The notes under the pieces: generated by a model
What the model was told of the DNA's origin: nothing
Database searches by the model: none
What the model saw: only the letters and a program-made list of their open reading frames with translations
In this document: positions 1 to 42,520 of the stretch, piece by piece
Layout: each line of letters begins with the position of its first letter
How positions within the stretch are numbered: position 1 is the first letter of the stretch
Translations under genes and position numbers: made by a program
Source of the DNA: a virus
Length of the DNA: 42,520 bases
IMG/VR virus record: IMGVR_UViG_3300035034_002366
Location: 1 to 42,520 of that record
Strand: one strand, 5' to 3'

Positions 1-212
1 ATGATTCTCTTAAGATTCTCATAATTTTCTATAATAATTACTAAAAATATTACTAATAAGATTATAAGATATATGTTCTATTGACCTTACCAGAAGTAGC
101 GGGAGCGGGACTGCATCCAAATTCCTAGCATATCGAATAACAATAAACTTCATCAAGTTGACACACTGGTTGATGTATGACAGACAATGATAATACTAGG
201 ACCGGGATACTT

Positions 213-626
213 ATGATTGAGTGGTATGGAATAATTCCAAAAGAGTTCTTAGAGGTTTTAACGGAGAGATTCGCAACTTCGTCAAAACAACAGAAAGCTG
301 CACTAATCTTATTGCTATCATCAATTGTGTTTGCGCCAGTCTTTGCATTTGCAACCAATTTTAACAAAAGTCACATGTTTAGTAATATCATTCGTGTGTC
401 ATCATTTCATATGATGATGTATTATGAATGTGTGGGCGAGGCACTAATTTCAGTTTTAGTGACAATGATGATAGGAATTATAATGCTAGTTGTACTCATG
501 TTTATATTTGTAATTCTGATGTCACTGGTCATTATTGTATCAATGCAATTTATCATTAGAGGGCTTATGGTGATGATTAGAGGTAACGCTCATGGAGATG
601 TGTTTGAAATTGTGAAGGCTGATTAA
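213..626 (+). CDS. Small multi-pass membrane protein, unknown function
   Basis: Encodes about 137 residues. The reading frame is open from an ATG at 177, but the ATG at 213 is preferred because a GGGA ribosome-binding site lies 5 nt upstream of it. A short soluble N-terminus (MIEWYGIIPKEF) is followed by a hydrophobic segment near residues 27-48 and a long hydrophobic stretch near residues 80-120 rich in Ile, Val, Met and Leu, enough for two or more membrane spans. It ends with a short charged tail. The next gene starts 4 nt after its stop, so the two are probably co-translated. Holin or superinfection-exclusion roles are possible for phage proteins of this shape, but no family is recognised. 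Confidence 0.7.
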   Translation: MIEWYGIIPKEFLEVLTERFATSSKQQKAALILLLSSIVFAPVFAFATNFNKSHMFSNIIRVSSFHMMMYYECVGEALISVLVTMMIGIIMLVVLMFIFVILMSLVIIVSMQFIIRGLMVMIRGNAHGDVFEIVKAD

Positions 627-630
627 GGAT

Positions 631-822
631 ATGATGATTTCATTTATATTTTATGCGCTTTTACTGATATTGGCCTTTTCTGTCCCTATCACGTTAATGG
701 ATTACTCTGACCAAAAGCTGGCAGCATCCTTATATAAAACGGTTGAAAATAGTAATACTATAACTATTATTGACAATCTGACATATAAGAATGATGAGGA
801 TGATGAAGATGTTGTATCTTGA
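631..822 (+). CDS. Small single-span membrane protein, unknown function
   Basis: Encodes 63 residues. It starts at tandem ATGs (631 and 634) directly behind AAGG; the second ATG has the better spacing. One N-terminal hydrophobic helix (about residues 3-22) is followed by a soluble tail ending in an acidic run (NDEDDEDVV). The end overlaps the start of the next gene. The shape is that of a type II or signal-anchored membrane peptide. No function can be inferred. Confidence 0.6.
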   Translation: MMISFIFYALLLILAFSVPITLMDYSDQKLAASLYKTVENSNTITIIDNLTYKNDEDDEDVVS

Positions 823-1168
823 TAAGCTGGAATTTTTAGGAAAAGCTATTAAGCATCCTATCAAGCATGGTAAAATTAAGTCGCCATTGTTTGAACAAAT
901 GTACGCTGACCTTGATAATACGTCTCACAGTCTTGTGACAATCATCCGTAATGCGTGTCATTACGCCCGTAAGAGTGATTGTTCTATTTTGATAACATGG
1001 GCTACCCGTGATGATGTCCGTGGTCTACAGCGGGCTGATGAGTTTGATTATACTGTACAAGATATTAGCGACATAGTTGTAAACCCTGATGAAAACTTTG
1101 ATGATATTTTGAAAAGCATATATATTCGTCAGTTCAAGGAATTGCCTAATCATATTCAATGGGATTGA
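809..1168 (+). CDS. Hypothetical protein
   Basis: Encodes 119 residues. The frame is open from further upstream, but the ATG at 809 has a GAGG site 9 nt before it and begins MLYLDKLEFLGKAIKHPIKHG. The start overlaps the end of the preceding membrane-peptide gene by 14 nt, typical of phage translational coupling. The protein is soluble, charged and has no membrane segment. The middle part (ACHYARKSDCSILITWATRDD) is the most structured-looking region. No family is recognised. Confidence 0.7.
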   Translation: MLYLDKLEFLGKAIKHPIKHGKIKSPLFEQMYADLDNTSHSLVTIIRNACHYARKSDCSILITWATRDDVRGLQRADEFDYTVQDISDIVVNPDENFDDILKSIYIRQFKELPNHIQWD

Positions 1169-1207
1169 ATGTTCCTGACTAAATACGTCTTGTGAAGAGG
1201 TATTATC

Positions 1208-2245
1208 ATGGACCCTATTAAGGCAAAAATTAACGAATGGCTTAACGATCAGCCAGAAGAAGTAAAAAAGTCAAAACGATTTAGTCTGATGAGAGAACCA
1301 TCATCGGGTGACATTTCATTAGTGAGACATAATGATGGCTCTGTTTTGCAAGTCGATAAACAATCCATAGAAGAAGTTGTTGATGCTGATGATGAAGTTT
1401 TTGAAACATGGGCTGATTCATTACAAGAAAATTTCACAACAGAAGATGTAATGATGCCTGTCACTAAAACCTCTTATGGTGAGATGGTCAACAATATGAT
1501 TAGAGCTGGCAAGATACGTGTTGATAAAGATAAATTTCTACACGTCTATACATCTGATAATGACAAGCTTACATTAGAAATTGATGGTAATCTGAAATCT
1601 AATGATGAAGCTCTTATCAAGGCAGTAGCTAAAGGTTGGACGTTAAGAGTTATTACTGATCATGGTATCAAATATAGCACTGATTCACCAATGCGTGATC
1701 TTTATAATCATGTCAGACAGAGATTACGTGTCGATACAGCCATTTCAGGCTTCTATAAGCGCATTCGTGATGAAAGTGACAGGAAGATGTCATATGATAG
1801 AGAGAGGCTTTCAGCGAGCGTTACAGAGGCTTTTTTAATCACAGTAAGAAATACAAGTGATGGTATTAAGATTGATACATGCAATTCTATCAAGGAAGCT
1901 GCTGGTAGTGCGATGACCATTCATGTTGCTGGTACTAAGTCTTGGATAGCTGGTACTAAGAATTTTGTACCGACTGATAAAATCCTAGAAACCATTAAAA
2001 CAGTTCTCAACACAAAATATGATAAGCGCATCAATGAAACTATTAATGTTCACATATCAGATTTTCATGACGAGCTAAAAAATGTGTCATTTGAAGATAG
2101 CGCAATCATGGAATGGACATTGGATAATTTTGATATTGGTGATGGATATGTTGATCCTGTTAATGATGTCATAGCATTAGATTTAATAGAGATGAAAAGG
2201 TTTGAAAAATTCTGTGATGATACGGGTATCACTATTAAAAAATAA
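1208..2245 (+). CDS. Hypothetical protein, 345 residues
   Basis: A soluble, acidic protein of 345 residues starting at an ATG with GAAGAGG 7 nt upstream. It shows no signal peptide, membrane span or cysteine cluster. An internal near-repeat, AGTKSWIAGTKNF around residues 240-252, is visible. No known domain is recognised. It is the last gene before a strong intergenic promoter, so the 213-2245 genes may form one transcription unit. Confidence 0.85.
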   Translation: MDPIKAKINEWLNDQPEEVKKSKRFSLMREPSSGDISLVRHNDGSVLQVDKQSIEEVVDADDEVFETWADSLQENFTTEDVMMPVTKTSYGEMVNNMIRAGKIRVDKDKFLHVYTSDNDKLTLEIDGNLKSNDEALIKAVAKGWTLRVITDHGIKYSTDSPMRDLYNHVRQRLRVDTAISGFYKRIRDESDRKMSYDRERLSASVTEAFLITVRNTSDGIKIDTCNSIKEAAGSAMTIHVAGTKSWIAGTKNFVPTDKILETIKTVLNTKYDKRINETINVHISDFHDELKNVSFEDSAIMEWTLDNFDIGDGYVDPVNDVIALDLIEMKRFEKFCDDTGITIKK

Positions 2246-2251
2246 AAGTAG

Positions 2252-2280
2252 TTGACATAATAGTTTTTTGTTTGTATAAC
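2252..2280 (+). promoter_or_regulatory. Sigma70-like promoter of the DUF932 gene
   Basis: TTGACA at 2252-2257 and TATAAC at 2275-2280 are separated by exactly 17 nt, in the only sizeable gap between the 345-residue gene and the DUF932 gene at 2312. Transcription would start near 2287, giving a leader of about 25 nt that includes the GGAG ribosome-binding site. This looks like a host-RNA-polymerase (early-type) promoter. Confidence 0.75.
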
Positions 2281-2311
2281 TCTCCTCATAGTCAAAACGG
2301 AGAATAAAACA

Positions 2312-3175
2312 ATGTCACAAAAAACAATTTATGCAGGCGCTCATCAGTATTCGATTGAGTCTCAAGATGGGGAAGCAATTTCTCGTCAAGAGCTTATCAA
2401 GGCGGTTCCTGTCATCGGTAATGATGGTTCTAATCATAACATGACAAAACGTTATGTCCCTATCAGCACACTTGAACTGATTGACATCATGGAACAATCT
2501 AACTTCGGTGTTGTTTCAGCCTTTCAAACAAAGCCACATGACCGCCCAAACAATCATAATCAGCTTCAACATGCACGTCACTGTGTGCGCTTTCGTAATC
2601 CAGAACTTTCATACTTGTTCAATAATGAAGAACAGTACGAGATTGTGGTTCTGAATAGCTTTAATGGGCAGACACGTCTCGAAGTATCAACAGGCGTCTT
2701 TCGACCTGTGTGTTCAAATGGTATGGTAGTAGGAGACACATGCACTGGAACGGCTATTCGTCATCTTGGTGAAAAGTCTGACATTATGGCAGAAGTCAAA
2801 CGTATTGTTGATAATGCGCCAGAAGTTGCGGAAGTTGTATCTCGTATGAAAGGCACATTTATTGCTGGTAATCGTCAGCGTGACCTTGCAAAAGAAATCG
2901 CAACTATTCGGTTTGGTGAAGATGAGATTGAACGTATTAACTTCCAAGACATGCTCAAGCCAATTCGTTCACAAGATAATGGTGATGATATTTGGACAGT
3001 GTTCAATCGTCTTCAGGAAAAAGTTATCAAAGGTGGTATCATTCGGTCAATTGGCCAACCAGTCGAAGGATCACCATCACAGCGTACATCATCACGATTG
3101 AAGAACCCAATTGAAATTATTCGTGTTAACCGTCGAATTTGGGATGCCGCAGAAGGTTTCCTAGAACCAGCTTAA
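2312..3175 (+). CDS. DUF932 family phage protein
   Basis: Encodes 287 residues behind a GGAG site at 9 nt spacing. It matches the DUF932 / phage-plasmid protein family, judged from the block VSTGVFRPVCSNGMVVGDT followed by a helix-rich C-terminal half; the PVCSNGMV core is the family's best-conserved part. The N-terminal region (residues 60-125) includes the HARHCVRFRNPELSYLF segment common in phage members. Proteins of this family are widespread in phages and plasmids, but their molecular role is not established. The gene has its own promoter (2252-2280) and a terminator-like hairpin (3188-3225), so it is likely a monocistronic, well-expressed unit. Confidence 0.85.
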   Translation: MSQKTIYAGAHQYSIESQDGEAISRQELIKAVPVIGNDGSNHNMTKRYVPISTLELIDIMEQSNFGVVSAFQTKPHDRPNNHNQLQHARHCVRFRNPELSYLFNNEEQYEIVVLNSFNGQTRLEVSTGVFRPVCSNGMVVGDTCTGTAIRHLGEKSDIMAEVKRIVDNAPEVAEVVSRMKGTFIAGNRQRDLAKEIATIRFGEDEIERINFQDMLKPIRSQDNGDDIWTVFNRLQEKVIKGGIIRSIGQPVEGSPSQRTSSRLKNPIEIIRVNRRIWDAAEGFLEPA

Positions 3176-3187
3176 TATAGTCTTGAA

Positions 3188-3225
3188 CTCACTCATCTAA
3201 TATGTAATACGATTAGATGAGTGAG
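3188..3225 (+). terminator. Perfect 14-bp inverted repeat after the DUF932 gene
   Basis: CTCACTCATCTAAT (3188-3201) and its exact reverse complement (3212-3225) flank a 10-nt loop, 12 nt after the DUF932 stop codon. On the plus strand it is followed by CTTCTT, a weak U-rich tract, so it fits an intrinsic terminator or a 3' mRNA-stabilising hairpin. Confidence 0.7.
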
Positions 3226-3241
3226 CTTCTTAACGGATGTT

Positions 3242-3640
3242 ATGATGATAAAAATAAAATATGAACATGGTTCTGAACCCTATATTATCACGGATGACTA
3301 TGGGAAAGGTGTGCTTGAGAATATAGCAATAGTTGCTGATCGAAAGTTTGGTATGATGTGTAATGGTGTGCCACATTTGGAATATGATGATTATGCACCA
3401 TTCAGTATCGTAGCCAAAGTTATAAATGAGAAGAAAATCTTTCAAGTTTATGATTATCGAACAGGTGAAAAATACGGTAGTCCATATGATGAAGAAACAT
3501 TTGGTAAAGTTATATATACTGGTAGTGAATATATGGCGACCCTTGTGTCAGAGGATTTGCGAAAACAGCTAAAAGTAGCTATAATGGAAGATGTCATTAA
3601 CTCTTCAACTTATGATTGGATGATAAAAGCATGTCATTAA
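3242..3640 (+). CDS. Hypothetical protein
   Basis: Encodes about 132 residues. A GTG at 3221 would lie inside the terminator hairpin, so the tandem ATGs at 3242 and 3245, preceded by CGGATG, are the likely start. The protein is soluble and rich in Tyr, Asp and Lys, with a core around EYDDYAPFSIVAKVINEKKI, and has no membrane span. Its last codons overlap the start of the next gene by 10 nt. No family is recognised. Confidence 0.75.
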   Translation: MMIKIKYEHGSEPYIITDDYGKGVLENIAIVADRKFGMMCNGVPHLEYDDYAPFSIVAKVINEKKIFQVYDYRTGEKYGSPYDEETFGKVIYTGSEYMATLVSEDLRKQLKVAIMEDVINSSTYDWMIKACH

Positions 3641-4269
3641 CTTATATACCTGCATCAGTATATCTTGATGAACGTCATGGTGATAATGTTGAAAAACTTG
3701 AGTATCCAGAATTCTTTATCGAGCATGAGTACTTAACATCTGTTTGTGTAAGTTATTCATATCGCATTAACAATACTGAACATAAAACATGGTCTGGAAC
3801 AGGTTTTGTAGATCATCCATCATTTAAAGCATTAAGAGAATGTCTTGCTCGTCTTGGACATATCAATGTGTGTAATTACAGTGTGAATGGTGATACTGTA
3901 ACAAACAAGTTCAAACTTAATGGTGTAAAGTTTGAAGAAGGCGACAGGTTTTTATCATCATCAGCAATATCTAGTTATTTGAAGAAAAAACAAATGAAGA
4001 ATTTAATCATAGCACTTACAGGATTGTTATTACTATCAGCATGTGGTGGTAGTCGTGATACATCAACAGAATCTGTTCTCGATATTGAGACGGAAACCAT
4101 ATATAATAATGATGGAACTCCTGTTCGTAATATTAGTGTATGGATTGATCCTGAGTATGGTTGCCAATATCTATTCTTTTATCGTTCTGATATGTGGGTT
4201 CCATATGAGTCTGCTGGAATGACTGCTCGTCTTGATGGTTCTGGTGAGCCTATTTGTGGAAAAGAATGA
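3631..4269 (+). CDS. Soluble domain fused in frame to a DUF6440-like lipoprotein
   Basis: One open frame joins two parts. Residues 1-121 are soluble, with a GTGFVDHPSFKALRE block and a C-terminal VNGDTVTNKFKLNG stretch that looks like the natural end of a small phage protein. At codon 122 (ATG at 3994) a textbook lipoprotein signal begins: MKNLIIALTGLLLLSACGG, with lipobox LLSAC. The mature part carries DPEYGCQYLFFY and a later ARLDGSGEPIC segment, the pattern of DUF6440 proteins (family knowledge). Translation from 3994 would give a 91-residue outer- or inner-membrane lipoprotein; translation from 3631 buries the signal inside the chain. A lost stop codon between two genes, or dual starts, explains this best. 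Confidence 0.75.
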   Translation: MSLTYIPASVYLDERHGDNVEKLEYPEFFIEHEYLTSVCVSYSYRINNTEHKTWSGTGFVDHPSFKALRECLARLGHINVCNYSVNGDTVTNKFKLNGVKFEEGDRFLSSSAISSYLKKKQMKNLIIALTGLLLLSACGGSRDTSTESVLDIETETIYNNDGTPVRNISVWIDPEYGCQYLFFYRSDMWVPYESAGMTARLDGSGEPICGKE

Positions 4270-4272
4270 GCT

Positions 4273-4641
4273 ATGCGAGCGACCAAGAAGGTGTCTATTG
4301 AATTCAAGGATGGTGAAGTAGTCGAAGTTGATTACAAGCAGTGCGTAGAAGACACACTTATCATCCACCACGCGTACAAGCGTAAAAGAACTTCCTCTGG
4401 CTTCTCAGGACTTACGTTCAGTAAAGATTGGTCACTGTCAATGGTTGATGGTCGTAAGTTTGGATGTACCACTTTCAAGACACTAAAAATGTCTAAAGTA
4501 TATGCCGCCGATATATTGGATAAGTTACCCGAACTCAAACTCATTGGTACTGATGATACACCGACGCTTGAAGAGACACGCTATATGGTTGCAATAATTA
4601 TCGATCTCAACATTCATTATGACAACCTCCAAAAGGGATAA
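4273..4641 (+). CDS. Hypothetical protein
   Basis: Encodes 122 residues starting 3 nt after the preceding stop codon, with GGAAAAG upstream. It is a basic N-terminal half (KVSIEFKDGEVVEVDYK, AYKRKRTSSGFSG) followed by a helix-prone C-terminus. It has no membrane span and no recognised family. The spacing implies one operon with 3242-4269. Its 3' end overlaps, tail to tail, a doubtful minus-strand ORF. Confidence 0.75.
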   Translation: MRATKKVSIEFKDGEVVEVDYKQCVEDTLIIHHAYKRKRTSSGFSGLTFSKDWSLSMVDGRKFGCTTFKTLKMSKVYAADILDKLPELKLIGTDDTPTLEETRYMVAIIIDLNIHYDNLQKG

Positions 4642-4787
4642 CCCACCATGGCCAATAAAACGGACTTATATGGCAGGCGCACACAGTGACGGGTATGTTC
4701 TGGATAATTATCCTCGGAATAGTTATGCGGACGTGTCTCTGAGGGTTGCAGCGAGATTTCAACAAGCGCTTTGGCTAAGGTGTCCAC
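4617..4787 (-). CDS. Doubtful small ORF in a GC-richer block
   Basis: A 56-residue minus-strand frame from a GTG at 4787, beginning VDTLAKALVEISLQPSE and ending LLAMVGYPFWRLS. The composition looks protein-like (HNYSEDNYPEHTRHCVRLPY), but no good ribosome-binding site precedes the GTG, and the frame is open back to a TGA without another start. An overlapping 40-residue plus-strand ORF (4670-4792, MAGAHSDGYVLDNY) competes for the same DNA. It may be a gene remnant, or the second half of a frameshifted gene that begins at 4876. Low confidence. Confidence 0.3.
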   Translation of the reverse strand: MDTLAKALVEISLQPSETRPHNYSEDNYPEHTRHCVRLPYKSVLLAMVGYPFWRLS

Positions 4788-4913
4788 TATGAGTGGTAAG
4801 TCCTTCTTAGGCTCACTGTGTCATTGTCTACCCTTGACAACATACCTTCATGTTCGTGAACAAGCTCAGTAATCATCTGATAATACCTGCTACTAATATT
4901 CTATTTACACAAG
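4642..4913. other. Intergenic block with hairpin and atypical base composition
   Basis: This 272-bp gap between convergent genes is richer in G+C than its surroundings: 41 of 80 bases counted from 4671 to 4750 are G or C. It contains a hairpin, CCACT-ATG-AGTGG (4784-4796), that can be extended by GGCTAAG and CTTAGGC arms with one mismatch. Apart from the two doubtful minus-strand ORFs and a 40-residue plus-strand ORF, no clear gene is visible. Confidence 0.5.
4787..4876 (-). CDS. Doubtful very small ORF, possibly the start of a frameshifted gene
   Basis: A 29-residue minus-strand frame, MITELVHEHEGMLSRVDNDT and on to TYHS, in the gap after the 677-residue gene. A TAAATAGA box lies about 23 nt upstream (4900-4907) and an AGG lies at 9-10 nt. 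It stops at a TAG whose last G starts the GTG of the next frame (4617-4787). The two together could be one broken gene. Confidence 0.25.
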   Translation of the reverse strand: MITELVHEHEGMLSRVDNDTVSLRRTYHS

Positions 4914-6947
4914 TCAAGAATTCTCATTATCCTTGAATAATTTCCATGGCTCTAAACCATCAGCCCAATCTACTTCATATATACCATATTCTTCCCATGC
5001 AGACTTATGATCCTTGTCTTCTGCTGATGCACCATATCTATATTTTCTTTCAAAATCAATAGTCTCAACTTCACTCATGTTAATTTCAAGATGATTGAAA
5101 AAACTATTATTGTACCTCATGCATCCAAACCCCCACAATTTCTCTATTAGTGAGTCTCTTGAACCTGCGACAAACATAAGGGCATATTTACCATTCAGCC
5201 CATTTTCACGCGCGATGTGTGCAGATATACTGAAATTATTATTATAATCGTATTCATCCTCATATTTAAGATAAAACTCTTGTCCTAAGAAATCATTAAA
5301 CAGATCATGAAAAGCTTTTTCATTGGCATTTCTATCTGCTTCCTCTGTGCTACGAGAAACATTATCATAGTAACCCAATACATCATTACTATTAAGAATT
5401 ATATTTTCTATATCATCTTCATCTGCATTATCAGTAATCCATGATTTAAATTCTTCAATAGTGGGTCCGTCTTCTATAATATTTTCTTCGATGGCTGCAT
5501 TTAATGCTTTTGATAATTCACTTTCATCTGATATGATTGACTTTATTATTAGTTTATGAAGTTTGTTCCCATTATAACTAAAATATATATCACGGTAATA
5601 ACTCTTGATTGTGCTTAAGTCCAAACTATGGCCATCAAACATATATTCTCCTGCCAATATCTTACTATAATAATCGAAATCAATATCACGCTTATCAGGG
5701 TGAAATATATCTAATATATTTTTGTACTCTTTTGAGCTATGGTCTTCTAGTGTGAAGCCATATCCATCTATTTTTATTGTGTCTACATCTTCTGGTACAG
5801 ATGCAACTAACTTACTATAAAGGTATTTCGATAAATCTTCTGATAAATCTGACAGTAAGAAAGTCTCTTCAGGTTTATACCCATTTGACGCTATGTTCTC
5901 AATTTCTAACTTAACTAACATTTTCACAATAGCATCATGATACTTTTTAGATGGTTTCTGGTTGCCGTTAGCACGACACTCATACATGGCCTTACTATTC
6001 ATATTGATTGAAGCAGTAATCAATGGTCGGTATACCACGACAACCTTGTTGATTTCTTTTACAAACACTTCATCACGGCGACGAAGACTAAACAAGGTGT
6101 TGTCATAGCCTGCACTACCACAATGATTGGCGGCATTTGCCTCCTTGCGACAGCTAGATGTGTTCAGATTCCACCAAGACATGTTATCACTGACTGGTAA
6201 AATCTCTTCATTATTTTCTGGTACATCTTCATCTAGGATATATCCATCAAGGTTTTTTAAACCTTCGACAGTTGTTAGTGTTGTATCCATATTAGCAGAT
6301 ACTTTAATATTAAATTCTTCTTCTTGTTTCAAACAATACTCTAAAAATTCGATAATTCCGTTTTTCTGTGGTTGCCAGTTTCGATGTGCTGTTACAAGTT
6401 CTGGGATATTTGTTGTCATACCAGAACTTTCACTATCACCTGCCTCACCAAAAAAGTGAATGATTCTTGTTATATAGCGGATAATACTAAATGCATCAGG
6501 AATCACACCGACATAATTATCCACGGTTTGTTCCATCTTACGCATATGCCTATCGAATTTTCTGGATGGGTATATTCCTAATGTTGACATATTATTAACA
6601 GATGTGATAAAATTTCCTTCCATATATGAGCTTATTGTATGTATAAATACCTTACATTTTCTAGCTTTATATAGATTTAGTAATGCTTCTCTTAGTTTTG
6701 GTGTCTTGATACTCATTGTATCGTTAATATCTTCTTGATACTGTTTATTCACCTGTTGTTTAAAATCTTCAAAATGTTTTAATATCGTATTTTTTGCATC
6801 GATTATCCGAACCTCTGACTCATCACCTGATGCCATTCTAGTTAAAGAATGCTGATGCTCATTACAGACGGACATTAAAGCCTGTATTTCAATTAGTGTG
6901 TTGAAACTTTGTAGGTGATCTTTTTCTTCAAATAATCTAACAATCAT
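4914..6947 (-). CDS. Large hypothetical phage protein with an HCG...SLR segment
   Basis: The frame is open for 706 codons, but its first codons run back towards the tRNA gene. The ATG at 6947 (677 residues) has AAGG 9 nt upstream and is preferred; 6953 and 6983 are alternatives. The centre carries SSCRKEANAANHCGSAGYDN, then LFSLRRRD, and later NGNQKPSKKYH. From family knowledge this order (EA..xHCG, SLR, NxKPxxKYH) recalls a domain found in phage proteins and in PcfJ-like plasmid proteins, whose activity is not established. The C-terminal third is acidic, and no membrane span is seen. It lies directly downstream of tRNA-Gln and is probably expressed from the same promoter (7169-7196). Confidence 0.85.
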   Translation of the reverse strand: MIVRLFEEKDHLQSFNTLIEIQALMSVCNEHQHSLTRMASGDESEVRIIDAKNTILKHFEDFKQQVNKQYQEDINDTMSIKTPKLREALLNLYKARKCKVFIHTISSYMEGNFITSVNNMSTLGIYPSRKFDRHMRKMEQTVDNYVGVIPDAFSIIRYITRIIHFFGEAGDSESSGMTTNIPELVTAHRNWQPQKNGIIEFLEYCLKQEEEFNIKVSANMDTTLTTVEGLKNLDGYILDEDVPENNEEILPVSDNMSWWNLNTSSCRKEANAANHCGSAGYDNTLFSLRRRDEVFVKEINKVVVVYRPLITASINMNSKAMYECRANGNQKPSKKYHDAIVKMLVKLEIENIASNGYKPEETFLLSDLSEDLSKYLYSKLVASVPEDVDTIKIDGYGFTLEDHSSKEYKNILDIFHPDKRDIDFDYYSKILAGEYMFDGHSLDLSTIKSYYRDIYFSYNGNKLHKLIIKSIISDESELSKALNAAIEENIIEDGPTIEEFKSWITDNADEDDIENIILNSNDVLGYYDNVSRSTEEADRNANEKAFHDLFNDFLGQEFYLKYEDEYDYNNNFSISAHIARENGLNGKYALMFVAGSRDSLIEKLWGFGCMRYNNSFFNHLEINMSEVETIDFERKYRYGASAEDKDHKSAWEEYGIYEVDWADGLEPWKLFKDNENS

Positions 6948-7019
6948 ACACATATACCTTGTATTACCATTGTATTTAGTCATAACAGTAGATGGCCTAT
7001 GATAATGAAAATAAGGTTC

Positions 7020-7094
7020 TGGATGCGGCGGCAAGATTCGAACTTGCGGTCTTCTAAGCCAAAATCAGACGTTTTACCACTAAACTACGCCGCA
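7020..7094 (-). tRNA. tRNA-Gln (anticodon UUG) with encoded CCA
   Basis: The minus strand folds into a complete cloverleaf of 75 nt: a 7-bp acceptor stem TGCGGCG/CGCCGCA, a 4-bp D stem GTTT/AAAC with loop AGTGGTA, an anticodon stem TCTGA/TTAGA with loop TTTTGGC (anticodon TTG at 34-36), a 5-nt variable loop and a 5-bp T stem GCAAG/CTTGC with loop TTCGAAT. The 3' CCA is encoded after a T at the discriminator position. It reads CAA (Gln), a codon common in this AT-rich DNA. It precedes the 677-residue gene on the same strand. Confidence 0.95.
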
Positions 7095-7168
7095 TTAACC
7101 ATCATTATCACTTCGTGGTGATTTATGTGCTATTGCTGTCGCTGTCGAAATGTAGTGTTCATAATTTC

Positions 7169-7196
7169 TATTTACCATTTTAACTAAGTTTGTCAA
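7169..7196 (-). promoter_or_regulatory. Promoter of the tRNA-Gln / 677-residue gene unit
   Basis: Read on the minus strand, TTGACA (7196-7191) is followed after 16 nt by TAAATA (7174-7169), about 75 nt before the tRNA. The same TTGACA + TAAATA combination recurs before the NAD operon and before the small RNA near the right end. Confidence 0.65.
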
Positions 7197-7298
7197 TGTC
7201 ATTATACAAAATTAATACAATTGTGGGCTGTGGTATCATAATTCGTTTATCACAATGATATTATCATATATTATAAATTATAGCTATAAGGATTTGTT

Positions 7299-7958
7299 AT
7301 GTTTATCACGTTTGAAGGTGTTGATGGCTCTGGTAAGAGTACTGCTGTTAAAAGGTTTGCAGAAATTTTGAGAACTAGGTATGGTTCTGATAGAGTGGTT
7401 GTGACAAGAGACCCTGGTGGTACTGATGTTGCTGCTGACATCAGAAACGTTATTCTATCTAATGATATTGATCCTGTGACAGAGTTATTACTGTATACCG
7501 CAGCAAGACGGGAAATATATGTCAACATTATTAATCCTGCATTAATGCAGAACAAGATTGTTATTTCTGATAGATACATTGACAGTACTAAAGTTTATCA
7601 ATGGTATGCTCGTCAAGGTGAGGCGGCTCATGCTTCAATGGGTGATATTAAAGACCTTCATATTATGGCATGTTCTGGTATTATGCCTGATCTTACATTT
7701 GTATTGAACGCAACAACACAAACTGTTAAAGATAGAATAAATGCACGTCCCGATGAAAGTAATAGATTTGATCTAATGGGTGAGGAATTCTTTGATAGGA
7801 TTATTGAAGGCTTTTATAAAACATCATGTGTTGAAAAAGAACGCTGTAAGGGCATTGATGCTAATGCGTGTATTGATGATGTTCAGCAAGAGGTTATGGA
7901 GAAATTTGATGAATTTCTTATATCCAAGGCATCAAAACATTATATTACAAATAGGTAA
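7299..7958 (+). CDS. tmk: Thymidylate kinase (dTMP kinase)
   Basis: Phosphorylates dTMP to dTDP with ATP, supplying dTTP for phage DNA synthesis (EC 2.7.4.9) in the cytoplasm. The P-loop GVDGSGKS is at residues 7-14; the TRDPGGT motif at 36-42 corresponds to the family's REPGGT, and the DRY motif is at 91-93. The length of 219 residues is normal for the family and the protein looks complete. The start is supported by AAGGATTTGTT. It stands alone between the minus-strand tRNA unit and the minus-strand tail genes. An AT-rich 200-bp leader separates it from the tRNA, but no consensus promoter could be fixed there. The gene is common in large phages. Confidence 0.95.
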   Translation: MFITFEGVDGSGKSTAVKRFAEILRTRYGSDRVVVTRDPGGTDVAADIRNVILSNDIDPVTELLLYTAARREIYVNIINPALMQNKIVISDRYIDSTKVYQWYARQGEAAHASMGDIKDLHIMACSGIMPDLTFVLNATTQTVKDRINARPDESNRFDLMGEEFFDRIIEGFYKTSCVEKERCKGIDANACIDDVQQEVMEKFDEFLISKASKHYITNR

Positions 7959-7986
7959 TAAGAGGGGAATAGTAATATAAAAATGA

Positions 7987-8041
7987 CTAAGATTATACAA
8001 CATAGGTCGCACCAATTACTTTCTATGTTGTATAATCTTAG
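7987..8041. terminator. Perfect 18-bp inverted repeat between convergent genes
   Basis: CTAAGATTATACAACATA (7987-8004) and its exact reverse complement (8024-8041) flank a 19-nt loop. It ends 2 nt before the stop codon of the giant tail gene and follows the tmk stop. Its position suggests a bidirectional transcription terminator. No U-tract follows it on either strand, so a factor-dependent terminator or mRNA-end stabiliser is also possible. Confidence 0.7.
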
Positions 8042-8043
8042 AC

Positions 8044-11000
8044 TTATGGATCAATCCCACCACCACCAAAGTTAGAAATAGTCACTCGCAGATCATTAGA
8101 TGCTTCTCTACCATCTGTGTCAGTGATAATAATTCTAAATGTGGCAAACGCTGTATCACTATTTGCTACCGTAGCTGTGAATGTAGTTGTTAGGCTTGTT
8201 GAAGAGTTCGCGGTAATAGCAGAACTCCCATCAACCCTGACCCATTCTACCGTATATGAACCTGAACCACCTTGTGGTGTAGCTGTCACAGAATTTGTCG
8301 TGAATGTACCTGAACTACCACCACCATTATTGGCGTCAAAAATGAATTGACTTGAAAGCTTAACACTTGAAAGTTTATCTACAGCCGCATCTGAAATAGG
8401 ATCAGCGCCATAATACACCTCACCATCAGTAGCCAAAGCAAATATACCATTAGTCTTAGTCTCTGAATTCAAAGTAACACTATCATTGCCAAACCAAAGT
8501 AACAAATCAGAGTTGCTACCAAATGGACCACCAAATCTATAACGCTTGCCACCAGCAATAGAATAGAAACTGTTATTCGCATCCTCAAAGGTTGTGTTAT
8601 TACCAAAGTTAATCTTATCACCTAGAAGCTCTGCAATTTGAGCACTACCAATTGTGGCATTTGCAATCTTAGCACCATCAATAGTAGCATTTGCAATCTT
8701 AGCATTGGTAATTGCACCATTACCAATCAGCGCATTAGTAATCGCAGCATTTTTAATTAAGGCTGTATCAATTGCCGCACCCTCAATATATGTTGTGATG
8801 TTAGCCGCACTCAAACGATCCTGCAACGCCGCAAAAATACCCCCACCTGTTTCTCTGACATCTGGTAATAATTCAACCGACACATTATCAACTAGAATGC
8901 GTCCACCATTATTCGATGTGTCACCCCAAATACCAACATACTGATTATTTTCAGAGTCTTGAACATCCCCAATCTCATAAATAAACGAATAAGCGCGCCA
9001 CGCATTTGAAGGTGTGAAATACTGCCATCCAGAATTACCAATATCATTTGTAGAAAAGGTTATAGCAAATTCAGAGCTATCAACATTCTTTACCATGGCC
9101 GTCACACGAACTTTGCGTGATCGCGTTATTGTGCCACTACCATCAGGATTATCAATCTCATACGCAGCAAAGCTTGTAGAATATGATTTAGGAAGCTCCA
9201 CACGCACTCCATCCGTTGAACCACCACTAGGTGGAGTGCTTGTACCATCACCTGTAACTAGACCAGATGTATTGCCAGAAAAAGTATTTCCAGACGCCTC
9301 AAGCTCATACCCACTACCAACATTGTCAAACCATTCACCCCATTCTAAGTCTTCAAACCCATTACGGAAAACAGTATCAGAACGCCCCGAAGAACGTAGA
9401 TCACGTGTCGCCTCATTTTCTGAATAGTTTGGCGCATTAAGAGCACTTGGAACCTCATTCGTTCCAACAAGCTCCTCCAGCATTAGACCATCCATCCACA
9501 ACCCATTAAGTGTTGTGCTGGTCGTACCATTCTTAATAGTCATACCAAGTCGATACTCATACTCATCAGTTGGTTCAGAGGTCAAATCAAATACACATTG
9601 CCCTCTTACCCAACCACCCGTATCTTCGACAAATGTAGATGTACCCACTCGTATCATACGAACAAGTGTTCTATTATTACTATCATCCTTGTTTTCAACA
9701 AAGAAATTAACCTCTTCAGTATCACCCAGAATATTGATAAAGCAAGAGAATATGTATTTTTTACCGCCACGAAGTATTAAGTTATAATCGTTTGCACTGT
9801 TAACAAAATACATGCGCTGAACGTTATTATCTATACCAGATGTATTCATAGGCTTAAATGCGATTTTATTTGTGATTGGGGATATCGCACCTGTGCCACC
9901 AATAATCATCTTTGATGCATCAAGGAAATATGTAGGTGTTGTAATTTGGGGATTATCATGAGGACGTGACCCTGTATTACCAAACAACACTTGATATGTT
10001 GAAGGCATAAGGTTAGCAGCAGTACCACTCAAAACACTTGTAGTAACATCCGCACCATCCTCTGGGAGAATCGTGTTGACCGATGTGAACATGTGAATGG
10101 CTTCAATTTCAGTCGCAGTCTCCCCCATGAACAATGCTGCCATAATACAATCACCATCTTCGGGTGTAAATGCAACGGGCGCACCAGAATTAGGAATCGT
10201 ATACCACTGAGAGTCTTTCCAATCATAATACCCGACAAAGAAGTTTTGCTGGCTACCAAGAGCATAATCAGACGCTGAACCAAATCGGGTTGACAAATCA
10301 GACTTTGTGAAAATGACATATGCTTTTATTGGGCGGAGATACCATGCCCCTTCCATCTGTGTCTGTATTCCAATTGTGCCATTATTCGTAAATGTGAACT
10401 TGCCACGAGACTGTGAAGAGCTATCAGCAAACAATGACGGATTAGGATGATAGAATGTACTACCGTTAATTTTAATCTCACCAGCATTGTAATCACCATT
10501 AGGCAATTTGTTGATCTCAAAGTACACATTACCTGTCCCACCAATCGACATGCCAGGAGCAATACTATCCTTCAACAGATTACTAAGACTCGTACCACTC
10601 GCAGCATCAAGCTCTTGTAGATTTGCTGGAGTATTTGGAATGTCACTATAATCAGGAACAGGAACAGCCGCATTACTTAACCCTGTATCCAATATCTGAA
10701 AGTCAACATTATCTATCAAGATATCTAAAGTAGACGGATATGCTGAGAAACCATTCCAAGAACCTAGCGCATATATATGGACAAGATTAAAGTCATTTCC
10801 ACCGACATACACAATCTTAGTCACACGCTGCCAAACACCTGTATCATAATTTGGTACTTCTATTTTAAAAGATTGAACAACGCTATCCTGTGTTCTTTTC
10901 AAAATAAATAATATACCACTCGCACCCGACGAATAACTATTGACATAATAATCAAAGCTTATACGAATCGGTGTTCCAGCAACCAAATTATTATATCTAG

Positions 11001-14000
11001 TTGATGACAACCTTTGTATACCAAAAGCACCAGCCCCATCACTAATCATTTGTAATGAGTAATTACCACCTTGCGTCACTGTAGATCGCTTGTAATTACC
11101 ACCAGCACTGTTCCAATTAATCCATCCTGCTGGAGGCGCATTGTCAGCACCACTTGGATAATCATTAAAGCCAACATTAAAGCCACCAACCGCAGCATCA
11201 GATGAATTGTAAATATCTGTCGGCGCACCTGTGACCTGATCCCATATCTGGTTCTGATTAAGTAAATCATCATTATCTAATACAGTAACACCATTATCAG
11301 CATACAAATTAGAACCAATAACAGCACCCTCTGTAGAACCAGCCTCAGCAGGTCTCAAACTACCAACAGTCTCACCATTACTGTAAAGCAAGTCATCAGC
11401 ATTTGCGATGCCATCACCACCCTGTACTGTGTATCGACCATCAGGGAAGATTGTAAGACCAACATCGAGATACGCATCAGGGTCACTGTCAATATCACCT
11501 CTGTAAAACTCATGCCCATTACCATGTCCAATGCCACCTCTACCAATCAGGATGTAAGCAGAACGGAATTTAAACTTATTGTTATTTCCGTATATCGACT
11601 GTGATGCGCCAATACGATACATAGCGGCCTCAAGACCACCATCAAGACGATGGCGCTGTGGCTCATTATTTGTACGAATAATAATAAGATCATCCGATGT
11701 TGTACTATCCAACAATGTAGCCATAGCTGAAGATTCAGTTATAGAACTGAACGTATCAAACCCATCTGCGCGTTCACCAACACGTGTAAATGTGCGGGTT
11801 GGCATGTTGTATATACTAACCGTATAACCACGGCTTATCGGACCAGCTAAAAGATTATATGTACCATTACCAGCATATTCCATAATTCTCTCATAAGCAT
11901 TATCACCAACTGTTGATGGTTTGTTGGTCGCAAGGTTACCACATGCGCGAATAGTAAAGTTTCTAGGCTTCTCTGAAAGCTTGTCAAAATAATCGATGAA
12001 CCCTGATGGCAAACTATCAAAGTATGTTGTAAAATCATTTAACTGATCTGGGTCAATACCATCAGATGTTCCAAGAATAAGATTGCCCGAACTACTATAC
12101 AGACGTAATCCATAATTATCAGTTCCCAGCTTACCGATTTGAACACGTGTCTGACCATTCTGATCCGTGATCTTCAAAAGCTCATCCGTGCCAGACATCG
12201 TAAAGCGTGAGCTACCAATCTGTAATAGTGCCGTTTCAATCAGACCTGATGCCAGTCTATCCGCAGATAGAGTACCTTGAACAACCGCATTACCATCAAT
12301 CACCTGAACAACTATAATCCAGTTAGACCCATCGAATGTTCGCGTTTGTGCGAATCCAGTAATAGGGTTAGAAATTGTCACAACATCATTACGAACGACT
12401 GAGAACCCTTGGGAAATAATGGCTGCATTTGCTGTTGCATCTCCCCATGATGAACCCGTTGCATAAAACTGTCTTGAGCCTCTCACAGCAGCATCCAATG
12501 CATATACAGTCTCAGTCACATCTATAATCTTGCCAGACACAGGATCAGTAAACGTGAAGGTCAATGTCATAGAAGATGTTTCTGTCCATGTCGCATTCGC
12601 AATCGTATTACCTGACTGATCAGTCGTAGTAATAGCTATCTCACTATCACCTCCATCTACTATCGTAGAACGTAATTGAATCACATCACCAGACATGCGA
12701 ACGTTTATCAAAGATTTACGAATATATGGGGATGTCGTTGTGCCCGTTTCATAGAACGTTCCATCAAGTCTGGTTGATGAAGGATTGAACGTACTCGAAT
12801 CTGAATTCAGTCTAATCAATGTAAGACCATTATTGGAACTTACATATCCCCCGCCTAATCCATCCAGAACGTCCGTGAGCGTGATTGTGTCCAAAATGGT
12901 TCCACTATCACCCGCACGTGCTTCAAGCACTGTAGACCCGCTTATATCATCACTATCAAAGTTATATGATGTGCTACGTGGCGACAATGGTGTGCCATTA
13001 ATATAAAGCTGTGTCGAAGAGCTAGTAAGCCCAGAGTTAGACACAGTTGATAATGAACCGCCATCAATCTTTACAATCTGGCCAGTGAGATTTCCAGCAC
13101 CATTTTTCAACACAGTACCATTATTCGGTCTGATATATGTAAAGGTTGCTGCTTCACCAGTACGTGCTCTGCTATAGCTTACACGCTGTGTGACAATGAC
13201 TGGCTTAGTGATGTCAAATATTGCGCCATCACTTTCAAAGCTTACATCATCATAAAGGATCGCAGCATGAGAACCATAAGAACCTTTCGTCCCAATAGTT
13301 CTATTACGATCAACCGCTACTAACGATAACTTCACTGTAACAACATTTGAAGGTATAGCAAACGTATGATTAAAGTTTAGCCACTGATTACTCAGATTGC
13401 CATCATAGACACCAGTGTTCCAAATCTTATGTGACAAAGTGATAGACACATCTTCTGTAAGCGCTACAACATTACCATTTACATCATAGGCTTTAATACG
13501 AGCATACACATCATCATCAGAATAGTATGTCTCATTTGAACCAAATGTTGTGTTGCTTGCTGGCGTTGTAAGATCGCGGCTGAACACTTTGGCATTAACC
13601 GTAATTTCAGATACATCCTTAACCGAAATTAATTTACCAATTGTAAATGTACCAGGCTGTCCAAACGGACTACTACTGGTTGGATCATCATTACCCCATG
13701 CGAGCTTAGAAAGCTGCTGACTTTCAGGATCAACATCATCCGCCATATAACCAACATTACCTTGAGGACGATCAGTCTCAAATATCCAGCCATCAGGGCC
13801 ATTAGGTGTTTGAAGCAAATCCTGTCCAAGCTCAAACCCAGTATTACGAAATTCTTCACGGGCAGGGTATATTTCTAATGTAACATCAAGGATACCTTTA
13901 TCTGCCGACATATTACTGATACCGACCACTGGACCATTTTCTGTGCCGTCACGAGTAACATTTGAAGTTGTAACGGAAGCAATTCTGAATGTATTGACTT

Positions 14001-17000
14001 GTGGTTGTTCGGAGTATGTTAGCTCTTCGTCACCAACGAATGCGCTGAACTCGGTATTACCATCATCATAGCTGACACCGCTTAGAAGAGTGCCTGATAC
14101 ATCAGTAGCGAATGTGTGTGATGCATTAGTCTGGAAGACTGTTACACCATCCGTACCAGTGTACCCTGCACGTGACTTAGCATAGCTTATGCGACGTGTT
14201 GTCGTTGATGCCACACCATCATTATCACGATACTCAATCTCAAGATCGATGTGACCCTGATCGGCTGTCATAAGTGAGATACCAACTGTATCATCGGTAC
14301 GATCAACGATAACACCATCTGGTGTGATTGTTTTGAAGTACCATTTATTGTTAGCAGCAGTATTACCTGAAGAGAATGGAACCTCGGTTAGTCCACGGAA
14401 GACAGTAATGGTGCAATCTCCGCCACCATAATCATTGACCACGCCTTCGTTGGTAGCGAAGAATGTGTGGCTCTCATTGCTGAGAATGACGGAGATTGCT
14501 GATGGTGCATCTTGAAGACGATAGATAGTAACTTGGTCTTCAATGGTTTGCGTTACACCATCAATAGTAATTGTTTTGCTAAATGTTCCAGTAACAGTAT
14601 TACGTGAACCGAAATTGGATATGCTTAAAACTTTGGTATTAATTGAACCACTTGTACCATTGGTAAACAAACTGGTGACGTTATTACCTTGGTCATCTAC
14701 CGCAGAGAATGTATAAGGCTGAGTGACATTGAACCCAATTGGCTTAAGAGTAATTGACTGTGAAGTATCTTTAGCATTACTTTGTTCATCAAAAATAAAT
14801 GATTGTCCTGATGCCACAACTCGCAATGAGCGTCCTAGAATACCTGATCTTGCTTTAGAGTACGTTAATGTTTTTTCAAAGTCTTGTACATCACCAGAGC
14901 TATCCTTATAGCGAACAACAACATCTATTCTTGCAAAGTCACCAGTGAACCCATCAATACGGATAGATTGTTCAGAATGTAAATTGAATGCACTAATTGG
15001 TCCATTTGTATCAACGGTTAAAAGACGCCATGTGTCATTAGCTAGGTCAAAGTCATAATTAATTGTGGATATACCGCGACGGAGTTTAAACTTTGCATTA
15101 CCATCTGATAAACTTCCAAGAATATTGCCATCTTCATCAGCAGCATATGTGTGATTCTCATTATCCACACTAATTGTAATTGCATCTGAACCTTCTTTGA
15201 TACGATTAATTGTGACTGTATCGGTGAATGTTTGTTCAGGCATATCCACACCGATGGATTTAACCTTGAACACACCATCACCTGTGCCGAAATCAAATCG
15301 TAGACCTGTTATATCATTAGTAATGAAGTCGTCGCCACCTGCATCTAAGTTGGTCATGTCAAAATAGAGTGTAACTTCATCACCAGCTTTATAGAGTTTG
15401 TCACCAACTGTTGGAAAAGCGCGATAATCATTTGAGTGATTATGAGAAGCTGTACGATAAAACATAATACATTGCGCACTAGTAGGTGGTGTTATTATCT
15501 CAAGCTCTACAATAAAGCGATTATAGATAGCACCATCGAAAGGATTAGATGTGAAGTCCTTGTACATAAATGGATTATTTGTTAAATCGTTTGGGGTAAG
15601 TGTTACACCATTTGCATCAACAACCATTGCATCCATTGATGAATATAACCAGTCATTGAAGTCTAGTCCTGAATGCTGTGCGTTAACATGTGGCTCTTGA
15701 CGTGTTGCAGTAACCTTTACAAGATCATTCGTACCAAAGTTTGCAGCAGTGAGAATACGTTGGTTATCATTAGTGCCTGATGATAAAAGATTGCTTACAT
15801 CATTATCGGTTGCATTGACTGCTGTGAATGTTGCCTTACCAATATTATCAGACTTCTCGACTTCAAATACAATTTGGCTTGGGTTAGGATTTATACCATC
15901 CTGATTGAATTCAAATATATTGGATGATGAAATCAAACGAAAGTTTGAGGCTGATACTCCAGCAGTCGTGCGTGAATAACTAATAACTTTGTTTAATGTT
16001 ACACTAGTGCCGCCAATATCTGTATAAATTATTTCAAATGCTAATGCCCCTTCATTATCGGACATTGATGTGATACCTATTGTATTGAGACCACCTGATG
16101 ATGTATTTTGTACAACATTGATTGGATTTATAGTACCAAATCTCCAAGTACCATTAGATGCATTAGCACTATATGGTCTTTCTATTGAACCAGAAAATAC
16201 TGATACATCACAATCACCTGCTGACCAATCAGATAATATAAAACCATTTTGATCAAACGGGAATGTATGATTCTCATTACTAAGAACAATAGTAATCGCA
16301 TCGATACCAGTACCACCATCGGCTCCATCTTTAACCTTTAGAACTCTTATTGTGTCAGTAAAAGTTTGTGATGTACCATTAACTGTTTCTATGACTGTTG
16401 CTGATATGTCTGCATATTCAGTATCTGCATTATCAAATCGAGTACCAGTGAGTCTAACAGTATTACTGTCAATCGTTGTGAAGTTGATTGTTTGTCCATC
16501 TTCATCAATAATATTGAATGTTACATTATTACTCAAGAATGTTTTAACAGCGGTAAAGTCTATATTTTGACCATTAAGTATTTGATTGTCGCCATCATAT
16601 CTTATAGTATTACTTGTGCTTAATAGACGCAATCCTCTAGCTGCTACACCTGCACGAGATTTTGAATATGTAATTTGTTTTCTAACATTTGGATATGCGT
16701 TACTATTTGAATCATAGTAGATGACATCAAAAGACATACTGGCCTGATCTTCGGTCATATTTTGCATTCTTAATGTTGGGTATGAAGATACATCAAAGTT
16801 GTCAATATCACTTTCAACACGGTTTACGATGCGGAATACATTTGGGGCAATGGTTAAGCTATAGTCAATTTCCTCACTACCACGATATACAATTACTGTT
16901 GAATCTGCTGATGGATAATCAACAACAACACCATTCTCATCAGCAGCAAACGTATGGCTCTCATTAGATAAGATGACAGAAACACCATCTCCACCCTCTT

Positions 17001-20000
17001 TGACACGATATACACTAATTTTATCTTCATAGGTTATACCAGAATTAGTGGCACTCGCAGTAATGGTTACAAACTGAGCATTACCAAAATCATCAATATC
17101 TAATGTTTTTTCAAATCCGTTAGAACCATTACCTAATGACACATTATTATTACTATCATTCTTTGCAGAAAAGATTGGTGTTCCAAGATTTGGTGTAGCA
17201 ATGGCTGTAAATGTGATACTGTCATCAGATATTTTTATATTATCTTGGTCAAATTGAAAAACTTGACCAGTACTGAATAGTTGTAGTAATCTGGCCGACT
17301 TACCTGCTGATGAACGACTATAAGAAATCACTCGGTCAATTTCAACTATTGTTCCAGTAAGTGATTTATATTGTGTTGTTACTGTGACAGTTCCAAAATC
17401 TGTAGTCATGTTAGTAACTGATATTATTGCAGTATTTTGAGTAGTCGTTATCCCTGTTGATGCAGTGACATTTGAAATTCTCCATGTGTCATTACCAAGA
17501 CTTGCATCATATGGTTTATCCTCCAGACCGCGATAAACCTGTACTGAACAATTACCACCAGTGTAGCTACCAATAACACCATTCTCATCAGCAGCAAACG
17601 TATGATTTTCATTGCTTAAAATTACATCTATGGATGCATCACCATTTTGAATACGAGAAATAGAAACTGTATCAGTTACGAGTTGATTATTCACATTTGT
17701 AAAAGAGCGTACATCTAATGTTGCAGTTTGTGATGCCCCAAAGTCAGAAATGCCAAAATCTATTTCATTATTTGAAGAACCCCAATACCAAGGTAAATCA
17801 TCACCATTCTCATCAACTATATTAATAATCGTATCAGCCATAGTATGTCCATCATCAATTGTAACTGATACGTGACCAATATAAACATCACCACCATTAC
17901 CAGAACTATCACCGTTAATATTAATGCTGTCTAATGGTCCATCGTTAACACCATCGATCTTGGTATAAGTGAAGTCATAAGGTTCCCAATCGTTCGTTGG
18001 AGTAAATGTTTGTTTACCACTATCACCAATACCACGAGTAATAAACGTAACATCAAAATTATCACTTGATCCACGCCTTGCCCATACACGCACACGAAGG
18101 GTTTTATTCTGGAAATATAAATTCCACATTGGTTCAATATCTAATATCGCACCATAAAATGCTACTGAAGTTGTAGATGCAATATCAGAAGATATCAAAA
18201 TACTTTCTCCACCGAATGGTGATTGAGTAGAATTAGTGATCGTTCCATTATTAGAAGAATGCATATACCATTTGTTACGATCTAATGCAGTCGTGCAATT
18301 ATTCATAAACCCAATGTTATACAAATTACTATTAAGTGTGAATGTTACAGACTGATTAGCATCCAGTGGTAATCCATCACCATTATATCTAAACACTTGT
18401 TCATTTGCCGTGGCTCGTACCCAACGTGCTGAATATCCGACTCTGGACTTGCTATAGGAAATTTGCCTTGTAAATGATTGAACAGTACCAGCAGGGTCAC
18501 GGTATTGTAATGTTACTATCACAGACCCATCATCATTGGGCATACTCAAAGGACTAACCTGTCCAGAAGTATTAACTACTGATAAACTATTTGTTGTTGC
18601 TATAGATTGTATTCTGAATGTGTTATTAGCAAGACTCTGATTATATGAAACAAGACTAGAACCCCTGTACATCGTAAATGTACAATTACCACCAGCATAA
18701 TCACCCGCAGCAATAATACCGTCCTCATTAGCGAAGAATGTATGTGACTCATTGCTACCGATGATTGTTACTACATCTGTACCATCAATGACACGATAAA
18801 CAGACACTTTGTCTTCGTATGTGACACCATTGTAAACAGCAGAAACAGACACAGTTATACTATTGAATGAACCAATATCGTCAATTTCTATATTTCTGGT
18901 ATCACCTGACCCGTTTATATTTGTGAACGACGCCCCCGTATTTGTAACTGCGGTCCATGTGGCAGCACCTAGATTAAATCGGCTTGCAGTAAAGTTAATT
19001 ACCTGATTAGAATTCTTGGGTAATCCATCACCGTCAAAAATAAATGCTGTTTCTGATGATGTTATACGGATATTACGTGCTGCTGTTCCAGCGCGCGACT
19101 TTGAATATGAGATCACACGTGTGACAGTTATATCTTGTAATTGAGAATTTGTGTAAATTACATCAACTTCTAATGAACCAATATCATCACTCATCGCTGT
19201 AACATTTATAGTTGGTGCGTTAGATGTGTTATGTGTGATGTTTGTAGCGGTGATTGTTCCTATTCTAAAAGAGTTTGCAACTTTAGTGCCACTATAACTA
19301 ACTGTATTGCTACCAAGTAATACTGATATTGTACAATTTCCAGTTGTATAATCAGAAACAACACCTAGCTCATTTGCAAAAAACGAATGATTTTCATTAC
19401 TCAATACGACAGATATTGTGTCTTGGCCATCTTTACCATTAACTAATCGAATAACACGCTGTGTGTCGTAGAAGGTTTGACCAGTTACTGGATCATCCTT
19501 GGATACAGTAACATCAACCCATTTTTTTGTACCAAAATTACTAGATTGTAATGTAGCAATATCTTTATTTTGTGTATTAACTGTAATGCTTACAGGGTTA
19601 TCATTATCATCCTTAGCAGACCAATTTGTATTAGTAAGGCTTGGAAGGAATTGTCTGATTGCTGTGAATGTAACCGAAGTGTTACTATCATCGGATATGC
19701 TACCATCATTATCAAATGTGAAGCTACCACCAGATTGTAATAAACGTAATGATCTCGCATCAGTACCAGCTTTTGACTTAGAGTAACTTGAGCGACGTTT
19801 AGCGGTTGACTGTATAGTTGTTGAGTTACGTTCTCTAACAATGACATCAAATTCTAAATATCCAGAATTTGTATCACTATCAAATGTATTAATACCATAC
19901 GCTGGTAATGCCACACTTGTGTTTCGTGTAACATTCAGTGAAAGAAAGCTTGTTACATTAAATGTATTAGCTAGTCCACCAGAGTTATATGAAAGCTCTT

Positions 20001-23000
20001 CTGAACCTCTGAACACTTTTATATTACTGTTGGCAATACTATACTCATCAGAAAGTACATTACCTTCTTCATCAGAAAATAGTGTATGTGTCTCATTTGT
20101 TAATATTATCTGAATACTATCTTCGCCATCGGTCAATCTAACAACACTCAGTTTATCTGTGAATGTTACAGATGTGCCACCAATAGTTGCTGTTGCTGTT
20201 GCTGTGACCTCTACCTGATTCGCTGTCCCAAATGATGAAATAGGCAGCGTTGCAATATCACCATTAGTTGTTAAACTGATAACAGCATCAGTTTCTCCAT
20301 TCTTGGCAGTCCATGTTGTACTAGAAACGTTAGTTCTTATACTTGTAAATGTAATAGCATCATTATTATCTTTAGGGGTACTATCAGTATTGAATGTGAA
20401 TGTCTGCTTATTGGCAAATATTCTTAAGTTTCTAGCAGGCTCACCACGTCTTGATTTAGAATAACTAATAGTCTTTTGAATAGTTATGTCAGTGCCATCA
20501 TTACTAGTGTATATCATAGGTATGATAAGTTTACCCTGATCACTAGCCATTGATGTAATACCAATGATAGGTGCAACTAGCGATGAATTTAAGGTGACCC
20601 CATCCTGAGTGATATTATTGGTATCATATCTCCAAGTATTATTACTTTTGGTAGATGAATAGGTAATCAGTTCCAGACCGTTATATAGATATCCAGTTGT
20701 ATTACCACCAGAATAAGAAGAAACTACACCATCTTCATCCGCTGCATAGGTATGTGCTTCATTATCAAAGAAGCCGATAATACTAGACTCACCATTTTCA
20801 CCATTTTCACCATCTTGGCCATTAGAACCATCAGTCAATCTTTGTATCGTTACAAAGTCTGAATATGTTTGTGAATTTCCATTCACTGTTGTAACAACAT
20901 TAACAGATATTATAACTCGTGATGATGTGCCAAAATTACTAATGGGTAGTGTGCGAACCAAATTACCCTGACCAGCATTTAATGTAACAGATGTACCGTT
21001 TTCATCGATGGCAGACCATGATATACTTTCACCTATAAGTGTTTTGGTAGCAGTGAATGTAATAGTATCTGAATTATCAACAGGAGTGGCATCAGAATTA
21101 AATTTAAAATACAGAGATGAAGAAACAAGCTGTAGTGCTCTCGCTGATGTACCTGTTAATGCCTTACTATAGCTGATAGAGCGATTAAATGTTGTCTCAT
21201 CACCATTGGGGTCAGTATAAATGATCTCAATACCAAGTGAGCCAGAATTGGCACTAAGGGCAGATATACCAATGGTTGGGGCAGTTTCAGATGTATCTCT
21301 AGTGACATTAGTTTCCGTAAATGAACCAAATCTAAATGAGTTGTTTATTGCGGGATCAGAATATGGGATAATATTATCACCACGATACACAATAACGTTA
21401 GAGTTACCTTGGTTGAAGTCTGATGCATCTATGACACCACTTTCTGATGATGAAAATGTGTGGTTCTGATTATCCAAGAATATGGAAATAGGAGCGACAA
21501 TACCACGTAGTCTTGTGACGGTACTTTGGTCACTTAAAGTAATAGTATTACCATTTACGATACTGGATGCTGTTGCCTTAACAATTACAGTTTCATTGTC
21601 CCCGAAGTTTGTGGATGAAAGTGTTTTTTCATTATTATCATTACCATCATCCAAAATATCAGATACAGGTGTAATTTCATTACCATCTTCATCATATGCC
21701 TGCCATGTGACATCACCAAGATTTTGCTTGAGTACGTTGAATGTTATATTAGATGGACCAATTATGTTATTATCACCATCAAATCTAAAAACAAGACTAT
21801 CCTGAATTAGCTTTATTGTGCGAGCATTTACACCTTCACGAGATTTGGCATAAGAAATGCGTTTAGTAACATCTACAGTACCTGAAACACTATTCTGATA
21901 TCTTATTGTGACATCCATATACCCGAATACTGCATCAAGATCATCTATTCCAACAATTGGCAAACTAAGAGACGTATCTCTTGAAACCCCTGATGATGTG
22001 ATAATACCATTAATAGACCAAGTATTATTAGCAGGAGTGGCATTATATCCAATTTCTTCTGTGCCTCTAAACACAGTTATTGTATTATTACCTGAAGGAT
22101 AATCAACAGTATCAATATCACCATTCTCATTGGCAAAGAACGTATGTGATTCATTACTAAAAATAACATTTAATGCGTTAGACCCTTCATTTAGTCTAAC
22201 AATACTGACAGTATCTTTATATGTAGTGCTTCCTTCTGTGACAGATGATGTGATAGATATTGATGATATCCCATCTACAAAATTATTAACAGAAATAGTT
22301 CGATTATTTGCATCTATAGAAGTCAGTGCAGCAGTTCTATTCACATTATTTTGATCTACTGCTGACCATGTAACTGCACCAAGTCCTTGAGTAATGGCCT
22401 GAATATTGATTACTTCATTATCTACTAATGGTTTACCATCACCATCAAATTCAAAACTTTGTTTTGATGATACAATTCTTACAGACCTAGCTGTGACACC
22501 AGCAATAGATTTGCTTAGTGACATTGTTTTTAAAATTGTGATACCATTTAAAATTGCAGAGAATATTGCAGTTGCTCGATTGGCTGTCATACCAGTGATT
22601 GTATAGTCACCAGCAGTACTATCACCACTATCATCTATTGTTGCGGTACATCCTAATGTGGATAATACACTGTATTCTACAAGCTGGTTCTGTCTCTTAA
22701 TACCCTGAAAGATTTCAAATCTACCATTGGCCTCATCTAATGCATCTATGGTTAATGCCCCAAGCTCATTAGCTGGTACAGTATGGGCCTCATTTGTTAA
22801 AAATCCTGTTAATGCATCAGCACCACCAACAAGCTCATTGATAGTGATAATATCGGTAAGACCTTCATCAGCCACTGTTACCTTGATTGGGAATACAGCA
22901 CTGGACACATCAGACCAACGTAATGTGAATGTCGCAACCCCTGTGCCTGATGTCGCCCCTGTGAATGCATGTATGCTAAATGTATTGGCAGGGGCATCAC

Positions 23001-23142
23001 TATCAGTGACTGTTATATTACCGCTTACAACAGGTGTTAATAAGTTGTTATGACGAACCTGAAAGCTAATATCACTATTGATTGGACTAGTTGAAAGATC
23101 ATCTTCAAAGGTGAACATAAACGAATCTGTTCTTAACGCCAT
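8044..23142 (-). CDS. Giant modular tail-fibre / adhesin protein, 5032 residues
   Basis: Probably a very long tail fibre or central tail-tip adhesin displayed on the virion for receptor binding. Residues ~100-3050 consist of 13 diverged modules, each with an (S/T)NE(S/N)HTF motif, a (V/I)YRG strand, ISYSKSRAG and a Gly/Asp/Thr-rich beta region, ending in (L/V)xDG. Module 4 begins with a short collagen-like NGQDGENGENGE run. Jelly-roll, carbohydrate-binding-like inserts (family inference) lie near residues 1610-1765, 2480-2640 and 3090-3310, with further ones around 4000-4150 and 4590-4750. Around residue 3640 there is a gpJ/DUF1983-like segment (RFTMSGTDELLKI, RVQIGKLG). Around 4790-4840 the AITNAKIANATI-type repeats suggest a beta-helix. 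The C-terminus is an Ig-like domain ending GGGGIDP. It lies 12 nt after the 805-residue fibre gene. Confidence 0.93.
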   Translation of the reverse strand: MALRTDSFMFTFEDDLSTSPINSDISFQVRHNNLLTPVVSGNITVTDSDAPANTFSIHAFTGATSGTGVATFTLRWSDVSSAVFPIKVTVADEGLTDIITINELVGGADALTGFLTNEAHTVPANELGALTIDALDEANGRFEIFQGIKRQNQLVEYSVLSTLGCTATIDDSGDSTAGDYTITGMTANRATAIFSAILNGITILKTMSLSKSIAGVTARSVRIVSSKQSFEFDGDGKPLVDNEVINIQAITQGLGAVTWSAVDQNNVNRTAALTSIDANNRTISVNNFVDGISSISITSSVTEGSTTYKDTVSIVRLNEGSNALNVIFSNESHTFFANENGDIDTVDYPSGNNTITVFRGTEEIGYNATPANNTWSINGIITSSGVSRDTSLSLPIVGIDDLDAVFGYMDVTIRYQNSVSGTVDVTKRISYAKSREGVNARTIKLIQDSLVFRFDGDNNIIGPSNITFNVLKQNLGDVTWQAYDEDGNEITPVSDILDDGNDNNEKTLSSTNFGDNETVIVKATASSIVNGNTITLSDQSTVTRLRGIVAPISIFLDNQNHTFSSSESGVIDASDFNQGNSNVIVYRGDNIIPYSDPAINNSFRFGSFTETNVTRDTSETAPTIGISALSANSGSLGIEIIYTDPNGDETTFNRSISYSKALTGTSARALQLVSSSLYFKFNSDATPVDNSDTITFTATKTLIGESISWSAIDENGTSVTLNAGQGNLVRTLPISNFGTSSRVIISVNVVTTVNGNSQTYSDFVTIQRLTDGSNGQDGENGENGESSIIGFFDNEAHTYAADEDGVVSSYSGGNTTGYLYNGLELITYSSTKSNNTWRYDTNNITQDGVTLNSSLVAPIIGITSMASDQGKLIIPMIYTSNDGTDITIQKTISYSKSRRGEPARNLRIFANKQTFTFNTDSTPKDNNDAITFTSIRTNVSSTTWTAKNGETDAVISLTTNGDIATLPISSFGTANQVEVTATATATIGGTSVTFTDKLSVVRLTDGEDSIQIILTNETHTLFSDEEGNVLSDEYSIANSNIKVFRGSEELSYNSGGLANTFNVTSFLSLNVTRNTSVALPAYGINTFDSDTNSGYLEFDVIVRERNSTTIQSTAKRRSSYSKSKAGTDARSLRLLQSGGSFTFDNDGSISDDSNTSVTFTAIRQFLPSLTNTNWSAKDDNDNPVSITVNTQNKDIATLQSSNFGTKKWVDVTVSKDDPVTGQTFYDTQRVIRLVNGKDGQDTISVVLSNENHSFFANELGVVSDYTTGNCTISVLLGSNTVSYSGTKVANSFRIGTITATNITHNTSNAPTINVTAMSDDIGSLEVDVIYTNSQLQDITVTRVISYSKSRAGTAARNIRITSSETAFIFDGDGLPKNSNQVINFTASRFNLGAATWTAVTNTGASFTNINGSGDTRNIEIDDIGSFNSITVSVSAVYNGVTYEDKVSVYRVIDGTDVVTIIGSNESHTFFANEDGIIAAGDYAGGNCTFTMYRGSSLVSYNQSLANNTFRIQSIATTNSLSVVNTSGQVSPLSMPNDDGSVIVTLQYRDPAGTVQSFTRQISYSKSRVGYSARWVRATANEQVFRYNGDGLPLDANQSVTFTLNSNLYNIGFMNNCTTALDRNKWYMHSSNNGTITNSTQSPFGGESILISSDIASTTSVAFYGAILDIEPMWNLYFQNKTLRVRVWARRGSSDNFDVTFITRGIGDSGKQTFTPTNDWEPYDFTYTKIDGVNDGPLDSININGDSSGNGGDVYIGHVSVTIDDGHTMADTIINIVDENGDDLPWYWGSSNNEIDFGISDFGASQTATLDVRSFTNVNNQLVTDTVSISRIQNGDASIDVILSNENHTFAADENGVIGSYTGGNCSVQVYRGLEDKPYDASLGNDTWRISNVTASTGITTTQNTAIISVTNMTTDFGTVTVTTQYKSLTGTIVEIDRVISYSRSSAGKSARLLQLFSTGQVFQFDQDNIKISDDSITFTAIATPNLGTPIFSAKNDSNNNVSLGNGSNGFEKTLDIDDFGNAQFVTITASATNSGITYEDKISVYRVKEGGDGVSVILSNESHTFAADENGVVVDYPSADSTVIVYRGSEEIDYSLTIAPNVFRIVNRVESDIDNFDVSSYPTLRMQNMTEDQASMSFDVIYYDSNSNAYPNVRKQITYSKSRAGVAARGLRLLSTSNTIRYDGDNQILNGQNIDFTAVKTFLSNNVTFNIIDEDGQTINFTTIDSNTVRLTGTRFDNADTEYADISATVIETVNGTSQTFTDTIRVLKVKDGADGGTGIDAITIVLSNENHTFPFDQNGFILSDWSAGDCDVSVFSGSIERPYSANASNGTWRFGTINPINVVQNTSSGGLNTIGITSMSDNEGALAFEIIYTDIGGTSVTLNKVISYSRTTAGVSASNFRLISSSNIFEFNQDGINPNPSQIVFEVEKSDNIGKATFTAVNATDNDVSNLLSSGTNDNQRILTAANFGTNDLVKVTATRQEPHVNAQHSGLDFNDWLYSSMDAMVVDANGVTLTPNDLTNNPFMYKDFTSNPFDGAIYNRFIVELEIITPPTSAQCIMFYRTASHNHSNDYRAFPTVGDKLYKAGDEVTLYFDMTNLDAGGDDFITNDITGLRFDFGTGDGVFKVKSIGVDMPEQTFTDTVTINRIKEGSDAITISVDNENHTYAADEDGNILGSLSDGNAKFKLRRGISTINYDFDLANDTWRLLTVDTNGPISAFNLHSEQSIRIDGFTGDFARIDVVVRYKDSSGDVQDFEKTLTYSKARSGILGRSLRVVASGQSFIFDEQSNAKDTSQSITLKPIGFNVTQPYTFSAVDDQGNNVTSLFTNGTSGSINTKVLSISNFGSRNTVTGTFSKTITIDGVTQTIEDQVTIYRLQDAPSAISVILSNESHTFFATNEGVVNDYGGGDCTITVFRGLTEVPFSSGNTAANNKWYFKTITPDGVIVDRTDDTVGISLMTADQGHIDLEIEYRDNDGVASTTTRRISYAKSRAGYTGTDGVTVFQTNASHTFATDVSGTLLSGVSYDDGNTEFSAFVGDEELTYSEQPQVNTFRIASVTTSNVTRDGTENGPVVGISNMSADKGILDVTLEIYPAREEFRNTGFELGQDLLQTPNGPDGWIFETDRPQGNVGYMADDVDPESQQLSKLAWGNDDPTSSSPFGQPGTFTIGKLISVKDVSEITVNAKVFSRDLTTPASNTTFGSNETYYSDDDVYARIKAYDVNGNVVALTEDVSITLSHKIWNTGVYDGNLSNQWLNFNHTFAIPSNVVTVKLSLVAVDRNRTIGTKGSYGSHAAILYDDVSFESDGAIFDITKPVIVTQRVSYSRARTGEAATFTYIRPNNGTVLKNGAGNLTGQIVKIDGGSLSTVSNSGLTSSSTQLYINGTPLSPRSTSYNFDSDDISGSTVLEARAGDSGTILDTITLTDVLDGLGGGYVSSNNGLTLIRLNSDSSTFNPSSTRLDGTFYETGTTTSPYIRKSLINVRMSGDVIQLRSTIVDGGDSEIAITTTDQSGNTIANATWTETSSMTLTFTFTDPVSGKIIDVTETVYALDAAVRGSRQFYATGSSWGDATANAAIISQGFSVVRNDVVTISNPITGFAQTRTFDGSNWIIVVQVIDGNAVVQGTLSADRLASGLIETALLQIGSSRFTMSGTDELLKITDQNGQTRVQIGKLGTDNYGLRLYSSSGNLILGTSDGIDPDQLNDFTTYFDSLPSGFIDYFDKLSEKPRNFTIRACGNLATNKPSTVGDNAYERIMEYAGNGTYNLLAGPISRGYTVSIYNMPTRTFTRVGERADGFDTFSSITESSAMATLLDSTTSDDLIIIRTNNEPQRHRLDGGLEAAMYRIGASQSIYGNNNKFKFRSAYILIGRGGIGHGNGHEFYRGDIDSDPDAYLDVGLTIFPDGRYTVQGGDGIANADDLLYSNGETVGSLRPAEAGSTEGAVIGSNLYADNGVTVLDNDDLLNQNQIWDQVTGAPTDIYNSSDAAVGGFNVGFNDYPSGADNAPPAGWINWNSAGGNYKRSTVTQGGNYSLQMISDGAGAFGIQRLSSTRYNNLVAGTPIRISFDYYVNSYSSGASGILFILKRTQDSVVQSFKIEVPNYDTGVWQRVTKIVYVGGNDFNLVHIYALGSWNGFSAYPSTLDILIDNVDFQILDTGLSNAAVPVPDYSDIPNTPANLQELDAASGTSLSNLLKDSIAPGMSIGGTGNVYFEINKLPNGDYNAGEIKINGSTFYHPNPSLFADSSSQSRGKFTFTNNGTIGIQTQMEGAWYLRPIKAYVIFTKSDLSTRFGSASDYALGSQQNFFVGYYDWKDSQWYTIPNSGAPVAFTPEDGDCIMAALFMGETATEIEAIHMFTSVNTILPEDGADVTTSVLSGTAANLMPSTYQVLFGNTGSRPHDNPQITTPTYFLDASKMIIGGTGAISPITNKIAFKPMNTSGIDNNVQRMYFVNSANDYNLILRGGKKYIFSCFINILGDTEEVNFFVENKDDSNNRTLVRMIRVGTSTFVEDTGGWVRGQCVFDLTSEPTDEYEYRLGMTIKNGTTSTTLNGLWMDGLMLEELVGTNEVPSALNAPNYSENEATRDLRSSGRSDTVFRNGFEDLEWGEWFDNVGSGYELEASGNTFSGNTSGLVTGDGTSTPPSGGSTDGVRVELPKSYSTSFAAYEIDNPDGSGTITRSRKVRVTAMVKNVDSSEFAITFSTNDIGNSGWQYFTPSNAWRAYSFIYEIGDVQDSENNQYVGIWGDTSNNGGRILVDNVSVELLPDVRETGGGIFAALQDRLSAANITTYIEGAAIDTALIKNAAITNALIGNGAITNAKIANATIDGAKIANATIGSAQIAELLGDKINFGNNTTFEDANNSFYSIAGGKRYRFGGPFGSNSDLLLWFGNDSVTLNSETKTNGIFALATDGEVYYGADPISDAAVDKLSSVKLSSQFIFDANNGGGSSGTFTTNSVTATPQGGSGSYTVEWVRVDGSSAITANSSTSLTTTFTATVANSDTAFATFRIIITDTDGREASNDLRVTISNFGGGGIDP
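14100..22800 (-). repeat. Thirteen diverged coding repeats in the giant fibre gene
   Basis: The NE(S/N)HTF-type motif is coded near 22785, 22145, 21460, 20755, 20090, 19390, 18745, 17608, 16955, 16270, 15155, 14467 and 14120. Most steps are 640-705 bp (about 215-235 residues). Two steps near 1.1 kb (18745-17608 and 16270-15155) hold an extra jelly-roll-like insert of about 450 bp. The last step is short (about 350 bp), so module 12 is truncated. The copies are clearly related but strongly diverged, which indicates old duplication rather than recent slippage. Confidence 0.85.
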
Positions 23143-23154
23143 AAGTTTTGAGAC

Positions 23155-25572
23155 TCAACCTACTAGACGGAGAATAGATAGACTATCTGATAATGGAGAT
23201 GAGGTTACAGTGATTTTGATTGGAAAATCTGTTTCTGAAAATTCAGTGTAAGCTAAGGTAAATTTGTATTGACCAGAATTAGAAGCACCATTCGCATCAT
23301 TATCAACGGAATTGGTTGTCGTCTCATTGGTAAATGATACATCAATAAGATTATCATCCTTATCAAGTACAATAATATCAGAGGAGGTTGGTATATCACC
23401 TTGACCTTGGTATTGAACAGTAAATTCAATATTTGGGTTTTGTGGCGAATTATCAACATTGGTATTGAATACATAAGAATATGCATCAGATGATAGTATT
23501 AATACCTTTGCATTAGAACCTTTAGTTAGAAATACTTCCCAACCTTTGGTTGTATTTGAACTATCAGTGTATTTGTTTATAAAGGTAGTTTCATTAGTAC
23601 TATTTTTATATATTGAATTAATCGGATACACTGATGCATCTGGCTCTACAGCAAACTCACCAATATAATTAGTTTGTGGAACACTTGTATCAACAGCACC
23701 AATGAACACAACACCATTAATGATTTGGAATGGGGTTTTAGATGTTACACCATCAGATACCTTGAACCGATCAACAATTATTTCAAATTCACTTTCACCA
23801 GGTGTTGGGTTCAATGTACCCTGATTAACCAGACCATTAGCATCAAGTCTTTCATCAGCCTTTAGAGTAATACCTGTGGTGAATGTTCCTGATTCTGAAA
23901 TCACTCTCATTGTGCCATTTACATTATCAACGGAAACAATTACGGCAGAATACGTTTTATTAGCAAAATCAGTACCCGCAAATATAACATCACCAGGGTT
24001 AAAGTTCAATGTACCAGTTTGAGTAAATTCAATCTCACGTTCATAATCAGTGATAAAACCAAAGCCAGTAATCTGACCATTCACATTAGCCCGAACAGCA
24101 TACTGTGCAGCAATACCATTTAATGATGATAATGATTGCTGAATAGACGCCTCATTATTACCAACACGTGTAACTGCTGTTGTGAGGCTTTGAGAAATGG
24201 CTAGGTTATTGGCAGCTCTAACTCTCTCTTCAATTTTAAGATTAGCTTCTGTTAATTTTATCTTGAAATCTTCAATAGGAACCCATGCATTACCATCATA
24301 TCGATACTGCTCCATCTTAGGAACTTGTATTTGTGGGTCATTAACAGGGTCATCGGCATCAGGATCAGGAATACTAATCAGTGACGTATCATACCAAATA
24401 TCACCATAACGCGGCACAGGTGTGGATGTGTCATCTGGTTCTGTGTCTTCAAAATAGAATGTAACAATACCATCTTGGATAGCTCTTGAAGACGCATAGC
24501 TAACAAGTGATTGTTTTAAATCAGGGTCATTGACGATAACCCATGCACCTTCATCAAACTGATAAGGCGTATTCTCTGGATTACCATTACCATCATCAGA
24601 AATATCTAACCAAATATCACCTTCTGATGGCGCAGGATTAGGAGGTGTGAGTGCGGCCTGATTAATAGCGTTAGGTTCAACTTCTGAATAATATACAAAA
24701 ACACTACCATCCTGAATAGACTGTTGTAAGAATAATAAGTCAAACGCTTTGGTGATACGCTGATCTCTAACTTCAATCCACTCAGGGTGAATATACCGAT
24801 ATAGTCTATTATCATCATCAGTATCAAACCATAGGTCGCCATCATCAGTAGGACTTAAACCATTTGGTTGTGTAGATTGATAATATGATCTGATTTTACC
24901 GTCAGCAAGCCCTTGGGCAGTCTCTGTGGCTCTATTAATGACAAACTGAATGATTGTGCGTTTTACATACTCATCAGTAATAAGAATAAAACTACCATCA
25001 TCGAATTGCCATAATAGGTCAGCAGTAGGGTTATACCAAATATCACCTTCTGATGGATCACTCGGTGTGTCCTCTTGGATGAAATAGTCTACGACACCAT
25101 CAGCGATTGCCTCACGTGTTTGTGCCGCTACGACACCTCTGCCACCAGCTTCATTAGTTGTATCTGACCAACTATCGGTATAGCTATTCCAAAGGTATAG
25201 ACGGTCATTCTCATTAGTATCTACCCAAATGTCATTATCAAAGAACACATCGGCTTCAACACCTTCAGTAGGCTCATTGGGTTGTCTGAACACATTACGA
25301 GCACCAAATGTATAAGCAGCATTGAGATTATTGATACGGGTTGTTATAGCCTGAAAGTCGCCAGTCTCAATGGCTTGTCTAATAGCATTTAATAGGAGAT
25401 CATGATTACCCTTTTCGGGTGTAAAGCCTGCCGCTTCGATAATACGAAGAAGACCTTCCTGAATATCATTAAGCCAATCGGCTGATATAATTGTGCTAGG
25501 GATACCATCAATTGGACTGCCTTCAGAGAACTGTCCATCGATTGTAGACCCTTCAGTGTCAATACGATGCAT
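23155..25572 (-). CDS. Tail fibre / tail-tip protein with GDIW repeats and gpJ-like domain
   Basis: A structural protein of 805 residues. The N-terminus, with STIISADWLNDIQEGLLRI and IEAAGFTP, is the typical start of phage fibre proteins. Residues ~100-430 contain five copies of a GDIWxD...YRYDxxxW-type repeat, and residues ~430-620 carry a segment (AAQYAVRANVNGQITGFGF, then VDRFKVSDG) that resembles the DUF1983 region of lambda gpJ-like proteins. The C-terminal ~130 residues form a beta domain ending FPIKITVTSSPLSDSLSILR. The same pattern appears in the first module of the giant protein (SAVFPIKVTVADEGLTDIIT). The two genes are adjacent on the same strand and probably assemble in the same tail structure. 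A TAAATAGA box lies 26 nt upstream of the start. Confidence 0.9.
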   Translation of the reverse strand: MHRIDTEGSTIDGQFSEGSPIDGIPSTIISADWLNDIQEGLLRIIEAAGFTPEKGNHDLLLNAIRQAIETGDFQAITTRINNLNAAYTFGARNVFRQPNEPTEGVEADVFFDNDIWVDTNENDRLYLWNSYTDSWSDTTNEAGGRGVVAAQTREAIADGVVDYFIQEDTPSDPSEGDIWYNPTADLLWQFDDGSFILITDEYVKRTIIQFVINRATETAQGLADGKIRSYYQSTQPNGLSPTDDGDLWFDTDDDNRLYRYIHPEWIEVRDQRITKAFDLLFLQQSIQDGSVFVYYSEVEPNAINQAALTPPNPAPSEGDIWLDISDDGNGNPENTPYQFDEGAWVIVNDPDLKQSLVSYASSRAIQDGIVTFYFEDTEPDDTSTPVPRYGDIWYDTSLISIPDPDADDPVNDPQIQVPKMEQYRYDGNAWVPIEDFKIKLTEANLKIEERVRAANNLAISQSLTTAVTRVGNNEASIQQSLSSLNGIAAQYAVRANVNGQITGFGFITDYEREIEFTQTGTLNFNPGDVIFAGTDFANKTYSAVIVSVDNVNGTMRVISESGTFTTGITLKADERLDANGLVNQGTLNPTPGESEFEIIVDRFKVSDGVTSKTPFQIINGVVFIGAVDTSVPQTNYIGEFAVEPDASVYPINSIYKNSTNETTFINKYTDSSNTTKGWEVFLTKGSNAKVLILSSDAYSYVFNTNVDNSPQNPNIEFTVQYQGQGDIPTSSDIIVLDKDDNLIDVSFTNETTTNSVDNDANGASNSGQYKFTLAYTEFSETDFPIKITVTSSPLSDSLSILRLVG

Positions 25573-25629
25573 GTTATGTTACCAAGTTTACTATCACTTC
25601 TATTTAGGGTTCTAGGGTTAAATATAACT

Positions 25630-27036
25630 ATGATAACACGTTTATTTGAAAATGATAATAAGATAGAAAAAACATGGTCATTGTATGGAATGACCATGCT
25701 AAAGCGTGTATTGGATAATGATACCCGATATTTCAGCATAAGAGATGTAACTATACTTCGAGAATACTTTGAACAAGGTATCGAAAATAACGAAGGTCTT
25801 AAAGAAGTATTTATTAATCTTATGAACATGTTTATAGGTGCTGACCCAACACCAGTAGAACAAAACATATATGTCCCATGGATGGCTAATGCTTATAATA
25901 AGGGTAACATATCATCTCTGAACGAACTAATGAAGATAACTAGAGTATTATCTGATTATCATGAAATGAAAACAAAAAGAGTATTTCAAAATAGTAGCAA
26001 TGATGAAATAAAAAAAGCATCTGATATTAATAGATTTAAAACTATACATCAATTATCAGATACAATTAATAAAATATCTCGTGGTGATGGTAAATATTCA
26101 ATTAGTGATAGGAATTTTATTGATAAACTTAAAGGTTATATTTCAAATCGTAGTGTTATAGTTAAACAAATTAATAATGAACACACTGTTGGTATTATAG
26201 AATTAAATGACTATGATGCTAATGCTACATTATTCAAACAACGAACATCATGGTGTACGACGACGAGTTATAGTGATTATAAGGATTACTCACCTTTGGT
26301 AGCATATTTTGACTTAGCAAATGATTTTTATGAACAAGTATCTTTAAACACTTTTGCACATTATGATCAAGATGACCTAGAGATTGATACATTAGAAGGT
26401 ATTAAAGCATCAAAGCTTTATGATTATATTTCTAATATTGTGACTGCCAACCCATGGGAATACGCAAATCAGTCTCGTGTGTCAGAGTTTATAGCTTATG
26501 TTAATGACCCTTCGGGGGCATTACAAAAACTTGCAGCTTCATATGGTCCAAATGCATTACTCTTAATTGATGACCCATCAGATGATGTTATCATATCATC
26601 AGTAAGAAATGGCTATCGTGTATTAGGGTATCATGTGAAAGACCCATCAGATGATGTTATTGTGACAATTGCAAAATATAGCATTAAAGAATTTGGTGAT
26701 ATTGCCAAAAATATTGATGAAAGTTTGTATGATCGTCTTATTGATGCTAACCCTTTGGTTATTCAATATTTTGATAATCTGACTGATGCACAAAAGCTCA
26801 CTGCGGTTAGAAAAGACTTTGAAGCCATAAAATACGTTGATAACCCTAGTGATGAGATGATAAAATCTGCGATGCGCCAGTCTCATTATGCTATTCAATA
26901 TATTGATAATCCTAGTGAGAAATTACAAAAATATGTGATACGAAAACAGAATGGGAGTTTAAGTCTTATCAAAAGTCCTAGTAACGCAATGATTAAATAT
27001 GCCAAAGAACTATCACAACAGCATGAAAAAAAATAA
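25630..27036 (+). CDS. Hypothetical protein with C-terminal ~22-residue NPS repeats
   Basis: The frame is open from 25567, but the ATG at 25630 (468 residues, MITRLFENDNKIEKTWSLYG) avoids overlap with the divergent fibre gene and is preferred. The middle has a QRTSWCTTTSYSDYK segment; Trp-Cys-Thr motifs of this kind occur in several uncharacterised phage proteins. The last ~175 residues are eight tandem units of about 22 residues with the theme (D/N)PSDDxIxxAxxxxxxAIxYI, probably an alpha-solenoid. Such NPS repeats are known from other large phages and giant viruses, but the function is unknown. Transcribed divergently from the fibre genes. Confidence 0.85.
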   Translation: MITRLFENDNKIEKTWSLYGMTMLKRVLDNDTRYFSIRDVTILREYFEQGIENNEGLKEVFINLMNMFIGADPTPVEQNIYVPWMANAYNKGNISSLNELMKITRVLSDYHEMKTKRVFQNSSNDEIKKASDINRFKTIHQLSDTINKISRGDGKYSISDRNFIDKLKGYISNRSVIVKQINNEHTVGIIELNDYDANATLFKQRTSWCTTTSYSDYKDYSPLVAYFDLANDFYEQVSLNTFAHYDQDDLEIDTLEGIKASKLYDYISNIVTANPWEYANQSRVSEFIAYVNDPSGALQKLAASYGPNALLLIDDPSDDVIISSVRNGYRVLGYHVKDPSDDVIVTIAKYSIKEFGDIAKNIDESLYDRLIDANPLVIQYFDNLTDAQKLTAVRKDFEAIKYVDNPSDEMIKSAMRQSHYAIQYIDNPSEKLQKYVIRKQNGSLSLIKSPSNAMIKYAKELSQQHEKK

Positions 27037-27112
27037 TTTAAGATTAATTGGTATATATTCATAATTATAGGTCAAGGTGATCTAGCAAAACATATTATGA
27101 AAGGTATATTTT

Positions 27113-27412
27113 ATGTTTCAACAATTTACACGAGCTGAATACCATTATGGTTCAATCAAGATTGGTGAAGGCCGCATTCTAGTTGATTTATATCAGATTG
27201 ATTGTGTGTCTGATGTTAAAGGATCAGAAGGCCTGTTAAAGGAACTTGGATTTGGTGTCATGAATGCCAAGACTGTCATTACAATGAAAAGCGCGGGTAC
27301 AGATTCGCCAGTGCTCCACCTTGTTAAGCAGCCATTTAAGAATGTTCTTGATACGATGACTGCCATTGGTCTTACTGTTGAGGCTAATAAGTCAGAATTT
27401 CTCACAGGATAA
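27113..27412 (+). CDS. Hypothetical protein
   Basis: A soluble protein of 99 residues starting at MFQQFTRAEYHYGSIKIGEGR behind GAAAGG. It has a beta-rich first half and a helix-prone C-terminus (KNVLDTMTAIGLTVEANKSE). No family is recognised. It leads a short plus-strand run of three genes with gaps of 5-10 nt. Confidence 0.75.
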   Translation: MFQQFTRAEYHYGSIKIGEGRILVDLYQIDCVSDVKGSEGLLKELGFGVMNAKTVITMKSAGTDSPVLHLVKQPFKNVLDTMTAIGLTVEANKSEFLTG

Positions 27413-27417
27413 ATCTT

Positions 27418-27576
27418 ATGATGCGAACAATATACAATAAGATACGATTGTATGTCGCAAGAGTTAGACTTGTAAAATGGATGGTCATCCTACCTCATGA
27501 AAAAACAGACTTGGGTATGATAATGCATGGAATGTGGGATGACCATCTTAAGCTGATGCACAATATTAAAGACTAA
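27418..27576 (+). CDS. Small basic hypothetical protein
   Basis: A 52-residue protein (MMRTIYNKIRLYVARVRLVK and onward) starting 6 nt after the preceding stop, with AGGA 8 nt upstream of the ATG. The N-terminal half is an amphipathic, strongly basic helix; the C-terminal half is rich in Met, His and Asp. The tight spacing and the ribosome-binding site support a real gene. Confidence 0.6.
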   Translation: MMRTIYNKIRLYVARVRLVKWMVILPHEKTDLGMIMHGMWDDHLKLMHNIKD

Positions 27577-27586
27577 GGATAAAATC

Positions 27587-27856
27587 ATGTTAAAACTTAT
27601 GACTATATTTATTAGTTTAATTGTGGCAGTAGCAGCTATATTTGTATTGCCATTGGTTACGTCTTTAACAACATCAATGGCAATAGGTGTTGTTTTATTT
27701 GGTACAGGTCTTGTGTCAGTGGTAGTTGAAATTGATAATGGTAATACATATTATCGTAAACGCGATGGTAATACTAAAATCAGAATTAGCTGGTTGACAA
27801 TTTCTGGAATGTTGTTGATAGTATTTGGTGTTCTTACACTTCTTACTTTAAAATAG
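27587..27856 (+). CDS. Small membrane protein, about three spans
   Basis: Encodes 89 residues behind AAGG at 8 nt. Hydrophobic segments at about residues 3-25, 30-48 and 68-88 are separated by a charged loop (EIDNGNTYYRKRDGNTK). It has no signal peptidase or lipobox motif. It is last in the 27113-27856 run and is followed by a strong inverted repeat. Function unknown. Confidence 0.75.
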   Translation: MLKLMTIFISLIVAVAAIFVLPLVTSLTTSMAIGVVLFGTGLVSVVVEIDNGNTYYRKRDGNTKIRISWLTISGMLLIVFGVLTLLTLK

Positions 27857-27882
27857 GAATAGAAACACGACCCGCTGCGTGG

Positions 27883-27930
27883 AATATTCGTAATGTGGTA
27901 TAATTGAGTTTATACTACATTACGAATATT
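27883..27930. terminator. 21-bp inverted repeat between convergent genes
   Basis: Arms 27883-27903 and 27910-27930 pair over 21 positions with a single mismatch (G against A) around a 6-nt loop TTGAGT. The right arm contains the last codons and TAG stop (27915-27917) of the minus-strand gene. Its position fits a bidirectional terminator for the 27113-27856 run and the 27915-28778 gene. Confidence 0.75.
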
Positions 27931-28778
27931 TTACCATAAAGAGTGCCAGTGATGGCCTCAATATTATATTCAATTCCATCTCCTATATTATCCAAATATG
28001 ATTGAGCCTCGTCAAAGGCAATCTCATCATTTCTATTAACCATATACCTTTTTGAACCATCAACATGATAATGATATTGTCTTGGTAATGGATTGAATGT
28101 AACCTTCTTGGTAACAAGTGCTTGGGCAAAAAGTTCATTATAGACTTCAAACCAATCTCTTATTTTTCTGTCACGTGCTGATTTGAATGTACAAATTTTA
28201 TGTGCAAGACCTAAAAATACTCTCTGGTTGCGATGAGCATTAGAGCTAGTATTACGCATACCCATATCAATATCCTGCCATCTAAATGTACTATAATCAC
28301 CATACGCAGTTTGAATTACATATTCAAATTCTCTTGCTAAATCTGTAATCCATCTTTGGTAATAGTTATTTTCGCCACGCTTTCTGATAAGCGCATGTCC
28401 TAATCTGTGAGCAATTATCCAAGGTGTCATAGGGATACGTTCAGCACCACTATTGTTAGTATAAACAATATGGCAGCTATCAGGATCATCTTTCATACGT
28501 TGAGCAACCATCTGGTGTAACTCTTCGTCAATATCCATAAGATAGTCTTGTGACACTTGACCAATTTCAGTATGTTTGGCACTACCAACGACATTTACCA
28601 TATAAACATATACGTCAGGACCAAATGGTTGGAACACCTTTTCTAACTTATTCTTCATGATAGGATTAGAAACTAATCTTCTGTCAGCTTTATGTCTAAA
28701 ACCATGGCTATTATCGAAGTTGCCAATCAGATCATAATCCCCTAAAGGGGCTTCCGTGAAAATGTCTGTAATACGCAT
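27915..28778 (-). CDS. Hypothetical protein with an HRLGH metallopeptidase-like motif
   Basis: Encodes 287 residues. The centre, MTPWIIAHRLGHALIRKRG, sits where zinc peptidases carry HExxH, but the catalytic Glu is replaced by Arg (HRLGH). A later NELFAQAL segment contains a Glu that could be a third ligand. This may be a degenerate metallopeptidase fold or a chance resemblance. No ribosome-binding site precedes the ATG; instead CATAAATA lies 6 nt upstream, so initiation may be leaderless. The stop codon lies inside the terminator hairpin. Confidence 0.8.
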   Translation of the reverse strand: MRITDIFTEAPLGDYDLIGNFDNSHGFRHKADRRLVSNPIMKNKLEKVFQPFGPDVYVYMVNVVGSAKHTEIGQVSQDYLMDIDEELHQMVAQRMKDDPDSCHIVYTNNSGAERIPMTPWIIAHRLGHALIRKRGENNYYQRWITDLAREFEYVIQTAYGDYSTFRWQDIDMGMRNTSSNAHRNQRVFLGLAHKICTFKSARDRKIRDWFEVYNELFAQALVTKKVTFNPLPRQYHYHVDGSKRYMVNRNDEIAFDEAQSYLDNIGDGIEYNIEAITGTLYGKIFVM

Positions 28779-28833
28779 AACTATATTTATGCATTGATTG
28801 ACTTTATAGACACTATGAGATAAATGATTAAGT

Positions 28834-29445
28834 ATGAAAAATAATATTGAAGATTATGCCAATCATATTTGTAAAGTTATGAGTGATGCATATAGTGTTA
28901 GCACAGTGTGTACTAATGTGTTTCAAAGTGGTACATATAATTTTGTAATGAATTTGCGGTTCAATAATCAACATGCATTACATCTTCGTATAGATGTGAT
29001 TGGTAATGGTGAATTCATCATTGCTAGTGTGTTAGATAGTCAATACTTAAAACATGAAGGTTCATATCCTAGAACCGTATTACCAAAGTCATATGATGAT
29101 TTAGATAATAATGATAAATTGTATAACTTGCTTTGTAAATCATATGAAAATATCATCACAAATTTCAAAGAGGATGAGCTAGAGAAAAAGAATAGTATTA
29201 ACTATGATACATTGATTGAGTATCTTGACAAGTATGACGAACCGATTGAAATGTATTTCAAGGATGTATCACCTGTGAGAAGGTTAGATATGGGAAGAGT
29301 ACTTTTATTACACTGGTATGGTGATGATGATTTTGAAGATAGGTCATATCATTTTTCAGAAGTCATTTCTATCATTACCAAATTAAGAGACGCCCGAACA
29401 CAAGCCAAAAATATAGATTATGGACCAGACATACTCGATAGATAG
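28834..29445 (+). CDS. Hypothetical protein
   Basis: A soluble protein of 203 residues, divergent from the HRLGH gene with a 55-bp gap. A TTGACT box (28796-28801) in the gap is a possible -35 element. The N-terminal half alternates beta strands (YNFVMNLRFNNQHALHLRID); the C-terminal half is acidic and helical. It converges with the PAAR gene 13 bp downstream. No family is recognised. Confidence 0.75.
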   Translation: MKNNIEDYANHICKVMSDAYSVSTVCTNVFQSGTYNFVMNLRFNNQHALHLRIDVIGNGEFIIASVLDSQYLKHEGSYPRTVLPKSYDDLDNNDKLYNLLCKSYENIITNFKEDELEKKNSINYDTLIEYLDKYDEPIEMYFKDVSPVRRLDMGRVLLLHWYGDDDFEDRSYHFSEVISIITKLRDARTQAKNIDYGPDILDR

Positions 29446-29458
29446 TGTCTAGGAGTGC

Positions 29459-29914
29459 TTATGGATTATTAGGTGATATGCTATCAGAAGCAGGTATAAA
29501 CAGTCGTGAGCCTGCTCTAGCTTCGCCTGCTCTAGCATATATAGGTCCAGTAACACCATCACCCTCTGCTGCCCCTACAAAGAAGTATTCACTACCTTCT
29601 TTGACAAATGCAGTTGCAGTACGATAAGCATCAGGTCCAGTTTTTTTCCTACCTCGTTGTATCGGATCACCGATTCGGGCAATTTCTAGGTCATTGACTA
29701 AGAAGTATGTTGAGCCTTTGAGAAGATACGCATCATATGTGTTCTTATGATTAGTTTGTGTACACACATGATCTGTCCACATGTCAGTCTCTCTATGTGC
29801 GGCTCGGCCTTCTATGAAGAATGTTGGCGAACCTGTTAAGGCAAAATCTTGAGTACATTTGAAAAACTTTGTACTCGCATCACCAACACGACACACACCT
29901 TTAATGCTGGCCAT
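29459..29914 (-). CDS. PAAR-like spike-tip protein
   Basis: Probably the sharpened tip of the contractile-tail spike, the role of T4 gp5.4-type PAAR proteins, acting outside the cell during puncture of the outer membrane. The 151 residues show the PAAR-type pattern: GVCRVGDAS, then LTGSPTFFIEGRAAHR, DHVCTQTNH, YLVN-type strands and ARIGDPI. His and Cys residues suitable for metal binding are near the middle. A second similar glycine-rich turn repeat (FVKEGSEYFFVG) extends the C-terminus. It is last of five overlapping minus-strand genes (31547-29459), which may therefore include baseplate or spike accessory proteins. This supports a contractile-tailed phage. Confidence 0.8.
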   Translation of the reverse strand: MASIKGVCRVGDASTKFFKCTQDFALTGSPTFFIEGRAAHRETDMWTDHVCTQTNHKNTYDAYLLKGSTYFLVNDLEIARIGDPIQRGRKKTGPDAYRTATAFVKEGSEYFFVGAAEGDGVTGPIYARAGEARAGSRLFIPASDSISPNNP

Positions 29915-30257
29915 GAATAATATCTCTCCATGAAATGATTTGTTCTACAATATGTTTATCTTTTATGTTCTCAGCATATTCAGTAATAGAAAGCCTAAGT
30001 CCTTTCCAGTCTGCTTTTATGGATTTGTTTACACCCATAATAGCAGGAGGCAATGATAAGTCAGTTTGGTTGAATATGAAATTATGACCATACACAAGTT
30101 TATTACCATCTAAATCAGCGCCCATAGAATATTCTTCTAATAGAATAGCAGTCCATGATTTGGATGGTTCATCATCAATCTCATTCTTAAAATGTAAATT
30201 AATAGATTCTAATTCCGATAATATAGCCTGTAAGAGTTCATCAGTAGTTAATGACAT
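29901..30257 (-). CDS. Hypothetical protein upstream of the PAAR gene
   Basis: About 118 residues from the ATG at 30257, with AAGG 6 nt upstream. The frame also opens at a TTG at 30263. It begins MSLTTDELLQAILSELESIN, and the C-terminal part SIKADWKGLRLSITEYAENI is helical. It overlaps the PAAR start by 14 nt and the previous gene's end by 10 nt, implying coupled translation. A structural or assembly partner of the spike is plausible from context only. Confidence 0.75.
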   Translation of the reverse strand: MSLTTDELLQAILSELESINLHFKNEIDDEPSKSWTAILLEEYSMGADLDGNKLVYGHNFIFNQTDLSLPPAIMGVNKSIKADWKGLRLSITEYAENIKDKHIVEQIISWRDIIHGQH

Positions 30258-30679
30258 GAGCAACCTTTAGAAAATTTACGCCAATTGTATTTACGCTTTT
30301 CTGCTGCTTCTATATATCTTTGTCTTCGTGATACACGCTTGCGGATTGACTTTTCTAACTCTTGGCGATGTTGTCCAAGTTCTACTACACGTTGAATAAG
30401 TTCTGTATCAACTTTTCCGTCAAGTAGTGATTTTATACTTTGCTTATCGTATGGGTTAACGTTTATGGTTGATGATGATACTAATACTTGTTCTTCATCT
30501 GAAATTGTTATTTTCTTACCTTTTACGATTTCTGTTTTAGTATCAGCATATCGCATTTCAACATTTGTTAAGAAGGTGATAATTAACTTACCACCTTCTA
30601 TAGACAATTCGATGAAGTCAGCCAACGGATAAGACTTATTTTCAGAGTAGAAAACAGCGTCGGGTGACATTAAGTTCAT
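30248..30679 (-). CDS. Hypothetical protein with basic coiled C-terminus
   Basis: 143 residues from an ATG overlapping the previous stop codon by 1 nt (TGATG arrangement). The N-terminal beta-rich half (YPLADFIELSIEGGKLIITF) is followed by a long helix (residues ~90-130) that becomes highly basic (SIRKRVSRRQRYIEAAEKRK) and ends in KGCSCH. It is the third gene of the PAAR operon. No family is recognised. Confidence 0.8.
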   Translation of the reverse strand: MNLMSPDAVFYSENKSYPLADFIELSIEGGKLIITFLTNVEMRYADTKTEIVKGKKITISDEEQVLVSSSTINVNPYDKQSIKSLLDGKVDTELIQRVVELGQHRQELEKSIRKRVSRRQRYIEAAEKRKYNWRKFSKGCSCH

Positions 30680-31329
30680 CACTTCAGTGGCTCAAGAGTT
30701 TTCTCAACCGTGACGCCCGCTTTCTTAATCTCTCTTTGTAGAGATCGAATTGCCTTAGTCATGTCAGCCATTTGCTTATTCTGCTTATTGACTAATCCAT
30801 ATAGCTCATCATACTTTTCTTGTGATACAGAGCTTGATGATTCTTTAGGCTCATAATTTGGAGCAGATGGTTTAGCAACATCAGTCATCGTTGAAGCTGG
30901 TTTTGAAGGACCAGTCTCCATACTTGGTAATACAGATGAAATACCAGCATACCTTCTGAATTCATTTAGGATAACATTATCCTCTGGTAGTTCGGGATCA
31001 AATCTGGACAGGTTGCCATTATCCCATTCTAGTGTTTGTTCTTTGTCACTAAAACTTACATCATGGAATGGTCGTGTTTCAGCCTTTTGCATAAGGTATG
31101 AACCCGCATTCACATTTCTACCTTGTGCAGGCATACTTAAGCCGTTAAACACATTTAGAAGTGTTTTCTCTTTATAATATAAACCAAATTGTTGTAGTAT
31201 AAAGCTTTGCTCAAGACTAGATAGCTTTTCTAGCTCCACAAATGCAACCATTCTTGAGCCACCTGCGTTTGAAGATGTGTGGCCTAATAATAGTACAGGA
31301 GTTCCCTGATGTTTACCGATATGTCTCAT
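30679..31329 (-). CDS. Hypothetical protein with C-terminal coiled coil
   Basis: 216 residues starting behind AAGGA. The N-terminal ~110 residues look globular (KHQGTPVLLLGHTSSNAGG). Residues ~125-165 are a Ser/Pro/Thr-rich linker, and the end (NKQNKQMADMTKAIRSLQRE) is a coiled coil, a layout common in oligomeric virion or scaffold components. It follows the 71-residue gene by 2 nt. Function unknown. Confidence 0.8.
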   Translation of the reverse strand: MRHIGKHQGTPVLLLGHTSSNAGGSRMVAFVELEKLSSLEQSFILQQFGLYYKEKTLLNVFNGLSMPAQGRNVNAGSYLMQKAETRPFHDVSFSDKEQTLEWDNGNLSRFDPELPEDNVILNEFRRYAGISSVLPSMETGPSKPASTMTDVAKPSAPNYEPKESSSSVSQEKYDELYGLVNKQNKQMADMTKAIRSLQREIKKAGVTVEKTLEPLK

Positions 31330-31331
31330 AA

Positions 31332-31547
31332 TTATTCTTTTCCTTGTGAATTTTCAATTGATTGTGATAGTTTTTCAAACACAATACCAACAACTTTGGC
31401 TTCTTGTGCCTTTAGGTCTCCTGACCCGCATAGTCGTTCTACAATTTGCTGAAGAACTCGACCATCTGATACCGATAACCCTAGTAATGGGTTCATATCT
31501 GGTGAAGATGGTAACTCTTTATTCTTATTATCCGCTTTTACTGTCAT
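31332..31547 (-). CDS. Small hypothetical protein, first gene of the PAAR operon
   Basis: 71 residues, start supported by AGGAG 5 nt upstream. A polar N-terminus (KADNKNKELPSSPDMNPLLG) is followed by a helical C-terminal half. It heads the minus-strand operon 31547-29459; a TAAATA box at 31580-31575 lies about 28 nt upstream of the start. No family is recognised. Confidence 0.75.
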   Translation of the reverse strand: MTVKADNKNKELPSSPDMNPLLGLSVSDGRVLQQIVERLCGSGDLKAQEAKVVGIVFEKLSQSIENSQGKE

Positions 31548-31608
31548 AAAAACTCCTTATTCTCAGCATGAATATATTTAGTCTCGGAATACAAATTGCT
31601 AAAATGAG

Positions 31609-31637
31609 TTGACTGAATAATACAGATTAGTTATGTA
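31609..31637 (+). promoter_or_regulatory. Sigma70-like promoter of the 31666-33307 operon
   Basis: TTGACT (31609-31614) and TATGTA (31632-31637) are spaced by 17 nt, 28 nt before the start of the P-loop protein gene. The gap is divergent and also serves the minus-strand PAAR operon. Confidence 0.55.
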
Positions 31638-31665
31638 TATGCTAATTTATTGATTGGATTGTTAT

Positions 31666-32208
31666 ATGACACGGGTATTAAATTTATATGGAGGCCCATG
31701 TGTAGGTAAAAGTACGTTGGCTGCTGGTATTACCTTCATGATGAAAACGGCTGGTTATAATGTTGAGCTTGTTACAGAGGTTGCTAAAGATTATGTGTGG
31801 GAAAACAGTAAGATAATATTTAATAACCAACTTTATCTTACCACTAACCAATATCATAATATGTTTAGACTTAAAGAATATGCAGACTTTATAATCACTG
31901 ATGCGCCATTATTGAATTGTGCCGCATATTTCCCTGATGATTATCCCGACTGTGTAATGGAAACTGTTAAATGGATGCATGATCAATTTGATAATACAAA
32001 TTTTTATATTGATAGAGTGATACCTTACAATCCCAAAGGGCGAAAGCATTCAGAAGAAGAAAGTAAACTTGTTGATGCTCGTATACGACACCTATTGACA
32101 GAGTATGAAGTATCGTACCAAATTGTTGATGCAAATGATAATACTGCCAAACGGTTGTCATCTCTTTTGATTGACCGTTTAGAAATGTTAAATGCGGAGC
32201 CAACATGA
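31666..32208 (+). CDS. AAA_28 / NadR-like P-loop kinase or ATPase
   Basis: 180 residues from the ATG at 31666, with GGA 7 nt upstream; a TTG at 31654 is an alternative. It has a Walker A motif GGPCVGKS at residues 9-16, then VELVTEVAKDYVW and, around residue 80, DFIITDAPLLN. This order (P-loop, VE-x-EYAK, ITDxPL) is that of the AAA_28 family, which includes the nicotinamide riboside kinase domain of NadR (family knowledge). It may phosphorylate nicotinamide riboside to NMN and so feed the adenylyltransferase coded at 36365-37441, but other nucleoside or nucleotide substrates are equally possible. It is first in a run of overlapping genes. Confidence 0.8.
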   Translation: MTRVLNLYGGPCVGKSTLAAGITFMMKTAGYNVELVTEVAKDYVWENSKIIFNNQLYLTTNQYHNMFRLKEYADFIITDAPLLNCAAYFPDDYPDCVMETVKWMHDQFDNTNFYIDRVIPYNPKGRKHSEEESKLVDARIRHLLTEYEVSYQIVDANDNTAKRLSSLLIDRLEMLNAEPT

Positions 32209-32327
32209 TAGAAGACGCCTCATACAAATTACAATGTATAAAAGATGATGAATTGTGGTCATATAATGATGTAATAGAATATATTAAGAATATTTTGAAC
32301 AAGAATGGGGTTCAACATGAATTTTGA
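32205..32327 (+). CDS. Very small hypothetical protein
   Basis: A 40-residue frame (MIEDASYKLQCIKDDELWSY and onward) whose ATG overlaps the stop of the kinase gene (ATGA), with GGAG 5 nt upstream. Its end overlaps the next gene by 11 nt. The overlaps and the ribosome-binding site support translation. No function is inferred. Confidence 0.55.
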   Translation: MIEDASYKLQCIKDDELWSYNDVIEYIKNILNKNGVQHEF

Positions 32328-32613
32328 TGCAACATCAAAAGCTATACACATAATCGCAACATCTATTGATAAAGATGCTTTCAGTGATAACTATAAGCGT
32401 GATACAGCTAAATGTATTGACATGAAACGAAGAAGAATCAAGGCTAATGCATTATCACAAAAGATAGTTCTTAGACTTGAGGATAATGGTTTTATTATCA
32501 AAAAGAATATAAACATACATAATATTGGATTAGAAGTATCAAATAAAATTGATATATCAATGGTAGTACCATACCAACCATATAAAATGACAATATACGG
32601 GATAAACAAATGA
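32317..32613 (+). CDS. Hypothetical protein
   Basis: 98 residues from the ATG at 32317, preferred because GGGG lies 6 nt upstream; an in-frame ATG at 32305 is weaker. The N-terminus MNFDATSKAIHIIATSIDKD leads to a basic stretch DMKRRRIKANALSQK. It overlaps the next gene by 4 nt (ATGA). No family is recognised. Confidence 0.7.
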   Translation: MNFDATSKAIHIIATSIDKDAFSDNYKRDTAKCIDMKRRRIKANALSQKIVLRLEDNGFIIKKNINIHNIGLEVSNKIDISMVVPYQPYKMTIYGINK

Positions 32614-32870
32614 ATAACACACCAAATGGGTCATGGATGACAATTGATAATGCTAAGAAGAATGGCAAGATTGAGCTGGTTCAACTAGCAGATGGCCGTA
32701 TATCAAATGCTCGATGGATAAGCCAAAAGGAAGCATTTGAAGAACATGGGTTTTGGAATGATGGTACGGCATCAGAAGTGCCACAGTGGTGGGATGTAGA
32801 AGGTAAAGGCTTAACAGTAGACAATGAACCTTTAATGGTCTTTGTAGTGAATAAGGATAGTCTTATATGA
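32610..32870 (+). CDS. Hypothetical protein
   Basis: 86 residues, with an ATGA overlap at both ends. It is rich in Trp (four, including VPQWWDVEGKG) with an otherwise ordinary soluble composition. It belongs to the coupled run 31666-33307. Function unknown. Confidence 0.75.
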   Translation: MNNTPNGSWMTIDNAKKNGKIELVQLADGRISNARWISQKEAFEEHGFWNDGTASEVPQWWDVEGKGLTVDNEPLMVFVVNKDSLI

Positions 32871-33307
32871 TAACAAGAGACACATCTAACTGGAGATGGA
32901 TTGATTGGTACTCATTGGGTGAAATCATTAACGGTAGATATAGTACTAATATGGAGGTTATAGGTCTTGCCATTCGTACAGAAGATGGTTCAATAGTACC
33001 AACTGAGATAGGTCTTGAAATTTATAATAACCGTATGAAAGATCAGCAGAAGTGTGGTAACAAATGTGCAAACTCTGTATTAGAGTTTAATGATTATAAC
33101 AATTGTAGACTATGTGGAATGCATTTTGATGAAGATGGTGCTGGTGAGTATAAATGCTCTGTCTGTTTTGAAGTGACTAATAAATTATATGGCGCTGCTG
33201 GTGAAACACCATGCTTATGCACCGATTGCAAAGATATTAAATGGGTTTTTAGTTTCACAGTATGTGAAACATGTGGCACAAACCGATATGTTGGTTGTGA
33301 CTGTTGA
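32867..33307 (+). CDS. Cysteine-rich zinc-ribbon-like protein
   Basis: 146 residues. After a 60-residue N-terminal part, the C-terminal half holds pairs of cysteines: CGNKC, CRLC, CSVC, CLCTDC and CETC, ending CDC. They are spaced to form two or three zinc ribbons or knuckles, suggesting nucleic-acid or protein binding. The stop codon runs into a TTGACA box, so the next promoter starts inside the end of this gene. No specific family is named. Confidence 0.75.
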   Translation: MITRDTSNWRWIDWYSLGEIINGRYSTNMEVIGLAIRTEDGSIVPTEIGLEIYNNRMKDQQKCGNKCANSVLEFNDYNNCRLCGMHFDEDGAGEYKCSVCFEVTNKLYGAAGETPCLCTDCKDIKWVFSFTVCETCGTNRYVGCDC

Positions 33308-33331
33308 CAAATGATTTATCTCTGATAATAC
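33304..33331 (+). promoter_or_regulatory. Promoter with inverted repeat over the -10 region
   Basis: TTGACA (33304-33309) and TAATAC (33326-33331), spaced by 16 nt, precede the gene at 33359. An 8-bp perfect inverted repeat, ATAATACT (33325-33332) and AGTATTAT (33340-33347), covers the -10 box and start region and could be an operator or a 5' mRNA hairpin. Confidence 0.6.
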
Positions 33332-33358
33332 TATCATAAAGTATTATGGAGAGTATGA

Positions 33359-33775
33359 ATGACACGTTCTGTTAAGGATTGGAAACCTATTACGTTAAGT
33401 GAATGTAATATCATTGAACAATACATAAACATTCCTGATACTGATGACATTATGTTTGATGAAGATTATAAAAATAGCGATTGGTATCGTGATAAAACTA
33501 AATCACACTTAGAGAACCTTCTTTCAGCAAAGCGTGTTCTTAAGATACTTTCACCTTATAAGAATGGTGATGTTGTATGGGCTTGTACAATTTCTGAACG
33601 TAAACGATTTCTCATCACTCATGTTTTTACAGAGTATCAAGATAGAGCTGATAAATATATTCTCAAGTATCGTGCTCAGCCTTATGCAAAGTCCACAGGG
33701 TCATTTTCTAAAGGTTGGCAATTTATTTACCCTAGTTATATTTATCGTGGTTACAAATCTATGGAAGAGGTATAA
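33359..33775 (+). CDS. Hypothetical protein
   Basis: 138 residues behind GGAG at 7 nt. It is soluble, beginning MTRSVKDWKPITLSECNIIE; the centre KNGDVVWACTISERKRFLI and the basic, aromatic C-terminus (GWQFIYPSYIYRGYK) suggest a small folded domain. It is transcribed from the promoter at 33304-33331 and followed 4 nt later by another unknown gene. Confidence 0.75.
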   Translation: MTRSVKDWKPITLSECNIIEQYINIPDTDDIMFDEDYKNSDWYRDKTKSHLENLLSAKRVLKILSPYKNGDVVWACTISERKRFLITHVFTEYQDRADKYILKYRAQPYAKSTGSFSKGWQFIYPSYIYRGYKSMEEV

Positions 33776-33779
33776 TATA

Positions 33780-34142
33780 ATGTCAGAGTTCTATGCATTA
33801 TCTTCAAGAACAATCGTAGTAGATGGTAAAGTATGTGTGTTCACATTACCATGTGGTAATGAACCATCCTTTTTACGTGAGACACCACCAAGATGGAAGG
33901 CTATGTTAACAAGGTCAAAGTTGGCATTAGACAAGGTTGATAATCTTGACATTAAGCCTGAATACGCAATATGTTCTGATACTCTTAAGGATAAAGCCCC
34001 AATCACAAAATATAAACCAAGAGGTGTATACAATCAGAATGAATGGATTGATAATATTATTGGTCATATTGTAAAATATGATCGTGGTGATTGGGGCTTG
34101 ATGATTTATGAAAAGTCTTATGATGGTGAGAAGGTATATTAA
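33780..34142 (+). CDS. Hypothetical protein
   Basis: 120 residues from the ATG at 33780, preceded by GAGG; the frame is open further upstream but overlaps the 138-residue gene. The protein is MSEFYALSSRTIVVDGKVCV and onward, with a basic centre and a C-terminal NEWIDNIIGHIVKYDRGDWG segment. It overlaps tail to tail by 4 nt with the minus-strand membrane protein gene. No family is recognised. Confidence 0.75.
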   Translation: MSEFYALSSRTIVVDGKVCVFTLPCGNEPSFLRETPPRWKAMLTRSKLALDKVDNLDIKPEYAICSDTLKDKAPITKYKPRGVYNQNEWIDNIIGHIVKYDRGDWGLMIYEKSYDGEKVY

Positions 34143-34423
34143 TCCATCTTGGATGCACCTATTAGGTATTCATCAATATCACATCTTAATAGTAAAAATG
34201 CAAGTAGTAGCATTGGTGCAGTTATTACACTTATCGTTATATATGTGATAATAAATATAAGAAAGTTACCATTTTCTATTTCTTTCTCGTCTAATTTCTT
34301 CCTGATGTTTTTCACAAAATGTGTTTTATAATATGGACTAGTTTCAGACCATACTTGAATTATGGCAAGATATATTAATCCAAATAGAAAATAGTTATAT
34401 AGTATATTATTTAATATTTCCAT
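34139..34423 (-). CDS. Two-span small membrane protein
   Basis: 94 residues behind AAGGA. One hydrophobic segment near residues 8-24 and a second near 54-80 flank a polar, Lys/Glu-rich loop (NIRKKLDEKEIENGN). There is no signal peptidase site or lipobox. It has its own promoter at 34453-34481. Function unknown; superinfection or inner-membrane roles are only guesses. Confidence 0.75.
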   Translation of the reverse strand: MEILNNILYNYFLFGLIYLAIIQVWSETSPYYKTHFVKNIRKKLDEKEIENGNFLIFIITYITISVITAPMLLLAFLLLRCDIDEYLIGASKMD

Positions 34424-34452
34424 GTTCTCAAATCCTTAAAATAACATTATAA

Positions 34453-34481
34453 AGATTACGAAACAAACAGTGGGCTGTCAA
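34453..34481 (-). promoter_or_regulatory. Sigma70-like promoter of the 94-residue membrane protein gene
   Basis: On the minus strand TTGACA (34481-34476) and TAATCT (34458-34453) are spaced by 17 nt, about 30 nt before the start at 34423. Confidence 0.6.
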
Positions 34482-34515
34482 TCTATAAACTGTGTAATCA
34501 TCTTGGTAGATGATA

Positions 34516-34824
34516 CTAATTATCAATTTTACATATCATCCATTTGTTTTTTAGTATGTTCCAAGACTTTCTATCAAGTGCGATACTATCTTCCCAAGTG
34601 TCTTCATCAATGTACATATCAGCCCAATAGTCTGTATCACGATCAATACCAACTGGTCCAACATTTCCACTGATGGATGCTCTTCTAAGAGTCAACTTAA
34701 CGGCGCTTAGACCTTTTTTGAAAATACATATTTCAGATACAATGAGTTCTTCATTTACGATCTTGCATAATCGCAAGCCTACAACATTATCGGGGATACT
34801 ATCTAAGATGTCTGAACTAACCAT
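34516..34824 (-). CDS. Hypothetical protein
   Basis: 102 residues. The beta-rich first half contains GLRLCKIVNEELIVSEICIF; the second half is acidic and Trp-rich (DTDYWADMYIDEDTWEDS). No clear ribosome-binding site precedes the ATG. It lies just after the hairpin that ends the NAD operon, so it may receive some read-through. No family is recognised. Confidence 0.7.
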   Translation of the reverse strand: MVSSDILDSIPDNVVGLRLCKIVNEELIVSEICIFKKGLSAVKLTLRRASISGNVGPVGIDRDTDYWADMYIDEDTWEDSIALDRKSWNILKNKWMICKIDN

Positions 34825-34840
34825 ATGTATAACTTACAAC

Positions 34841-34866
34841 AAAGCCCCTGCTTTCACAAGGGCTTT
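34841..34866 (-). terminator. Hairpin ending the NAD operon
   Basis: AAAGCCC (34841-34847) pairs with GGGCTTT (34860-34866), with two more internal pairs across one mismatch and a short loop. It lies 20 bp beyond the stop codon of the phosphoribosyltransferase gene. In the minus direction it is followed by GTTGT, a weak U-rich tract. Confidence 0.6.
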
Positions 34867-34886
34867 ATATATTATAATCGCATTAT

Positions 34887-36353
34887 TTATGTGCATGAGT
34901 TTCGTAAGTGCTTATCAATCCGCTCACGAATGACACTTAGTGTAGTCATATTCTCCTCAACTAACATACCATTCTGAACGACTGGTTGTAATAAATTAGT
35001 CACCTTATCGAGTAATCCACGCTCTCTGAGACTATTTTCTGACTCTGTGATGATATCCCCGCTATCATTATAATATACAATCTGTTTGCCACGCTTAGAT
35101 GTTTTACCACCATGCACAGGGTCTTTATAAACATCAACACGAACACCATCTATAATAGCTTCATTTGTCTTTTGTGCAAATTTTAATGTGTCACGATTAC
35201 ATTTTTGAAGTAATCCTCCACCCATACCAAATACAAGGTTCTCAATCGACCAACCAGCATTCATAGTATTAACGCATAACTGATAAATGCTCTTATCATC
35301 CATTCCATCACCTTGAATGACACGAACGAAATCGGGAAGAACCTTATACCCTTTGTTATTAGTAATGTTCCCAAACTTCTCACCAAGGATTTCTAATAGC
35401 TCAACGGCAACTGTTTCAGGATCACCACTGTCGGGACGAATGACTAACCGACCATTACTTTTACCAAGTTCAACCACTTCATCATGAAGCTGATTACCCC
35501 AAATTTCACGAGTAGCATGATAAATGTCATAACTATCTGAGACACAAGCAAATACAGAGCCTTCGCCGCGCCCAAATGTCTCTAGCATGTTGCGATAGGC
35601 ATCAACCTCATTATCCCGCCCCCATGCAGTCATAGTGCTATGTTCTGACGCAGGAATAGAGCCGAATGTACAATCCTGTGCATCATAGTATCTGTCAAGC
35701 CATGGTAATGCTTCAATAGTATCAGTACCATAAAATGATGTTAGATGACCAGCACCACCAATTTGAGCACCTTCACTACAGTTTACACCACGTGCGCCAA
35801 AGTCTTGTAACATCCAGTTAATTACTGACCAAGGATCATCACAACACTCATATAGTTTACCAAGAAGCATTTTCTTAATAGAATAGCTTTCTGTAGCAAC
35901 TGTAGAAGGATACCAATTAGCTCGTAACAGTGCTGTTTCAAGAAATGCTGGCAACCATCCAATATTAAAATCATTTTGATTACTAGATGTGATTTGTGAT
36001 AGGCATGTTCCTAATGGTACAATCATACCTTCAGGTAATGATTCGATATTGATTGGAAGCTTACCCTTATATGTCTTTAGAACATGTTCCCATCCTTCAC
36101 GATAGAATGGTACTCCCACTCTGACACAATAGCGTCCTGCTTCATTAATCATATCTTGGTCAAGTGTTACAGAAGTTAGCCATTTTAAGTATGCCTGTTG
36201 GCCAAAGTATACCATTTCATCCCAATCACGATCTTTGACACCACGGGATTCAATATAACTGCGTATCATTGTCGTGTTTCTTGGAAGTTGCCAAGGGTGA
36301 CTATACTTGTAGGCATCTGCTCTTAATAGTGGTGATAAATTTAATGCGGTCAT
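34887..36353 (-). CDS. nadV: Nicotinamide phosphoribosyltransferase (Nampt / NadV)
   Basis: Converts nicotinamide and PRPP to NMN and pyrophosphate (EC 2.4.2.12), the first step of nicotinamide salvage to NAD+. The 488 residues match the full family length. Signatures include NLSPLLRADAYKYSHPWQLP at the N-terminus, LQDFGARGVNCSEGAQIGGA with following GTDT, SIPASEHST with the catalytic His near residue 238, VSDSYDIYHA and LVIRPDSGDPE. No key element is visibly missing. It is second in a two-gene operon, 11 bp after the NMN adenylyltransferase-Nudix gene, so the two enzymes form a complete nicotinamide-to-NAD+ route. Vibrio phage KVP40 is a known phage that carries homologues of both (established knowledge). 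Confidence 0.96.
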   Translation of the reverse strand: MTALNLSPLLRADAYKYSHPWQLPRNTTMIRSYIESRGVKDRDWDEMVYFGQQAYLKWLTSVTLDQDMINEAGRYCVRVGVPFYREGWEHVLKTYKGKLPINIESLPEGMIVPLGTCLSQITSSNQNDFNIGWLPAFLETALLRANWYPSTVATESYSIKKMLLGKLYECCDDPWSVINWMLQDFGARGVNCSEGAQIGGAGHLTSFYGTDTIEALPWLDRYYDAQDCTFGSIPASEHSTMTAWGRDNEVDAYRNMLETFGRGEGSVFACVSDSYDIYHATREIWGNQLHDEVVELGKSNGRLVIRPDSGDPETVAVELLEILGEKFGNITNNKGYKVLPDFVRVIQGDGMDDKSIYQLCVNTMNAGWSIENLVFGMGGGLLQKCNRDTLKFAQKTNEAIIDGVRVDVYKDPVHGGKTSKRGKQIVYYNDSGDIITESENSLRERGLLDKVTNLLQPVVQNGMLVEENMTTLSVIRERIDKHLRNSCT

Positions 36354-36364
36354 GATATTTCTCC

Positions 36365-37441
36365 TTAAATGTTTCCGACAAGTTTTTGTAGTATAAAGCC
36401 ATGATCCTCAAATGTATCTTGAGGTGTGATACGACTTAATGGTCTAAATCTCACTTCCATGATTTCATCAGGGTCTTCATCTTTATTGTTACCAATTCTA
36501 ACACGTGGAAGCTTACCATTTGGTAATACGAATAATCCCACACGTGTGAAGATGCGGCCACGAGATGAACGGTGTGGGTCATCAAACTCTTGGACACCTT
36601 TATGATTGGCCATTAGATAATTATCGGTGCAATCTATATCTGTCTCTTCACGGAGTTCACGGATCATTGCGTCCATGATTGTTTCATGTTCACCAATATA
36701 GCCACCAGGTAATGCCCATTTACCACGGCCTGGCATGTTTCCGCGTTTCACCATAAGCACATATCCATTCTGAATAACAACAGCATCAACAGTGTTAAAT
36801 GTTGGTGTATAAGGTGCATTAGCCCATAATAGCTTTTGTGCTTCTGACCATTCCCATTCTTGGCGCACTTCTGTGAACCAATCCTCACGCATGAGACTAT
36901 TAACATATAATGCGACTTTGATTGGCATCATATCTTCGGGATTACGATTATACTGTGTATGAGCATGATGCTGCTCATACATGCTTAGGCGAATATCAGA
37001 AGCATTTAGTGGTATTACATGAACCACGGGAACAGATGAGAACTGTGGAAATTGGTTGAGATAAAACCCTGTTCCATCTTTCTGAGAACCAACAAGTGCA
37101 ATCTTCTTGGGTTTGTCTCGCCATCCATCCTCATTAGTGACATCAAACACAATGTCTTGAGCTTGCCGCAACCATGCCTGATTTTGATACATCTTATCTT
37201 CAAGGGGTAGAATGATAATACGCTTATCAGCAATAGCCTTACTGATGCTATCAACAAATGTGAACATATTTTTACGTTCATCAAATGTAAACGGATTACG
37301 CACTCTTCGGTTAAAATTACTGGAACCAATAAGGACAATAAGCTTCTCAACTTTAGTGAGTGCTTTTTCAATAACCGCTACATGTCCTTTGTGTAACGGT
37401 TGGAATCTTCCTATGAAGACACCGTAGTCATATTCATACAT
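36365..37441 (-). CDS. Bifunctional NMN adenylyltransferase / Nudix hydrolase
   Basis: 358 residues from the ATG at 37441 with an AAGGAG-type site upstream; the open frame extends to 37489 but overlaps the promoter region. Residues ~1-180 form a nucleotidyltransferase with GRFQPLHKGH at 11-20 and SSNFNRRVRNPFTFDERK, which transfers AMP from ATP to NMN to make NAD+ (EC 2.7.7.1). Residues ~215-358 form a Nudix domain with the box GGYIGEHETI...RELREETD around 242-264, probably an ADP-ribose pyrophosphatase by comparison with NadM-Nudix and KVP40 NatV proteins. It is first gene of the NAD operon, driven by the promoter at 37506-37534. Confidence 0.94.
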   Translation of the reverse strand: MYEYDYGVFIGRFQPLHKGHVAVIEKALTKVEKLIVLIGSSNFNRRVRNPFTFDERKNMFTFVDSISKAIADKRIIILPLEDKMYQNQAWLRQAQDIVFDVTNEDGWRDKPKKIALVGSQKDGTGFYLNQFPQFSSVPVVHVIPLNASDIRLSMYEQHHAHTQYNRNPEDMMPIKVALYVNSLMREDWFTEVRQEWEWSEAQKLLWANAPYTPTFNTVDAVVIQNGYVLMVKRGNMPGRGKWALPGGYIGEHETIMDAMIRELREETDIDCTDNYLMANHKGVQEFDDPHRSSRGRIFTRVGLFVLPNGKLPRVRIGNNKDEDPDEIMEVRFRPLSRITPQDTFEDHGFILQKLVGNI

Positions 37442-37505
37442 ATCCTGCTCCTTCTCTTCCGCAGTATGGTCAGCATATTGAACGTACATTCGATGCTGAT
37501 AATTC

Positions 37506-37534
37506 TATTTATGCTCATCATGAGCATATGTCAA
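37506..37534 (-). promoter_or_regulatory. NAD operon promoter with a palindrome filling the spacer
   Basis: On the minus strand TTGACA (37534-37529) and TAAATA (37511-37506) are exactly 17 nt apart. ATGCTCAT-C-ATGAGCAT, a perfect 8+1+8 palindrome at 37511-37527, fills nearly the whole spacer and reaches the first base of the -10 box. This is the classic position for a repressor operator. The -35 box overlaps the last codons of the upstream gene (37531-37812). Confidence 0.75.
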
Positions 37535-37812
37535 CTCTTGTGTGTGTGTGGTCTTTTTAGCATGAAGGTCGTGTATTGTTCTTTTGTTAGAATTTTTGTT
37601 ATACGAATTGCATTGGCACAGTATAGTAGACTATCAGGAGGAGATGGTGATAGGAATGTAATCATTACATCCCACATTCCTAATGTGTATTTCAAATTTA
37701 ACATATAGTGCTCATATCGTCCAGACCCGTGTATATATGCATTGTGAAACATGGGCGGAGTATTATCAATCCATAGTGGAATATAATCATAAGGTGATGT
37801 TCGGATAGTCAT
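37531..37812 (-). CDS. Small protein of the (T/S)SP-start family
   Basis: 93 residues, MTIRTSPYDYIPLW at the start, linked to the preceding gene by an ATGA overlap. It shares only the N-terminal MTI-TSP pattern with its neighbours. The middle YMLNLKYTLGMWDVMITF resembles the YVSLG/GMF block of the paralogues at 38297-38948. It is the last member of the left part of the array. Function unknown. Confidence 0.75.
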   Translation of the reverse strand: MTIRTSPYDYIPLWIDNTPPMFHNAYIHGSGRYEHYMLNLKYTLGMWDVMITFLSPSPPDSLLYCANAIRITKILTKEQYTTFMLKRPHTHKS

Positions 37813-38096
37813 CCTATATACTCCTCGAATAACTTATTGCCTAACTTAGTTCTTAAAAATTTTTCTGATGATGTGGACAGGTTCATTCTTAGGCTATTTG
37901 GTTTCGAGTTTGTATCATTATAAACTAGCATATCGGTCCATGCGTTATCACATAACATTATATATTTTGCAACATATGCATTATCCATAATATATATGGG
38001 TGCTTGTGTTGTAATACTAGAATTAATGAATCTAACCTTACAATCTATAATATCTGGTATAGGACTTTTAGCGACACATGAGTTTAAATAATTCAT
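37809..38096 (-). CDS. Small protein of the (T/S)SP-start family
   Basis: 95 residues from the ATG at 38096; in-frame starts at 38126 and 38153 are possible but overlap the upstream gene more. The N-terminal NSCVAKSPIPDIIDCKVRF aligns with the family's TSP start, and NAYVAKYIMLCDNAW with its central hydrophobic strands. The C-terminus SEKFLRTKLGNKLFEEYIG matches the ELKELLSSKVYKRV-type ending of other members. Function unknown. Confidence 0.65.
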   Translation of the reverse strand: MNYLNSCVAKSPIPDIIDCKVRFINSSITTQAPIYIMDNAYVAKYIMLCDNAWTDMLVYNDTNSKPNSLRMNLSTSSEKFLRTKLGNKLFEEYIG

Positions 38097-38322
38097 AGGT
38101 TTGTCTCTTTGGGTAGCTGCCTCCATAACAAAAATAATTAATGTTAGCAACACAACTATGGATAATTAGCATATGTTTGCTTGAACGTAAATTTATATAC
38201 ATACGTCTATCAAGACAATGATCGTAAATCATATAACATTTATTACGGGTTATCATCCTATTAGAAAAATTAGGGGTAGTGAATATACCAATCTCGTTAA
38301 TAGGACTTGTTACGATTGTCAT
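38068..38322 (-). CDS. Small protein of the (T/S)SP-start family
   Basis: 84 residues with a strong GAGGAGG site; starts MTIVTSPINEIGIF. The ATG lies inside the GSYDN codons that end the upstream gene (26-nt overlap). It is rich in Cys, His and Tyr, with the middle KCYMIYDHCLDRRMYINL. Its C-terminus (GGSYPKRQTYELFK) is similar to the GGSYDN endings of its relatives. Function unknown. Confidence 0.7.
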   Translation of the reverse strand: MTIVTSPINEIGIFTTPNFSNRMITRNKCYMIYDHCLDRRMYINLRSSKHMLIIHSCVANINYFCYGGSYPKRQTYELFKLMCR

Positions 38323-38662
38323 ATGAGCCTCCTCTTATAACACTATTATAGAAGGATGTGGGTAGCATTTTCTTTAGCTCGTGTTTATATTTGTAGAAGC
38401 TTACCATAGAGGGGTCTAATGAACTATGCAAATGTTTGTAATGACTTTTGGTAGCCAACTGATCACAGCATGTAAACATGCCAAAGGTTGTTCCCAACGA
38501 TACATATAATTTCATATCATGTTGTGAATATGTTATCCTAGACATAATTATATATTTTGCATTATCCATACAATACAAAAATTCAGCATCAGAAAGGACA
38601 CTTAGGGAATATGGTTCAAGATAATGTAATGGACTAGTCATATTCAGAACCTCTATTGTCAT
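38297..38662 (-). CDS. Small protein of the SPLHYLEPYSL paralogue pair
   Basis: About 121 residues from the ATG at 38662 (MTIEVLNMTSPLHYLEPYSL); a start at 38641 (MTSPLHYLEPYSL) has a better GAGG site. It is a clear paralogue of the next gene upstream: both share MTSPLHYLEPYSL, a YVSLG(x)xxGMF block, PSM(V/I)SFYKYKHELK and a GSYDN end. This points to tandem duplication. No known family is recognised. Confidence 0.8.
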   Translation of the reverse strand: MTIEVLNMTSPLHYLEPYSLSVLSDAEFLYCMDNAKYIIMSRITYSQHDMKLYVSLGTTFGMFTCCDQLATKSHYKHLHSSLDPSMVSFYKYKHELKKMLPTSFYNSVIRGGSYDNRNKSY

Positions 38663-38948
38663 ATGAACCATTCATTAGTACTCTTTTATAAACTTTAGAT
38701 GATAAAAGCTCCTTTAGTTCGTGTTTATATTTGTAAAAACTTATCATGGACGGGCGCGTTTCATTGTAATAGTATTTGACCATATCAGTACCAGCACCAG
38801 TAGCGACAATAGAGAACATTCCATTACTATGTCCTAATGAAACATAGACATATCGATCATATGTATGTGTATCAATACAATATATAAATCTAACATCATT
38901 GTGTAATCGTAGGGAATATGGCTCAAGATAATGTAATGGGCTGGTCAT
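38634..38948 (-). CDS. Small protein of the SPLHYLEPYSL paralogue pair
   Basis: 104 residues; the ATG overlaps the previous stop (ATGA) and follows GGAAAAGAG. It starts MTSPLHYLEPYSLRLHNDVR and has RYVYVSLGHSNGMFSIVATG and SFYKYKHELKELLSSKVYKR, shared with the next gene downstream. It ends NGSYDNRGSEYD, codons that hold the next gene's start. Function unknown. Confidence 0.8.
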   Translation of the reverse strand: MTSPLHYLEPYSLRLHNDVRFIYCIDTHTYDRYVYVSLGHSNGMFSIVATGAGTDMVKYYYNETRPSMISFYKYKHELKELLSSKVYKRVLMNGSYDNRGSEYD

Positions 38949-39193
38949 ATCTCTTTTCCTAATGTGAATAGTAAATCATTCATCATTATGGGACGATTAC
39001 TACTTTCAAACAAATATTCAAAATTATCGTATTTTCGAATATTGGCAGAGGAATAATACATACCATTTATATTTAAAGTTGATAATATCTTAATATGAAT
39101 ATCGCTCGCATAGTAGACCCTTTTTGAATAGCCTGTCACATAATGAAAATCAAGTGGCCATAAATGCGTGAGAGGGGATGATAGTGATTGCAT
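38945..39193 (-). CDS. Small protein, first of the left (T/S)SP array
   Basis: 82 residues, MQSLSSPLTHLWPLDFHYV at the start, keeping the SPL(x)xLxPL theme; KRVYYASDIHIKI and NGMYYSS correspond to the YVSLG/GMF strands of the paralogues. It heads the minus-strand run down to 37531, with a promoter at 39201-39230 but no strong ribosome-binding site. Function unknown. Confidence 0.75.
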   Translation of the reverse strand: MQSLSSPLTHLWPLDFHYVTGYSKRVYYASDIHIKILSTLNINGMYYSSANIRKYDNFEYLFESSNRPIMMNDLLFTLGKEI

Positions 39194-39200
39194 ATGATGA

Positions 39201-39230
39201 GATATACCTATAAGACTATTCCAAAGTCAA
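39201..39230 (-). promoter_or_regulatory. Promoter of the left paralogue array
   Basis: On the minus strand TTGACT (39230-39225) and TATATC (39206-39201) are spaced by 18 nt, just before the first array gene and divergent from argS. Confidence 0.5.
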
Positions 39231-39243
39231 TGGGTGTTATGAT

Positions 39244-40944
39244 ATGATGAATTTGGTAGATAAGCTTTTTGCAGTTGTTGAGGCTGCACTTTTTAAAGCG
39301 GGTTCTCGTTTAAATGTTGCTGATTATGGTAAGCTTGAAAAGAAAGATATTACATACAAGTATGCTGGATGTATAAAAATTGCGAAAGAACTTGGGATTG
39401 ATGTTGATCCATTTGTGAAACAAGTTTCTGAGTATCTCATCAATGATGCATACATTGATGATGTAACCTTTAATGAATATGGCATCATGTGGATTACACC
39501 ATCTGAGCAGGTTATTGCCTCATATGTTCGTTCATTATGTGATAATAACTCTGATGGGTTTGTAGATTATCATGAAACCATTCAAGATATTATTTTAGAC
39601 TATGGTGGTCCAAATTTAGCTAAACCTATGCACGTGGGACATATGCGTTCTGCCATTTTGGGTGATACCATCAATAATATTTTGAAAAAAGTGGGTCATC
39701 ATACAACATCAGATATTCATTATGGTGACTTCGGACTTCATATGGGCATCATAGAAGAAGAGATTAAGAATGGTGAAACTGAAAGCACAGTAGAATATCT
39801 TGGCATTCTATATAAGAATGGTCGTAAACGTTATGAAACTGATGAAGCTTATAAACAGAATGTGCAACAGAACATTCTGAATTCTCAAAATTATGTGTTT
39901 CCCACTTATACTAACTATATTATTAAAATGTGTTTACCACAGATTAAAGAGACTTATCAACGTTTGGGTATTACGTTTGATCTTTATGATGGTGAGCAAG
40001 TTAACATCAATGGATTGCCTTTTGATGAGATTGTTAACACAAATGGTGTTGAACTTAGTGATGGTGCATATATTATTCGTGTTGAGGAACCATCAGATAA
40101 TAAAGATTACCCTCCATTGATGTTGAAAAATAGTGCAGGACTTTATGGATATGGTATGACTGATTTACAAACTATTCGTTATCGTCAAGAATATACATGC
40201 GATAAAATCATTTATGTGGTAGACCAGCGTCAGTCATTACACTTTGAGCAATTGTTTCGTGCTGCTAAAAAAACGGGCTATGCTTATGGTATAGAATTAC
40301 AACATGTTGGTTTTGGTACTGTTAATGGTGAAGATAACAAACCATTAAAGACGCGTGATGGTGATAATATGAGTCTTGAAGAGCTTTTAGACTTAGCCGA
40401 CCAGAAGGCGCTTGAGCGTGTTAATATGTCTGACTTGGGTGGTCAGACTAATGTCCCTTATATGATGAAGAAAAAAATTGCTCGTCAAATTGCATCAGCG
40501 GCTGTACGGTTCAGTGATCTTAAAACTAATCGTATGACTAATTATAAATTTGATATTAATCGAGCATTAGAGAATGAGGGGATGACCGCACCATATATTC
40601 TATATACAGCCGTTCGATTACAAAAGCTTGTGGATGATACTGAATGGGAAGGTGATGATGAAGCGTTGCCTTGTGTTAAGACTGATATAGAACGTAATCT
40701 TATTATGCTCTTAGCAGAGTATCCACGCATGTTTGATAAAGCCTATCTTACGCTTGAGCCTCACCATATTGCTACACATTTATATGATGTGTCCAAAGCT
40801 GCGTCACAATTCTATAGTAATTGTCCTGTACGTGGTCAGGATGCTCATATAGTTCATTCACGTATGCTTATTGCACTTGTCACACTCTGGCAAATAACGA
40901 GTATGTGTAGGCTTCTAGGAATGGAAATACCACCATTCATGTAA
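39244..40944 (+). CDS. argS: Arginyl-tRNA synthetase (class I)
   Basis: Charges tRNA-Arg with arginine (EC 6.1.1.19). The 566 residues are full family length. A short N-terminal tRNA-binding domain (Add-1-like, residues ~1-95) is followed by the class I catalytic core: DYGGPNLAKPMHVGHMRSAI gives the HIGH-type motif HVGH near 130-133, then DIHYGDFGLHMGI and YVVDQRQSLHFEQLF. The KMSKS position is non-canonical (KTRDGDNMSLEELL), as usual in ArgRS. The C-terminal helical anticodon-binding domain ends YSNCPVRGQDA... and LLGMEIPPFM, matching bacterial ArgRS ends. It is complete and apparently functional. It sits opposite to, and inside, the array of (T/S)SP genes, with tail overlap of 8 nt on the right. 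No tRNA-Arg is seen in the window. Confidence 0.95.
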   Translation: MMNLVDKLFAVVEAALFKAGSRLNVADYGKLEKKDITYKYAGCIKIAKELGIDVDPFVKQVSEYLINDAYIDDVTFNEYGIMWITPSEQVIASYVRSLCDNNSDGFVDYHETIQDIILDYGGPNLAKPMHVGHMRSAILGDTINNILKKVGHHTTSDIHYGDFGLHMGIIEEEIKNGETESTVEYLGILYKNGRKRYETDEAYKQNVQQNILNSQNYVFPTYTNYIIKMCLPQIKETYQRLGITFDLYDGEQVNINGLPFDEIVNTNGVELSDGAYIIRVEEPSDNKDYPPLMLKNSAGLYGYGMTDLQTIRYRQEYTCDKIIYVVDQRQSLHFEQLFRAAKKTGYAYGIELQHVGFGTVNGEDNKPLKTRDGDNMSLEELLDLADQKALERVNMSDLGGQTNVPYMMKKKIARQIASAAVRFSDLKTNRMTNYKFDINRALENEGMTAPYILYTAVRLQKLVDDTEWEGDDEALPCVKTDIERNLIMLLAEYPRMFDKAYLTLEPHHIATHLYDVSKAASQFYSNCPVRGQDAHIVHSRMLIALVTLWQITSMCRLLGMEIPPFM

Positions 40945-41206
40945 TTTGTGATTTATAAATCTCATCATAATATCGAGTGAGTGTCACGTATGGCAAAAAT
41001 ACAAGGGGTTTATCTGTATCATAGCTAAATCTGTCAATATTAGAAATTCTTATAATCATACCGATTGTGCTATCTAGGCATATTGAATTGTTTGAGTCTA
41101 AAGTTATAATAGTCTCTTGTATATCTGCATTATCATCTGGTCCACTTTTATACCAATAGTCATTACGATTAGATGTAGCGTTCCATATAGATAACGGTGA
41201 TTTCAT
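40937..41206 (-). CDS. Small protein of the SPL-start family
   Basis: 89 residues from the ATG at 41206 (GAGG at 9 nt); a GTG at 41212 would add MT. The start MKSPLSIWNATSNRNDYW matches the next gene upstream (TPLSTWDISTRR) and the SPL starts left of argS. It is acidic in the middle and ends YVTLTRYYDEIYKSQIT. Function unknown. Confidence 0.75.
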   Translation of the reverse strand: MKSPLSIWNATSNRNDYWYKSGPDDNADIQETIITLDSNNSICLDSTIGMIIRISNIDRFSYDTDKPLVFLPYVTLTRYYDEIYKSQIT

Positions 41207-41208
41207 TG

Positions 41209-41508
41209 TCACATACCTCTAACAAGACCATAAGCACCAATATTAACCTCACAAATTTTGGTAACCTCCTTATTGCGCGGGTAATCCTCAAATATTCTTG
41301 ATATAGTAAATGCAATAGCGTTCATTCCTAGAAATTCTTTTGTGCTATATGCATAGTCTAATCTAGGATTTAGAAAGATGTGGCTGTCACATACGAAATT
41401 CCCTTCATAAATGTATGGTAGTCTTAGTTTATGATCAAGGTCGTAAGCACTACCAACAGATATAGCCATTCGTCTAGTAGATATATCCCATGTTGATAAT
41501 GGTGTCAT
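41209..41508 (-). CDS. Small protein of the SPL-start family
   Basis: 99 residues from the ATG at 41508, with GGAG 6 nt upstream; the frame is open to 41529. It begins MTPLSTWDISTRRMAISVG. The C-terminal half (YSTKEFLGMNAIAFTISRIF) suggests a compact alpha/beta fold. It is paired with the downstream gene by an overlap of stop and start regions. Function unknown. Confidence 0.75.
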   Translation of the reverse strand: MTPLSTWDISTRRMAISVGSAYDLDHKLRLPYIYEGNFVCDSHIFLNPRLDYAYSTKEFLGMNAIAFTISRIFEDYPRNKEVTKICEVNIGAYGLVRGM

Positions 41509-41560
41509 TACAAACTCCATGATACCCATGAACTGTGTATGGATACTGCTTGTAAAGGTG

Positions 41561-41740
41561 TTATATAAAAGGCATCATCAGGCATAATAATATGAGTATC
41601 ACAACAAACATGATAAGACTATCTTTATATGCAGAACGGTTTCTACGCTTACTTTTCAGATTTATTGTCCAGTTCTTTTCACAATCATATATTATGAAAA
41701 CTGATAATAAGACCATTAGTATCGGTATGATAATAAGCAT
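41561..41740 (-). CDS. Small two-span membrane protein
   Basis: 59 residues with AGGA upstream. Hydrophobic segment MLIIIPILMVLLSVFIIY, a basic loop with NLKSKRRNRSAYKD, and a second segment MFVVILILLCLMMPFI make a hairpin with a cytoplasmic positive loop. This is typical of small phage inner-membrane proteins. Function unknown. Confidence 0.65.
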   Translation of the reverse strand: MLIIIPILMVLLSVFIIYDCEKNWTINLKSKRRNRSAYKDSLIMFVVILILLCLMMPFI

Positions 41741-41797
41741 GAAATTGTTCCTATAGAATAATATTTATTCATTATGTGTATAGATTTGCTCATATAC

Positions 41798-41807
41798 CAT
41801 AAATAGA
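41798..41807 (+). promoter_or_regulatory. CATAAATAGA box upstream of a 38-residue gene
   Basis: CATAAATAGA resembles the T4-type late promoter core TATAAATA. It lies 21 nt before the ATG at 41828, with no -35 box at the usual distance. Similar boxes without a -35 precede the genes starting at 25572 and 31547. Confidence 0.4.
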
Positions 41808-41827
41808 AATACACAAGGTTGCTATAT

Positions 41828-41944
41828 ATGGATGAACATTATATCTTTAATATGACCAAAGCTCAAGCCTGTGCATTTTTTGGATACGGTGCTACAATCA
41901 TAAACTGTGGCATTCTCGCTTTCATAGGATATATTATATTTTAA
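41828..41944 (+). CDS. Very small membrane peptide
   Basis: 38 residues (MDEHYIFNMTKAQACAFFGY and onward), ending in a hydrophobic C-terminal helix. AAGG lies 9 nt upstream and a CATAAATAGA box further upstream. It overlaps tail to tail with the next minus-strand gene by 4 nt. Function unknown. Confidence 0.5.
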   Translation: MDEHYIFNMTKAQACAFFGYGATIINCGILAFIGYIIF

Positions 41945-42093
41945 TCAATTCCAAGACCTTGTTCAAACTTGTCTTGAATTAATGTGACATCATCTTCACT
42001 TTCTAAATAAGCAGATGCTATAAGTGTGACCGCAGTAACTGTAATCAGCATCATTATAAACACAATAATACTATCCCTAATCTGCTTTATCAT
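41941..42093 (-). CDS. Small single-span membrane protein
   Basis: 50 residues with a good GGAG site at 8 nt. The N-terminal MIKQIRDSIIVFIMMLITVT helix is a membrane anchor or uncleaved signal; the C-terminal ~20 residues are acidic (ESEDDVTLIQDKFEQG). Function unknown. Confidence 0.6.
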   Translation of the reverse strand: MIKQIRDSIIVFIMMLITVTAVTLIASAYLESEDDVTLIQDKFEQGLGID

Positions 42094-42146
42094 AATATAT
42101 TCTCCCGTTCAAAAAGATATTTAGCAAAAGGTGGTATATAATCATA

Positions 42147-42287
42147 TTATTTAATTCTAAAACGACTAATTTTTGAAATGTGATATGATGATGATTGTGT
42201 GAACATCTGCATTAATACATCATGATTATGGAACCAATCTAAATCATGTAGTCTACATTCATCTATGATGACCCAATAGCCCTTCAC
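42147..42287 (-). CDS. Small hypothetical protein, GTG start
   Basis: 46 residues from the GTG at 42287, chosen because GAGG lies 7 nt upstream. The frame is open to 42377 but that part crosses a terminator hairpin. It begins VKGYWVIIDECRLHDLDWFH and ends in a basic SKISRFRIK tail. No family is recognised. Confidence 0.5.
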   Translation of the reverse strand: MKGYWVIIDECRLHDLDWFHNHDVLMQMFTQSSSYHISKISRFRIK

Positions 42288-42328
42288 AACACTGCCTCGT
42301 CGTAGGCTTAAGAAGAGAAAGCATAGAT

Positions 42329-42355
42329 AAAAAAAGACCCTCCCGAAGGAGGGTC
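42329..42355 (-). terminator. Strong intrinsic terminator, minus strand
   Basis: Read on the minus strand, GACCCTCC and GGAGGGTC form a perfect 8-bp GC-rich stem with a TTCG tetraloop (42355-42336), followed directly by seven T (42335-42329). This is a canonical Rho-independent terminator and the strongest in the window. Confidence 0.95.
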
Positions 42356-42444
42356 GAACGGGGTGGTGATCTCTCACAACTTAGCCACTAAATGGTACGC
42401 CTATTTAAGCGCTCTGTAGCACACAATGTGTTCCCGTTAGCCAC
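42329..42444 (-). ncRNA. Candidate phage-encoded structured small RNA, ~115 nt
   Basis: A consensus promoter (42451-42479) fires leftwards and a canonical terminator ends at 42329, so the predicted transcript is about 115 nt (start near 42444). No ORF with a start and ribosome-binding site lies inside. The RNA has self-complementary parts: AACGGG near the 5' end pairs with CCCGTT just before the terminator and encloses the body; ACACA/TGTGT forms a small hairpin; GTGA-GAGA-TCAC is a stem with a GNRA tetraloop. The word GTGGCTAA occurs twice (5' end and middle). No known RNA family, including tRNA, fits. Roles could be antisense regulation, protein sequestration or anti-defence. Confidence 0.7.
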
Positions 42445-42450
42445 ATATCT

Positions 42451-42479
42451 TATTTATGATATTTTCTAAGATATGTCAA
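42451..42479 (-). promoter_or_regulatory. Consensus promoter of the small RNA
   Basis: On the minus strand TTGACA (42479-42474) and TAAATA (42456-42451) are exactly 17 nt apart. A 10-bp inverted repeat, ACATATCTTA (42443-42452) with TAAGATATGT (42467-42476), overlaps both boxes and could be an operator. Confidence 0.8.
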
Positions 42480-42520
42480 TATCAATGTGTAAGCAAAATA
42501 CTATCACTTACATCGCTTCA

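Follow-up and report, generated by a model that had tools for sequence, protein, structure and literature searches.

To our knowledge, descriptions of stand-alone RNAs from large lytic phages are few. The closest systems are the non-coding RNAs of the jumbo phage PhiKZ, ~100 and ~180 nt in length and confirmed by Northern blot, of which the former (~100 nt) derives from the 3'-UTR of PHIKZ298 and the latter (~180 nt) from the 5'-UTR of p40 (PMC8545117). Phage small RNAs also include PreS of lambda and VpdS of VP882, which bind Hfq and have known effects (PMC12197685). The analysis covered a linear virus record of 42,520 bases (the window), and the locus described here is located on its minus strand, at the right-hand end. 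We favour, with modest confidence, the view that this locus is a phage gene encoding a structured, stand-alone non-coding RNA of ~115 nt. The basis for this reading in the sequence is a promoter pair and a terminator that exceed chance, the lack of a credible ORF and a single-sequence fold. Similar to the PhiKZ RNAs, the candidate is a short structured intergenic RNA of a large phage, with a terminator-like 3' hairpin and no small ORF, and by analogy it may work as they do. The PhiKZ RNAs, however, are reported to be UTR-derived with two stem-loops, whereas the candidate follows a promoter-like unit of its own and is predicted to fold into a multi-branched structure, and its similarity to PhiKZ DNA is restricted to terminator letters. 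PreS and VpdS resemble the candidate in being phage-encoded and non-coding with a proposed regulatory role; in contrast with these Hfq-binding RNAs of known effect, the RNA described here is a candidate from sequence, and no homolog and no phage target above background were found for it.

Promoter unit and expression timing

All the elements named in the initial annotation are present where it placed them; the strand, which it had left unstated, is minus. In the 5' to 3' direction of that strand, TTGACA (42479-42474) is followed by 15 nt, CATAAATA (42458-42451), ~117 nt and a terminator that runs to 42329. Upstream of TTGACA only 41 nt remain before the contig ends, leaving any gene further upstream out of view. 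The features of the locus are as follows.

42474..42479, minus strand: -35-like TTGACA, the start of TTGACATAT (from sequence)
42451..42458, minus strand: promoter motif CATAAATA, which contains TAAATA 17 nt after TTGACA (recurring unit)
42443..42476, no strand assigned: inverted repeat ACATATCTTA-14-TAAGATATGT, perfect over 10 bp, bracketing the promoter (repeat search)
42329..42445, minus strand: predicted non-coding RNA of ~117 nt (start inferred from promoter)
42437..42444, minus strand: first GTGGCTAA copy, paired with GCUACA in the nascent fold and largely single-stranded in the final predicted one
42433..42438, minus strand: 5' strand of the predicted closing stem, AACGGG (fold)
42421..42431, minus strand: predicted arm 1, ACAC-AUU-GUGU (fold)
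42384..42420, minus strand: predicted arm 2, a long bulged hairpin, GCUAC...GUGGC (fold)
42381..42388, minus strand: second GTGGCTAA copy, which contributes GUGGC to a pairing with GCUAC in the final predicted fold
42363..42380, minus strand: predicted arm 3, a GNRA-capped hairpin with a GAGA loop, GUGA-GAGA-UCAC (fold)
42357..42362, minus strand: 3' strand of the predicted closing stem, CCCGUU (fold)
42329..42355, minus strand: intrinsic terminator, GACCCUCC-UUCG-GGAGGGUC-U7 (stem and U-tract)
42147..42287, minus strand: possible 46-aa ORF with a GTG start and GAGG upstream, 42 nt past the terminator

The locus had been described as having a consensus promoter, TTGACA-17-TAAATA. The letters and the spacing are indeed present, but they do not amount to a sigma-70 consensus, because TAAATA fits TATAAT at just 3/6 positions; the best sigma-70-style match is TTGATA-18-TATCAT (42485-42456; 10/12), which overlaps the CATAAATA unit. 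The TTGACATAT-N12-CATAAATA unit occurs exactly twice in the window, at the RNA locus and at 37534-37506 on the minus strand, where it immediately precedes the NMN adenylyltransferase/nudix gene, the first of an NAD-salvage pair. Two copies of the wider TTGACA-N15-CATAAATA unit appeared in none of 300 simulations (order-4 Markov). The CATAAATA motif is itself enriched 5' of same-strand gene starts (3 occurrences compared with 0.22 in shuffles, a count reached in 2/2000), as scored in 60-nt upstream regions for a gene list that was our own choice from the ORF table. A scan of IMG/VR for the promoter unit returned six contigs, none of which resembled the RNA locus. The inverted repeat around the promoter could be a putative operator.

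Early expression, as originally proposed, finds no support in these letters. Seven of the eight letters of CATAAATA agree with the T4-type late promoter TATAAATA and the CBB motif ATAAATA, and like the motif reported 5' of structural genes in this jumbo phage (PMC5259590), CATAAATA is located upstream of gene starts. A gp55-like factor was not identified in this fragment. T4 late promoters do not require TTGACA upstream, whereas here this host-like hexamer stands at a fixed upstream spacing at two sites. Thus, the timing of expression is not readable from the promoter, as a late-like CATAAATA is combined with a host-like -35 hexamer.

Terminator, coding capacity and predicted fold

The 8-bp GC stem, UUCG loop and seven U that had been reported are present; the stem contains 6 G-C pairs, the loop is closed by C-G and the DNA reads GACCCTCC-TTCG-GGAGGGTC-T7. 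When a perfect terminator is defined as a perfect stem of at least 7 bp, with at least 5 G-C pairs, followed by at least 6 T, this is the only example in the 42.5-kb window, and none occurred in 200 simulations. The view that the interval lacks a credible ORF also holds: no frame of at least 20 aa is confined to it on the minus strand, and a 76-aa frame from GTG 42377 extends through the terminator. A leader peptide of 13 codons, MWLTGTHCVLQSA, starting at ATG 42446, was considered and rejected, being nearly leaderless with no ribosome-binding site visible by eye. The product of the locus is very probably a structured RNA rather than a protein. Among the marks of a stand-alone phage small RNA, the locus displays a promoter of its own, as judged by its letters only, an intrinsic terminator of its own and no protein-coding capacity.

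The closing stem AACGGG/CCCGTT and the GNRA-capped hairpin noted initially were both confirmed in the minus-strand sequence, and the predicted shape was unchanged across the eight 5' ends tried. The whole transcript has a predicted energy of -41.8 kcal/mol (z -3.2) and ranks 10 out of 8482 same-length windows, within the lowest 0.2%, although this low value largely reflects the terminator. Without the terminator, the core from the expected start to the end of the stem gives -24.8 kcal/mol (z -1.1), while the core treated as an exact closed domain, which was picked after the fold had been seen, gives -24.6 kcal/mol (z -2.4); 143 of the 8486 same-length sliding windows of the phage match or exceed the core in fold stability. 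The G+C content of the core is 47%, compared with 36% for the genome, and is reached by ~4% of windows. The internal fold is thus plausible as a model, but it is weaker evidence than the promoter and the terminator.

A repeated word had also been singled out. GTGGCTAA is indeed present twice, but the repeat is not significant, because the chance probability of such an 8-mer pair in ~120 nt is ~0.1 by our own estimate. In the folding model both copies compete for GCUACA, with RNA of up to ~84 nt favouring the first copy and longer RNA the second (-21.4 kcal/mol for the nascent fold vs -24.8 kcal/mol for the final one). This nascent rearrangement is an attractive model, but one built on a single sequence and a near-chance repeat.

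Relatives, mechanism and competing readings

The initial annotation had recognised no known family, and none was matched here. Rfam scans at gathering and E-value thresholds (covering 6S, riboswitch, T-box, tmRNA and others) returned nothing credible, the best score being 16.8 bits against a gathering score of 50 for that family. A tRNA or tRNA-like identity was rejected, as neither ARAGORN nor Rfam gave a tRNA match at the RNA. Searches by blastn against phages and plasmids found short matches only, mostly to terminator letters, and four pattern scans of IMG/VR (closing-stem, GNRA-arm, 5'-end and repeat) yielded chance-level matches and no RNA homolog; the best pattern candidate (E 0.14) came from one group of related contigs and had many broken pairs. 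A scan of genome contigs gave one match, in a Porphyromonadaceae MAG, where a covariance model finds nothing. This model, built from the single sequence and run over fetched loci and whole distant large-phage records, found no credible match in the jumbo phages GAP32, CBB, XaC1 and XbC2 or in immuto and DSS3_MAL1, and the distant huge contigs reached via ArgRS or NMN adenylyltransferase held no match to the RNA. It should be emphasized that a diverged homolog could be missed, as a model built from one sequence does not reach far and the pattern scans require exact letters. The phage itself is without close relatives in searches with ArgRS and NMN adenylyltransferase. As no relative emerged from any search, the RNA is counted as one further candidate phage small RNA, and is an orphan addition to those already known. 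Such an orphan says little until a transcript or a relative is seen; if expressed, it would offer a clean test case, present in a single copy and tied to NAD-salvage genes by its defined type of promoter.

We infer the transcription of the candidate RNA, its start site, its fold in vivo and any target. RNA polymerase would start at the phage TTGACATAT-N12-CATAAATA promoter, a type common to the NAD-salvage operon, and would terminate at the strong intrinsic terminator. The resulting transcript would adopt a multi-branched core consisting of the closing stem and three arms, such that ~9 nt of the 5' end (UAUGUGGCU) stays free and the stable terminator hairpin forms the 3' end. Its most likely mode of action would be in trans, either through base pairing of the free 5' end or the loops to a transcript of the phage or the host, or as a scaffold bound by protein. 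The earlier proposal that it acts on host or phage mRNAs was not substantiated: no phage target rose above background, the best antisense duplex at phage gene starts (-44.3 kcal/mol) falling within the shuffled background (1% point -44.6).

It could be argued that the locus is a structured 5' leader whose terminator regulates ORFs of 46 and 50 aa, with read-through, a ligand or a protein allowing the polymerase to pass. Two small same-strand ORFs of these sizes do lie downstream of the terminator, a consensus scan detected no promoter in the stretch that separates the 46-aa ORF from the terminator, and the competition of the GTGGCTAA copies for GCUACA would rearrange the nascent fold; PhiKZ, moreover, has an ncRNA derived from a 5'UTR, for which premature termination is possible (PMC8545117). 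An anti-terminator, however, is absent. When one was sought by pairing, the 5' arm of the terminator found ~3 weak pairs upstream before the 3' arm exists, and folding indicates that the hairpin forms independently of the core. A terminator-type attenuator, riboswitch or hairpin switch is thus disfavoured, since neither arm of the terminator has a stable pairing partner upstream, and the 46-aa frame, which starts 42 nt past the terminator, has no match among PHROG families. We therefore prefer a stand-alone RNA to a regulated leader, which we consider unlikely.

The RNA might instead represent the 3' UTR and terminator of a minus-strand gene beyond the contig end, either as a processed fragment or as a mere terminator region. 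The final 41 nt of the contig contain minus-strand stop codons in all frames, so that such a gene could end there, and PhiKZ offers a 3'-UTR RNA of this kind (PMC8545117). Between the contig end and the RNA, however, there is a non-random promoter unit, an element that would be superfluous in a pure 3' UTR; a stand-alone RNA is thus preferred over a bare 3' UTR, which seems distinctly unlikely. An incidental promoter-terminator pair that serves as a transcriptional insulator, with no functional RNA between, would be in keeping with a core fold only weakly better than shuffles and an interval without relatives, but is improbable in view of the elevated G+C content of the core and the position of the full fold in the lowest 0.2% of windows; nor would an insulator need a gap of 117 nt. 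Thus, the stand-alone RNA between its own promoter and terminator, as envisaged in the initial annotation, is the best reading, although the early timing and the targets attached to it are not supported. We regard as very improbable the more ambitious proposal of a new RNA class with a four-way-junction core, GTGGCTAA words that swap the partner GCUACA during synthesis, co-expression with NAD salvage via the shared promoter type and a function as an RNA switch or a scaffold for protein binding, in a lineage of large phages without a sequenced close relative.

Other genes and elements of the window

The NAD-salvage pair (34887-37489, minus strand) encodes a nicotinamide phosphoribosyltransferase and a bifunctional NMN adenylyltransferase/nudix protein; a scan found no relatives of the NMN adenylyltransferase, and a 41% match is present on a 608-kb contig. 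A palindrome, ATGCTCATgATGAGCAT, lies inside the promoter of this pair. A further CATAAATA is found on the plus strand at 41798-41805 and precedes by 23 nt an ORF of 38 aa on that strand (41829-41943), and this site has TGCTCAT and CATAAATAGAA in common with the promoter at 37534. The arginyl-tRNA synthetase gene (39244-40944, plus strand) contains the PF00750 catalytic and DALR_1 anticodon-binding domains, and its relatives, at 32-36% only, are on huge viral contigs of up to 608 kb. Behind a tail-fibre-like gene is a single ORF of 5032 aa (8044-23142, minus strand), in which the stretch 22825-23154 shares 32% identity with the C-terminal part of the 805-aa tail fibre protein encoded by that gene. 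Between two convergent genes there is a nearly perfect hairpin of ~25 bp (27878-27936; -42.4 kcal/mol, z -6.9) in A+T-rich DNA, without the classical T-tail terminator layout. A tRNA-Gln (TTG) gene was identified by ARAGORN and Rfam at 7020-7094 on the minus strand; as it overlaps the 706-aa frame at 4914-7034, the mechanical start of that frame is probably wrong. Two thymidylate-kinase-like genes are located at 7299-7958 and 31654-32208, both on the plus strand (PHROGs 761 and 2107).
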